Positions 1 to 64,000 of a stretch of 64,000 nucleotides of DNA are shown here, piece by piece (positions within the stretch are counted from its first letter, which is position 1; the number at the start of each line of letters is the position of its first letter). Source of the DNA: Pyropia yezoensis (taxonomy: Eukaryota; Rhodophyta; Bangiophyceae; Bangiales; Bangiaceae). The stretch lies in assembly GCA_009829735.1 (NCBI GenBank), contig CM020619.1, positions 25,259,554-25,323,553 of the forward strand, given 5' to 3'. Under the pieces are notes generated by a model. The model did no database searches. It was not told where the DNA came from and saw nothing but the letters and a program-made list of their open reading frames with translations. The position numbers and the translations under genes are program-made.

Positions 1-45
1 CGGGCCTCACGGCCGTTCCGGGACACGGTCGAGTTCGCGGCACAT

Positions 46-69
46 CGAGTTCGCGGCGCCGCGAACTCG
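46..69. repeat. Perfect 24-bp palindrome
   Basis: The half-site CGAGTTCGCGGC is followed directly by its exact reverse complement. It is part of the surrounding inverted-repeat region. Confidence 0.8.
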
Positions 70-631
70 TTGCCACATCCAATGCGTCTTTTTGGACATC
101 GCAGGTGGTCATTGAGTTGGGGCCTCGGACGACGCCAAATACATAGCAGTTGGGTCCACGTAGTTTCAAGAACTTGTTATGGACCAATCGACCAATCTGT
201 TTTGCAAAAATTCTAGGGACCATGGTTGCTGTCCCACACTGGTCTCCACGTCCATGCCGACGCCCTGTTCGCCCCTCCAGAGCTGTTGCCGGTGCATCAC
301 GATACCCCCCCCCTTCCCCCTACACCCCCGGAGCTCCCCCCCCTATTGCACAGCGATGGACTACTCGGCAATGGAGGCCATGACGGTCAACAATCTGTTT
401 TTTGCCGCAGAGCTGGAGACCGGCTGCGTTGACACGGCCGCCCGCCGCATGGCGGGCGCGCACAGCGCGGCATGCGCCACCCTTCTGGTCGCGACCCCGC
501 GTGCCTGCGCCGCCGCCGCGCTCAAACGGGACCTGTCCGTGGGAGATCCCTGGGCCGGCCAAGCTGTCTTGGGGAATGAAGTCCTGCAGTTCTCATGAAT
601 TTAATGGCGCAAATGCTGCCGCGAAGGCGCT

Positions 632-723
632 GCCGCGAACTCAGACTGCCGCAGGATGCGGCAAAAAGTGGCTTTTGCAAAAGCCACTCCGTGCCGCATC
701 CCGCGGCAGCTTGAGTTCGCGGC
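632..723. repeat. Long imperfect inverted repeat (hairpin)
   Basis: Arms 632-676 and 679-723 are complementary except for about six positions, with a 2-nt spacer at the centre. The arms carry the GAGTTCGCGGC motif at their outer ends and AGTGGCTTTT at the tip. Confidence 0.8.
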
Positions 724-838
724 GAACGACACGGGACACGTGGACTTCAACAGCCAATCCCAGAGCGCCACGAAGTGCCGCGAACTCGCTGCCGCGAACT
801 CAGATGTGTCCCGGAACGGCCGTCAGAGGCGCGTTCCA

Positions 839-895
839 AGACGGCCGTCAGAAGCGTTCCAAGACATGTGGCGAGTTTGTGGCATGAGTTTGTGG
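839..895. repeat. Dispersed repeat, copy A (GAGTTTGTGGC family)
   Basis: This stretch carries repeated GTTCCAAGAC and GAGTTTGTGGC units. It matches the reverse complement of about 2910-2975, so the two are inverted copies of one dispersed repeat. The units differ from the GAGTTCGCGGC motif of 1-830 by C-to-T type changes, which suggests a related family. Confidence 0.5.
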
Positions 896-2909
896 CGTCT
901 CGTGGCATGATTTGGTTGGCTGCTGCTTGCCACGTGCCTTGCACCTTCGTCACAACCAGTGACGTAAACTGGGGGGCAGTCTTTAAGGAAAAGGGGCCGA
1001 GCCATGTGGCGCGTGTGTCGCGGCGGCATGTGGCAGCCGTCCTCCCCTCAAGTGTGCTCCACACCGTGGAATTTCTGCGTTCCAGGATCCCCCATGGGAA
1101 CAAATTGTTTCTGACGGACCTGGATCGTCACCTGCCGCCGCTGCCGTCATCGTCTGGCGCGGGGTTTTGAACCGTCGGGCTCCCCTAATCTTTTCCCACC
1201 GCTGACCGTTAGGCCTGTCCCACCGTCCGCTGCGTTCCTCGGTCTCCGTCCACTACGCCAGGGGAGGGTGTCTTTCGCGCGAAGCAGCACCGTAGAACGG
1301 GGTTCCTGCGGTGGAGGGGGAGAGGTGCTCGGGTTGCCTGGGGGTCGCCGGGCGAGGATCTGAACGGACTGGTGGGGGGGGCATCTGGGCGGGTTGCAGG
1401 ACGGATTCTCCGGCGGTCGGGGGGGGGGGCGCGCGCTGGGATGCGATAGGGGGGGGGCGTGTCTCGGCGGATGGGGGGAGGGTTCCTGTGGTGGTCGGAG
1501 GGGTCGTGGGGAGGGGATGGCAGGGGGAGCGTCACGGTGAGGGCGGGTGGATCTGGAGACACTGTTGGCAGGGCTCTTTGGTGGGGGAGTGGGGGCATGT
1601 GTAAAAGTAAATGGGAAGAAATTTTATCAACCACCGCGCCACAAACTCTGGTGTCTTGGACTGCTAGAGCCCTTGGCACACCCAGTTAATACACTGGCCA
1701 GCAGGCACCAATTCCGGTCATCTATTGGCTTGTACCCTTGCTGTCGGGTTTTCGAGCAGATTTTCAGTTCCGCGAGGCTGAATTTGCACAGAAAACAACG
1801 TGGCTGCTCTAGAGTACGCGAATCGTCGGAACGTCGCGCGAAAACCAGGTCCAGTTTGCCGCGCGCGTTCAAGAAAGCAACGACGGGGACTCGGGGAGCC
1901 AGTCTGCCGGGGCAAGAGGGGAATGAGCACGGACAGAGGGGCACGGACTCCGTGCTGGGGATGGGTCATGGACGACCGCGGCAGCACGGACGTGCACTAC
2001 ATGTGACGGCTGCGGGCGCCCCGTCTCAATAGCGTTGACTGGGGAAACGCGCACGCCTACCACGCCCATCGCAATTCGCTCGTCGGATAGAGGGGAGGGG
2101 AGCGAGGCACCATGGTTTGAAACCGCTCTCTCTTTGGCCCTTCGAACCCGGCAGGAGCACGCGTTGCACATCCCCCGTCTACATGAGGAAACGGGCAGCC
2201 ATTCAACCGCCGAGGAAAAAAGATCGCCGGCCGTTCCACCCAGCCCCTCCTTCCAGTCCGCCACACCAGCAATGGGCTTAAGAAGCCACTTGTGACACAT
2301 TAAGCACTGAAGCGCCCAATCCTTTCCCCCGAATGCTTCCTTTACGAGAGCCGTTGTCAAACTGAGTACCACAAGCAACAAAGAAGTTCCCGAAAGCAGA
2401 TAGCGATTTGTATAGCCCGGTTAGGGTCACCTCTCAGTACGAGCCAGGGCTCGCCAAGAAGCGCTGCCCAGGTATCGCAGCGCCGCCAGCGCTCCAGTGC
2501 TCTCGCGCGTCCTCGGTGCGTCGATGTACCGCTCAATGCCGTCCATCAGGTACACCTCTAAAATGAGTCCTCCGCTTGGCGGCTCGTGCAAGCACCTGCT
2601 GTCAGAATATGTGCTGGGTGCGATCGCGGCGCGACAAACTCTTGGGCCACGCCAGGCGGGTCCAGCCGTGCGACAGCCCACGGACGCCAGAAGATCTTTG
2701 AAAATCCAGTTCCCTGTCGAGGCAGCTGTGTCGCAACCCCACCCTCGTGCCCTGTGCAAGCAGGTCGGAAATTGTGTCGCGACACAATTCTCTCTCGTCC
2801 ACGCAGATCTTTCTCTCGTCCACCCAGATGTATACACGTTGCTGAATCCTTTTCGCAGATCTAGTGTAATACGTGGAGAACTAAGAGCCACCTTAACTGA
2901 GTGTATTGT

Positions 2910-2975
2910 GGCGCTGAGTTTGTGACGCCACAAACTCGCGCCACAAACTCGCAACCGTGTCTTGGAACGCCTCTC
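2910..2975. repeat. Dispersed repeat, copy B (inverted relative to 839-895)
   Basis: Contains GAGTTTGTG, a 3-nt gap, then CCACAAACTC, a short hairpin, followed by a second CCACAAACTC and GTCTTGGAACGCC. Read in reverse complement it aligns with 839-895. Confidence 0.5.
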
Positions 2976-3421
2976 ACGCCTCTGCCCAGGAGGGCGTGTT
3001 GCGCAACCAGAAGCCAACAGCAATCCTCCCACGACGCCGCCACGAATGTCTGCCCCTCAGCGTTTCCCCTACTCGTCGCCGCGGCCTCCCCCTCCCCCTC
3101 TCCCGCCCCCCCACCCTGCCACCGTCACACCTGGGACCACCCTATATTCTCGGATAGCATTGCAATGGAAATACGTACAGTGCGTACGGGGTTATATGTG
3201 GGGGTCATCTGGGAAAGTAGCCCACTATTATTTTAGACTATATGCCAAGATTGACGGACTGTTGTGTATACAATTTGGTCACTGGGTGCAGAGATGGAGT
3301 TGCCGCTGAGCGGTCGCCCGGCGGACAAGTCACAAGCCGGGGGTCAAACACGCTCCACGGGGGGACCGTGTCCAGCGCAAAGGTAAACGACAGGTTCATA
3401 GCACACTCTCACGCACAGGGC

Positions 3422-3694
3422 TCACTCGTCCTCAGCCTCCTCGCTCAGTACCACCATGTCCACTGTGGCGCCAATAGCCTCTATGTCCTCCTCAGCTGTC
3501 AACCACTGTCTCGCCGCCACCTCCCGCTCCGAGTCACCCACACCCTCGAACTCAAAAAGAGGGGAGCCCGGCCGCTCGATAGAGGCCGCAGGGGAGGTGG
3601 GACGGCGCGGCCGCAGGGATGGTGGGACGGCGCGGTGGTGGTGACGGCGGTGGGGTGTCGCGTCCGTGCGCGCCGTGTTTGACCAGAACAGCAA
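3422..3694 (-). CDS. Possible C-terminal exon of an unrecognised protein
   Basis: A short open frame of about 90 codons ends in a composition that looks like real protein rather than GC noise: GSPLFEFEGVG, then acidic-rich sequence ending EEAEDE and a stop at 3422. The upstream half is low-complexity H/R/P and there is no good ATG, so it could be the last exon of a gene whose other exons I cannot find. I do not recognise the family. It may be chance. Confidence 0.2.
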   Translation of the reverse strand: MLFWSNTARTDATPHRRHHHRAVPPSLRPRRPTSPAASIERPGSPLFEFEGVGDSEREVAARQWLTAEEDIEAIGATVDMVVLSEEAEDE

Positions 3695-3794
3695 TTGTGT
3701 TTCTGGCCAGTCCTAATTTGTGGGTGTCCGCATTCGAATTCCGGTGGGATAGAGACTTCTCTTGATAAATGGAGAGTTTCCCTCGTGCGAGTGC

Positions 3795-3829
3795 GGCTGG
3801 GTTATATGTGGACCACATATAACCCAGCC
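3795..3829. repeat. Perfect 35-bp palindrome with 1-nt centre
   Basis: The 17-nt arm GGCTGGGTTATATGTGG (3795-3811) is followed by one A and its exact reverse complement (3813-3829). It sits in non-coding DNA. A similar but shorter inverted pair around GTTATGTACGG occurs near 26803-26840. Confidence 0.85.
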
Positions 3830-4292
3830 GGACATAGTCCAATAACTACTGTAGTTGTTTGGCGGCAGCTCTGGAGAGGGGCCTGGGAGGGGGTCCGTGC
3901 GCCCTATACGGTGCCGCAAAGCAGACGGACGAGCACCGATTATAGCGCGAGCCACCTCCCTATCCCAGTTGCGGTGGACCTAAAAAAGCCACCGCTGGGA
4001 AGGCGCTTTCCCTAAAACCTGCCCTCAAGGTGACGGGTCGCCCTAAAAACGGCACCGCTGGGATGGCTTTAAGGAGCGCCCAAGTAGCGCCTCCCACAAG
4101 CGCCATGGGCGCTTTCCACAGCCCTACACCCCGTGCAGAGGTCGGACGTGCAGAGTGCCCTTTTTGTCGCCGCCGGCGCACCCCCCCCTCTCCCTACCCC
4201 CAAAATACACCCCCCCATGCCGGCACGAAGACGTCCATCCTACCCACCCTACCCGCCCACGCTATCGGCAGGCCACCCCTCGCGGCCGGCGG

Positions 4293-5387
4293 TCACTCCC
4301 CCCCCCCATCCCCCCCCCCTACGACGGGGATGCCCCCCACCAGCACTTCCCCCGCGGAAGGGCGCTCCCCCTGGGCAAGCACCCGCACGACGCGGCCACC
4401 CAGCGCCAGCCGCCCCGCGGCGTAGAGGCCGACCGCTTCGGCGAGCGCCTCCTTTTCCTCCTCAAACACCGCCGCGGCCACAGCCGCGGCGCCCATCCCT
4501 GCGACCACAGGCACGGGCCGCTGCGTGATGATTGGCCCGTGGTCATACTCATTGTCGCATAGGTGGACGGTGCAGCCCGTCACCTTGACACCAAACGCCA
4601 CCACCGCCTCATGCACATGGGCGCCATAGTAGCCCCGACCACAAAATGCGGGGATGAGCGACGGGTGCACGTTGAGGACACGCCCGGCGTAGCGGTCGGG
4701 GATCGCATAAAAGTGCAACCAGCCCGCAAGGACAACGAGGCCCACGCCGGCTCCGTCCAGCGCCGCCGACACCGCGTCGCTGTGCGACGCGGCGGGGTCT
4801 GCCGCATCCCGGTGGTCCCGCAGCGACACCACCGCAGTGGGGATGCCCGCAGCAGATGCGTGGCGCAGCGCCCCTGCCGACGCCTTTGACGCAATGACGA
4901 GCACAATGGCGAGCTGCGACAGGCGACCGTCGGCGAGCCGCTGCAGGAGGTTGACGAGCGACCGCCCGCCGCCGCTGACCAGCACGGCCGTCCGCACGGG
5001 CGGGCGTGCGACAGGGTCAGCGGCGGCAGCCGCCACTGCCTCAGCCGATGCCGCCGCCGCCGCCTCGGCGGCCGCCGCAATGGGAGTGGGGGACGACGAA
5101 GCCCCTGGCGGGCCACCCGCCCCGCCCGGAGCCGCCGCCGACGCCGCCGCTGCCGATGCCGACGCCAACCACATGGGCGGAGGCGCGGGGGCGCGGCGCA
5201 GCGTGCCCGCCGCTGCCGCCGCCGCCCCTGGCACGCGCGGCACCCACCCGCGTGGCCGCCACCCGCGGCACAGGGGTGGCGGCCGCGCGGCCGCGGTCGC
5301 GGCGGCGGCGGTCGTGCCGCCGCAGGGAGGGGGGGACGTGACAAACGCGGGTCGCCGCCACGGCGGCGGCGGCGGAGACAACGCCAT
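4293..5387 (-). CDS. purN: Phosphoribosylglycinamide formyltransferase (GART/PurN type), probably organelle-targeted
   Basis: Transfers a formyl group from 10-formyl-tetrahydrofolate to glycinamide ribonucleotide, the third step of purine synthesis. Numbering from the first ATG of the open frame (5759), the domain spans roughly residues 257-480. It starts with AVLVSGGGRSLVNLLQ and contains NVHPSLIP (catalytic Asn and His) and DNEYDHGPI, with the catalytic Asp in DHGP. Only this domain is present, so it is a monofunctional enzyme as in bacteria and plants, not the trifunctional animal protein. I favour the ATG at 5387, which gives MALSPPPPP and a long Ala/Pro/Arg-rich leader of about 130 residues that resembles a plastid or mitochondrial transit peptide. 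ATGs at 5561 and 5759 in the same frame are alternatives. No intron is needed. Confidence 0.9.
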   Translation of the reverse strand: MALSPPPPPWRRPAFVTSPPPCGGTTAAAATAAARPPPLCRGWRPRGWVPRVPGAAAAAAGTLRRAPAPPPMWLASASAAAASAAAPGGAGGPPGASSSPTPIAAAAEAAAAASAEAVAAAAADPVARPPVRTAVLVSGGGRSLVNLLQRLADGRLSQLAIVLVIASKASAGALRHASAAGIPTAVVSLRDHRDAADPAASHSDAVSAALDGAGVGLVVLAGWLHFYAIPDRYAGRVLNVHPSLIPAFCGRGYYGAHVHEAVVAFGVKVTGCTVHLCDNEYDHGPIITQRPVPVVAGMGAAAVAAAVFEEEKEALAEAVGLYAAGRLALGGRVVRVLAQGERPSAGEVLVGGIPVVGGGDGGGE

Positions 5388-6004
5388 CAGGCCGATGGGG
5401 AGGGGGAGTGGGGCGCGGGGGGGGGAGGGAAGTGGGAAAACCAGGGAGATGTGTGGTGCGGGCAAGGGGAGCGACGAGGCAGCGAGAATGGGCGGTATGG
5501 GGGCGAGTGTGGGGAAGCCGCGACGCAGGCAGGCAATGACGATGAATGGGCGGTGCCGCATCGATGGTCGTCGCCGGCGGAGGTCGTCGGCAAGCGCAGA
5601 TTGTTGCAAGTGAAACCTCTTTCGAAGGAGAATGGTAGGTCCTCGAAAAAAGAGAAGGCACGTGGATACGCTGGGCAACGTGCACAGCTTCAACGACAAG
5701 GCAGTGAAGCCAGAAAACCACGAATCTTCTTCACTAGAACCACGTTCCCGAAAATTCATCGCGGACTCGCTCCCTGAAACCCATGAATATCCAATACCAT
5801 GCGAGCAGTCTCTGACCGCCCTTTCGCTGTCACTGCGGTCACCTCAGGAGAGACTGCGCCGACGACACAACAGCAGCTGCCTCCCCCCTCAGAGGCGCCC
5901 CATCAGTTATAGAACACGCAAAACGCGAACATCAGCCCTCCTGCCTGTCACCTGCCATACGCCCACCCTCCCCCCCCCCCGCTACCCCGCCTCCCTCCCG
6001 ACCT

Positions 6005-9000
6005 CTACCACGGCCGCCCCCCAGGGGGGCCCAGCCTGCCTGTCTCCTCCCACCCATCATCGTCATCCGCTGCCCGCCCGGCCGACGCGCGGCGGGAGAG
6101 GCGCGGTGGCAGCACGGGGACAGCAACGGCGCTCGCGGCGCCTGGCAGGCCAGGCCGCGGGTAGCCCCGGCTCCGGTCGGCAGGATCAGTGGCACCGGGA
6201 GACCCCGCGGGCGGCGGGGGCGTCAGCCACCCAGGGGCAGGCGCTGCAGCAGGGCGACCCGTCGAATAGCCGCCGCCTGCCGTGCACCCGCCGCGGCCGC
6301 TGCGGTCCTGGCCGACGCCCCCATCGCGGGAGGACGGGGCACGGGAGGCGGAAGCGGCCGCGGCGCGCGGGGACGCCCCCGTCGTCACCGCAGCTGCGGG
6401 CGGCGACGGCGGCGGCGGCCGGGACGCCCACCCGCCGGGAGTCGGCGGGCTGGGCGCGTCGGGCAATACCGGCGGGTCGCGAAAGGACGGCAACGCCAGC
6501 ATGCTCGATGGTAGCGTCGGCGCCGTGTCGAGCGCCGGCGGGTCCCGCAGTGACGGCTCCCGTGCCGCGCGAGGCGGCGTCGATGCAGCAGACCTTGTTG
6601 ACCGCCGGTGTCGGGGGCGCGGCGACCGCCCGTCGCGCACACCGGGGGAGCGACCGTTAGTCGGCGGAGACGCAGCGTCAATACCGCCAATATCATCTCC
6701 GTCTCCGTTCATGACGCGCCGCGGCACCCGGCGCGAGACCGGCGCGTGGTTTGTGTCTGCATACGCAGAGGAGGAGGGGGCTGAGACCTGCCGGCCGCCT
6801 GCCAGGCGGCTCGCCACGGCCGACACCTCCTCGTCGGCCGCCCGCGATGCCGCTTGCTGCTCCGCCAGCACCGCTGCCTGGCTCTGCGCGTGTGCCGCGG
6901 CGACTGCAGCCTCACGGTCACGGCTGCCTCGGCGGAAGGGCCGCGCTGCGGCAGCGGGGCCCCGCGCGGGCGGCGCGTCCCAGTCGTCGTCACGCCCCGG
7001 GGCGTTGCTGGGCCCCGTCCAGTTCGTGCGCTCCTCCGCCTGCGCCCCTCCCATTGGACCGCTGCCACGGCCAGCCGGCAAGGTGCCCGCTGGTCGCGTT
7101 GGCGCCTGTTGCACACCGACCGGTGGCGCGTGGACCCCCACGTCCATCGAACCGCTGTCGCCGTGCCGGCTGCCACGACCGCGGACGGCTGCAACGGCAG
7201 GGGTGTCCCAGTCGGCGGCGGCAGCGCCACCACCCCAGTCACCCGCGCCGCCACTCGCATTCGACTTAGTTGGTCGTCCCGGCACCGCCGTCCTGTCCTG
7301 GCCGGAGACCACGTTCGCGGCACCTGGTCCGGGCGGATAGCCGGCAGGGCGGGCCACGAGCTTCTCAGGAGGGTCAACCGAAGACGGCGACGGCTTTTGT
7401 TCGCCTGGCGAGGCGCCCGCCCTGGCAGTTACGGCCACCCACTCGGCTTGGGCCGTCGGAGCCAAAGCCTGCGGCGCGGCGGCAGCACCAGTCCACCCGG
7501 TGCTCGCGGCCGGCAACACGATCGTGGCGCCGCCTTGCGGCGCCACAGATGCGGGCTGCAACTCTGGCATGGGAGCGGACCCCGCCGCGCCCGTCCATTG
7601 CTGCGCAGCCGCGGCCTGTTGCTGTGCGGCGGATGCCGCTGCCACTGCAGCTGCTTCTTGCTGCGCCGCTACTGCAGCTGCATGCTGCTGCTCCGCCACC
7701 GCTGCCGCCTGTTGCATTGGGTCAGTCGTGCCCTGCCACCCCTGCTGCTGCGCATACTGCTGGTGCTGTTGGTGCTGCTGCTGTTGCTGTTGCTGCTGCG
7801 GCTGCTGTTGCTGATAATGCTGCTGCTCGTAATGCTGCTGCTCATAAGCCTGCTGCATGTGCTGTGGTGGCGGTGGTGGCGGCTGCGTGGATACCGACTG
7901 TGGGACCACCACTTCGCCTGGCTGCAGCGGCACAGGCGGGTTTGGTCGGATCCCCGCGCGACGAAAGAACGACGTCATCTGGCCCGGGAGCTCCTCTAGA
8001 ACCGCCGCCGCCAGGCGCTCTGGCTCTCCCGCATACGTCCGGAACGCCACAAACTGAACAATATCCCGGCCACCGCGCCCTCCTTGAATGTCGTCCCCGT
8101 CGAGTGCGACCATGTCCGTAAAGTCCGCATCTCCCACTCCCACAATAACAATGGAGAGGGGAAGATTGGCGGCGGCGGTCAGCTCTGCAATCGTGGCGCC
8201 CATGTCATTGACAACACCGTCAGTGAGGATAAGGGCCAGGGTGTATGCCTGCTGCGCCTGCGTTGGTCGCGAAGCGGCTGCAGACGCTGCAGCCGCCCGG
8301 ATGATCTCCGAGAGGATGGTCGGGCCGCTTAGGCGCACCGAGCCGAGCGTTCGGCGGTAGGCCGCAAGAACGCCATCAATACCAACGCATGTTGGGTCTG
8401 GGGAGTCCGTGAGGGAGAAGCAATGCGATGCTGAAGCGGCGGTGGGCGACAGCTTGGCACCGAATCCGTACGCGGGGAACAGACCGTCAGAATCATACAG
8501 AGCAAGAATATCGCCTACAGCTCGTATGGCGCTCTGCAGAGAGGGGAAAGATGCAGGAGAGGTGATAGGCCGTCGGAGATCAGGATCACGATAGCAGGCA
8601 TAGTGCAGAACAAACACCCAAAGTGGCAGTCCAATCGCACCTGCAACGGCCAAGAAGCGTTAGAAACGAAACGAGCATCAGACATGAGGGCCAGACACAA
8701 GAACAAGAGTGCACGAAATCAAGCAAGGAAGGAAGTTAACAGCCAACGCACCTCATACTCGTTCGGCCCATACATGCCGCCAATGTGATGCAAGGTCCCT
8801 GGGCGCGTCGGGTCCCCGTTGCTGGCAGTGAAGTCAACGGCAACAACGAGGTTGACCTCACAGCCACCCATAATGTAGTCCAAAAACGTGGCTGACGACG
8901 ACACGCACACGTCGTTCATGACGACCGCACCAAGCTCCTTGCCTCCGTGCGCACTGTCCGAACTCGGCGCTCTGCCAGCTCCCACCTTGCCCAGCTTCCC

Positions 9001-10224
9001 CGTTGCCGCCCCAACTGCAGCCAGTGCGGGCGCAGTGAGCGGCACGCGACGCGCCTCCATGAGAGTGCGGAAAGAAAGGGGTGCCTGGGCAAGCACGCGC
9101 TCCCCCCCCGCCCCCCCTGCCCTGGTCAGTACCACTTCTGCACGAAGAGGCGCGTCAGGGTCGCACCGACACAGCGTCTGGACACTGACCTTGCTGCGGG
9201 GAAAGGTGTAACTACCACGCACGCGGCCGCTGAGCGCCCCAGGTGCGGACTTGTGAACCCGCACCCATGCGGGCGGGCCCCTGCCGCCATCGCCTCCACC
9301 ACCGCCGCCGGCCCCAGGCCCAGTCGCCGCGACATGCCGGCTCAGCGCGAGGCACACAGTGGGCTTGCCGGTCAGCGAAGCCGGCGGCTTGACACGTTCC
9401 AGCCCCATGTCCATCGTCACCACCTGCTTCCACGCGCCAACCTCCTCCGCCAAGATTGTCAGCCACCCATTCTTTCCCCCGCCCCCCCGACGGGGATGGG
9501 CCAGCGGCAGCTCCACCCGCTGTCCCGGCGCGCGGACGACCTCGGGAACGCGCACCTCGGCGGCGCCAATGAAATCATGGCGGGACAGCTCGTCCACGCG
9601 GCCAGGTACAACGGGGGCCTTGGCGTCTCGGTCGTACACCTCCACACGCAGGTGCTGGGAGCGCTCAAAGAAGTACGGCACCTGAAGGGCGGTCACCCAC
9701 TGGGGGTTGAGGCCATCCCGAATCGTCTCGGTGGCGCCCACCCAGCGCCAGGAGCGAGTGGCGGAGCTCGTCCCCGCCCCACCCACCTGACCGCCGCTGC
9801 TACCCCCTCCAGCCTTGCGGCCGCGGCCAACCAGTGGCGCCCGTGACGATGGCGGGCGGACCGCCGACGTGGAGGCTCGGCGGCCCGGTGGGTCCCTCCC
9901 CCCGACCCCCCCCGCCGCCCCCCCGACATCCCGAGGTCGGCGGCGCCAGCCAGAAAGTAACGACGAGCGGCGGTCCCTGGGCAGCGGCAGCGGTGCGGGT
10001 GCCGCCGACCGACTCGACGGTGCCCCCGACACGGCGCCCCATTCGTCGTTATAGTCGCCAACCGCAGGCGTGGACGACGCGGCGGGGGACCCCCAGCCAC
10101 CGCTGGAGCTTGCCTCGTCAATGTAGAGCACGGCAAATGGGTCACTCTTGGAAAAGAGGTCCAGGTCCCTCAGCGACCGACCCGAGAGGTGCAGCTCCAG
10201 GCGGGACTCGCATGTGTCTACCAT
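6005..10224 (-). CDS. Copine family protein (two C2 domains plus copine A-domain) with long low-complexity tail
   Basis: Copines are cytosolic proteins that bind membrane phospholipid in response to Ca2+. Exon 1 is 8752-10224; exon 2 is 6005-8533. The intron 8534-8751 (218 bp, GTGCGT...CTGCAG, pyrimidine-rich 3' end) joins NEYE to SAIRAVGDI in phase 0, exactly the conserved copine order. The start at 10224 has the context GCCACCATGG. C2A begins SRLELHLSGRSLRDLD..SKSDPF; C2B includes GLNPQW and HDFIGAAEV. The A-domain has the metal-site motif DFTASNGDP and continues with YDSDGLFPAYGFGA. Predicted length is 1333 residues against about 550 for usual copines. The excess includes linkers within C2A and about 600 C-terminal residues rich in Q, A, P, R and S, including a polyQ/H tract. 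I am sure of the family, less sure that the whole tail is translated. Confidence 0.88.
7740..7860. repeat. CTG/TTG trinucleotide-rich tract (polyQ on minus strand)
   Basis: Tandem CTG and TTG triplets on the plus strand encode the glutamine-rich run of the copine tail when read on the minus strand. Mixed CAG/CAA codons and interspersed H and Y codons indicate selection or age rather than a fresh expansion. Confidence 0.75.
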
Positions 10225-11636
10225 GGTGGCCGCCGCGGGGATGCCGCAGAAACGCGCCAAAGACGATGAGAGGCAACGGACTGGGATGACGGAAGCGAGA
10301 GGGGACGAAAGGCAGCGGGAAGGGGACGGTCGGCACACGGGCCAGACACGGCGATCAGTTTGGAGGCGCACAAACCACACACGCGCGCGGAACTCTGGTG
10401 GCCGGTGGTCAGCCCGCCGCTGACCCCGCCGCTGCTGTCGCTCCCGCCGCGCCTCACGTCGGCGGACGGGCCGCTCGGCCGAGCGGCGCGAACCCAGCTG
10501 CACCCGGCTGGCTGCGGGCGTTGCGATGACGATGACGGGGCCGCCGCTACCGCGGGCACCGTGTCCGTCCACGGGGTCCGACGGCCCCCAGAAAGGGCGT
10601 CCAACAGCAGAGTTCCCGCCCCCGCGCGAGGACGTTCAAGACGCCGCCTCCACCTACCCGCGTGGCGGGTTGGTTGACAACTCTCGGGTTGTTGGGTTGA
10701 GAGGGGGGGGGCGCAGGGGAGCGCGCGCGTGCGCGACGCGCGTCCCGTTGGTCCTTTGAGCGTCGCGGTTGCGCCACCAATGGCAGCGGCCGGCACGTCG
10801 GCTCGGCCCGTCTACGCGCCCCGCACGTGTGTGCTTGGCTTGATCGCGCCTTGGGACTCCCCACAGGGCCGGCGTGCGCTGGCTGGCAGGCCGGCCTGGA
10901 AGCCCAGAAGCGGGGACCCCTCAGGTATCGTGCCAGCTGGGGCCGTCGGAGGTGCACCCGGACAGCACGAGGGTGTGGGTTGGCGCTCCTGTAGGTGCCG
11001 CGCCAGCGGGGCTTGTCATATGTCGGGTGCACGCGGGGTCGAGATTTCTACAGTGTCGGCGGCCGAGCCGGAACCTGATTTTTGGATCTTGAATCTGTTG
11101 TGCTACAGCGTACAGTATATATTTACTGGCGAGCAGCGCCGTCACGGAGGGGATAACAGTAACATGGAGCGAATCCTCTGGCAAAAGCGCACATAATTTG
11201 AACGAAGGCGTTTAAAAACCCCGAAACATCGCTATGGACGGTTGTCAGGCTCGCAGTGGTGGGGGGACATGCTCGAACCGCGATCTGCCGGGACTCTGGT
11301 GCCGCGCCACACGCGGGGGCGAGCTCTCATCAGGCGCGCATATCGGACGAGCCGTTTCGTTTCGGCGAGCCCGTTCTGCCGGTCTGCAACGTTCCGCTGG
11401 GGAGGGCTTTCGAAGCAACGCTGCGCGGCTGGTGGTCCCAGAGGTGCCGCTGGAGAAGGGCTCCGTGGCCATGCGAGAGGGACATGCCGCCGATGCGGGC
11501 GTACCAAGCCCCGCCGATATGTCCAGCCTGCCGGGGCTCTCTGCTGCCTGACAAAAATGGGCGGGCGCCAACGGCGTGAGAAGGAAAGAGAGAAGCTCTG
11601 CGTCTGGCGGTAGAAGCCCATCTTGGTTGGCGGGGT

Positions 11637-11685
11637 GCGCTGGCTGGCTGCGCTGGCTGGTTGCGCTGGCTGGCTGCGCTAGCGG
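11637..11685. repeat. Short tandem repeat, 12-bp unit
   Basis: About four imperfect copies of GCTGGCTGCGCT in non-coding DNA. Confidence 0.7.
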
Positions 11686-12770
11686 GTGTGCTGTAGGAGT
11701 GCGCTTGGGACCCGCCCGGAGAAAACGCATACATGGTTAATAAAAAATAGGCCCATGCTGCCGGCGGCCGCAGGCCGCCGCGGGTGGGCAGGAGGAAGTG
11801 AGCACGTGGCTGCCACGCGCGCACGACCTCCGCACAGCGCCTCACTGCGTTCACGGTTGTTCCCAACCTCCAGAGGGCGTCATTCGTGGGTGCCACGGGA
11901 GTGTACCCTGCTCGTGGCCGGTCGCGGCCATGGAGAAGGCCGGCAGTTCGCATGCCTAGCGGGCTCTTTGCAAATGCTGCACACTGGAGCTGTGGCAGCA
12001 AGTGCGGCCCCAGGGTAAGAGGAGGCGCGCCGTTTGCTACCGTCGCTTCTCCCCCTCCCCTTCTCCGACGCCGCGCCTTGGACCGGGCCACCCGCCTCCC
12101 ACTGCGACCGTCATCGCAAGCAAACCGCCCGGGCGCAGGGCGGGTGGTACGCCATGCACAGGGTAAAGAGACTTAAATTTTAGTGGGATCCAGTCGCCAC
12201 GCTTGCACCCACCCCCGCCACTGCCGCGCCGCAGTCTTGTCCCCCACACTTGCGTCCCATCAAGCTGCCTCTTCTATCCAAGCTGCCCCTGCCCCCCAAC
12301 CCGCTCAACCGCCTCCCCTTGCTCGGATCCCCGTCTATGCACAAATCCCGCGCGTCCGAGGCTGGCGCCCCCCCTCCATACGGCCACAACCGCGGTCGGC
12401 CGGTCGATCCCCCACTACAAAGCTTTGGGATTAGTCCCAGGGTGCAACTTTCTGGCATGTCGTGGGTGTTGAGCCGAGGGTAGACAGCGACAGCGTCTTT
12501 GCCCGAGTGGTAGTAGTCGCCAGATGGGCCTTGGGGATGAGAGTTACCTCTCCCTTCACGCGAATAGTTTGTTCCTCACTCTCCCCCCCCTCCCCCCCCC
12601 CGCACAGGAGAAGAAGAAGTACGCTCCGCGCATTTAGGGTGAGTACAAGATGGGGGCTGGAGAGGGTATCGGGTGTGAGAGGGAAGCGGCGGGGGGGGGG
12701 GGGGAGCGAAGCCAGCAACCGGATTGAACATTGGCATTGTCAGCTCGGTGGGCGCCCTGTCAGAGATTGT

Positions 12771-12850
12771 CCTGTGGTCGTCCTGTGGTCGTCCTGTTGT
12801 CGTCCTGTGGTCGTCCTGTGGTCGTCCTGTGGTCGTCCTGTGGTCGTCCT
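12771..12850. repeat. 11-bp minisatellite
   Basis: About seven tandem copies of TGTGGTCGTCC with only one or two substitutions. As the period is not a multiple of 3, the long frame through it is not evidence of coding. Confidence 0.85.
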
Positions 12851-13119
12851 ACCTGTTGGCCACCGCCGCGACGGCGTGACAGTGTTTTTGGCTTGGGGGT
12901 TGGCTGTCCAGGCGGGCGCCGGCCATGGCCACGGCGCCCGTGTGCATGATCATCGCGAGGCAAAAAAAGACCCTCTTTATCCCAGCAAGCCAGCACGCCA
13001 TCCCCGTCTCCCCAGTCTACCGCGCGAAGCCGCCCGCCGCATTGTCATGGAGGGGCGTACTGTACATGACGTCGCAGACGGAGCAGGTCTGCTTGGGGTG
13101 CTTACTAACCCTATCCCTA

Positions 13120-13843
13120 ACCCACCCTCTTCCTATGCCGCAACAATGGCTACGCCATCAGCACCCCTGCGTCGGAACAATACGCGGGCGACGGGATTGC
13201 TGGCCGGGGCCCCGGCTATGGCATGCCCGCCGCCCGCATCGACGAGTCGGACCTCCTGGCGGTGCTGTCTGGGATAGCCACCGCCCGCGCAGCTGTCGCA
13301 ACTACCTGCCGCCCGTTCCTCGTGGAGCTTCTTGCGTACCGCCAGAACGCGCACAGCACGTCGGACGACGCATCGTGTTACCGCCGCGACGGCGAGCGGG
13401 ACGCCTACATTGAGCGTGCCGACCCGGTGGCCCGCCTGCGGGCGCTGCTGCATCGACGGGGGTGGTGGATGGGCGCGTCCGAGGAGGGCGTCTGGCGCGC
13501 CGCCGTGCGCACCGAGGTGGTGGCTGCGCTCGCGGCAGCAGAGGCACTACCCCGGCCAGGGTGGGAGGACCTGTTTGAAGACGTGTACGACGCCGTGCCG
13601 CCGGGGCTCGTACGCCAGCGGGACGAGCTCGGTGCCCATATTGCGAGAGCGGTGGCACGGGCGGGGGGGGGGTCGTCGGCCGGGGGTGGCCCTTGATGCG
13701 AAGCGGGCGGCACGTGCTGTGGTTCATGCGAGGGGTTGTCACGACTTGTACATAGTCTGAGAGCGTATTCTATGCGAAATACACCAAACAAAGAATACGT
13801 GCGTTCCACGCTTATTCTGAATACGCTTGGCAACCCCTGGTTT
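13120..13843 (+). pseudogene. Truncated segmental duplicate of the BCKDHA 3' half
   Basis: This segment is nearly identical to 33914-34638, covering the last third of the BCKDHA coding region plus about 150 bp of 3' flank. It keeps the same stop (13694-13696) and trailing non-coding sequence, so it is a DNA-level copy, not a processed transcript. It begins just before the NN of the thiamine-diphosphate motif, so it lacks the GDG half, the leader and any promoter. The frame is open with a few substitutions, for example G to E and R to C. The first in-frame ATG is at 13223 and would give 157 residues. A functional protein is unlikely. The left breakpoint abuts CTAACCCTATCCCTAACCC, which resembles telomere-type repeats. 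Confidence 0.88.
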
Positions 13844-14875
13844 CTGCGTGGTTGGCGTTGACCGTAGCCACAATCCCTGCCCCTCCCTTCCCCCAGAGCA
13901 TCCCCGCATGAGCACTCTGCAGTACACAGCCGGCGCCCCTCCCTGCGCTACTGCCAGTCGGAGCTACAGTCTTTCTCCAATGCAAGACACCCTTTACGAC
14001 GGCCGTAAGCCGCAAAATCCCAATCTGGATACGTCCGCTGATTGGACAACGAACTCGATCGAATGCCGACACCTACGATGATCGTGCCATGCAGGACGGT
14101 CGACCTACTTTCGTTCTTATTTAGACACCGTGACCAAGAAAGCACGTGATAAGAATGAAAATATATAGCGAAAAATGTAAATATAGCGAAAACCAGTTTG
14201 AGAGCTTTCAGCACATAGCCCTGGAAGCACCACCGAACATTCAAAAGCATCCTCATTCAAAACGCATTCAAAACGAAAGCTCGCAAGTGCACGGCACCCG
14301 AGCACAGCGTCCCAGCGCACAATTGCTACAGCGGGGACACACATTCCTGGCAGGTCGCGTTCTTTCGCGTTCGCGTTGGCATTTGATCTCGGAGCACACT
14401 TGGATGTTTTAGTTCACCCCTATGACACATTGTGCCTCCAGGTACGAGATTTCCCACGAGCGCGTGCTCCTCGCGTGTGTACCCTCTGGATGATCCATCC
14501 GCTCTGCAGAGCAGCTGCACCGTCCAGTTGGTGGCTGTAGCGCGCCGCCCCACAGGCCGACAGAGTCGGAGCAGAGTGGCTGCGTCGCGCGCCCGCGCGA
14601 CACCACCGCTAAGCCCCGCTGGAGGCAGCCACGCGGGGTTGACCCGCGGCGCCGGTCGCCGTCACCGGTCGTCATCTGCCCCACAGCTGCCCTTTCCCTT
14701 CTCTCTGACAAGCCGCATACTTTCCCTGTCGTCTTCCCGAACGCTTCTCCCACCCAACTCTTGCCCCTTTCGTTGCTCTTGGTACCAGGCTCTGTTCCCA
14801 CCCTCCCCTGCCCTCTCCACCCCCCCGTCCCCCCTCCTGCCCGCCCGCTTGACCAGCTCCGTTTGCGCCGCCGCC
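13844..14875. other. Intergenic region upstream of the CpcS-like gene
   Basis: About 1 kb with no convincing gene. The first part is AT-richer than the flanks, the rest is C/T-rich and probably contains the promoter and 5' UTR of the downstream gene. No clear TATA box or other motif could be assigned. Confidence 0.4.
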
Positions 14876-15730
14876 ATGGCCGCCTTCGTCCCCGTCGCCG
14901 GCCTTTCCCGCCCCTGGGGCTGGCGCCAGGCCGGCACGGCACCCGGCAGGCCGTGCCCCCTCCCCCGTGTCTGTGCGTGGACGCCTCGTCACGGGCGGGT
15001 GGTGGTGCCTGCGGGGTCCCCCCGCGCCGCCCCCCCGCCCGGCGATGGCGGCGCGCCCGTCACCCCGCCATCCATGACCGCCGCCACCACGGCGGTGGTG
15101 CCGTCGACGAGTGCGCCCGAGATGGAGTCGTTTGCCGCCTTCTTTGCCGTCCAGCCCGGAAAGTGGCAGTCCCGCCGCACCTACCACTATCTGGGCGACG
15201 ATACCACCGAGTCGTCCGAGACGACCTTTGATGTTGCTTCCTTGCCAGACGACGCGGTGCGGCGGGTGCTGGCGGTCAATGACGTAGCCGACGGGGGCCC
15301 CCCACCGGCGGGCGCCACCGGCTTTACCGTCTCCTTCCTCACTCGCATGACTGCGGGGCTAGTCCGGAATAGCACCAACCTTGTGTTCGTGCCTATCGCG
15401 GTGGACGTGGCCACGAAGACCGTGACGGGCAAGTACTACCGGGACATGGGCTACGAGGAGGAAGGCGCGGTGGGCGCGGACTTTGAGTTCCGTCCCGCCG
15501 AGGGCGGGGGCGGCGAGCTCCTCATGACCACCTGGTACACGCGGGTTGTGAGCGTTGACAGCATCCTCCTGGTGGGGGGGGCGGACGCCGGCTGGACGCG
15601 CGTCCGCAAGATCCTAAACTACGCGCGGGGGGACCGCGCCAAGGGCGCGGGCGTCCGTGGGCTCCCCGTTGGGCTGGCTGGGTTTGGGATTGAGGTGCGG
15701 GGGGCTGAGGACCTAGTGGTTGAGAAGTGA
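14876..15730 (+). CDS. CpcS/CpeS-like phycobiliprotein chromophore lyase, plastid-targeted
   Basis: CpcS/CpeS proteins are lipocalin-fold lyases that attach bilins to cysteines of phycobiliproteins, the light-harvesting antenna of red algae and cyanobacteria. The 284-residue product starts at an ATG in the context GCCGCCATGG. Its first 80 or so residues are rich in A, R, P, S and T with few acidic residues, as in plastid transit peptides. The body begins FFAVQPGKWQSRRTYHYL (about 89-106), the family's GxWxSxRTxHxL motif. It continues with FVPIAVD and GKYYRDMGYEEE, which match the family's VPIP and GKLLREMGY region, then LLMTTWYTRVVSVDSILL. No intron is needed. The similarity is clear in pattern but moderate, so the exact substrate (phycocyanin or phycoerythrin subunit) cannot be given. 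Confidence 0.82.
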   Translation: MAAFVPVAGLSRPWGWRQAGTAPGRPCPLPRVCAWTPRHGRVVVPAGSPRAAPPPGDGGAPVTPPSMTAATTAVVPSTSAPEMESFAAFFAVQPGKWQSRRTYHYLGDDTTESSETTFDVASLPDDAVRRVLAVNDVADGGPPPAGATGFTVSFLTRMTAGLVRNSTNLVFVPIAVDVATKTVTGKYYRDMGYEEEGAVGADFEFRPAEGGGGELLMTTWYTRVVSVDSILLVGGADAGWTRVRKILNYARGDRAKGAGVRGLPVGLAGFGIEVRGAEDLVVEK

Positions 15731-15736
15731 AGGAGG

Positions 15737-15815
15737 AGGGGGGGGGGGGGGGTGGCCTGCCGGGGGGGGGGGTGGTGGCCTGCCGGGGGGGCTGGACGGG
15801 GGCGGGGGGGGGGGA
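15737..15815 (+). repeat. G-run repeat just after the lyase stop
   Basis: Two to three copies of GGTGGCCTGCC separated by runs of 7-14 G. Several closely spaced G runs could fold as a G-quadruplex in DNA or in the 3' UTR. Confidence 0.75.
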
Positions 15816-16074
15816 ATGTGGGATGTGGCGAAGCAACGCCTTTTTTTTTTGTCGTCTTGACGGGGTAGCGGTGAGGCGCTGTGGCGGCTACGGAAGGGAG
15901 TTTGTCGCGCTCCATGCAGTGGCAAAGACGTCACATCGCCGCGCATCACCGCAACGGGGCACGGGAGCAAGCGGCGGCCGTCTTTTTCCCCCCTCTTCAT
16001 TTCGTTCACGGGTGCCCTGTTCCCCCCAGGACCTATAAAATCGGTAACAAAGAATACCCACCGTATGGAGCGCC

Positions 16075-16137
16075 AACCCGCGGGCATGCCCGCCCGACCG
16101 TGGGCGGCTGCGGGCACGCCCGCCCGACCGTAAGAGG
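16075..16137. repeat. 31-bp direct repeat, two copies
   Basis: GCGGGC(A)(T/C)GCCCGCCCGACCGT occurs twice in tandem with two or three differences between copies. Confidence 0.7.
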
Positions 16138-17205
16138 CTGCGTGCCCCGCACCGCGGCGGGGCGAGCGCAGCAACGGTAGCCAGCAAGGGCGGCTGCTGC
16201 CCAGCGCCGCGCGAACGGAAGCACGCAGGCGTGAGGACCCCCTCCTCTCTCCCCTCTCAACGCTCACCGTGCGGCACGGGGAGGTGGCTGCTTGCCGCCG
16301 ACCGAGGCCAACCGAATTCACCTCCCGCCGCGGCGCGCACCCCGCCGCGACGTTCCCCACCCCTCCTCCTCCTGCGAGGCGTACCCTCCCCCTCCTTGCC
16401 AAGGGCGGCGGCGCGACGTCCCGCGACTCAGCCTGCGGGTGGCAGTAGAGGTGGGGAGTGGTGGCGGCGGTGGCGCGGAAGGGGGGGGGGACCCAGCTAG
16501 CCGAGCCAGCGACGACGCCCAGTCAGCCGAGCCAGCAACAACGTGGCCGCTGCCCACGAGCATGCAAGCAACGCCCACGGCGGCCGCCGCCACCGCTGCC
16601 ACAACCAGCAACCGTCCCCCGGCCAACAAAGGGGTCCATGGGGTGCAGCAAAGGCGCCCACGAGATGGGGATGAACGCGAGCGGTCGCCTCGAGGGGCCA
16701 TGTTCCCTCCTTGTGTCCCAAAGCCCCCGCCGCCCGCCGCCCGTCGCCAACGACGCTACCACCGAACGGGGCTAACGTCGCCGGAACGCCCGTCGACAGG
16801 GTGAGGCGCGCCCCGCCTCTCCGGCGTGTTCACTCCCACCACCCCCTCTTGACAGCCACGGCCGACGGCAACGCCGTGGCGCACCGTGACTACCCCATGG
16901 ACGCCCCTTTCCAGGGCGGTGGACTGTTGCGCCGCCTGTTGTGGTGTCCTGCGGCCGCCAAACCCCAAGGCGTGAGCCGCTTAGCCGCCGTTTCCCCAGC
17001 TGGGTCCTGGCCGCGGCCGCGGTAGCACAGCAGCCGCCGCCCCGCCCCCCCTGAGACCGACGTCACGTCATGCGGAGCGCGCGCACACGGCACAGGCGCG
17101 CCGCCGCCACAATCCACCCAAGAGAGACGGCCAGGGCCGCGGCTCCTGCAGGAGACGCGCGCTGCCCCCTCCCTTCCCCCCACTGCGCCCAAACGAGGGC
17201 ATCAC

Positions 17206-19275
17206 TCACTGCACCGCCCCACCCCGCGACCCGCCACCCCCAAAGGTGACCACGAGCGCCACATTTTCGGGGCTCACCCCGCCCCGCACGTACGTAACGA
17301 GGCGGGCAGTGCCGCCACCCGCTGAGGCCAGAGCGGCGCGCACGCCGCGCAGGCGAGCGGCGTCAAGGAGCGCGCGCGACCGCTCGCCGAGCTCCACCCG
17401 CCGAGCGCGTGGGAGGGAGCCGCCGTCGCCGCCAACCGCCGCCGCGTCGGCGCCATACCCCTTTTTGCCCCCCGACAGGGCCCACGAGGACATGGCGCAG
17501 AGGGCATCCCAGCGGCAGCCACGGCCGTCGGCGTCACGGCTGCCGCCGCTATCGCCGCTGCCGCCGCCGCTGCCGCCGCCGCCGTTGCCGTTCGTGGGGC
17601 CCAGCCCCCAGCCCGCCACCGCCGCTCGCCCCGTAAAGGTGGCCCACGTACACCGGTGGCGACAGCAGCAGGCCATGACGAGGCCGCCCCCACGGGACGC
17701 TTCCCGCAGCGCCGCCACCACCGCCATGTCCGCCGCCTCCCCACACACGTGCTTGCCAAGGCCCACCACGGGCCGGCGGGGAGGCGCAACGGAAGCCGCC
17801 TGGAGGTGGGGGACCGGGCTCAAGACCGCATCCGTCCCAGCACAGGCAACATCGGCGGGGGTGGTAGTAACGGCGAGAGCGGCAGAGGCAGGGGCGTCGG
17901 CAGCAACCAGCGGGGGCGTCCGGCCCAAGTCCACGTCGCCCAGATCTGCCCGCAGGCGGTGGAGCGTGGCTACCCCCCCCGACACCCCCCGGTCGGCCTT
18001 GAAGCGGGGTGACGCATAGTCGAGCAACACTGCCTGGTGGGGTGACCCCGGGGGTGGGGGGGGAAGCGCATTGAGGGCGGCCAGCGTCAGGTACCCGCGC
18101 CCCGCGCCAAACTCCACTAGTATTGGGGATAGGGGGGGTGGATGGGGCGGCAATGGGGATAAGCATGGGGCGCCCGCGGCGAAAGAGCCAGCGGCCGACG
18201 AGGCGGTGGCGATCGCGGCAGCGTCGGCGACGACGGTGGGCGCGACCGCCGTGGCCGCCGCGGCCGGCAGCAGCCCTGCGGCGGCGGCGGTGGCGACGAG
18301 CGCCAGCGCCTGGGCCTCCATGCGGGGCTCATGGCGGGTGTGCCCCCCCCCCCCGGGTTGGGGGGGCGGGGTCGCCGACATGGCGCCGGCCGCCAACCAT
18401 GGCGCCGCCGTCGGCAGCTCGTCGGGCGACAGCGTCGCAAAGGCCGCATCAATGGCAGCAAAGAGGGCGGCGCGGGCGGCGGGGTCGGGCGGCAGCGCCG
18501 CCGCCGCGCGGTCACTGGCTGTGGGGGGCAGGCCGTCGCTGTCACCTCCGTTACCGCCGCCACCCCCTCCGTCGCCACTGCTGCCGCTTCGATAACTGGC
18601 AGGCCCCTCAGGACGGCCGGTAGGCCGTGCGGCGGCCAGGGCGGGGGCGGCGTCTGCTGAGGCAGGGGCGGCGGCGGTGGGGGCAGCGGACGGCAGCAGG
18701 GCGCCAAGGCCGCCACGGTTCACCCCCCTGACGTACCAAGGCGCGGCGGCCACCGCACGCAGGCGGGTGGCGACAGGACACACCCGCGCGTGGCGCACCG
18801 CATTGCGGGCGTACGACCCGCAGCCGCCGCAGCGGGTACCACCCGCCGGAGGCGCGGGCCCGCCGCCGCCAACGACGCCACCACCGCCACCACCGCCACC
18901 GCCGCAACCGCCACCACCGCTGCCGCTGCCGCCGCTGCCACCGCCGCCGTCGCCGCCGACCTCCCCCCCCGCAGGCCGGTCGTCCCCGCCAAGAACCCCT
19001 CCCCCCCCAGCGCCCTCGACCAGGGGGTCGAGGTGCAGGTGGTACGCGCAGTAAATGCCGCCGCCGCGGCCGCCGCGACCGCCGCCACCTGGGGCGGCCA
19101 CCTGGAAGCGGCAGTGGCGAGCCTTGCCGGGGAGGAAGGCGGCGCACCGGGTGGAAGGAGAAGGTTTGGCACCGAGGGGGGGGGAGGGGGTGAGGAGGGG
19201 CGGACGCGCTTCGCCCGCCACCCCCACGTCACTCGCAGAGGGGGGAGCGGGGAGCGGCGACGTAGGCGCTCCCAT
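17206..19275 (-). CDS. TRM13: tRNA 2'-O-methyltransferase, TRM13 type
   Basis: TRM13 methylates the 2'-OH of nucleotide 4 in the acceptor stem of some tRNAs, using S-adenosylmethionine. The 689-residue frame starts at 19275 (GCGCCATGGGA). Near the N terminus is a CCCH finger of the family (C44, C55, C76, H79; CAAFLPGKARHC, then YCAYH). It is followed by a CHHC-like finger in CGGCGSYARNAVRHARVC. The methyltransferase core shows FGAGRGYLTL (cofactor loop), LGKHVCGEAADMAV, and CCCRHRCTW, which matches the family's CCHHRCxW block. The end, LVTYVRGGVSPENVALVV, fits the family's C terminus. Long Gly/Ala/Pro-rich insertions separate these blocks, making it larger than the yeast protein (about 475). 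No intron is needed. Confidence 0.9.
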   Translation of the reverse strand: MGAPTSPLPAPPSASDVGVAGEARPPLLTPSPPLGAKPSPSTRCAAFLPGKARHCRFQVAAPGGGGRGGRGGGIYCAYHLHLDPLVEGAGGGGVLGGDDRPAGGEVGGDGGGGSGGSGSGGGGCGGGGGGGGGVVGGGGPAPPAGGTRCGGCGSYARNAVRHARVCPVATRLRAVAAAPWYVRGVNRGGLGALLPSAAPTAAAPASADAAPALAAARPTGRPEGPASYRSGSSGDGGGGGGNGGDSDGLPPTASDRAAAALPPDPAARAALFAAIDAAFATLSPDELPTAAPWLAAGAMSATPPPQPGGGGHTRHEPRMEAQALALVATAAAAGLLPAAAATAVAPTVVADAAAIATASSAAGSFAAGAPCLSPLPPHPPPLSPILVEFGAGRGYLTLAALNALPPPPPGSPHQAVLLDYASPRFKADRGVSGGVATLHRLRADLGDVDLGRTPPLVAADAPASAALAVTTTPADVACAGTDAVLSPVPHLQAASVAPPRRPVVGLGKHVCGEAADMAVVAALREASRGGGLVMACCCRHRCTWATFTGRAAVAGWGLGPTNGNGGGGSGGGSGDSGGSRDADGRGCRWDALCAMSSWALSGGKKGYGADAAAVGGDGGSLPRARRVELGERSRALLDAARLRGVRAALASAGGGTARLVTYVRGGVSPENVALVVTFGGGGSRGGAVQ

Positions 19276-19480
19276 GGCGCTCGCGCACACGCCCGCGGTG
19301 GCGGAAAAAAGGGGAGGGGGGGGAAGAGAGGCGCCAGGGATGGAAGGGGGGAGGAGAGCGGGACGGGCAGCAAGGGGGAGGTTGGAAGCCAAGAGAGGGG
19401 GCACAAGTCCGCGGTGACGATGGTCATGGCCGGGGCGGTGACCGCAGCGGTCGCAGTTACGGTTGGACAGCGGGGGGGGC
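19276..19480. other. 5' flank of TRM13
   Basis: G-rich sequence upstream of the TRM13 start. The frame stays open further upstream, but the composition does not look like protein. Confidence 0.35.
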
Positions 19481-20389
19481 ACAAAAGATTACGATCACCT
19501 GGAATTTTGAGCGTACCAAATACGCACATGTTCTTTCTTTCTTCCCCCCCAGGGCGCGCACTGAGGTAGCAGAAGCCAGTTTTTTTGTCTCTATGGGAAG
19601 AGGAGACGTCCCTGAGTCCCCACATACGTGTATCCATGTCTCACTCTGGGCGGACACCTGGAGCGTCGGCAGACGCGGGAAACCAGTCTGACCGCATGGA
19701 CAGGGCACACGACGTGTGTGTATGACCCTGATGCAGAAGCAAGCATCAGAAAGTCCCTGATGCAGAAGCAAGCATCAGAAAGTGCATCCTTGGTCATCAG
19801 TGGTCGTCGTTCGCTTATTTCTCTGTGCAAAGGTATACGTCCTGCATGACACCCCGACCGTGACAGCCGGGGACGGACAAGACTGCAACACGGATGGCTT
19901 CGGAAGCTGTCGGAAGGTTTATGTCGCTCTTGTGTGCATGTCGTGTCGCCCGCTTCCTGGTTTGGCCGGCTGGAGCGCCTCGAGGTGTTGCGCTAGACAA
20001 TTGCGAGTGTGGACAAAACTCTGAAGGAGGCGAAAGACATCGGGTGCGGCGCTTCTCGATACGCCGCTTTGCCTATGCGTCATACACGCACGTCCTGTAC
20101 CCTGTCTATGCGGTCAGACTGGCTTCCCGCGTCTTCCTACTCTCCAGGTGTCCGCCCAGACTGCTGCGCTTGGGGTAACGCTAGGTGGCCATTCATGGAC
20201 CACCTTTCCGCTTCTGCGCAGAAGTGAGGCATGGATACACGTATGTGGGGACTCAGGGACGTCTCCTCTTCCCATAGAGACAAAAAAACTGGCTTCTGCT
20301 ACCTCAGTGCGCGCCCTGGGGGGGAAGAAAGAAAGAACATGTGCGTATTTGGTACGCTCAAAATTCCAGGTGATCGTAAACTTTTGTCC
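19481..20389. mobile_element. Fold-back (inverted-repeat) element, about 0.9 kb, no transposase
   Basis: The left arm 19481-19725 and right arm about 20078-20389 are inverted copies. The outer 155 bases are almost perfectly complementary, and both start ACAAAAG(A/T)TTACGATCACC from their outer ends. The inner parts are about 85-90% alike, and the right arm carries an extra stretch near 20161-20225. The 350-bp centre has no coding signal. No clear target-site duplication could be recognised. The structure fits a non-autonomous DNA transposon or fold-back element. Confidence 0.75.
19727..19786 (+). repeat. Tandem direct repeat inside the fold-back element
   Basis: CTGATGCAGAAGCAAGCATC plus AGAAAGT occurs twice in tandem with a short spacer. 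Confidence 0.8.
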
Positions 20390-21584
20390 CTCCCCTGTAC
20401 AGTACTACTGCACGGTGGTATTAAATGCAAGTAAGCAAAATCATCTACAGCTAATCTCAAACGATTCCCCCACACAATTCTCCACGTGGCACCTTCGCGG
20501 GTGTACTGTACTGTACTGGTGACAAGAAGTGCAGGGCTTTTCGGATGCCGTCGCGATTTGATGGCAGCCCCTTGCCGGAGGCGCTTCATCCATTCGCCGA
20601 TGCCGGAGGGGGGGCGACGCCTCCGGGGGTAGGCTGCTCCGCTTCCCCCGACCCCGCTGCCGCCAGCAACCGTTTGGAAGGGCGGGCTGAAACACCACCC
20701 AGCGGCATCGTGTCCCCACGCGCGGGTCCCGTGTCGCCCGCCGCACGCGCGGAGCCCGCCTGTCGACCGCCGCCCGCTTCCTGTCGGGCGCCCGACAAGG
20801 GACTGTTGGGGGGAGGCACACCGCCCGTCTCGCTGCGTGGCGGCGCCACGCGCGTGCTCCGTCCCAGCCCCCCCTCCCCCCTCCCCCCGCTCCCCCGGTC
20901 ACGCCGTCGCCGCGTACGCGAGTGACTCTCACAACCTGTCTCCTGGGTATATTCGGCTGCGGGTACCCCCCGCCGCCCCCCCCCCTCCCCTCCATCTTCC
21001 TTGGCTTGACGCGTTGTGTACTTCTGTACTGGCTCCTCCATCTAGCCGCTCCCCGTCGCTTTCTGCAATTTCCCCGCCCCTCCCCCCGACCTCTCTTCTC
21101 CTGGAGCAACCATGAAGCTCGCTGGCCATCTCCTGATGAGCTGTGTGGCGCACTGTTGGCTGCGTACTCCTTTGGGTGAGTGGGGGGGGGGGGGGGGGGG
21201 GGGGACGGCGTGGGGGGGCGTGGGGGGGCGTGGGGGGGCGGACACTTCCCACTGGATGCGGCGCTCTGGAGGGGGCGCGTGCCGATATTGGGCCTCTTTC
21301 GCTGTCTAGACACAAGCGAGCTATCCGTGGACACCGCCGGGCGAAGACTCTGAGCTGCGTCCACTCATCTCTTGCGACACCCCGCCGACTGTGGCTAGAT
21401 GCGGCTGCCGCTCGAGAAGACGATTCGTAGTGGTGGACCTGCCATCGTGGTCTGACTCGCCTGGCCCTGTGTGAGGTCCGCACCCGCTCGCACTCCCACC
21501 CCCCGAGACGACGTGGCCTCGCATCAACGCGGCTGGTCAACGACCGTCCTCCGGCCTCTCCCTGCGGCCCTCGCTCTGTGGACA
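20390..21584. other. 5' flank of the 21.6-kb gene; possible leader exon and poly-G tract
   Basis: No complete gene. An ATG at 21112 (AGCAACCATGAAGC) opens 21 codons and meets GGTGAGT at 21174-21180, a good splice donor, so it might be a short first exon. I could not find an acceptor that joins it to the downstream frame without a stop. A long G tract begins 10 bases after the donor. Confidence 0.35.
21181..21242 (+). repeat. Poly-G tract followed by CGTGGGGGGG repeats
   Basis: A run of more than 20 G, then ACGGCGT and three copies of a 10-bp G-rich unit. Strong G-quadruplex potential; it may also be an assembly-fragile site. Confidence 0.85.
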
Positions 21585-23549
21585 ATGACGTTGAAAGGTC
21601 GGCTAAGCTCGCTCGTGTCAACCAAGGACGCCGACGCACGAGACAACAGGCAAGTGCTGCAGTCCAACCTCCCCGACCACATCCCCGCCAGTAATGTCAG
21701 CGGCTCCATCGAGGGGCTGTCCCCCAAACCGGGGAGGCAGCCCGAGAGGGGGAGCCTCTCTCTTAGTCGGCATGGGACTCCCGTATGCACAACCTCTTCA
21801 ACATTGGATGACGACATCTTTTTGTCGCCCCGCTCATTGGACTTTGGCCGTCAGCCCCGCTCGCCGCCGATGGGCTCCCTGTCGATGAACAGCCTCATCC
21901 ATGGAACGAAAGGGCTGGGCTTGTCGAACCTCGCCGACGTCAGTGACGGATCGCGCCGAGCTGGCAGGGGCCGCGCCGCCACCGACAACCGGATCCTTCC
22001 CCCCCGGACGCTCTCTGTATCAAGGCCGCCCCGGTCTCGGTCTCGCAGCGGGCAACGGAACAAGGAGGTGGCCTCGGCCATCGAGGCGGGCGTGGTGGTT
22101 GTGCGCTCGCGGCCGTGTGCCGATAACCCGATCGCAACGGTGTTGGACGTGGAGGTGGCTGACACGGACGGCTCATCCTTTTCCGCCTGCGCGCGCGCCG
22201 TGACGGCGAACAATGGTGGGGTGAGTGCTGGGTCGTTTGAGATTGAAGGCGGGGTTCTGGGGTCAACGTCACTGACCTTTGTGCCCCGCTTTGCGGTCAC
22301 CCCCGACGTGCGCGCTCGGCAGACCGAAGCCATTGTCGCGCAGATCGAGGCAACGCTCGGTACTGTGGCTCACGCGGCTGGCAACCATGGGGATGAGGAC
22401 ATGCGAGCTCTGACACCGGCCGCGGGAAGGCTGCTTGAGCACGAGCATTCACGGAAGGGGGAGACTCCTCGCTGGACAGTCTTGGGCGTGAATGCCGACG
22501 GCCCGTCGACCACGCTCACCGCCCTGGCCGTTTCTTTCCGTGAGCGGCGGGGTCTGTGTGAAGCCACCCGGATTGCTGTCGCGGCGGCGTCGCGCGCGTG
22601 GCGGCGATCCAACGTGCTTTTTATCAAGGTGACCTCTGCCATGCGCGCGCAGTTTTTTTTTTGTGTCGCAGAGCCGTCCAAGGGTACCTGCAAGGCGTCC
22701 GATGCTGCTCCGGCGGGGGCCACCCTTGTCAACGATGTCATTGAGGCAGTCAACGCGGCGTTTGCGAACGTGGCCTCCTCCAAAGTGCCAGGCGCTATGA
22801 CTCTGTCCAGCATGATGTCCTTTACAACCGCTGTGGACGACGGAGCCGTGTCATTACGGGAGGAGGCGAGGGGCACCAGCACCATATGCTCTGTGTCGGC
22901 ACCCCACCGCTTTGGGCTGTTGATTGACACCCTCGACGCTGTCGCGGCGCTTAGCCTGCTCGTGAAGTGCGCGACAGTGGAACGACGCACGGATGAGCGC
23001 GCTCGTCACAGCAAGGGCGACGCCACCTTCAAGCACATCTGCCTGGAGGTGGCGAACACCGACGGGGAGCCTATCATTGGAACGCCGACGGAAAAGAGCC
23101 TCCGCTGGCGGCTGCGCCGGGTGGTGGAAGGCACGGGCATCTGTGGGGACTCGCGGCACGTGGCGGTGATTGAAACGTCAGACAGTGCGGCCGCGATGTT
23201 GGGCAACGTGGAGGGCGGAAAGCCCAGTCTCGCGGCGAGCATGACCGCCCACATTGCCAAGGCCAACGTAGCGCTGACGTTGACCAGCAGACCCTCGGTG
23301 GGCGCGGGGGGATCCTCCCGGCCGGGCGTGGTGCTGCTTGCATCCAACCGCTCCGTGCTGCTCACCGCGGAGAGTACACTCGCGTACGCGGCCAAGGCCT
23401 TTTTTGACGTGACCGGCCTGAGTGGCCACCTGGACCACCCGGACGCGCCTGCGACCAAGCTGCCCCCGTACCCCGCGTCGACCGCCCGGGACCTGTGGGT
23501 GGGAAGCCCGTCCGACGCGCCTTCAGTGCTCCCGTCTCTGCCCGAATGA
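21585..23549 (+). CDS. Unrecognised 654-residue protein, possible tandem alpha/beta (ACT-like) repeats
   Basis: I do not recognise this protein. The start at 21585 (GACAATGACG) is the first ATG in the frame, and an upstream leader exon cannot be excluded. Residues 1-160 are Ser/Arg/Pro-rich and probably disordered (SLSLSRHGTPV, SVSRPPRSRSRSG). The rest looks like ordered protein, and three places share a strand-then-Asp-Gly pattern: TVLDVEVADTDGSS (about 185), WTVLGVNADGPST (about 297) and ICLEVANTDGEP (about 503). Each is followed by a helix-like stretch. That spacing recalls tandem ACT-type ligand-binding domains, but this is inference from pattern alone. Codon use is like its neighbours, with G or C in most third positions. 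Confidence 0.65.
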   Translation: MTLKGRLSSLVSTKDADARDNRQVLQSNLPDHIPASNVSGSIEGLSPKPGRQPERGSLSLSRHGTPVCTTSSTLDDDIFLSPRSLDFGRQPRSPPMGSLSMNSLIHGTKGLGLSNLADVSDGSRRAGRGRAATDNRILPPRTLSVSRPPRSRSRSGQRNKEVASAIEAGVVVVRSRPCADNPIATVLDVEVADTDGSSFSACARAVTANNGGVSAGSFEIEGGVLGSTSLTFVPRFAVTPDVRARQTEAIVAQIEATLGTVAHAAGNHGDEDMRALTPAAGRLLEHEHSRKGETPRWTVLGVNADGPSTTLTALAVSFRERRGLCEATRIAVAAASRAWRRSNVLFIKVTSAMRAQFFFCVAEPSKGTCKASDAAPAGATLVNDVIEAVNAAFANVASSKVPGAMTLSSMMSFTTAVDDGAVSLREEARGTSTICSVSAPHRFGLLIDTLDAVAALSLLVKCATVERRTDERARHSKGDATFKHICLEVANTDGEPIIGTPTEKSLRWRLRRVVEGTGICGDSRHVAVIETSDSAAAMLGNVEGGKPSLAASMTAHIAKANVALTLTSRPSVGAGGSSRPGVVLLASNRSVLLTAESTLAYAAKAFFDVTGLSGHLDHPDAPATKLPPYPASTARDLWVGSPSDAPSVLPSLPE

Positions 23550-26500
23550 CCTCTGGTGGCGGCAAGAGCACAGAAGCGGCTCCTTGCACCAACGTGATCG
23601 CCGACGCCGTTCTAGCTAGCGAGAAAAGAAAAGACAGGCCAAGCAAGGAACCAATGCCTGAGAATCCCATGAATAACAAATTATCGAGATACTTAGGTGA
23701 TCCGATTCCAAAACATAAAACATATATTAGTGTACAGAATATGAATCGGATTGACATTTTGATCTAGTGCCACGAAAAAATATTGCGACAATTCATCAAC
23801 GATTATCGAATGCTTTGCTCAGGGAAGTTCGAGCTCAGGGAAGCTCGAGCACATCATAATCGCACCTGGTTTAATTTGTGTTCTTGGCAATTCCAGGATC
23901 ACCACAAAAAGTTTCCAAATCATTTCCTCACGACTGTTCCCAAACGGTCATTCTCAGCTTCCTGCAAGTCCATACAAACTGCAGCGTGGTAAGGCGCGCG
24001 GCTAGGAAAGATGGCTTGGAAGGCGGGGGGAGGCGCAGGTGCTGCAAAAGGTAGCCCCCAATTCATCAATCGGCGACAATCCGTTCCCGACGACGTGTGC
24101 CGTTCCTGGCGACGTCAATCCGACTTTTAAACCCCACGTGCCATTCCCAATGTACATCAATCAGCATTGAAGAACTTTTGAAAACTGTTTAACCAACGTG
24201 ATGATGCAACTGTTCTTTTGTGCTCGAACTGATCCATCAGGTCGCAAAACGTTTGAGAACACTATGTTATGTGATTCTCAGGCCTGATAAAGGTTACTGT
24301 TTTTGGCCATCTGTATGGCACTGAAGCTTCGTTCTTGCCGTGGCTATGAGTATCAGCCGTGTTCAAAACCTCATCTGTATGTGCATTGGGATCAGCAGAC
24401 TTCATCGGTACTGCTGAAAAGGTCGTGCATTTGACCAAGCCGACAACGGCAAGTCTGAGTTTCTAAGGCAAAAATTACGCCCAGAAAAGGGAGGAGGACA
24501 TCTGGAGTCAGAACAACGCTTCACATTGGTGTGTTTAAACATGCATATCGGTAGCACCAACGAAACAATAAGGGGTGTGAGAGAAAGACGCAGATGGGCA
24601 CCTGGTGTGCGGCCAGATAGGAGAGAGCAATCGCGACAAACACTGCCAGCTGCACTGACAGCTCCTCTATTTCACACACGTTTTTTCTCGCGTGTATCGT
24701 CGGTGCTTCATGTTCGTTATTGGTGTAATATAGCCAGTTGTCCGTCATATGCAACTATCACTTGGCGTGAAAGCGCAATAAGTAATATAATTTAGCGCGG
24801 AATGGACCCGAAAATTCTCTTTATGCTGAGGTGTCTTTCTGACTGCACATAGATTGATAATTAAGCTTCTTACCCTTTCGAAAAAGTGGAATGAGTACCG
24901 CAGAGACCTTTGAACGAGTGGGACAAGCGGCCATACGTATCTGTCGATTTCTACAACTTGGCTAAAGGTGGCCAGCGCCACCTTCGCAGCCCCCTTCGCA
25001 AGGGCCCACGTTCTGTTCTATCGCGCCTTTTCCGATGCCGGCCGGAGCAAAAAAAAAGCGGCCATTTTTATGAAAAGCATGTCAATTACTCATGCAAGTG
25101 TACAAATTCGCCGGAAAGGCAGCTCCAGCGGCAGAGTTTAGCTCACTCGACAGATATGGATACGGCGGTTACGGCCGTGTGGCCCTCTCGACAGTGTAGA
25201 GAGCCAGAGCCATTGAGGTGTCTAGCGTCAGGCGCTACTTCTACATCGCGAATGAATGTTAGATAAGGCTACTTCAGTTGACCATAAACCACTTTTTCGG
25301 TAGTCCTGAAAAGCACGTGCTCATAATGCTGTATTGTCCGGGTCAATGGGCTGTTTCTAGACCGCAAGATGGGCAGGTAGCCGACAATGTACGCTCTAAC
25401 GCAGGCCAAAAAAGTTTTTAATTTCTCCTCTTTGACTAATGCAGGGCTTGCAGACGAACTCATACAACCCGCCCTTGGAAGTTCTTTAAGGATCGTGCCA
25501 TGGTCTGCCTCGGTATCTATCTATCGATCCTGGACCACTTTGTCGTTGTCGAATACAACACGAGGTATTTTGGCCGATCAGTCCAAGGTGCTTATTATAA
25601 AATATCCGCAGACCATCCTGGAGACCACCTTCGGTGCAGAATAGCTACTGGAGCGATCTTGCTTCGGAGCACGCTAGCAGATCAGGGCCCTTCTGTGCTT
25701 TTTGTGGGTAGGAGAATAGGACTCTGAATAGCGCCCCGTTTCGCGGGGCCCGAGGGGCTTCTGTTGTACAGCGCCCAAGTCGTTCCTTACTTACGCCCTC
25801 CTCGCCCGTCTCCGCCCGAGCAGGTGAATCTGCCGCCGCTACTGCCTTACCTCCTTAACGCCCCTACGTTTTCGCGTCTCTTTCTCAGGCCACAACGTCC
25901 CCTTCCCATCGGTGGAACTTTTTATGAAGGCCGGTCTCTCGCGTGTCCACGGAAGCGACACGCGCGCCACAGTGGGCACCCCTCCCGTCTGGTTGTGGAC
26001 AAGCACGATCGATCGTTTCTTGCTAGCCGCCAATTGCGCAAGCGGCACCTCCTACTGTGCATGTAAAGGGGTGGTAGCCACACGCCTTGCCGTGTCGGGG
26101 GAAAGTGACCAAGCCGCCGTCGTCGGCGCGCTGGGCGGCCGCAACCCGTCAGCGCTCTCACCCTAAATGTGCCAAATGGGAAAAAGTAACGACCCTCTAT
26201 GCTAAGTTTAGTCTGTTAACTGATCGCGCCAAAATTCGCGCCGATCGACTCGCGGGCGCGAGGGCACGCAGAGCTAAAAAAGAGCCTTGTGCTCGCCGAA
26301 TCTGATGACACAAATTGCGCCGCAGGCGCGATTCGCAGCCCTACAGAAGAAGAGTAGTCTTGTTTTGTTTTGCCCCAACCTGCGCCATTCACTCTTCCGG
26401 CAGTCTCTCTTCCACCTTTTCACCCCCTCCGCACACCCCACCACGGCCACTTGTGGGGCGCCTCGGCCGTGACGCCTGGCTGTGTGGCGTTCGGGTCTTG

Positions 26501-26802
26501 TACCTTAGACCTCTCCCACGTGGGAGATCGGTGCCGCTTGGCCATTGACACCCGCCCCAACCCTGTCCCCAACCGCTGTCCCGTTGCCGTTGCCACCTCA
26601 ACCCCATTGACACCTGAGCAGGTGCCAAATCGCCAATGAGGCTGACCTGGAATCGAGATCACTGAGGCATGCCATCTCGACGTACCGACAGAACCCTGTA
26701 CTTCGTCACCGTAGGAGAATGTACAGTGCGACCCGTCACTTGCCCAAGCGTAACCCAAGGAGCATATCGCCTGTCACATATCCTATGCAGTCACTATCCA
26801 GT

Positions 26803-26840
26803 TATGTACGGCCCGGTCATCTGTGGTCCGTACATAACCA
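26803..26840. repeat. Inverted repeat, 11-bp arms
   Basis: GTTATGTACGG and its exact reverse complement CCGTACATAAC flank about 16 bases. Compare the palindrome at 3795-3829. Confidence 0.7.
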
Positions 26841-28941
26841 AGCCACATATCGCGCGATCAACTCCCCGAGACCGTATTGTCTGGACGCTCCATGGACCTC
26901 CAAATGCATGCACTTGATGGAATATTCAGCGTACTCCGCCGTCAAGTAGGAGGATAGATACGCAATGACGCCCGCCGTCAGTCACAGAAAAGATGAGAGG
27001 ATCAAGCTGATCAGCTAATAACCTGCTTACTTCACCGTCCTGCAAGTAACGAACATGCCTTACCCAGGCGCTAGCACCTGCATCCCATCACCGCCTCCTG
27101 AGGCATACTTTCGAGGTCGGACTAACCGGAGTCAAAGCATCAGCAGCAGGCTGCTGTAGAGACATAACCACCATCATCGTATATACCTGTTCGCGCCATG
27201 CGCGGGCTGGTGCTTGATGTCCCTTACAAACGCTGCAAACAAAATTGATAATCCTCAATCCTCGAGTTCAATCGCACTGTTCAGAAAAACAACGGATGTT
27301 GGCCCGCATTCATTGTGCTCAGAAATACTGCTCTCAAAAAGCATCACCAAGCTATCCATACACTGACAATAACGAGCAACAGATAAGATATCCAGTCTTT
27401 CAAACAGTCATGACAACTGGGGGGCAAATTAGCAAAGGATCTGTAAATATCAAACTTCAAGAGTGCTTTTTGCGCCCACCACTTGTTCTGAAATACAAAT
27501 CGTTAAGCTATTTAATGGCGTGCATCACCAGGCAAGACATAAAAGACATTCGTTGCGACAACAGGAAACATCTGAGAACTTTCTTAAGAAACTCTTCAAG
27601 GCTGCTCAATCAATTTGTCAAAAAATGTTTGAAGCAGTCTCAGTGGAACACGGTGCGATTTACATACAAATGATTTTCTCTATGATAATGCAACAAAAGA
27701 TAATTGGTGTCCCGCCGATGACTATGAAAAGCAATGTGGTACCAAACAGCAACTGAGGACAAGCATGGTCCATCTCGTTTGTCCCTCTTCAATTCGGAAA
27801 ACACCAGCCCAGGCATGATGCAGCGGGGGATTGGGGATCGTGATTATTTATGGTAACGCCGACGCAGACTCAAGTTGACGCTGAGGTCGTGCGAAACGTA
27901 CCCTTGCGCTGCGTCGTGCCTGGAACGACTGACCCAGAGAGTATGTATGGGGGCAATAGGCAACTGAATTTCGACGTGTGCATGTCTTTACCGCTCCTTT
28001 CTGCTTTTAAATTGACAAACACGCTGTGTTCGACGTCTAAAGTATGTGCTTACAGAATAGATGTGTGCCTTAGACGTGGTCTCTCCGTACTATCGGATTG
28101 TATACTTTAATAAACCCGATGCCAAGTCGACTTCGCTGGTGATTCGGATTTTGGAGCTGGCAGCGTGTAGTGGAGATTGCCGCGGCAGTGAGAGCAGGGT
28201 TGGGGACAGGGTGGAGGAGAATGGTGGTTGCCGAGGTGGTGCCGGTCTCCCATGAGAGAAAGGGCGAATGGAGATGACCCTAACGAATTGCAGACGAGGC
28301 GCGACGTCCGTGGCGCCGCCTGTGATGCGTTAGTGGGGGAGGTGGTCACGGAAATGACAATTAGAACTCGTGGGGGCAGAGCAGGAAGCACTCCTCTTCG
28401 ACGCACACAGAAGCGCGGTCGTGAAAAGACCCTTAACCACCAGCGTGCTGTGAAGCAATCTCACGCTAATTTATTCTACCTCTGCAATGGGAGAGCGGTC
28501 ACCTGGAAGAGCTGCGGAGTTTTTCGAAAGACTGCTTTGGAGTACTCAACGAGCATACCACGTGCTATCTCGGAAAGGTTCGGCTATCGTTCCCGGTGCG
28601 GTCCATGGAGCGACTTTTGAAGAAAATCCAGAAGATGTACGAGTTCTGCTCACACGATCTTCGAAAGTATGTCTTTAGAACACATGGGGGGGAGCCTCGA
28701 GCGGTCCAGGAAGAATAATTGACCAAGTGCTCTGAATAATGACATGTATCGTTCGTGGGCGACCACAGAACATCAATAAACTAATGCAGTGCTAATACTG
28801 ACCCAGACTCGGAAGCGGCGTGTAATATTGTCGAAGAACATCTTGAATACTACTTCTTAGCGACCGATTTCACTATCCAGGAAGCGGGGATAAAACCCAC
28901 AGTTGTATTTTCAATAAAGATACACTGCCTCCTGATTATTG

Positions 28942-29093
28942 CGCATATTATTCGTTTGAGCGTGCTACGCACGCTCTCACATCCATGTTTAAAATTCGAC
29001 ACTTGCTTGGAAACAATCGCATATTATTCGTTTGAGCGTGCTACGCACATTTTCACGGCCATATTTATTGTTTGACACTTGCTTGGAAACAAT
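28942..29093 (+). repeat. Two tandem copies of a 76-bp unit
   Basis: Each unit begins CGCATATTATTCGTTTGAGC and ends ACTTGCTTGGAAACAAT. The first 30 bases and last 20 are identical; the middle differs at several positions. Confidence 0.85.
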
Positions 29094-29510
29094 TTTGGAG
29101 CAGGTATGAAGACTTCTCTACGGATCTTGGGGGCATCCTCTTTCAACTCAGCCGGCATTGAAAGAATTCGCTGGACTGTCCTTTAGAATTTGTGGACGCG
29201 ACGATACTGCTACAAAATGTTTCTTAGGAGGTGTCCGAAGCAATGATGCGCCAAATTGTCTGGATGATATTATGTATGTTCAAATACCGTTCGGCTGTTG
29301 CCTGGTGTCGTTAGTTTGTGGACAGCTTGCCTACTTGTCTTTTACGCAGATTTGTAAAGCTCATGGTTGTGCCGTTTTCGTTGTCAATCCAGCCCGTTTG
29401 GTCTGACATGTCTTTCTCCTGCTCCCAAGAGGATAGCCACTTGCGATCGTAGCAAGCCCCATAAAGTCCTTACACTATACCACCACATGCGAGCATTGTG
29501 GGGCTGGATT

Positions 29511-29531
29511 GTGCGCCCCCCTTTCGGGGGC
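29511..29531. repeat. GC-rich perfect hairpin
   Basis: GCGCCCCC, a 5-nt loop and GGGGGCGC in an AT-rich setting. A similar one lies at 25731-25750. It is not followed by a T run. Confidence 0.6.
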
Positions 29532-29769
29532 GCTGTGTCTACTGGCGCCCAACTGCGCCTTTTCAGCACCGAAAAGACGACCTCAGCGCCCCTGAGCGCA
29601 CTCAAGTAGGACCCGAATGGGCAATCGTGCGGCCCTTTTGCTTTAGTAATTACACATGAACGACAGAACTTCATGACTATCTAACCTTCGAAGAGTCAGA
29701 GAACGAATTTCTTCAGGGAGGCAATGTAGGTTCGACTAGTCGACTAAGGGTCTGTCTCACATAGTGCTT

Positions 29770-30550
29770 TTGACTGAAGTCTGTCCTGGCAGACCGAGGC
29801 CGAGACATAAAAACAATTTATGATAAACGGAGGGACCTCATTCGAGGAAACCTGCTTTGAGCGGCTCGGACGACCACCCATTGTCTAGTACAGACGACCA
29901 CGGAGTGTCTCACCTTTTTATTCGCAGAAGCTGAGGCTTTTTTGCTTCAGCAGCCCCAGTCCTGCAGATCTCGGCTTAACAATCTGTATCCGTGAAGATC
30001 TTGGCAAAATCACTTCTTTGCGTGAATATATGAGAAAAAGCAAGGGCGATCCCAGCCTGGTAGGGCACATATTTTCGGAGAGTCGGTCTCAAGGGCGATT
30101 CTGATTAGCTGCGAGCCTCTTTGAGAGAATTTGATTCGGACCCCAAGTCAGAAGTCAGAAGTCAGCAATACTGCTGCTTGCTGAATTCTGTCGTCGAAGA
30201 CCGAGACCGTGACATAAAGTCAATTTATTGTGAAGGAAGACACTCCATTGACTGAAAACTGCTATCAGCTGCTCCAGCACCCGACCAGTGTCTCCTACAG
30301 ACTGCCACAGAGTGCATTAACTAGATTTCTTCCGAATATGAGATTTTTCACTGTCAGTAGGCCCGTTCGAGGAGGTCTTGGCAGGACTACTTGTCTCCGA
30401 GGAGACCTAAAAAAGCAAGGGCGATTGCAGCCCGTGAGGCCCCATCAGTCGGCGAGTCGGTCCCAGGGGTCATTCTGATTGGCTGAGCCCCTCTCTGAAA
30501 GTCAGCCTCAGTCCCCCAGGGCAGAATTCAGAAGTCAGCAGTGAGGCAAA
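29770..30550 (+). repeat. Two diverged direct repeats of about 400 bp
   Basis: About 29770-30175 and 30180-30550 share blocks in the same order: GACATAAA..CAATTTAT, AAAAGCAAGGGCGAT, GAGTCGGTC, ATTCTGATT.GCTG and CAGAAGTCAGCA. Similarity is moderate, so this is an old tandem duplication. Confidence 0.65.
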
Positions 30551-32690
30551 CCATTTTTTGTCCCCAACCACAGGCTAGTAGCACCGCGTTCCAATCTTGT
30601 TCATCGTTCTCTCCAGTGTGTTGCGGCGCTGTGAAAAGTTACAAAGTGTTGAAAATCCACCGAGCAAGAGTGAAGAGAGACCGAAGGATGCGAACGGTGT
30701 GGTATTCGATGCGTGGTATTCGATGCCGCGACACATCGACGCTTTACTTCTCGACACCCCAGATACCGACTTGTGCACGCTGTCCTTGGTCTGTGTTTCG
30801 CGGCTCAACCTCTAACGTTTATCAACAGCGACCATCTCAAGACACCAAGTTGGATAACTCTCTCGCCCTCTCTGCTGGGGGTGCCTACCGTTATTGCACG
30901 TGCTTACAGATCGCGCTCGCTGCGAGTACCTCTTGTTTTGGGGTTTCAACTGTTGCTGTCATTGAGGTCACATCGGCTCAGAAGGTGGTCCCTGCGCTGG
31001 CTGATCGCTGGTAAAATATATTACTCTTTCTTGGTAAGATCTGGGCCATGCAAGCAATTGCTCCCCCCCCCACACGGATTCATACGCTCAGCTTTTACCC
31101 CTTTTTCTTGCTTCTTGCCAAGTATTCATACATCAACGTTATTCGTGATCCGAGGTTAAGAGCCATCTCGGTATGGCCGGAAGTGCACGGAGCAGCGCAG
31201 CAAGGGAAGGCTGTGCATCGTTCCCAAGATTTACCCGCGCAGGACGGCGGCGCTTTAACGCGCCTTGTTAGCACCCCGAAGATTCGTCATCGCGCCCTTC
31301 GAGCCCTTATAGCCCTCGACGAATCAATCTTGGAGCATTGGTTGGAACGGCTGCCCCATGATTAATTAAGAAGGCACTGCTCTTCAGTCGCTTGCGGCTC
31401 CTGATCGCGTTTTAGTCCCCCGCTGGCCTCTTCGAGTTGAAGAAACACCGAGCTTGTTATTCAATCAATACTGCTGATACTTGACTTGGTCGATTTTGCG
31501 CCTTCAGAGCCAGGGCGAGTCAGGGCGCAGCGCGCCTTACTGACGCCCTCCCACAGCGCCTCGGGCGCTTTCCGAAGACCCAACAGCACATATTGAATAG
31601 AAATGTGAGCGCTACACACGACCGACTGTTGGAACGCTTCGGGGTCAGCTATTGCAAGTGCACTCTATTTTTGGGCAGCTCTAGTTTTCGCGAAGCAAAC
31701 AAAGGCTCGAGCATGCACGTACTAAAGAATCAGGGATAACATCTCCCTCGGTCCCTCTCTTCTTTCAGCCCCATTGAAAACTGCATCAGCACCTGGCCAG
31801 ACCCAGAAGATTTTCGACTCGACCAAAAAAGCGCGCCCAAGCAAATCGCTGCTCGAGCACATCCATTTTGAGCTCAAGCATGGCTAAAGTTTGCATCAGA
31901 ATGCAAGAGCAAACGCCAGAATTGGCTTTGCTTCTTGACGAAGGATGAATAAGAAGTGCTGTGCAGGCGGCTCTCTGATTGATCGAGGGACCCCCGACGC
32001 ACTTCGAGTCCGAGTCGACGAGGACAGAATTGGGGGACTAGCCACACGTGATGCGCGACAACCGAAATGCGGGCGGAGCCCAGGTAGGTACTTAGAAACG
32101 CGAGGAGCTTGGCCATCTTCCACTCGTGCCCCTCCGCCGCCCGCCTCACGGACGTCCCTGAACACCCACCACTGTGATGCTGGGCGGGACTCTGCTGCTG
32201 GAGCACCCAGCCACACTTGCTCGTGGCCGAAGCTGGGTAGCTGTTGGTGCGCTCTACCCAGCCATGCGGCCGTCTAGACTCTATTTGGCGCATCCCCGGT
32301 ACCCGCGGGCACCTTGGCGGCGTCGACGAGTGCTAACGAGCACCCGCTGACCGCGGCGAACGGGGGCGGCGCTCCGCGACGACGAGGACGGACGCGAGGA
32401 GAGCTGCGCCGGGGCGGGTGCGAGGACGGAGGCGGGACGGGCTGGGGCGGCCGCAGTGGGGACGACCTCAGGTAGCCCTGCCCGCCCGTGCCGCCCCGCC
32501 TGCCCGCTTTCCCCGCCCCGCCACCTTGCACCCCGCCTCTCCTCTTGTGTGTGTCCCGGTCGGCGAGGTGATTGAACGGCCACCGCACGGCTGCAGGTAG
32601 AACGCGTTTTCTGGTGGCATTAGCACTTGCGTCGCGGCAGGCACCCCTCTTGGCCGCCCCCCGCAGCACCAGCCTCGCTCCCTCCTTCGA

Positions 32691-34490
32691 ATGGCGGCCC
32701 TGACGACCATGACCGCTGCGGGGGCGGTGCGGGCAGCGGCCCGCGGGGGGGCGCCTCGTGCACGGCGCGTACCCGTTGCGTCGCGCAGCGTCGGAGGCCT
32801 GCAGGCGCGGCCGACCTCGCTGGCTCGCGCGTCTGGCAAGGTGGGTGTGGGCGCCCCGGCGGGTGCGCCTGTGACGTCGGCGCCGGCGACGACGGCAGCC
32901 GCGGCGGTATCGCCCGGCCCACGCTTTCATTCTGCCGCCACTCCTGCCGCACGCCGCCGGCCGCGGTCCACGCCGCTGTCCGAGACAGCGGCGGCGTTGC
33001 CGTCGTACGCCGACGGCGTTGTGACCAGCCATGGCGAGGCCACGGCCCCCCCCCGCCCCCCTGGAACGCCAACCCCTCCCATCAAGGACTACCCCCATCA
33101 TCCCCCCCCGCGCGTCATCCACCACCCGTCGGCGCAACATGCGTTCACAAAGTTTACCCCCCGCTGGGCGGCGACGCCCGCCCAAGGCCCTGCCCCCCTG
33201 CCCATCCCTGCCTATCGCCTGGTGGACGCCCGCGGCCACTTTGTTGCGGGCGCCACGGGGGCCGCAGGGGAGGGCGTCGGGGAGGACAACATCCTGGCTG
33301 GCCTTGGTGGCCGCCCCCGCATCGAGGGCCTCTTTCGCACGATGCTACGCCTGCGCGAGATGGACGCGGTGCTCACCAGCGCCCAGCGGCAGGGGCGGGT
33401 ATCATTCATGATGAGCACCGCTGGGGAGGAGGCGGCAGTCATTGGCGCAGCCGCCGCCCTGCGCCCGGACGATGAGGTGCTTGCGCAGTACCGGGAGCAC
33501 GGGGTGCTGCTGCACAGGGGGTGGGGGTTGGCAGAGTTTGTTAACCAGTGCGTTGGCAACGTTAAGGGCAGCTGCAAGGGCCGCCAGATGCCCATTCATT
33601 ATGGGTCGGTTGAGCATCACTTCCACACCATCTCGTCGACGCTTGCCACCCAAATGCCCCAGGCTGTGGGGGTGGCGTATGCGCTCAAACTTCGCCACCG
33701 GTTGGCAGCGGCCAAAGCTGCTCTTCGGGAGGACAACGGTGGCGATGGCGGCGTTGGCAGCTGCGGTAGCCCACGTGGCAACGGTGGCAAGTCGGCCCCG
33801 CCAGCAGCGGTGACGACGGCCGTTCCCACAATTGCCGCTTGCTTCTTTGGTGACGGTGCCTCCTCCGAGGGCGACGCCCACGCGGCCTTTAACTTTGCAC
33901 CCGTCCTCGGGACACCCACCCTCTTCCTCTGCCGCAACAATGGCTACGCCATCAGCACCCCTGCGTCGGAACAATACGCGAGCGACGGGATTGCTGGCCG
34001 GGGCCCCGGCTATGGCATGCCCGCCGCCCGCATCGACGGGTCGGACCTCCTGGCGGTGCTGTCTGGGATAGCCGCCGCCCGCGCAGCTGTCGCGACTACC
34101 TGCCGCCCGTTCCTCGTGGAGCTTCTTGCGTACCGCCAGAACGCGCACAGCACGTCGGACGACGCATCGCGTTACCGCCGCGACGGCGAGCGGGACGCCT
34201 ACATTGAGCGTGCCGACCCAGTGGCCCGCCTGCGGGCGCTGCTGCATCGACGGGGGTGGTGGATGGGCGCGTCCGAGGAGGGCGTCTGGCGCGCCGCCGT
34301 GCGCGCCGAGGTGGTGGCTGCGCTCGCGGCAGCAGAGGCACTACCCCGGCCAGGGTGGGAGGACCTGTTTGAAGACGTGTACGACGCCGTGCCGCAGGGG
34401 CTCGTACGCCAGCGGGACGAGCTCGGTGCCCATATTGCGAGAGCGGTGGCACGGGCGGGGGGGGGGTCGTCGGCCGGGGGTGGCCCTTGA
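32691..34490 (+). CDS. BCKDHA: 2-oxoisovalerate (branched-chain 2-oxoacid) dehydrogenase E1 alpha subunit
   Basis: The alpha subunit of the thiamine-diphosphate-dependent E1 of the mitochondrial branched-chain 2-oxoacid dehydrogenase complex, which decarboxylates the keto acids of Leu, Ile and Val; it pairs with E1 beta. The 599-residue frame starts at ATG 32691. Residues 1-140 are an Ala/Arg/Pro-rich, acid-poor leader. The core starts at FTKFTPRW (152) and shows LREMDAVLTSAQRQGRVSFM, the E1 alpha entry region. The cofactor motif is GDG at 387-389 ending in NN at 416-417. The phosphorylation loop HSTSDDASRYR (486-496) retains the serines that the regulatory kinase uses in homologues. A Gly-rich insert at about 345-376 and the long leader explain the size against about 445 for animal proteins. 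No intron. Its last third is duplicated at 13120-13843. Confidence 0.95.
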   Translation: MAALTTMTAAGAVRAAARGGAPRARRVPVASRSVGGLQARPTSLARASGKVGVGAPAGAPVTSAPATTAAAAVSPGPRFHSAATPAARRRPRSTPLSETAAALPSYADGVVTSHGEATAPPRPPGTPTPPIKDYPHHPPPRVIHHPSAQHAFTKFTPRWAATPAQGPAPLPIPAYRLVDARGHFVAGATGAAGEGVGEDNILAGLGGRPRIEGLFRTMLRLREMDAVLTSAQRQGRVSFMMSTAGEEAAVIGAAAALRPDDEVLAQYREHGVLLHRGWGLAEFVNQCVGNVKGSCKGRQMPIHYGSVEHHFHTISSTLATQMPQAVGVAYALKLRHRLAAAKAALREDNGGDGGVGSCGSPRGNGGKSAPPAAVTTAVPTIAACFFGDGASSEGDAHAAFNFAPVLGTPTLFLCRNNGYAISTPASEQYASDGIAGRGPGYGMPAARIDGSDLLAVLSGIAAARAAVATTCRPFLVELLAYRQNAHSTSDDASRYRRDGERDAYIERADPVARLRALLHRRGWWMGASEEGVWRAAVRAEVVAALAAAEALPRPGWEDLFEDVYDAVPQGLVRQRDELGAHIARAVARAGGGSSAGGGP

Positions 34491-34677
34491 TGCGAAGCGG
34501 GCGGCACGTGCTGTGGTTCATGCGAGGGGTCGTCACGACTTGTACATAGTCTGAGAGCGTATTCTATGCGCAATACACCACAAAAAAAAATACGTGCGTT
34601 CCACGCTTATTCTGAGTACGCTTGGCAACCCCTGGTTTATACATCGCCTGGACCACATACACGCGTCCTGAGACCCC
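34491..34677. other. Short intergenic gap between convergent BCKDHA and clpP
   Basis: 187 bp between two stops on opposite strands. Most of it (to 34638) is included in the duplicated segment. Confidence 0.7.
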
Positions 34678-35801
34678 TCACCCCGCCTGGCTCTTGCCCT
34701 CGATAACCATGTCGATGAGGCCATACTCCTTCGCCGCCTCCGCCGACATGAAGTTGTCGCGGTTCAGGTCCTTGATGATGGCCTCGATGGTCTGGCCTGT
34801 CATCCGCGCGTACTCGGCCACCAGGTTCTTCTTGATCCGCAAGATCTGCTCCGCCTCGACCTTGATGTCCGCGGCCTGCCCCTGGGCGCCACCCATGGGC
34901 TGATGAATCATCACGCGGCTGTGGGGCAGCGCCAGGCGCTTCCCAGGCTCGCCCGCGGCCAGCAAAAACGACGCCATTGAGGCAGCGAGGCCTACGTTAA
35001 TTGTAACAATCTCGCTCTTGATGTGCTTCATGGTATCAAAAAGCGCCAGCCCTGCAATGACGCTGCCACCGGGGGAGTTGATGTAGAGGTAGATGGGCTT
35101 GGTGTTGTCCTCGCTCTCCAGATCTGGAATAGGGGCGTGAAGGAGTACATAGGTGGGCGCACGGCAGCAGGGGACAGCGGTCCAAGTCCGGGACAGAGCC
35201 ACGAAGAATTCAAGCAGGTGAGTTGACTGCCAAGCGCTGTACGGTAAAGCAAGAGATATTCACACCAGAAGGACACGCAGGGAGAGGCAAACACGAACAA
35301 AGAGAGGTCAAGACGTACACAGCATGACGGCGATGATTTGGTTGGCAATCTGCAGGGTGCGACACACAACGTCAAGAAAGCAAGCAGGGCGCAAAAGCGA
35401 CATCGCCAAGTTAGAACACACGCGCAAAAGGTTTAAACACAGTTCTCAGCCAATCACCCCGAACACCACAACCACCACACCAGCTCCAAAGCAAAGACAG
35501 CTCCCCCACGGGTACCCCCCCCCACAGGTGCGCCACCTACTTCGTCATCAATCTCCTGGCCCAAGAAGATAATACGCTCGCGGTACAGCCGGTTGTAGAT
35601 GTCTACCCAGTCCGCAGACGGGGCACCAGGCACACGGTAGGCCACCTTGGGCACTCCAATCGGCATCATTGTCCACCGGGCCTTGGACGGGGCGGCCGCC
35701 ACGACCGGCGCGGGTCGGCCGCAAACAAACGCGCTGCCGCCGCGAGTGGCCGACAGGGACGCAGAGCCCACACGGGGGACGCTGCCGACAAAGGCGGCCA
35801 T
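34678..35801 (-). CDS. clpP: ATP-dependent Clp protease proteolytic subunit, three exons, organelle-targeted
   Basis: ClpP forms the barrel of the Clp protease. In red algae it is nuclear-encoded and would act in the plastid or mitochondrion. Exons: 35541-35801 (87 codons, ATG at 35801), 35319-35349 (31 nt) and 34678-35123, giving 245 residues. Introns use GTAGGT...CTGCAG and GTACGT...TTCCAG. Spliced, the junctions read [21 protein letters not shown], the expected ClpP order. The catalytic triad is present: Ser146 in GLAASMAS, His171 in MIHQPMGG, Asp220 in NRDNFMSA, so it is an active ClpP rather than a ClpR. Residues 1-55 are a Ser/Ala/Arg-rich leader resembling a transit peptide. The second intron falls in a conserved strand and makes exon 2 a microexon. 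Confidence 0.93.
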
Positions 35802-38037
35802 AGTGACGGAAGTTGGATGGAACACACGGGCGCTACAGAGGGAATGGGGGGAGAGGGGCGGAAGGAGGAAGAGTGTGTCGACGTTGTCCGAGACGAGAGG
35901 GCGCTGGGGTGGAGGAAGGAGCCGATTGCCAGCCGCGGGCAGGCGGCTTCCCGGTCGCAGCGCGCAGCTCGCGATCACTACCCTGCACCGCTCGACGGCA
36001 GTGGAACGTAGTTGGAAAGCACTTCAATTCACGATGCCAGCAATCCCCCATTAAGTGTGTCAAGTGCTCCGAAAGTAAGAAAAGCAACACCACCGTTTTT
36101 CGTGGACTATCGACGTCTCTTGACTGAGGAGGCCTGCTCCTCCGAGGTCCCCTCGTGCCGAAGAGAAAAGTATTGCTGAGAGCCCAATTTTGGCCGATCC
36201 GGACAGGAACACAAACAAACTGCAGATGACCAATGGCATGCCTCAGATGAGACCCCTCTGACCACAGCTGGTTCCCCGCCGACCAATGACAGCTCCGCAT
36301 GGGGGTCCGTTGAAGAGCAAACGGAGCATCTGAGATTTCCAGGGGATTTTCAGGCCACATCAGCACCAGTTGCCAGCTGCACAACTGATCTCTTGAAACC
36401 TGCTGGGGACGCGGCATGTGATGGAGGAGATACGACCAAGATCGGACGAGAAAACAGAAGTGTTCTGACCAATCAGCGTTCAGTTCGAGACTCACGGTCG
36501 CCGCAGCCAATAAAATGCTTCCAGAGATCTGAGCATCACAGCACGCTATTGGTTACTTCCAGGACACTGGCACGCCATTGGCTCAACCTCGTGTTCAAGT
36601 GCTTGTGTTCCTGTTCGGATCGGCCAAAATTCGGCTCATAAATAGCAATACCTATCATACTGTGGTGAAGCCCGCAGAATGACGTGCATGAGGAAGAAAT
36701 TTGACCGGAAGCGCTCCGTGCTGTTCTTCAAGGCGCGGTAAGCATGCCAGCCAGACACGGCACTTCCTGAAAAGCGTGAAAGTGACAGATGAGATATCCG
36801 TGGGGAGGGGATTTGAAAACGTCTTGCCACCAGCCGACAAAGATACCCCACTAAAGGATATGAGGGAGCGGAGAGAAAAAGAGATCTTGAGAAGAGTGTT
36901 CTGAAGCCTCCAGGGCTGTTGTCCGGGATTGGCCATTGATGGACAGACACCTTTTTTTTTACATGTCTCAACCCCAGTGCTGAGGACACTGACTCCGCAC
37001 CGCCCAACCAGCCTCCACAGGAAGAAGGGGCCGAAGTGATCTACTAGGAAGGGGGGAGAGGGTGGCGAGAAGATGGTGGACAGAGTGGCGGAAGACAGGC
37101 GGCGGACAGCAGGCAGAAGAAGCAGGATGGAGAGGAACGATCATGGCAAGCAGCGAGTAAAGGGAGGAGCGTCAAAAAGAGTTCCCCACATCGCGCCCAG
37201 TTCTTGTGCCGTAAAGTGGTATTGACCACTTCACTGCCTACCAATCGGTCACCCCCACTAAGTTCTCGACCGCTCACCTGCATACCGATGCCCCCTCCCC
37301 CACGCTCACGAGCACGAAACAGGCACCCAGCCCCTTACTTCATAATGTCCATCGGGATGCTGGCAGCCCGCCCTGCCGGCGCGTAAAGAAGAGAGGGGCT
37401 ATGGAGGCAAAGGGACCAAGGAACGCATGTAAAGGACACATAGAAGAAATGGAGAGCAGGGGGGGGCAGGTCGGAACGAGTCAGACATCATATAAGACCC
37501 AGCGAGCCCCAGCGAGCGGGGAAGGGCTCGATAGGCAAAGACGTCCCTCCCGCCCCCTCAGACGCCCGCTCCCACGCCACGTGCACCACCGCCGCCCACG
37601 CGACAACAATCATGGTGGCCACCGCACACACCCGCCAGCAGGCAATTTCCACCACCCGCCGAAGTGAAGACGGCGCACCGTGAAGGGCCAACTGGTCAGC
37701 ATTGGCAGCGGCGCCGAGGGCGATCGCCGCGCGGCCCACCGCCGACCCCCCCAGCTCCCCCCTCCGCCCGGCGACGGTGGGCGCGGGCGTCAGCGGCGGC
37801 CGGTGGAGGCTGGAGCGGTCAACGCTCGGGCACGCTGGCGCGGGCGCCCACCGCTCAGACGCTGAGCGGTGGGAGACCGCCACGGCCAGGGCGTGGTGGT
37901 CGACGACTGCGGCGGCGGCTGCCGTGGCGGCCGGCGACAGGGAGGACGATTCGATGGTGGTAGTGGAGATGGAGGTGGGCGGGGGCAGACGGGGCTAGGA
38001 AGGGGAGCATGCACTACGGTCTAAGTCGATGGCCAAC
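35802..38037. other. Intergenic region with a fold-back repeat; no firm gene
   Basis: 5' flank of clpP, then a fold-back repeat (36172-36650), then mixed-composition sequence. A weak candidate is a minus-strand frame at 37883-37488 with a hydrophobic stretch (VATMIVVAWAAVVHVAW), which might splice to a segment ending GRAASIPMDIMK and a stop at 37335. It has no good ATG and I do not call it. E1 starts at 38038. Confidence 0.4.
36172..36650. repeat. Fold-back / MITE-like element, about 480 bp
   Basis: The ends are inverted copies of about 45 bp with few mismatches: TATTGCT...CAATTTTGGCCGATCC on the left, and its complement ending AGCAATA on the right. The interior has no coding capacity but several CCAAT motifs. 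No clear target duplication was seen. Confidence 0.65.
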
Positions 38038-38506
38038 TGTGGCAGTATTGACCCCCAGGTAGGGGGGCAACACGAGCCATGCAAGGGGCGGCAGGCCACT
38101 AGCCTGATCCGTTCCTCCCCCTGCATTTGGGTCCATATTCCCTAAGTTTGGGATAGTTAGCCTAGTAGTAAATCCAACTTGGATTTGAGGGTTTTCTGCA
38201 TTTATCGTCTTGAATTTTCGTGTGGCCCGGTGGGCAGGTGCTGGGGTGGGAGATTCTGAGTGGCGAGATTCTGAGTGGACCCTGGGGGGATAAGGGGAGG
38301 GACAGCGGGGCTTGGCCCTGCGTCCCCGTCCCGACCAAGAAACTGTTGGACCACACACCATCCTCTTGTTTGTCCGTGAGGGGTTTGCCCCACAACAGGG
38401 ACAGAGTGTGTGCGACTTGCACTTCTTCCGGTTCCCCCGACACGGGAGGCACCCCTTGCACACCGCCCCAACTTGGGTGCCGTGTGTGCATGTGGTTTTT
38501 GCCACA
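38038..38506 (+). repeat. E1 5' LTR (469 bp)
   Basis: Starts TGTGGCAG and ends TTGCCACA. It contains a tandem pair of CGAGATTCTGAGTGG. The copy at 56598-57066 is almost identical. Confidence 0.95.
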
Positions 38507-38508
38507 TT

Positions 38509-38526
38509 TGGTGGAGCAGCAGGGGA
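38509..38526 (+). promoter_or_regulatory. E1 primer-binding site
   Basis: TGGTGGAGCAGCAGGGGA, 2 nt after the LTR. It is complementary to a tRNA 3' end finishing in CCA. The same 18 bases occur in E2 and E3. I cannot name the tRNA. Confidence 0.85.
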
Positions 38527-38625
38527 CAGAGGTAAACTTTACCTCCGGGTGCACCCGGGTGTAGGGGGCCCTCTGTCTCAGAGGAACGGTGGTCTTGGAC
38601 CGTGTCATACGGATCGTCAGCCAGC

Positions 38626-40572
38626 ATGGCTAGCTCGGACCCCCCGTCGTCCGGGGAGTACACGGGTGACGCACGTACTTCAGTGCCTTTGAATACTGGT
38701 GAGACACAGGTGGGTTTACCTGGGGTCGCAGAGGGACTAGAGGTCCCTCAAGCCAGCAGGACTGGAAGTACGGGCGGGCAACAGGCCACCCCGACTCAGT
38801 CGGGAGTTCACTCGGGTGACACTTCTGATGTGGGTGGGCCGAAGTCTGGCCACCGTGTGGTATACTCAACGGGAACGTCCCAAGGGGTGAGGACTGTCCC
38901 CGCGGGTTCCACTCGGGTTGGAGCCAACTTTGGCTTGGAGCCGTCGCCAACTAGGCTTTCGGAGGACGGCGGACCTCCGTTGGTCGGCGATGGGCTCGCG
39001 CCCATGCCCCCGGTTGAGACCCCAGAGGAACGTGGTTACCCCTCAGGTGGACTCCCGGAGGCGGACCGAGACTCAACTGGAGTCGTCAATCCACTCCTCG
39101 CGGAAACTGTCCGTCGGGAGGCGACCAATGTGTTGCGGCAGACTTTGCCGGACCTGGTGGTCACGATGACGAATACTATTCTGAATCAGATTGTGGCGAG
39201 TTTGCCAGATGGCCTTAATGTCCAGACCGGATTGGGGCTCTCGAGCCCGCAGGCACAGGGGGAATCCCTCCTCACGCCTATCTCGGGTCGCCCCGAACTG
39301 GGGGCGACACCTGTGACTCCCAACGAGGGAGCCACACCATACTCGGTGGGGCGTACGCCCTTCATGTGGGAGTTCCCCCCGGAAACGCCGGCGGCTACAC
39401 CAAGCGCGCCGCGCCGGACTACAGGCGCTGAGGGTCAACTTACCCCAGTGCCACAGCGGCTGTTCCCTCAACGTGAGGTGCCGCCCAAGATCCAGGTAGC
39501 CAACCCGGTCTACCAGCGGATCTTTGACTGTGAGACCTACGCCCTCCACAACAAGTCGGTGGCGTATGGTCCTGACCAGGCCCGAGCCATGGGCCGTGCC
39601 AAGAAGAATGCACTTCATTCTTTTGGGCACAAAGCGGAGTGGGATGGAACTCCCCCCCTCCGTGTCTTTGAGTTCCTACGTCGTTTCACAAAAGCCTGTG
39701 ACGACAATGCCATAAGTGAAGGCATGGCTTTTTACATGCTACAGGAGTTTACGAAGGGCGACCTGCGGACAGAACTTATGTCCGTCATGCCCAGCTCCTC
39801 AAGTGGAGGCGCTGGGGAGGTGACGTCCTATTTAGAGCTCGTCAACTGGTTGTTGAGAGCCATGGTTGATGAGGCAGCGTTGGCTTCTCAAGTCGAGGAG
39901 CTTACGCAAGCCCATCAGGAAGAGGCGGAGGAGGAGATGTCCTTTGCGGAGCGAGTCCGTAAGCTCAACAATCTTTGTGGGTTTCTTCATCCACAAGCTG
40001 TGGTGAAGAGTCGGTTTGTGGAGGGACTCCATTGGTCAGTCCGGATGGAGACCCGGGAGCATAACACTGCCCGGGCGACCCTGGCCGAGTTGGCTAGGTT
40101 CGCCTACCGCAGAGGCGAGGCCTACCGCAAGTTGCGGGAGGAACAACGCCAGGAGCGTCAGGCCGAGTTGGCCAAGGAACGGGAGGAGGCGCGCCAGGCC
40201 AGAGAGTTGAGAGAGGCACGCCGAATCCGCAAGGAGAGGGTGGTAGCTGCCGTGGGAACTTCCCAGGGTATCCCTTCGTCTTCCCCAGTTGGGAAGACCC
40301 CTCCCGGAACAGACCATCGGTGTTGGAACTGCAACTCCGATGGACACTGGGCATATGATTGCCCCAAGTTGAGTAAACGCATCCAACAACTTGTTAGGAA
40401 TGCGAGTAAAAAGTCGGCTACGAACGAAGTACGTTCACGCCGCGAGGGAGGGTCTCGACCGGTCGTCGCGGTCGCCACACCCTCGGCGGAGGAGGCGGAC
40501 ACGTCGTCCTCGGACTCGTCGTCTTCCTCCCCGCCCTCAGATTCGGACGCCAAGTCGGCGGGAAACGAATGA
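38626..40572 (+). CDS. gag: E1 Gag
   Basis: Structural protein of the retrotransposon particle. The first ATG of the frame is at 38626 (MASSDPPSSGEY), giving 648 residues. The first 270 or so are Gly/Pro/Thr-rich. The centre has the capsid-like region (LRVFEFLRRFTKACDDN..), followed by a charged Arg/Glu coiled stretch (about 500-540). Near the C terminus is a CCHC zinc knuckle, CWNCNSDGHWAYDC, and then an acidic Ser/Asp tail. It ends GNE and TGA, overlapping the slippery heptamer at 40560-40566. The frame is intact. Confidence 0.9.
   Translation: MASSDPPSSGEYTGDARTSVPLNTGETQVGLPGVAEGLEVPQASRTGSTGGQQATPTQSGVHSGDTSDVGGPKSGHRVVYSTGTSQGVRTVPAGSTRVGANFGLEPSPTRLSEDGGPPLVGDGLAPMPPVETPEERGYPSGGLPEADRDSTGVVNPLLAETVRREATNVLRQTLPDLVVTMTNTILNQIVASLPDGLNVQTGLGLSSPQAQGESLLTPISGRPELGATPVTPNEGATPYSVGRTPFMWEFPPETPAATPSAPRRTTGAEGQLTPVPQRLFPQREVPPKIQVANPVYQRIFDCETYALHNKSVAYGPDQARAMGRAKKNALHSFGHKAEWDGTPPLRVFEFLRRFTKACDDNAISEGMAFYMLQEFTKGDLRTELMSVMPSSSSGGAGEVTSYLELVNWLLRAMVDEAALASQVEELTQAHQEEAEEEMSFAERVRKLNNLCGFLHPQAVVKSRFVEGLHWSVRMETREHNTARATLAELARFAYRRGEAYRKLREEQRQERQAELAKEREEARQARELREARRIRKERVVAAVGTSQGIPSSSPVGKTPPGTDHRCWNCNSDGHWAYDCPKLSKRIQQLVRNASKKSATNEVRSRREGGSRPVVAVATPSAEEADTSSSDSSSSSPPSDSDAKSAGNE
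40560..40566 (+). promoter_or_regulatory. E1 gag-pol -1 ribosomal frameshift site (GGGAAAC)
   Basis: The gag codons read G GGA AAC GAA TGA, so the heptamer fits the XXXYYYZ rule in the gag frame and lies one codon before the stop. Slipping -1 enters the pol frame directly. The same heptamer sits at the same place in E2 and E3. Confidence 0.8.
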
Positions 40573-41876
40573 CCGTTGGGGCTGGTCGTCCGAAGCTCAC
40601 AACGGCAGCCTCGGCCAAGTGGGCCAGGAGGACGAACCAACCGTGCCGGATACTGCGGCGACCTAAGGGAGTCCGCCCACCTCGGGTAGGACTCCCCAAG
40701 AACGTAAACCCACGTCGGGTCATCGCGGTGCTGACGGGTGAGAACTTCCAGGTGGCTGGACGGGTGCAACCTGCCCCCGGCCGCGCCTGTTGTGCCCGTA
40801 TCGTACTTGATACCGGGTCGGGAGCCTCCTTGATACGCAAGTCGCTGTTACCAAAGGAGGTGAAGCTCCAACGCTGGGGGTCCAAAGCTGACCATATGAT
40901 CGATATCAATGGTGGGGTACTTCCCATCGTTGGTGCCGTGACCCTACCAACTAGGTTGGGGACCCATGAGGTCGACGTGACCTATGGTGTAGTTGAGAAT
41001 ATATCGGTACCCCTGCTTCTGGGTACCCCTTATGTTGTTACACAAGTGCCTTTGATTTGTGGCCCTGAGTACTGGGTCAAGTTGATGAATGGGGAGACTA
41101 TCCCCATCCTTGGTAAGGGAAAGTCTGTGGCTCCTGTGACAGTCTCACAGTCGAAGCCTGTTTGCTCTGTGAGGGAAGGGATTACTGCTACCCTGCGTCT
41201 AGCCCGTAAAGTCATGTTGCCCCCCAACTCGGTGGCGCACGTTGATGTTGTAACTGATTATACGGGGAACGGGTTGGTGCACCCTCACCCCCGTCTTGCT
41301 CGCAAGCACCAAGTGCATGTTGCCCTTGGCACGATGGTTTCCAAAGCCGGAGTCCCGTGTAGGATACAGGTGATGAACCTGAGCTCGTCGCCCCAGTACT
41401 TCAAGTCGGGAGCCAAGTTCGGCTATATCGACCAACACGAGGGACCGGTAGTAGCGGTCACCCTCAACGCGGGCGCAAGTAGCGACCCGAAGTCCGGAAA
41501 GGAGAAGCATCAAGCCAAGTCGGCCGCCTCTCCTCGACCCCATGTGAACATGGAGGGTGTCCCCCCCAGGTTGAGGGTTCAAGTTGAACGCCTCTTGGAC
41601 CAATATCACAAGTTGTGGGATGGTCAATTGGGACTCATGAGAGCCACCCAACACCGGATCGAGTTGAAGCCCGGTGCACCCCCTATACGCCAACAACCGT
41701 ATAGGGGAGGACCTCGTTCAAGGGCCCTCGTTAAGGAGCAAGTTGCTCGCATGGAGGCCCTCGATGTGATCGAGGCCAGCAACGCCGAGTGGGCGAGTCC
41801 GGTGGTTATCGTCCCCAAAGTTGATGGGACCCCCCGGTTTTGTATCGACTACCGTAAGTCAACGAGAGCACAGTGA
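40569..41876 (+). pseudogene. pol: E1 Pol, first part: protease and start of reverse transcriptase (frameshifted)
   Basis: The frame is -1 relative to gag. The protease active site is DTGSG at about residues 81-85. Then comes a linker and the start of reverse transcriptase (LDVIEASNAEWASPVVIVPK, FCIDYRK). The frame ends prematurely at 41874-41876: right after FCIDYRK a single missing base (near 41858) throws translation out of frame, and the next conserved motif continues in the frame of 41861-44551. This copy therefore cannot make full Pol without correction. Confidence 0.88.
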
Positions 41877-44551
41877 AGGACAGTTATCCCCTACCTAGGA
41901 TGGATGACTGTCTGGACTCTCTGGGGGAGGCAAACTTGTTCTCTACCCTGGACTGTAACGCGGGGTACTGGCAAATTCCCATTGCCCCGGAGGACAGGCG
42001 TAAAACTACCTTTACCTGTCACTGTGGTACCTATCAGTGCAAGCGTCTACCGTTTGGTCTGTGTAACGCGCCGGCAACTTTCCAGCGCGCTATGGACATG
42101 ATTCTGGCCGGAGTACGGTGGCAGATCTGTCTTGTGTACCTGGACGATATTATTGTGTTCTCCCGAAGTCCGGAGGAACACATTGGCCATCTTGGCCAGG
42201 TGTTCAAGCTACTTGCTGACGCCGGTGTGTCACTGAAGGCGAGTAAGTGCCACCTCTTCACTCAAGAGGTGGAGTACTTGGGACATGTTGTCCGTCCGGG
42301 GCGTCTCAGTGTTAACGAGAAGAACTCGAGGGCCATTCGTAAGGCTCAGTACCCCCGGACCCAGACCCAGATGAGGAGCTTTCTCGGGATGTGTAACGTG
42401 TACCGACGTTTCACCAAGGGCTTCGCCAAGGTGGCGAAGCCGTTGAATGAGCTAGTGAGCTCAACGCTACCGAAGAACCTGCCTCCCCCAAGTCGGGTGG
42501 AGCAGGAATCCTTTGAGACTCTTCGGGACCTTCTGCTGAAGCCCCCCATCTTGGCTATTCCCAGGTTGGGAGGCCACTACATCCTGGATGTGGACGCTAG
42601 CTACGACCAACTTGGTTGTGTGTTGCTTCAGCAGCAGCCGGACAAGGAGTACTTGCCGGTGGGATACTTCAGCAAGGGGCTGAACTCGGCCGAGAAGAAC
42701 TACGGAGTCACCGAGTTGGAAGGACTCGCAGTGGTGTGGGCGGTGACGTCACTTCGTCACTACCTAGAGGGTGAGAAGTTCCTCATCCGCTGTGACCACC
42801 GCGCGTTGCAGTTCATCTTTAAGACGGACTGTACGAACACTCGTCTCAATCGGTGGAGGGTGCGACTGGCACCCTTCAACTTTGACATTGAGTACCGACC
42901 TGGCAGGCAACATGCCCTTGCCGACGGCCTCTCTCGGGTACCTACCGAGGGGCTGGACACTAACCCAGTCGATGAGGACATCCCCATCGGGGGGGTAGTC
43001 ACGCGCTCGGGTCAGGCGTTGAACCCCGAGGCGCCAGGGAACAAGAAGTACTTGCCCCTGTCCCTGGACGAGGTGGTGAAGGCCCAGGCCGAGGATCCCT
43101 TCTGCAAGTCGCAGAGGGATACACTGGATACAGTGGCGGAGACGCGGTTCTTCTTGGGAGACGATGGCCTCCTCATGAGGAGGGGGGTATTCCAGGGGAC
43201 CGAACAACTTGTCGTCCCCGCATCCCTCAAGGGCAGTATCCTTGAGAGGGAGCACAACGCTCCCACGGGTAGACACCTGGGGTCTAGTAAACTGTACCAG
43301 ACCCTGAGGACCAGGTACTACTGGCCGTCCATGGTGGTGGACATCTACAGTTGGGTGGCTGCCTGCACAAGTTGTGCACAGAACCGTCTGATGGAACGGC
43401 GGCCTACTACGGCTATGCTATTGTTCCCGGCCAAGGAGCCCTTCGCCGCGTTGGCGATGGACATCCTTGAGCCACTGCCAGTGACCGAGGAGGGCAACCA
43501 GTACCTCCTGGTCATCTGTGACCGCTTCACGAAACTTACGCGAGCGATCCCACTGGCAGAGATCACGGCCATGTCGGTCGTGTCAGCCTTCCTAGATCAC
43601 TGGGTTGCCGCGTATGGCATCCCAGATAGTACACTATCGGACAATGGACCGCAATTTGCGTCGGTACTGTTTCGGGGAGTGCTGGATATGTTGGGGGTTA
43701 AGGCAAACTATGCCACCCCCTACCACCCACAAACTAATGGGCAGGTGGAGCGCTTCAACAAAACTATTGTTAGGCAGCTGCGCCACTACGTGAGTGAGCA
43801 TGTGAAGACGTGGGACCAATACATTTCTATCCTTACTACTGCCTACAATTCGCAGGTTCACTCATCTACCGGGGAAGTACCCCTCGCTTTTGTGACCCCC
43901 CGTCGTGTGCGGTCTATTGCCGTGCGGCGGTCGCTCCCAACTAGGGAGGATAGTGGCAGTACGCCTACTCCTACTGAGAGTAAGGCGGAGTTCGCTGCTA
44001 GGCTGGAACACCTCATCCCTAAAGTCAGGGCTGAGATGGACAAAGCACAAAAGCGCTACAAGCGTACCTTTGACAAAAAGGTGCGCAATGCTAAGCATGT
44101 CCCCGAACAGGGTGACTGGGTGCTGGTTCACTCACACACCCCAACTGGGGGTAAGTTGGTATTCCAGACGAAGGGGCCATACCAGGTCCTTCGTACTGAT
44201 GGGCGGCGCTTCACCATCGAAAGTGACGATGGGGTCCGCACAGTGAACGGACAGGACGTGGTCAAAGTTGCACCACCGCCTGCAGGCGACCCAGCCTGGG
44301 CGCGTGCTTTGGAAGCGTGGCGCCTCCCCTCACTGCCTGCGGCCAAACAGGGCCCGCAGGAGTACGTGTTCGATAAGTTCATCGACCACGGATGGGATGA
44401 GGACACTAACCGCCTCATGTTGAGGGTGCGTTGGTTTGGCTACAAAGCCAAGGATGATACGTGGGAGTATGTGGAGGATCTTCCCGCTGAGAAGGTCCGG
44501 GCGTACTGTGCCCGGAATGAGATAGACCCTAACAGCCCTCCCTCAACGTGA
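41861..44551 (+). pseudogene. pol: E1 Pol, second part: RT, RNase H, integrase, chromodomain
   Basis: Continues Pol after the frameshift. Reverse transcriptase: LDCNAGYWQIPI, LPFGLCNAPATFQ, and the catalytic YLDD in LVYLDDIIVF. RNase H: LDVDASYDQLGCVLLQQQ. Integrase: zinc-binding H-H-C-C region ending CTSCAQNR, then a D-D-E core with AMDILEPLP, SDNGPQF and TNGQVERFNK. The C terminus is a chromodomain (LRVRWFGYKAKDDTWEYVEDLP), which marks the element as a chromovirus and would guide integration to modified chromatin. There is no ATG start of its own. It ends 112 bp before the stop of the convergent antisense ORF. Confidence 0.9.
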
Positions 44552-44663
44552 GGGAAGGCCGAGCAACAGTGCCAAGAGAGTGCTTCAAGTCGAAGTGGTA
44601 CGCAGAGTGGCTTTTAACTACAGCCCTAACCGTCAACACTCTCACAACAAAGGCAGCTGCCAA

Positions 44664-46418
44664 CTAGGCACGCATTCTAGACTCTCCCACTCCACGGCCC
44701 TCGCCCTCACGTGGAGGCGAGCGGCGAGACCCACGCCGATAACGGTCTCCACTCGTTGGAAGGGGCGGCGGCTCCAAGTCGGAACCGTCGCGCCCTTCAC
44801 GGTCGCGCAAGTGGCGCCGACCGTGGCTACTCTTCTGCCTGGTCTTGCGCGCAAGTTTGCGACGCAGACGCTGGACAGACTCCGTCTCCGACGGGGTAGA
44901 GGACTCCGAGACGGAGTAAGACAACTCGTCTTCCAACACGGAGGGAGAGCGCCGCGAGTGTCGGCGACGACGGCGAGGAGGCGAGTATGCCCGGCTCGCG
45001 CGACGTTTGCCACGCCCAAGTGGGGCTGGCTGGGGCATAATAGCCCCAATGCGAGCCAACTCGGCTGTCATAAACTCCGCCACCGACTCGCAACTCGCGG
45101 TCGCCACTTCAGTACGAACGCGCTCCTCAAGTTGAGGAGTTTCGGAACTTTGTAGGGTTGCGGTCGACGCGGCCAACCAGGAAATGGTGCGCACCAACGT
45201 GGTGATCATCATCTCTGAGGTTAGAGGCGTGGGCGGTAACACCAACTTGGGGTATACCGTCAGGAGGGTGGCCCCCAAGTTGGGGGACACCGGGGTGGAT
45301 GACTCCACGGCCACGCTGATCGGGATGTTCCCGTGAGGCTGGAAAGGAACAGGAGGAAGCGGAGGGGCACGCCGAGGTGGCGGTACCCGGGTGTAACTGC
45401 GACCCCGACTTGGGGCCCCCGCAGTAGGTTGAGTCATATGGTCATCATATGAGGGCACAGCCATAACTATGGGCTCGTCCGGGGGTGGCGCAGTGTGGCG
45501 ATCCACCCCCGGGGCATACGGGTAGTCTCCGATGCCCAACCCCTCTCGTAGGACCACACGGCCATCGTGAAGTTCACGAGCGACCCACACGAACTGGCGA
45601 AGTGCGCCATCGTCCTGGGGCCCACGAGTGGGGCGGCGCAACTTGTGCTCAATGCTCTCCCACTCGATAAACTTATGGAGCCGGAGCATCTCCTCAAGTA
45701 GAATGAGTTGTCCTGATGAGCACCCCTCAGCAACTAGCTGAGGGGTGAGCTGTTCCAAACCTTGGATGAGCCGGAGGGGGAGATGCCAGAGCATCCCCCG
45801 CCGCTGAACACAGGACACCCAGGTCGACATGACCTCGAGGAGCCACTGGGTGGCCAACATGGCCCACACCAGGTGATCAGGGCCAGCCGTCAACATGACG
45901 GAGCCGAAGTGGTCAAGCAACCGTGGCAGCAACGCCGGGAACCCGTAGGGGACCTCAACTTGAGGCCACCACTCGGGCTTCTTCGGATAGTACTGCTCCT
46001 TACTGGCAGCAGACTGTTGAGGAAACTCAAGTTGAGCCGAGGTCACCAAGTAGGGACCTCGCCGGAAGTCCTTCTCCATCCGCACATCAAAGTGATGAGT
46101 GTGCGGATCGGCCTCGTGGAGGTACGGGGGGCGAGTTGCCACCGCGTCCCAAGTAAAGGTCGGCAAGTCGCCGGGACCCGGGATAGTTCCCCCGCGGTCC
46201 ACCATGGCCTTGGCACGCTGAACGTCCTCAACCTCCTCATCGTCCAGGAAGGCAAACTGGTCCGTCCTGAAGCCGGCAGGGAACCCGACCCTACGGGGAT
46301 ACTTCTCCCGTAGGCGGTCCCATACCCGACCCATCGCTGCGCCAAGTCGGCCACAGCGTAGAACAGTCAACCCCTCCTCATAGAGAGGCCAAGCGGGGTA
46401 AAACCACCGCCCCAAGGT
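44664..46418 (-). pseudogene. E1 antisense ORF (aORF), C-terminal 584 residues, interrupted by E2
   Basis: A long frame opposite in direction to gag-pol, between pol and the 3' LTR. At 46418 it runs into E2; its N-terminal 63 codons lie beyond E2 at 56071-56259, exactly in frame once E2 and one target copy are removed (about 647 residues in all). The function is unknown. Visible features: LGAAMGRVWDRLREKY, then LVTSAQLEF, YYPK, EVPYGF and LATQWLLEVM, and a long Arg/Ser-rich C-terminal tail (SPPRRRRRHSRRSPS). The middle block matches the E2 aORF with identical spacing. No transmembrane segment or signal peptide is obvious, so it is not a typical envelope protein. An RS-rich tail could suggest RNA binding or nuclear location; this is inference. 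Confidence 0.75.
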
Positions 46419-46989
46419 TGTGGTATAAAACTCGATCCTCCCAGACACGTGTCAATATCCCTCGGGGGAAAGGGACAGGTAACACAGAAAGGGGAACTAC
46501 GAGAATGGTATGCCTGTTGCCTCACGTGCCTGCTCGCAGAGCAAACAGATACGCACGGTAGTGCACACGGGGAAGAGGAAAGCAAACGCGCAGTTGTCTT
46601 TTTCCTGAGGGCGCGGGCCAAGGGCGCCTCGCTGTCCCTCTTAACGTGCATCTGGGGGAGCCTCGGCACGTTGGCGAGATAGCCCCCCCATAACCCCGAG
46701 TGGCCCCGACCCGAGTCTAACCTCGTCAGGTCGGGGGCCACTATCACTACTAATTCTATTCCCACTCACTAATCTCACTCTCGAATTCTCTCAAATCAAG
46801 TCCCTCACAAGTATGCAAAAACCCATCAGCAATCCCTCTCTCACGTGTGGATAGCGTAGTCCACCGCATCCCAGTGCCGGGCACGGGCCACGGCCGCCAA
46901 CCATCACCACACGGCGGGCGTGTTCTGGCACCTGGTGCCCTCTGGTTGTAGTCCCGGGTCGGCACCAAGTCGGGGCCAGGGATGCTACA
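46419..46989 (-). repeat. E2 3' LTR (571 bp)
   Basis: In element orientation the LTR runs TGTAGCATCC...TATACCACA. The adjacent interior end AGGGAGGGAGCTA (complement of about 46990-47002) is a likely polypurine tract. Confidence 0.93.
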
Positions 46990-47173
46990 TAGCTCCCTCC
47001 CTAGTCCGGCACGTCCTCGGGCCGAACCAGGTGCCACCGTGCACAGCCTCGAGCACGTCCACACCGGTGCCGAGTTCGAGCGTCTTCACCCTGGTCACGA
47101 TCACCTGCTCCGGTTCTCTGCCCCCCTTCTCTCCTTCACCTTGGCCCTCTCGTTCCCCCGGAGTCTGGACGTC

Positions 47174-49289
47174 ATGTCCAGTTCCGAGATCCAAGCTGGG
47201 CCCGTGGTTCCGGCGGCGAGTGTTGCGGAGGAGAACTCGGGTAGTCGCGCCCCTCTCCTGCCTCCGGTTCCTCGGGTGTCGATGTCGGCGCCGGTCGCCA
47301 CGGCGGGGACGGATCGGGTTCCCCCGGCTTCTGTGATGCACCCGGTCGAGACCCCCCCGGTGGGTCTCCCGGAGATGCTTCTTGGGCAAGACCCTCTGGC
47401 GGCCCGGCGTTACTCCACGGTGGTCGGCAACGCCGGCGCGGCCCAGTGCCAGCAGGATTTCTTGGACCTCTGGCGCAAGGAACTCCAGCGCGGGGTCCTG
47501 ACCGAGATGGATAAGGCTCGTCTTCACACGGCGGACCAGATGCGCCTGGCACAAGACCGCTCCCAGAGCTTCTCGGGTTCCTCTTGGGTTGCTCGTCTGG
47601 AGGATCTCCCCGTCGCGCTGGTGCTGGATCTACCCTTGACCGAGCGTCGCGTGTCCGCGTCCGTTCTCCGGTGGCCGGAGGAGGAAGGGTACGTCCACCG
47701 GGCGCTCAAGGTCTGGGACGAGGCGCTCAAGGGGTCGTGGAGCCTGAACTGCGACCCCCGTCCGAGCATGGTCGCTCTGGAGCCGCCTTTTCTGACCCGG
47801 AAGTACTCCAAGTTTTCACCGGCACGGGAGCAAGGCGAGCGACGCGGCCGTCAGCGTGACTTCCTCGTGAGCTGCAACCATCAGGAGTTCTGGAAGCTGG
47901 ATAAGGCTAACCGGGCGGCGTACTACCCCAAGGTCATCCCGCAGCAGCAGGAAGTCGAGATCCCGGTCGGGTTTGCTCCTTCCAGCATCCCCTTCACCTG
48001 GTACTTCTTGGACGCCTTGACTCAGGCGTCGATCAAGGGCTTCTTCCACTCGATCCCGTACATGATGTGCACGTCCGAGATGACAGTCTTGGCGGCCAAC
48101 CACTGGCTTCACGAGGTCTTGGTGTTCAACCGGCTTTGGTCTCCCTGACCTCCTGATGGTCTGGATTGTCGACAAGTTGACCGTCGACTTCTTGTGCAGC
48201 CAGGACGAAGAGTACAAGGGGCTCTTCCAGGCGATGATTGACTTCCGGCGTCTGGTGCCGGTGCATGACCGGAACTTCTTGAACGCGATTGCCGACCAGA
48301 ACCGCCCGCGTCGGGATGGCTTCGGTTGGGCGCAGGTGGTCTACCAGTCTTCTCCGGCCAAGGTGCAGCTGGCGACGCCGCTTCCGGCGTGGCCGCAGCT
48401 AGGTAGCTTTCCTGCCCCGGCCGCCCTTGATCTTCTGCCAGTTGGGCCGCCTGTGCAGGAGTCGGGATGGGCCGCGGCGGTCGGTCAGGCGTCTGCGGCG
48501 GCTCCGCTTCCTCCTGTTGCACCTGTCGCCCCGGTGGCCTCGCCTGAACCGTCGCCGGCGCGTTCACGCCCTGTTCCGGCTGTGCCGGTACTTCAAGCTC
48601 CTCCGGCACCGCGCCTGTCTGCGGCGAGTCTGGAGGTGACTGTGCGGTCGCCTACCACTCCGGCCGCTCCGCCTCGGACGCCTTCTTCCAACGCCGGCGG
48701 CGCTGTGCCTCCGCTGGAGTTGGGTACTCCGGTTTCGGGGGCCGTTGTGGACCGTCCGGTGGTGTCATCCTCGGGGCGGTTCGAGATTCCGGCGCCGACT
48801 CTGCGCCTTACCCGCTTCCGGGTGCCTGACTGGTACCTGAACCAAGGTGGCCCGACATGCGACCAGTACGACGTCGGTATTATTGAAGACCAGCTGGGTC
48901 GTCTTCCGGTGCAGGTTGAGGGCGTCGGGTCTTCCCTGGTGCTGGGCACTTACGCCAGCGTCTTGAACAACGTGGTTGACCGGGTGTTTGCTTGCGCGGA
49001 CAGCGGCCAGATGTCGAACAGCCCGGTGGTTGGCGAACTTCTGGCGACCTTGACGCGGCATGGCTTGGCCCAGCAGTTGTCAGAAACCTTCACTGGCTTC
49101 CAGGGGCGCCGACGGGCATATCTGGATGAGCGGGAGCCCCCGGCAACTACCGGTACTACTCCGATGGCGTCATACCGGGATGCACCGCGTCCACCGCACT
49201 ACGTCATCCCGTCTTCCTCCGGTTCCCGTCGTGCCGCGGAGGCAGCGCTGGAGGACACTCCCGCGGCTCAGCGTCCGCGCCGGGAGTAG
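47174..49289 (+). pseudogene. E2 antisense ORF (aORF), one frameshift
   Basis: Runs opposite to E2 gag-pol and converges on the end of pol (stop at 49289; pol stop at 49585). The first in-frame ATG beyond the LTR is 47174 (MSSSEIQAG). The first part, 324 residues, stops at 48148. A net 1-nt shift there joins it to a second frame running through 48156-49289. Motifs shared with the E1 aORF: LVSCNHQEF (from residue 231), YYPK (250), EIPVGF (262) and LAANHWLHEVL (306). The first three keep the same spacing in both proteins (19 and 12 residues). The second half is Pro/Ala-rich and ends in an Arg-rich tail (AAQRPRRE). The function is unknown. Confidence 0.72.
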
Positions 49290-49584
49290 TAGTTGGAGGC
49301 AAGGAGGGTGAGGGTCTTGGGAGAAGCGAGGAGGGAAGAGGCGGAGAGAAGGGTTGCCCGAGCGGGTGCTTGTTTTCCTTGATTGTTCCATGCTTGTATT
49401 GCGTGTTCTCCTTGATATACCCGTTCCCTTCTTCTCAATCCTCTTGTTCCGCATCCGTTGCGGATGAACTCGGCTCGTCCCGAGGGTCTTGGTTGGCCCC
49501 ATCCTCTTGGTCCTCCTCCGAGTCCGACTCCAGAATCTTGCCGGCTCTGGCCACTGGAGTGCCCTCTATCCCGTTCCGTCGCGT

Positions 49585-50370
49585 CTAGGCACAGACATCC
49601 GCGATGGGTAGCCGGTTTGAGGGTTCCCAGGTATCATCTGCCGGGTTAAAACCGAACCAGCGTACTCGCAGGTACAGGCGTCCGTCTCTCCAGGCATGGT
49701 CCACAAACTTGACGTAGACATATTCCCGACCTTCTTCTTGGGATAGCCAGGGTACTGCGGCCCGCTTGCGCCGGGTCAAGTCCCGTTGGCTTGGCGGTGG
49801 AGCTCGGGTGACATGGTCGCTGCTCACGCGGTACGGGGAGCCATCCGCCTCTAGAAGAAAGGTCCAACCGTCCGTATTCAGGATCTCATAAGGTCCATCC
49901 GTCTTCGAGTCCAGCTTCCCCCGGGTCTTGCTATGGTTGTCCACAAAAACCCAGTCGCCACCACCCAGTTCCTTGTTCTTTTCCCGAACGCCCTTGTCAT
50001 AGCCCCACTTGTATCGCTCCTGGGTCTTCGAGATTGACTCCTTGACTCTTGGGAGCAGGAGCTTCAGTTGTTCCAAGAACTCATCCTTTGCCTTGGGACC
50101 TGACTTCAGTGCAGGCTGGAGACCATCTGGTATTCTTTCCAGGGAGAAGTTGGTCAGCCGCCTTGGGGTGACAAAGTCGAGTGGGGCGACTCCCGTTGTC
50201 CGGTGACCTCGGGAGTTGTAGGCTAGAGTGAGGACAGCCAGGAGCTCGTCCCAGTCTTCTTGGTGCTCCTCCACGTAGTGCCGTAGCATGTCCACTAGGG
50301 TCCGGTTGAATCGTTCCACCTGGCCGTTCGTTTGCGGGTGGTACGTCGTGGTGTACAAGTTCTTGATGTC
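49585..50370 (-). pseudogene. pol: E2 Pol, second part: end of integrase and chromodomain
   Basis: Continues Pol after a 1-nt frameshift near 50372. It begins in the integrase core (YHPQTNGQVERFNRT, with the catalytic Glu) and ends with a chromodomain, YLRVRWFGFNPADDTWEPSN. The separate frame has no start signal of its own. Confidence 0.87.
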
Positions 50371-53300
50371 ATCAGGTCACAGACTCCTTGGAAGAACAGG
50401 GATGCAAACTGGGGACCGTTGTCGGTTAAGACGGAGTCTGGAGGGCCGTAGGCAGCTATCCAGTACTCGCAGAAGGCTGACGTGACATCCAGAGCCGTGA
50501 TGGTCCTCAGCGGGATTGCTCGAGTGAACTTGGAGAACCGGTCACAAATGATGAGCAGGTGTATGTTGCCACTGGATGTTTCAGGTAGGGGCCCCAGGAT
50601 GTCCATGCTTAAGCTTGCAAAGGGCTCCGCCGCAGGGAATAGGCGTAGCTTAGAAGTCTTCTTCCTCTGGGACAACCGGTTCCTTGCACACGAAACACAA
50701 GCCTCCAGGTACTTATGGACGTCACTGGCCATGGTTTCCCAGTAATAGTGTCGTCTCATGGAAGCATACATCCGATTGATACCAGGATGTCCGGCCTGGG
50801 GAGACGAGTGCTCCAGGCGTAGGATGTCAGCTCGTAGGCCCCGGGGTACGTAGACTTGAGTGGCCCCATCGAAGGGTGACACCCGTACTAGGAGTCCGTC
50901 CGTAGACTCGGAGAAACGACTGTTCCGGTTCAGGTCCATTTGGTGGCGAAGCTCCAAGCATTGAGGGTCCGTCAGTTGTGCCTCCAGCATCCGGTGAATG
51001 GACACCGGTTGATGAGCTTCAGGTGTCTCATGCAGGGGAGCGTGCCAGCCACGTCCGACATACGGGAGGATGAAGCAAGGTGTTTCCTCCGGGATAGGAC
51101 CGGTATCGGCTGCAGGAGTCTCCAGCCGGGACATGGTGTCGGCGCAGTGGTGCTCCCTCCCTGCTCTGGTGCACACCTTGTACTTGAACTCCGAAAGGCG
51201 TAGGCGCCACCGGGCGACCCTTCCTTGACTGCTGTCCATACATAGCAGCCACCTTAGGCTGGCGTGGTCCGTCCGGATGAGGAACTCTTGTCCTTCAAGA
51301 TATGGCCGTAACAGGAAGCAAGCCCAGACGACTGCCAAGCACTCGCGCTCGGTCGTGGAATAGTTCTTCTCAGCTGGAGTCAAGACGCGACTGTAGTAGC
51401 CTATCGGGAGAAAGTGCCCATCAGGTTGCTGCTGGAGTAGTGAACACCCCACCTGGACGCCACAGGCATCCGTCTCCAGAACAAACTGGCCCTCCCGCTT
51501 GGGTAACGCCAGTACTGGAGTGGTGGTCAGGCGCTTCTTGAGCTCTTCGAAGGCCGCGGTCTGCTTCTCGTCGAACACCGGGAGTTGTGCGGGAAGCTTC
51601 TTGCTGGTCAGCTTGGTCAGTGGCCGGGCAATCAGAGCATAGTCCCGTACGAACCGGCGATAGACGTTGCACATACCCAGGAAGCTCTTGAGTTCCGTCT
51701 GGGTTTTGGGTTGCCGTGCATGCCGGAGGGCCTTGATGATCTTCTCATTGACTCGGAGCTCCCCCGGACTCAGCACGTGCCCCAGATACTCCACCTCAGT
51801 CTCAAACAGGTGGCACTTCTCGGCCTTGAGGGTAACTCCAGCCTTGGACAGGAGGGCCAGGACCTCCCGAAGGTGCTCCAGGTGTTCCGCTGGGGTCTTG
51901 GAGAAAACGATAATGTCGTCCAGGTCGACCAAACATGTTCTCCACCTTAGCCCGGACAGGATGATGTCGATGGCTCTTTGGATGGTTGCCGGAGCATTGG
52001 TGAGACCAAAAGGAAGACGCTTGCACCGGAATAGTCCCAGGTGGCACGTGAAGGTGGTCTTGTCCTTGTCCGCGTCAGCCAGAGGGATCTGCCAGTAACC
52101 GGCATTACAATCCAGCGTCGAGAAGAGGGTGGCATCACCAAGAAAGTCGAGGCAATCATCCATCCGGGGTATCGGGTATTCGTCCTTGACTGTCATCTCG
52201 TTCAGGCGCCGGTAGTCAACGCAGAAACGGAAGTGACCGCCGGTTTTCGGGACGACTGCCACCGGGAAAGCCCACTCGCCATCAGACGGCTCGATAACAT
52301 CCATCTTGAGCATCTTGTTAACCTGCTTCTCAATCTCATCCCGGCGATGAGGTCCGGCCCGATATGGTTGCATGTGTACTGGCTTAGCTTCCGGCTTGAG
52401 TTGAATCCGGTGTAGAGTGGCGTCCATCTTGCCCAGCTCTCCCGACCACAGGTGCCGATATTCCTGGAGAAGCTTCTCCAGTGCCTCCTTCAAGTCGGGA
52501 GGGACATTTTCTTGCTTGACCTTCGGCATCCCGGGTGGTGCTTGTTCGGGTTTCGGAGTAGCGCTGTCAGCCTGCTCTTGCTTCGGAGGTACGTCTAAGG
52601 CCGTCAAGTTGGATGCCAGTTCTTGTTGCAGGTTCAGGAGGTCTTCCTTGCTCATAGCACGGGCGGATCCCCGGTAAGGCTCTGCTGTACCAACTCGGGT
52701 GCCCTTGGCGAGGGTTATTGGCTTCCGGCTCACGTTGACGATTAGCACCGAGAACGGGGTGTGCCTTTCTACCTTCTTGTGATGTCCGTGGGCCAAGTAT
52801 AACCGGTGTTTCGCCAGAAATCCCTTACGTCCGTAGATCAGGCATTGACCTGCAATCCGGGTCGTTACTTGAACCTTGGTCTCCGAGCGAGGAGGTAGGA
52901 GCACCGGTTTGAAGAGAGTCAAGGTAGAGGGTGGGATGCGTTCCCTCTTGCTCTTGGCTACACGAACCTTGGCGTCCAGATGCTCCAATACCGGTGACAC
53001 AAACCCATGGTTGAACTGGACCTTCCCTTCTCCGGGTAGGATGCTCTTGACATGCTGCTTCTGGAAGTCCCAGCCTAGGATGAGGGGGACTGATAGGGTC
53101 TTGACTACTAGAAGGGGAAAAAGCATTGGTTCATTGTTGACATAGATGGCGACAGGAAGACGGCCAAGCGGTCGTAGGGTTTGACCCGAAGCGTCGACGA
53201 TATGGGTCCGGGTAGGCGCTCTCCAGGCATGTCGACGCCAGCCCGGAGGTAACAGGTTCTCAGTGATGACGCTTGGTCCGGCTCCCGTGTCAACCACCGG

Positions 53301-53528
53301 TGTAACAGCTTGGGGGAGGCTATCCCCCACACGCATACAAGCATTAATCTTGAGGTTTTCTTTACGCAGGACGAGCAATGTCCCCTTGAACAAACAGGTT
53401 GTCCAGGCGGCTACCGGTTGAGCGGGTAACTGCCGTCCTTTCTCCCGGCACGCAAGGGGAGAACAGGTAGAAGTACCCTGCCGTCGGAGATTCGGGAAGA
53501 CACTTGGGGAGAGCGCCTGCCCTACTCG
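50371..53528 (-). pseudogene. pol: E2 Pol, first part: protease, RT, RNase H, integrase (frameshifted, RT site changed)
   Basis: The frame is open from the slippery site at 53528-53534, in -1 relation to gag. The protease motif is VVDTGAGPS. The RT region is complete, but the catalytic tyrosine position is Asp: LVDLDDIIVF instead of the E1 version LVYLDDIIVF. RNase H (LETDACGVQVGCSLLQQQ) and most of integrase (CVSCARNR; SMDILGPLP; LTDNGPQF) follow. Near 50372 one base appears to be missing and the frame runs to a stop at 50295 with nonsense sequence. A further DNA stretch at 49585-50370 carries the rest. Confidence 0.9.
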
Positions 53529-55282
53529 TTTCCCGGGTCCGAGGAGTCCTTAGAGGTTTCGGTCTCCAGGTCAAAGTCCGTAGGAGCTTCCCTTGCCAGA
53601 GCCTCCGTGATGCTCTGTAAGGTTGCCACTCGGATTGCGTGTACCTGTGCCTGGTCCATCTTGGAGGGTGCTCGCCGGTCAGCCCAGTTGACCGCCTTTG
53701 CAAACACCAGTCCTTGACGCTTGAGTTTCTCCTGGAGGTCCTTGGGAATGGTCGGGCACTGGTAGGACATGTGATCCTCCTTCTGGCACAGCCAACAAGA
53801 CCGGAACCGCTGGTTCTTGACTTGCTCGGGGGCGACCAGGGATGGTTGCTCCTTAGAAATGAAGCCGCCCCACTTGTCCCCTGACCCCACGGTTGAGGCC
53901 TCGCCAACTGCGAGTACCGGTACAGGGCTATCACCTCCCTTATATTTGTCGGGTCCGGGACGAACTCGCGACAACGGCTTGGGAGTTGATACCATGGGAG
54001 CTTGGAGGGCCTTGGCTTGCCGGTACTTGCCCTGGGTGTAGGCCATCAACTGCTGGAAGGTATGTTCTTGATGTTCCTGGTTGTAGTTCTCCGCATCCAC
54101 TTGAAGATATTCAGGAAGCCCTTCCGAGAAGATCATCTTGAGCCTGTCCTCAGGGTAAACGTTGCCACAAGCATCGCTCATCTCCCGGACACGACGGGCG
54201 AACGCCTCTGGAGTCTCTTGTCTTTCCATGGTTGCCCGGTTCAGCCTGCCGACTGCTTTACGCAGAGAGTCCGCGTCAGCGTAGTTGGACAGGAGCCAGT
54301 TGACCGCCTCCGGATAACTCGCGACGATACGTCCGACAATGTGTCCGGCAGAGTCTGGTAGAACCTGTGCAAACCGCTGTTCCGCTTCTCCGGTCATGAA
54401 GTCAACCAGGAGGTAGAGAGCCTTGCCCTCGGACACATCGTTGTCATTGCATGCCTTGACAAACCGGCGCAGGAAGGCAAAGATAAGCGCCGGTCTCTTC
54501 CCGGAAAACTTAGGATGTCCCCCGAAGCTCGGCTGCATTCGCCGGTTCAGGGACGCCATCTTCTTGGCCATCTTCCGGGTGTAACCTTGGTCTTGATTCT
54601 CCAGCCGGTAGTCACCCCAATACGTGACCTTGTTCAGGGTGGCATCTCCCACTTGGTGGGCAGGGAAGTCAAACTCGACTAGCCTGCGCCGGGTGGGACC
54701 GGGAGATGCATCCCAATCATATCCCTCCTCAGAGCTGGAGGAACTGGTCTCGCTGGTGCTAGAGCGACGGCGATGACGCCGACGCCTTTGGCTGCTCCGG
54801 TTACCGGTCTTGGGGCTCCCCGCCCCATAGGATGCAAGGGGAGGAAAAGCTTGGCCGGTCCCAGGAGTCGAGGTCTCAGGGAGACCCGTAGAACCAGTCA
54901 CAACGGTGCCTCTGGCATCGCTAGTGCCCACAGGAAGACGTGTATACACCCAGCTGCCATGTGTGGGTCCAGGAGTAAACACACCAGGGGCTATCCCTGG
55001 AGGTTGAGGAGTAGAACCGACAGGAGGGAGACGTCTGCTGCGAGCGGACTCAAACGCCGTTGACCCCGGGGTGGCTCCCACAGGAGGAACAGCCGGAGGA
55101 ACGGGAGCAGGTGGTGCTTGGCCGCCTGTGGACTCCAGTCCGCTACCGGATGTCACACCCAGGTCTGCTTCACCCGTAGGGAGAACGCCGGGTTGGACAC
55201 CGTCCCCCGCGGTGACCAGGGATGCATCAAGGGACGCGGGGTCTACCCCTTCGGGCACCGTCGTGCCAGGGAGGGTAGCCAT
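53522..55282 (-). CDS. gag: E2 Gag
   Basis: Starts at ATG 55282 (MATLPGTTVPEG) and gives 586 residues, intact. The N-terminal third is Pro/Thr/Gly-rich and includes an Arg/Ser patch. The capsid-like region contains ALIFAFLRRFVKACNDNDVSEGKALY, closely parallel to E1 Gag. A zinc knuckle, CWLCQKEDHMSYQC, sits near the end, followed by an acidic Asp/Ser tail ending GNE and TAG. It differs strongly from E1 Gag in sequence but has the same architecture. Confidence 0.9.
   Translation of the reverse strand: MATLPGTTVPEGVDPASLDASLVTAGDGVQPGVLPTGEADLGVTSGSGLESTGGQAPPAPVPPAVPPVGATPGSTAFESARSRRLPPVGSTPQPPGIAPGVFTPGPTHGSWVYTRLPVGTSDARGTVVTGSTGLPETSTPGTGQAFPPLASYGAGSPKTGNRSSQRRRRHRRRSSTSETSSSSSEEGYDWDASPGPTRRRLVEFDFPAHQVGDATLNKVTYWGDYRLENQDQGYTRKMAKKMASLNRRMQPSFGGHPKFSGKRPALIFAFLRRFVKACNDNDVSEGKALYLLVDFMTGEAEQRFAQVLPDSAGHIVGRIVASYPEAVNWLLSNYADADSLRKAVGRLNRATMERQETPEAFARRVREMSDACGNVYPEDRLKMIFSEGLPEYLQVDAENYNQEHQEHTFQQLMAYTQGKYRQAKALQAPMVSTPKPLSRVRPGPDKYKGGDSPVPVLAVGEASTVGSGDKWGGFISKEQPSLVAPEQVKNQRFRSCWLCQKEDHMSYQCPTIPKDLQEKLKRQGLVFAKAVNWADRRAPSKMDQAQVHAIRVATLQSITEALAREAPTDFDLETETSKDSSDPGNE
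53528..53534 (-). promoter_or_regulatory. E2 gag-pol -1 ribosomal frameshift site (GGGAAAC)
   Basis: Gag reads G GGA AAC GAG TAG on the minus strand. The -1 frame continues without a stop into the protease. There is no ATG near the start of the pol frame, so frameshifting is the simplest route to Pol here. Confidence 0.85.
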
Positions 55283-55472
55283 GTTGGTCTCTTGACAGCC
55301 ACAGTCCAGTTGCCTGCGTGTCCAAAGATCGCCAGACAACAAGAGAGGGGTTGGAGAGCCAGGGATGGGATTCCCGTGAACGGGTGCAAATAATTCCCAA
55401 ACCACCAAAAAAGACAGAACAGGAACACCCCAACCGCTGCTCCCAAATGTCTCTTCTCAAACACTCCAATCA

Positions 55473-55490
55473 TCCCCTGCTGCTCCACCA
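55473..55490 (-). promoter_or_regulatory. E2 primer-binding site
   Basis: On the minus strand TGGTGGAGCAGCAGGGGA, 4 nt after the end of the 5' LTR, identical to E1 and E3. Confidence 0.85.
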
Positions 55491-55494
55491 AATA

Positions 55495-56065
55495 TGTGGT
55501 ATAAAACTCGATCCTCTCAGACACGTGTCAATATCCCTCGGGGGAAAGGGACAGGTAACACAGAAAGGGGAACTACGAGAATGGTATGCCTGTTGCCTCA
55601 CGTGCCTGCTCGCAGAGCAAACAGATACGCACGGTAGTGCACACGGGGAAGAGGAAAGCAAACGCGCAGTTGTCTTTTTCCTGAGGGCGCGGGCCAAGGG
55701 CGCCTCGCTGTCCCTCTTAACGTGCATCTGGGGGAGCCTCGGCACGTTGGCGAGATAGCCCCCCCATAACCCCGAGTGGCCCCGACCCGAGTCTAACCTC
55801 GTCAGGTCGGGGGCCACTATCACTACTAATTCTATTCCCACTCACTAATCTCACACTCGAATTCTCTCAAATCAAGTCCCTCACAAGTATGCAAAAACCC
55901 ATCAGCAATCCCTCTCTCACGTGTGGATAGCGTAGTCCACCGCATCCCAGTGCCGGGCACGGGCCACGGCCGCCAACCATCACCACACGGCGGGCGTGTT
56001 CTGGCACCTGGTGCCCTCTGGTTGTAGTCCCGGGTCGGCACCAAGTCGGGGCCAGGGATGCTACA
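55495..56065 (-). repeat. E2 5' LTR (571 bp)
   Basis: Nearly identical to 46419-46989. Confidence 0.93.
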
Positions 56066-56259
56066 AAGGCCTCACGCGGGACACCTTGTCCCGCCTCCGG
56101 GGGAGACCCCGCCGTCAACCCAAAGCCGGGTGACGCGGGAGTCCCATCCCCCGGAGCGATCGCGGAGCCCCCGCCGGAAGTCCCGGCGGGTGCTGCACCG
56201 CAGGTGGTGTCCTCCATACGCTCATCTAGAGAGTCCGTCTCCACTCCGGGGGTCGCCAT
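56066..56259 (-). pseudogene. E1 antisense ORF, N-terminal 63 codons
   Basis: Starts at ATG 56259 (MATPGVETDS), 338 bp inside the E1 3' LTR. Gly/Pro/Ala-rich. The last codon before the target duplication ends at 56071, and the frame resumes at 46418 on the other side of E2. Confidence 0.72.
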
Positions 56260-56580
56260 GGCTCTCCCCAAGTTGGGGAGAGACGCTCTGGCTATCGCGG
56301 CACGAGACCCGCCTCGAGTTGAGGGGGACTCGGATCGTGGGTATACGGGTGGCCTCCCCAGTGTGGGGCGGCCCAGTGGAAGGTGAAGGGGTGGTGGTGG
56401 TGATGGTGAAGTGTGAACTGAGGAGAGCAAGCTGCCGAGTGGGCAAGCTTGAGGAGAGGGGCGGTCAACGTGACCGCCTCCACATCCGCGTTACGTACTC
56501 GATGGGGGACAGCAAGTCGCGCCCCCAACGCCGAGACGTGCGTTTACGCACCCCCTCACAGGGCCGACCGGGTCGGTCGG

Positions 56581-56597
56581 AACTGAGGAGGGGGGAG
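56581..56597 (+). promoter_or_regulatory. E1 polypurine tract
   Basis: AACTGAGGAGGGGGGAG directly before the 3' LTR; the expected plus-strand primer site. Confidence 0.75.
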
Positions 56598-57066
56598 TGT
56601 GGCAGTATTGACCCCCAGGTAGGGGGGCAACACGTGCCATGCAAGGGGCGGCAGGCCACTAGCCTGATCCGTTCCTCCCCCTGCATTTGGGTCCATATTC
56701 CCTAAGTTTGGGATAGTTAGCCTAGTAGTAAATCCAACTTGGATTTGAGGGTTTTCTGCATTTATCGTCTTGAATTTTCGTGTGGCCCGGTGGGCAGGTG
56801 CTGGGGTGGGAGATTCTGAGTGGCGAGATTCTGAGTGGACCCTGGGGGGATAAGGGGAGGGACAGCGGGGCTTGGCCCTGCGTCCCCGTCCCGACCAAGA
56901 AACTGTTGGACCACACACCATCCTCTTGTTTGTCCGTGGGGGGTTTGCCCCACAACAGGGACAGAGTGTGTGCGACTTGCACTTCTTCCGGTTCCCCCGA
57001 CACGGGAGGCAGCCCTTGCACACCGCCCCAACTTGGGTGCCGTGTGTGCATGTGGTTTTTGCCACA
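56598..57066 (+). repeat. E1 3' LTR (469 bp)
   Basis: TGTGGCAG...TTGCCACA, about three differences from the 5' LTR. Followed by the target duplication CCAAC. Confidence 0.95.
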
Positions 57067-60000
57067 CCAACGACGTGACGGCGTCGGAGGGCGGGTCACG
57101 CGGCATGGGTACGCGATCACGGCCGTGCAACTCCTCCATGCCTGGGATAGGTGTCCCGAAATGTGAGGCGCGCGCGGCGGAATCGGTCGTCCTGCGCAAG
57201 AAGAATGGGGAATTGCAGCAGTAGAAGAGAGGAAAAGATATCCCGCTTGTCCAGAGAGAGAAAAAGACTGGTGGCCGGGAAGTCTCGAAAGCTCTGGGTC
57301 TCGCGGAGAGGATATGAGTCTTTTTTTGTTCCGCTGACGAGTCCCAATCCCTTCTCAGAGTCTGGGACCGAATCTGGAACGTTTTGTAGATTGCTACAGA
57401 CTTTGAGGCAGTGCAGTGGAGGCGGGCCAACTCCTGTCCCATCCCACCATCGTCTCCAAAACCCGCAACCGACTAGTCCGCTGGACACAAAGAGCCATTG
57501 GCACATAGCGTAAATCGCGCTCGTTTTCAGCCAAGGCCCGCGCCAATGAATAGGACACTGAGAACTCGGTTGGAACGCTGCGCCTTGGGACCAGGCAACT
57601 CTCGTGGTTCTGTCTCACGTGCTTATATGAGGAGCCAATACAAAGCGAGGAGAGATGGTGCGCCTCCAGTCCCGAGATCAGGCACAAGCCAAGTCCTTCT
57701 TGAAAGCGGCTGCTCCGAGGACTTGTTTTGTCATTGGCTGCCCTTCTGGCGTCAAGTCTCGATCTCGCTCTGTCGGCGCCTCGCATGCTCGCGCCTTCTT
57801 CTTGCCGCCGCGTTTTGGGTATCATATCTGTTGGCGCCGCCGCCGCCGCAGCCACATTGGCTGCGGCGTCGGCGACCGAGTCCTGCGACGTTGCTGGGTG
57901 CAGCGCGGGGGCAGTCGTCGCCCGGGTGGGGCGGCGCTGATGCCTGCGGAGGTCGGCGCTGTCCCGGCCGGGCCCTGGTCGCTGATGTCCGGCAGTTGCC
58001 CCTCGGTTGTGGCGGCTCGACTGCCCCGCGTGATGGGCGCTGTCACACCCCGGGCGCGGTGGTGCCCGAGCTGGCCGCGGATCGGGCTCTCTGGCCTTGC
58101 GGGTTAGGTGGTGCATCTGGCCGAGGGTCGGGGGCGTTGACTTGGCGGGTGTGTCGGTGCTTGCTGCGGGGTGCGCCCTGTGGCTTTGCGGATGAGGTGG
58201 TGCCTCTGGCCGGGGGATGGCGGCTATAACCTGCCGGGTGCGGCGGTGCTGCTAGCTGCGGGGGGGGGGGCGATCCCTCTTGCCGGCCCCTGCCTTCGAG
58301 CGCGCCGTCACTACGCTTCCTGCGCACGAAGAGGTGGTACGCGTCTTCGGCGTTCTGTCGGCGGCGGCGACGGCCGGGGGCGTTGCGGCTACGTTAGCGG
58401 CCGGCGGAGTGGCGGTCGTGCGGGGTGGGCTGTTGGCCAGGGGTGTTAGGGGGGGGGGTGGCGGTGTCTTGGGCGGTCGGGGGGTGGTGCTTCGTGCTGA
58501 AGGGTGTTTCTTCCCCGTAACCCCACCTCACGAACTCTGGCACCGACGCCGCTGCCACCAACGCCACTGCACCGGCGATGAACGGCCGCGGTTTGGCTTT
58601 GCCGACGGAGTCGGCGGGTGCCGGCGCGGTGGCGGCAGTGACAAGAAATGCGCTGCTCGGGGTGGACAAGGCGGCGGCGACAGGCACTGCGCACGGGGGT
58701 AGTGGTGGTGTTGGCGGCGGGGGGGGGTTGGCGTGGCGGCGAGGAGCGATCCTCTTTCGCCCGCCCCCCCACAATTGCCAGCGACTTCGCTGCCACCCCC
58801 GCCGCTGCCGCCGAGGCGCCTGCTATTTTGGCGGCACAGCACCGGCGACAGCGGAGGCCGCGGCGTGCGACGAGCCAGTCGAGGCGAGCGGAAGACGGTG
58901 GGGGCGCTGTGCCACTGCTTGGCAGCGACGCTGCGGTGGCGGTGGCCGCCTGTGGTGGTCGCCGCCGCCCCGCCGCGGTGCTGCTACGCGCCTGAGGCCA
59001 GCCTCTCGACGCTAGCGGTGGCCGTGCGCAGTGCGGCGAGATGAGCGGGGGCGGCCTGTGTCTGAGGGGCAGTGTAAGGATTTCCCCCCTAATCCCTTGC
59101 CTGATACCTAAGGGATAATATCTGGGACCTCTCCTTACAGATCCTGCCGAACCAACTCCTGGCAACATGGATCAACTCCTTGTATTGTGGGGCATGACGC
59201 GGTGTACCTTCCAGACTCAAGATGAGTCAGCCGCTGTCTCACAGTGTCTGCCCGCCGCACGACGGCAGCCATCGACAGCCCATCATGGCCTTTCGAAAGG
59301 CGCCACCGTCAGCACCCATGACGATTCACATCTGCCACAGCTGGCAAGTCCGTTAGAATGTCCTCGCTGCAGCATTGCAGCGAGGTGACTGTCTAGCCGG
59401 CTGGCCGATTCGGTCGACTCGATCGAACCGTGCTTACACGCCTCTCGGACCTTCGAACCGACTGGCGTCTGGGGCCGGCTGAGGCGGCGCACTAGGCGCC
59501 GCACGCCGGAACCCTTCGTGGGGCAAACTGGGGCTGCACTCCTTTAGTGCGCACGCCCGCCCATGCTTTATTTTGACAACCATGCTTTGTTTCTGGGCTG
59601 TTTTGTGCCTACCGGCGGCGCGACGGGGAAACGCATGCTTTGGGGCACCTTGGGTGCCCCGACGCGTGTATATAGTGCGTGGGTGTCGGCGCCACCGGGG
59701 GAGACCGGACGGGCAACCACAGACACAGACCAAAGACGACCTTAACCCTTTGAGCCCCCCTCGATCACCACCGACGTCGCGCCGTCCTCTTCCCCAGACC
59801 CACCACCGTCACCACCTCCACCCTCTTCCCCGCACCCTGTCGCCTTCTTGGCTGGCACGGGTCGCTGACACCATCACGAGTACGTTAAGGGCTGCCCAAG
59901 TGTGGGTGGTTCCTCACAGGCGGCGTTGGCGGGTGGCAGCGCGGCGGCGTCGTCGAACACTCAATGCGCCGCCTGTGAAGAACAAGGCAGCGCCCGGGGG

Positions 60001-60500
60001 TGTTGTGTGCCGGGGTGCCGGTGGTGTTGTCCGCGGGGAGGGCTGGCGCGGCGGCGGGGGGCGATCCCTCTTTGCCCGGCTCTCTACGACCGCCAAAGAC
60101 GTGGCTGTTACCCCCCCCGCGGCCCATGAGGCGGCTGCTGTGTTGGCTACACAGCGCCGGCCACAGCGGCTCCCGTGGCCTCTGCGAGCCAGTCGAGGTA
60201 GGCGGCAAGGTGGCGGTGGCGCTGTGCCGTGTTTACGCTGCGGTGTCTGTGGCCGCCGGCGGTGGTCGCCTGCGCCGCGCCGCGCTGCGGTGAAGCGTCC
60301 GCGGCAGGCCCAGCGGCTACAGCGGCGGCCACATGGAGAGTGGCGAGCGGCCCGGCGGTCGCTGCGAGTGACGGGGCCGACGCTGTGTTGGCGAGCGCCA
60401 AGGGCAAAGTTGTCCCCCCCGCTCGCACGCTGCTGGGCGGGGGCCGCCCCACCCTCGCTGCCAGCCACTCATCTGTCGACGCGGCGCCGTCGCGGCCGGG
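57067..60500. other. Host region between E1 and E3: diverged tandem repeats, no firm gene
   Basis: Mixed-composition sequence to about 57.9 kb, then GC-rich DNA. From 58.0 kb it contains diverged tandem units; three of them (about 58262-58420, 58735-58990, 60045-60290) share CGATCC(C/T)CTCTT and a similar plus-strand translation. A minus-strand frame at 58397-58774 contains a plausible hydrophobic stretch (KPRPFIAGAVALVAAASVPEF), but I cannot call a gene. A 67-bp TGTAAGGA...TCCTTACA inverted structure lies at 59073-59139, and a hairpin at 59642-59660 is followed by TATATA at 59670. Confidence 0.4.
59642..59675 (+). promoter_or_regulatory. Possible promoter: hairpin plus TATA box
   Basis: GGGGCACC, a 3-nt loop and GGTGCCCC (59642-59660), followed at 59670 by TATATA. 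No convincing ORF starts downstream before E3, so this may be a relic. Confidence 0.25.
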
Positions 60501-60863
60501 TGTAGCAATATGGTTGTCCGTATTGTGACCCTAATATTAGGGGGGCTACTTCTAATCCTTAACTTCCAATTTGAGAGTCCGAGCTGGTCACGGTATCTAT
60601 AAGTTACGTATGACCAGAGGGACTTGCATCTTGGGGTGGAGGGTAGTTAGTAGTGTCTCCGAGGGTTTATAACGAGGGGGCCGGTGGCGAATCCACCGCC
60701 GGCCAAGGTAGAACAACAAACCCCTCCCATTTGGGCTCCCATCTTGGTCCCGTGGCTTGCGCTCCAAGGACAGCAACCTTGGCCTCCTGGTGACGTTGGT
60801 GCCGATCCCCCTTGGTGAGTGTTCCCTGAGAGTGGACGCGCGACGGATCCCTATTGTGCTACA
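60501..60863 (+). repeat. E3 5' LTR (363 bp)
   Basis: Begins TGTAGCAATA and ends TTGTGCTACA, with inverted termini TGTAGCA/TGCTACA. The right boundary is fixed by the primer-binding site, the left by the terminal motif only, as the 3' LTR is outside the window. It contains TTTATAA near 60665, a possible TATA box. Confidence 0.8.
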
Positions 60864-60864
60864 T

Positions 60865-60882
60865 TGGTGGAGCAGCAGGGGA
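60865..60882 (+). promoter_or_regulatory. E3 primer-binding site
   Basis: TGGTGGAGCAGCAGGGGA, 1 nt after the LTR; identical to E1 and E2. Confidence 0.85.
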
Positions 60883-61088
60883 CGGGTTTCCGTCACCCTT
60901 GTGGTGACGCCGTCTTCGGCCCTGGCACACGGATAGGGATCCGGTCCTTTTCTTGTACTCGTGGTGTTGCGACCTGATCGATTGTGTTGAGATTTTACCT
61001 GTGACTGTGATCTACTGTTACTCTCCCCAATCTACCCCCTCGCTCTCTTGTTCGTGGTGATTGATACGTCGGTTGACTGATTGTGACC

Positions 61089-63272
61089 ATGTCTACCCAA
61101 GAGACGGGGAACGTTCAAGATGACGGATCGGCGTCGACGCCGACCCCGGAGGTGACTACGGGAACCGGGATCGGGAACCCGATCGATAACATTGAGACGC
61201 CAATGCTTTCCGGTGCCGGATCGACGTTTGGCACGGCTCGGACGGCAGGAGGCGGGGGCCCGCCTCAACTGTCGTCGACCGACCTCACTCCGCCGCCTCC
61301 TTCACCAGGGGATTCCCTGATGGCATCATTGGCCCGCATCGAGGCCCGGTTTTCCGGGCTCGACGCCCGTCAAGATCGGACGGAGGACGCAATGGCAGTG
61401 TTGATGTCAACACGGCACACGACGGGACCCCGTCGTGTTCCTCCCACACCGGTACGGTTCGAACCGGCCGGACTACTTTCGGAGTCCACCAGGGTCAACC
61501 CCGGTGTTGCTACTCCTGGACAACCCCCGGACACAATGGGGTATGGGTCCGACTCGTCGGCAGAGTTGGAACGGAGTCACACGGAGCGATACGCTCGGAG
61601 CACCCGAAGCGGACTCCGCGGACACGACCCGGCGGATACGTACGCCGGGGAAGAGTCGGTTATTGGGGGAGGGGGTACCCTCTCGCAGTACCCCCACGAC
61701 GAAGGAGGCCCGGCAACTCGGGTTCCCGAGGTGCCGACGCCTGAAGTACCATCTTCAGTGGTGGAAGCTATGACCGCGCAGGTAACTGCGAGCCTACTGA
61801 AGCGGATGGAGTCCGATGAGTTCGCTCATCAACTGGCTAAGCGACTGGATATCCAGGACGCTGACACGGAGATCGTCAACGAGGTCTTCCGGTCGGTTCT
61901 TACTCCGGAACGTTATCGTTTGGAGGACCGCTCTACCACCGTATCGGAATCGATGCGTAATACGTCGCATCGGGCGATCCGCTCTATGCAGACCCTTATG
62001 AAGGGAGTCCCTATGTTCGGGGGGCCGAACGGACGCCCGTTGGCAGTCATCGGCTTCTTGACTAGCTTCAAGGCAGCCGCAGACAAGGCGCTCGTTAACG
62101 AGGGGCTGGCCCTGGAGATCCTCCCGTTCTTTGTTGATGAACGGGTGCGAGGCATTCTTCGCCAGGCATCCTCGATGCCGGGAATGAGGGTCGCGGCCAC
62201 CCCCATGGATTACCGTGGGATATTGAAGGAGCTGCTGAGCAGCTACCTCAGTGAGGACAAGTGCGAGGACCACTATCGGGCCCTTCGCACTGCCACCGCC
62301 CAGTCCTGGGAGGATGAGGAGATGTTTGGACGCCGGATCCAAGAGCTCGACTACGAGCTGGGGAAGCTCCTCGGAGAAGGGGAGCTACGGGCCATCCTGT
62401 TCGCAGGAGTACCCAACTACGTGCGGATATCCGCACGGGGCGCCAACACGGCACGGACGAACTTCAGTCGACTGATGCATATGTGCAAGTCCCTAGGGGA
62501 CGCCTACCGGGTTCTACACCCGGAGTGTGCCTTGGCCCCGAAGCCCAAGGGTGAGGGAGGCAAGCCCAGTCTTACCCCGGTACCGAGGCAAGAGAAGGTG
62601 GAACGTAAGGCCGCACCAGTACTGGTTGCGACCGAACATACCCCTATTGGTGAGGGTGACCCTCTAGTCGACCAACAGGGCCACCTGTTGCTACCGGCGA
62701 CGCCGGTGATTGATGAACATGGTACGGTAGCGTACATCGCCCCGGCTAGAACCCAGTTCCAGGTCAACGAAGGAACGGGACGGCGCGTCCCGTATGTGCG
62801 GACTACGGGGTACTCCCCGGTGACGGGTAACCCTCACCAACCCTTGCCAACATGGGCGGTGCGCACGGAGGCACCCCCGCAGATTGCGGGCCGACCCAAC
62901 CGGTTGGGGGAGTCCATGTTCCGGTTGACCCAAGGACCCAAGGCCTACCAGGGAGCAGGCACTCGGGCGCCCGAGGGAGGCAACCGTAGCTACGGGGCTA
63001 CCCTGATGCGACCTCAAGGGGGGACCGGCACGTCCGGATGTATGTTGTGTGGGGATCCCCAGCACTGGGTGTCTTCCTGCCCACTCATCCCCGAGGAGTC
63101 TCGGCGGGCAGCGGCGCAACGCAAGGCATCCACCGGGGGGTATCCCCCCCGAGCACCCGGACCCGCACCGGGTAGGCAGCCAGCTCCAGGTGGAGTACTG
63201 GCCGTCGAGGGGGCACCTCCTCAGCCGGATGTCCCGGCGGACAGCACCCTACCAAGGGCGGGAAACGAGTAA
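61089..63272 (+). CDS. gag: E3 Gag
   Basis: Starts at ATG 61089 (MSTQETGNVQDD), 727 residues, intact. Thr/Pro/Gly-rich N terminus, a central helical capsid-like region (VIGFLTSFKAAADKALVNEG), an elongated linker, and a zinc knuckle CMLCGDPQHWVSSC near residue 650. It ends AGNE and TAA. Longer than E1 and E2 Gag, with the same order. Confidence 0.9.
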   Translation: MSTQETGNVQDDGSASTPTPEVTTGTGIGNPIDNIETPMLSGAGSTFGTARTAGGGGPPQLSSTDLTPPPPSPGDSLMASLARIEARFSGLDARQDRTEDAMAVLMSTRHTTGPRRVPPTPVRFEPAGLLSESTRVNPGVATPGQPPDTMGYGSDSSAELERSHTERYARSTRSGLRGHDPADTYAGEESVIGGGGTLSQYPHDEGGPATRVPEVPTPEVPSSVVEAMTAQVTASLLKRMESDEFAHQLAKRLDIQDADTEIVNEVFRSVLTPERYRLEDRSTTVSESMRNTSHRAIRSMQTLMKGVPMFGGPNGRPLAVIGFLTSFKAAADKALVNEGLALEILPFFVDERVRGILRQASSMPGMRVAATPMDYRGILKELLSSYLSEDKCEDHYRALRTATAQSWEDEEMFGRRIQELDYELGKLLGEGELRAILFAGVPNYVRISARGANTARTNFSRLMHMCKSLGDAYRVLHPECALAPKPKGEGGKPSLTPVPRQEKVERKAAPVLVATEHTPIGEGDPLVDQQGHLLLPATPVIDEHGTVAYIAPARTQFQVNEGTGRRVPYVRTTGYSPVTGNPHQPLPTWAVRTEAPPQIAGRPNRLGESMFRLTQGPKAYQGAGTRAPEGGNRSYGATLMRPQGGTGTSGCMLCGDPQHWVSSCPLIPEESRRAAAQRKASTGGYPPRAPGPAPGRQPAPGGVLAVEGAPPQPDVPADSTLPRAGNE
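63260..63266 (+). promoter_or_regulatory. E3 gag-pol -1 ribosomal frameshift site (GGGAAAC)
   Basis: Gag reads G GGA AAC GAG TAA. The -1 frame is open from here to the end of the window and includes the protease motif. Confidence 0.85.
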
Positions 63273-64000
63273 GAGGAAGGATGACCGGGGGGCGCTGGGG
63301 TCACCCAAGCAAGCCACCCCGGAGTACCGCGGGGAAAGCCCCACGGAGAGCGCGGTTGAGCCGACGCCGCATCAACCCCCGGGTACACCTTCCGGCCCCG
63401 ACGACACGGCGTCAGGGGATTGATGACCAACCCCCGAGGTTGGGAGGAGAGGACGGGAAGCCCCTTCACGTTGAACCAGACAAGGGCCCTGTTCAGGATG
63501 CCCGAGCTACACCGGATATCGGTGTAGGACATGTGTTGTTTACCTTGGAGAACTTCAAGGTATCAGCCACACTGGGGGTTGACCCCCAGTCGACACGATC
63601 GTACTACCCTGTACTGGACACAGGGGCTGGACCCAACCTTATCCGGAAGGATACCCTCCCGGACAAGTGGCTTCCACGAGTCAGAGTGACTCGGGGACCC
63701 ACCATCAAGGACGCGAATGGTCGACTCATTCGTACGACCGCAGCGATGTCGCTGCAGGTTACCATCGGGGATCTCACCACGGAAGTTGACTTCCTGGTAT
63801 GTGAAACGCTATCGGTGCCCTGCATACTGGGGTGCACCTTCATCAACGTTCACGTTGATGCAATCCGGCCAGGCCGGAGGACCGTCGAGCTTCAAGAAGC
63901 CGACGGGACGAAGCGAGGACACACGGCTATCGTCAGGGACCTGACGCTACAAGGAAGCCACGTTAACGTGGCTGAGGTGTACGCAAGCGTCGAGCCGAAG
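63266..64000 (+). CDS. pol: E3 Pol, N-terminal part (protease), partial at window edge
   Basis: The -1 frame relative to gag, open without a stop from the slippery site to base 64000. An Arg/Pro-rich linker leads to the aspartic protease motif VLDTGAGPNLIRK (63611 onward) and a retropepsin-like body with a late ILGCTF strand. There is an in-frame ATG at 63281, so downstream initiation is an alternative to frameshifting. RT and the rest lie outside the window. Confidence 0.87.

What the first reader, a model, noticed from the sequence alone, without database searches (positions are those of the whole stretch)
44664..56259. Conserved antisense accessory ORF in red-algal Ty3/gypsy elements
Both complete elements (E1 and E2) carry a long ORF on the strand opposite gag-pol, located between pol and the 3' LTR and pointing back toward pol. 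Gag and pol of the two elements are well diverged, yet the two antisense proteins share an ungapped block: LV(T/S)xxxxEF, then YYPK 19 residues later, then E(V/I)PxGF 12 residues on, and a later LAxxWLxEV-like helix. Retention of frame, position, orientation and motifs in two distinct families implies selection. Antisense extra ORFs are known in a few plant elements such as Grande and RIRE2, but I recognise no similarity to those or to envelope, chromatin or RNAi-suppressor proteins.
Basis: partly seen in the sequence, partly recalled or inferred. Interest (0 to 1): 0.88.

Follow-up and report, generated by a model that had tools for sequence, protein, structure and literature searches.

The report
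Antisense extra gene in nori retrotransposons
Two related families of jumping genes in a red seaweed genome carry an extra protein-coding gene written backwards at their far end, and natural selection has kept it working although its job is unknown; backward genes in the same place are known in flowering plants and a fungus, but this protein matched none of the families we could compare it with.

Summary
The window lies in an assembly whose three large contigs match the published Pyropia yezoensis (nori) scaffolds. It holds two Ty3-type LTR retrotransposons, E2 nested in E1, each with an antisense ORF between pol and the 3' LTR. Both window copies are broken (E1's ORF by the E2 insertion, E2's by a frameshift), but other copies are open: a 724-codon frame in 71 of 74 scored E1 places; 779 codons is the commonest E2 frame.

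The ORF is a real gene. Against an intact copy 74% identical, dN/dS is 0.28 over 642 codons, close to pol (0.21-0.30); the other five frames hold 20-33 stop-bearing codons. In E2, variants shared by copies show selection (S32:N23; expected N:S 216:101), singletons do not. The E1 and E2 proteins share a core of about 165 residues (BLASTP 2e-8; 0 of 1000 shuffles), so the gene probably predates their split.

No convincing Pfam or PDB relative was found, including TRP28, the domain of plant antisense ORFs; AlphaFold failed. The likeliest reading is an accessory regulatory protein translated from a separate antisense mRNA. Expression and function are untested.

The parts
38038..38506 (+). E1 5' LTR
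   Evidence: BLASTN of the two LTRs, 3 mismatches in 469
38602..40572 (+). E1 gag ORF
   Evidence: zinc knuckle PF00098
40569..44551 (+). E1 pol, in two frames in this copy (40569-41876 and 41873-44551): RT, RNase H, integrase, chromodomain-like end
   Evidence: chromodomain 21.6 bits, below the 25.1 cut-off
44664..46418 (-). E1 antisense ORF, main piece (up to the E2 insertion)
   Evidence: selection on this frame in relatives
45726..46202 (-). E1: core shared with the E2 antisense protein (LVTxxxxEF 46023-46049, YYPK 45981-45992, EVPYGF 45939-45956)
   Evidence: outer limits calculated from the BLASTP range
46419..56065 (-). E2 element, nested in the E1 antisense ORF
   Evidence: LTRs
46419..46989 (-). 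E2 3' LTR (the first ATG of the antisense frame, 46982, lies in its last 8 nt)
46982..48148 (+). E2 antisense ORF, first piece (likelier start ATG 47174); frame broken here
   Evidence: other copies open over 779 codons
47771..48145 (+). E2: part of the shared core that lies in the first piece (LVSCNHQEF 47864-47890, YYPK 47921-47932, EIPVGF 47957-47974)
   Evidence: outer limits calculated
48156..49289 (+). E2 antisense ORF, second piece
49585..53393 (-). E2 pol, in two frames in this copy (50295-53393 and 49585-50358)
   Evidence: chromodomain 22.4 bits, below the cut-off
53522..55408 (-). E2 gag ORF
   Evidence: 29% identical to E1 gag over 321 columns; no Pfam match
55495..56065 (-). E2 5' LTR
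56066..56259 (-). E1 antisense ORF, start piece beyond E2 (ATG at 56257-56259)
   Evidence: same start as predicted protein P0002
56598..57066 (+). E1 3' LTR

Best explanation
It is a genuine protein-coding accessory gene of one red-algal Ty3 lineage with a chromodomain-like pol end, probably ancestral to E1 and E2, lying tail-to-tail with pol. Shown: coding, under selection, fixed in place. Inferred: it is translated from its own antisense mRNA that starts in or just inside the 3' LTR, because the sense genomic RNA does not carry this frame. Inferred and uncertain: a protein with a Pro/Ser-rich N-terminus, a helix-prone core and, in E1 only, a strongly basic tail acts in trans as a nuclear or RNP-associated regulator of the element's own expression or integration, as proposed for plant antisense aORF proteins and by analogy with HTLV HBZ.
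For: dN/dS 0.28 in the antisense frame only, near that of pol; selection among shared E2 variants but not singletons; E1-E2 homology of the core; LTR beside the ORF start in 29 of 30 E2 and 7 of 7 E1 loci, pol end beyond its stop in 29 of 30 and 7 of 7; 40 of the 52 best-scoring E2 pol tails have the ORF at the fixed offset, a lower bound; open in two E1 loci that have lost part of gag-pol; basic E1 tail, pI 11.6; TATAAAA on the antisense strand of the E2 LTR; precedent in plants.
Against: No RNA or protein data. No domain or fold. The basic tail is not shared by E2 (pI 5.4) and E1 has no TATA box in its antisense leader. L076 against E2 is only marginally above shuffles (5 of 1000). E2 pair L010-L038 has dN/dS near 0.5, as expected with decay but not strong.
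Confidence: 0.5

Rival explanations
1. The protein counters host RNA silencing. Convergent transcription of pol and the ORF would make dsRNA where the two meet, and the protein would shield the element.
For: Tail-to-tail stops 112 nt (E1) and 295 nt (E2) apart. One of 18 members scanned gave an L1 dsRBD-like Pfam match at E 0.07, which I treat as chance.
Against: No silencing-suppressor family matched; no small-RNA data.
Confidence: 0.15
2. The protein is a structural or chaperone part of the particle (a second Gag-like protein) made from the antisense mRNA.
For: Helix-prone core, length and rate of change like gag between E1 and E2 (gag 29%, antisense core 23% identical).
Against: No similarity to either gag: alignments no better than shuffles (81, 238, 299 and 295 of 300 as good); no gag Pfam match.
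Confidence: 0.12
3. The protein is an envelope-like product or a captured host gene.
For: Place between pol and the 3' LTR is that of env.
Against: Antisense, and best 19-residue hydropathy only 1.23 (E1) and 1.54 (E2). Host capture is untestable here because the many element copies fill the capped search lists.
Confidence: 0.05
4. The ORF is not a gene but a by-product of high GC and young copies.
For: The window has 93 ORFs of 150 aa or more, and near-identical copies stay open by age alone.
Against: Frame-specific selection and ORF-length simulation.
Confidence: 0.03

Closest known systems
Plant antisense aORF-3R of Grande (gene23), RIRE2, Retand and PvRetro13 (PMC7264820, passages; PMC11963269, passages)
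   Same: Long ORF between pol and the 3' LTR, antisense to gag-pol, kept in most copies with conservation like the other proteins, function unknown.
   Different: Those are plant elements; Retand is a non-chromovirus lineage and 97% of its clusters encode TRP28. Here the host is a red alga, pol ends in a chromodomain-like sequence and TRP28 was not found.
Boty of Botrytis and Sclerotinia (named in PMC7264820, passages)
   Same: Antisense ORF between pol and the 3' LTR outside plants.
   Different: Fungal; its protein was not available for comparison here.
HBZ and APH-2 of HTLV (described in PMC11963269 and PMC7264820, passages)
   Same: Minus-strand accessory gene near the 3' end, antisense promoter in the 3' LTR; functional analogy only.
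   Different: No sequence relation was sought or is claimed.

Membership tests
Antisense aORF-3R class of LTR retrotransposons | ORF between pol and the 3' LTR, antisense to gag-pol | tested here: met
   Window; LTR beside it in 29 of 30 E2 and 7 of 7 E1 loci
Antisense aORF-3R class of LTR retrotransposons | Present in most copies of the family | tested here: inconclusive
   40 of 52 best-scoring E2 pol tails, against truncated ORF lists, so a lower bound; 8 of 26 typed lower-scoring rows with one list only; other rows of the 148 untested
Antisense aORF-3R class of LTR retrotransposons | Conservation like that of other element proteins | tested here: met
   dN/dS 0.25-0.39 for the ORF against 0.21-0.30 for pol
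Antisense aORF-3R class of LTR retrotransposons | Own antisense transcript (shown for Grande) | not testable with these tools
   No RNA data; TATAAAA in the E2 LTR is only a lead
TRP28 (Transposase_28, PF04195) proteins | Match to the PF04195 profile | tested here: not met
   hmmscan at E<=1 and E<=10; genome search at E<=10, 0 candidates. A profile-profile test was not possible
Retand lineage | Non-chromovirus Gypsy element with TRP28 | tested here: not met
   Chromodomain-like pol end and no TRP28
Chromovirus | Chromodomain at the end of integrase | tested here: inconclusive
   PF00385 at E 2e-4 and 1.2e-4 but 21.6 and 22.4 bits, below the 25.1 cut-off
Chromovirus | RT grouping with reference chromoviruses | not tested
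   No reference RT sequences were on hand
Envelope-like third ORF | Transmembrane segments, sense orientation | tested here: not met
   Antisense; best 19-residue hydropathy 1.23 and 1.54, under the usual threshold of 1.6 (recalled)

The most novel reading that the evidence does not exclude
Red algae evolved independently, or inherited from a very early plant-lineage element, an antisense accessory gene in a chromodomain-bearing Ty3 lineage. The slot between pol and the 3' LTR would then be a recurrent home for an HBZ-like antisense regulator across eukaryotic retroelements, with this core as a new protein family.
Probability: 0.35. Interest if true: 0.75.

Novelty: new variant of a known kind. 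Interest (0 to 1): 0.55.

Why it matters
Antisense accessory genes in LTR retrotransposons are described mainly from flowering plants and have no established function (passages of PMC7264820 and PMC11963269). A selected one in a red alga, without the plant domain, suggests that the arrangement arose repeatedly or is very old. It also offers a many-copy system in a 107 Mb genome in which antisense transcription, small RNAs and protein location could be tested directly.

Tried and rejected
Structure prediction of both cores gave mean pLDDT 33 and 31; no fold search was run, because matches would be meaningless. Protein searches over 5.8 billion sequences found only two near-identical fragments, P0001 and P0002; only about 8,000 candidates were scored, all 1,819. 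A scan of bacterial and archaeal genomes found no relative among 479 pattern matches. PDB matches to E2 are low-complexity Rieske transit peptides (best E 0.003); E1 none. Gag origin is not supported. A second conserved block near the C-terminus did not align significantly between E1 and E2 (165 of 1000 shuffles as good). A codon-model omega from IQ-TREE printed no value and is not used. A resemblance of the E(V/I)PxGF region to TRP28 occurred to me from recall; the spacing of the conserved residues given in PMC11963269 does not fit well and no search supported it. Bacterial promoter, Rfam and tRNA scans gave nothing bearing on the question. The start-codon argument is weak: upstream of the E1 ATG dN/dS is 0.51-1.12 against 0.28-0.51 downstream, one L071 row being equal on both sides and another having 10 codons only; E2 codons 1-64 have shared N3:S1.

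Full report
Where it is. The window is G000:C2:25259554-25323553 of a 107.5 Mb, 11-contig assembly. Its three large contigs are 43.59, 34.33 and 29.39 Mb. The Pyropia yezoensis genome paper reports scaffolds of 43.6, 34.3 and 29.4 Mb, 65% GC and 48% repeats, mostly LTR retrotransposons (PMC7423979, passages). I therefore take the source to be P. yezoensis; the assembly itself is unnamed. One phycobilisome-domain match was found in it.

Anatomy. E1 (+) and E2 (-, nested in E1's antisense ORF) are Ty3-type elements with RT, RNase H, integrase and a chromodomain-like pol end below Pfam's cut-off. Each LTR pair differs at 3 sites, so both insertions look recent. In both, the space between pol and the 3' LTR is filled by an ORF on the other strand. 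In the window the E1 ORF is interrupted by E2, the E2 frame is broken near 48146, and pol is in two frames in both elements.

Intact copies exist. For E1, 74 places were scored: 71 have a 724-codon open frame, one each has 723, 779 and 595 (the window copy), and none has a stop inside the matched part. For E2, 106 places were scored with the first half of the protein and 18 carry a stop there; with the C-terminal half of L038, 120 places, 13 with stops. The search scores only its best candidates, so these are lower bounds on copy number and not a census.

Coding and selection. E1-type antisense ORFs also occur in diverged subfamilies. One, L076, is open over 691 codons and 74% identical to E1; its element context was not fetched. 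Against L002, dN/dS in the antisense frame is 0.282 over 642 codons from the ATG, and 0.295 over 692 codons with the upstream stretch, which holds one stop. Differences by codon position are 106, 83 and 226. In the other five frames 20-33 codon positions carry stops, and the ratios are 0.45-2.3; the 0.45 frame is the one that shares third positions with the ORF. Constraint is strongest in two blocks, about residues 200-320 (the shared core) and 400-560. The seven other loci compared give 0.25-0.39 with 2-4 stops each, being decayed; L069 and L070 overlap and are one copy. Pol against the three of them that show it gives 0.21-0.30.

In E2, 28 of 30 fetched copies align without gaps (the window copy L009 and L031 were dropped), and 7 of the 28 carry stops. 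Biallelic variants seen in two or more copies are S32:N23 plus one stop, against an expected N:S of 216:101 (ratio 0.33, p 6e-5). Singletons are S96:N169 plus six stops (0.82, p 0.13). The two classes differ, p 0.004. This is the pattern of selection during activity and near-neutral decay after insertion. The expectation uses the observed mutation spectrum, and copies are not independent of each other. The pair L010-L038 gives about 0.5.

Homology of the E1 and E2 proteins. BLASTP gives 23% identity over 166 columns, E 2e-8 for the single comparison. Local alignment from the likely starts scores 123, with 0 of 1000 shuffles reaching it (maximum 83); L076 against E2 is weaker, 72 with 5 of 1000. 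Profile-profile probability is 58%, E 1e-4. For comparison, RT/RNase H is 59% identical and gag 29%. E1 and E2 group apart from the other sampled Ty3 family with full support (9 of its 30 fetched loci tried, 7 kept, one dropped for a stop and one for length; the 30 are the best of 150 rows). One copy of that family (L066) was followed past pol: L077 reads like a chromodomain end (by eye), then 911 nt without an antisense ORF above 150 aa. That is one copy and a short stretch, so absence in that family is suggested, not shown. The simplest history is one gain before the E1-E2 split.

Position. The LTR lies directly beside the ORF start in 29 of 30 E2 loci (not L023) and 7 of 7 E1 loci (window copy apart); the pol end lies beyond the ORF stop in 29 of 30 (not L038) and 7 of 7. 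From pol outward, 40 of the 52 best-scoring E2 pol tails of 148 have the ORF at the fixed offset in two truncated ORF lists. Stops of pol and ORF are 112 nt apart in E1 and 295 nt in E2, and about 110 nt in L072, L074 and L075 by coordinates. L002 and L006 have lost part of gag-pol yet keep an open antisense ORF.

What the protein is. No Pfam match to the full proteins at E<=1, and in member-by-member scans at E<=10 only one weak match, PF17490 (L1 dsRBD-like, E 0.07) in 1 of 18 members. No real PDB match and no confident fold. There is no long strongly hydrophobic segment. E1 has a basic, SR-rich C-terminus (last 150 aa pI 11.6); E2 does not (5.4). The likelier starts are the ATG at 56257-56259 (E1; also where the predicted protein P0002 begins) and at 47174 (E2), because constraint seems weaker upstream (small numbers).

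How it probably works. The frame is on the strand opposite to the genomic RNA, so an antisense mRNA is required; this is inferred. In E2 the only TATAWA in the LTR lies on the antisense strand, 5 nt in from the LTR end, upstream of the ORF (TATAAAA: 4 in the window against 0.6 expected, two being the two E2 LTRs). E1 has none, so this is a lead only. By analogy with Grande gene23 (nuclear protein, promoter upstream of gene23) and HTLV HBZ (PMC7264820 and PMC11963269, passages), I favour a trans-acting regulatory accessory protein. That last step is inference, about 0.35 on its own.

Known or new. The class is known: antisense aORFs between pol and the 3' LTR in plant Grande, RIRE2, Retand and PvRetro13 and in fungal Boty (PMC7264820, passages), with TRP28 in 97% of Retand clusters (PMC11963269, passages). 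My searches of an open-access library listed no report of one in red algae (listings; passages of PMC2864245, PMC12477816, PMC8752119 and PMC7423979). Most subscription papers are not in that library, and I recall older Porphyra retrotransposon papers that I could not read. PF04195 (TRP28) was not found, but a profile-profile test against plant TRP28 proteins was not possible. I file it as a new variant of a known kind.

Noticed in passing
L002:16-1386 and L006:1-1386: Two of the seven E1 loci have lost part of gag-pol but keep an open antisense ORF: deletion derivatives, possibly mobilised in trans.
   Followed up: partly
window 46424-46430 and 55500-55506: TATAAAA on the antisense strand at the outer end of both E2 LTRs, a candidate antisense promoter.
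   Followed up: partly
L066 and L077:1-690: A second Ty3 family, RT about 37% identical to E1 and E2, ends in a chromodomain-like sequence of its own and shows no long antisense ORF in the next 911 nt.
   Followed up: partly
genome-wide, E2 pol tails: Many E2 pol tails share one identical score (579.4 bits) and a 1371-codon open frame, pointing to a very recent burst of one subfamily.
   Followed up: no
window 13120-13419 and 33914-34213: A 98% identical direct repeat 20.8 kb apart; the second copy lies inside a dehydrogenase E1 gene, 32691-34490.
   Followed up: no
window 19473-19645 and 20223-20395: An inverted repeat with 173-nt arms, 98% complementary, 577 nt apart, at the edge of a TRM13-like gene.
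   Followed up: no
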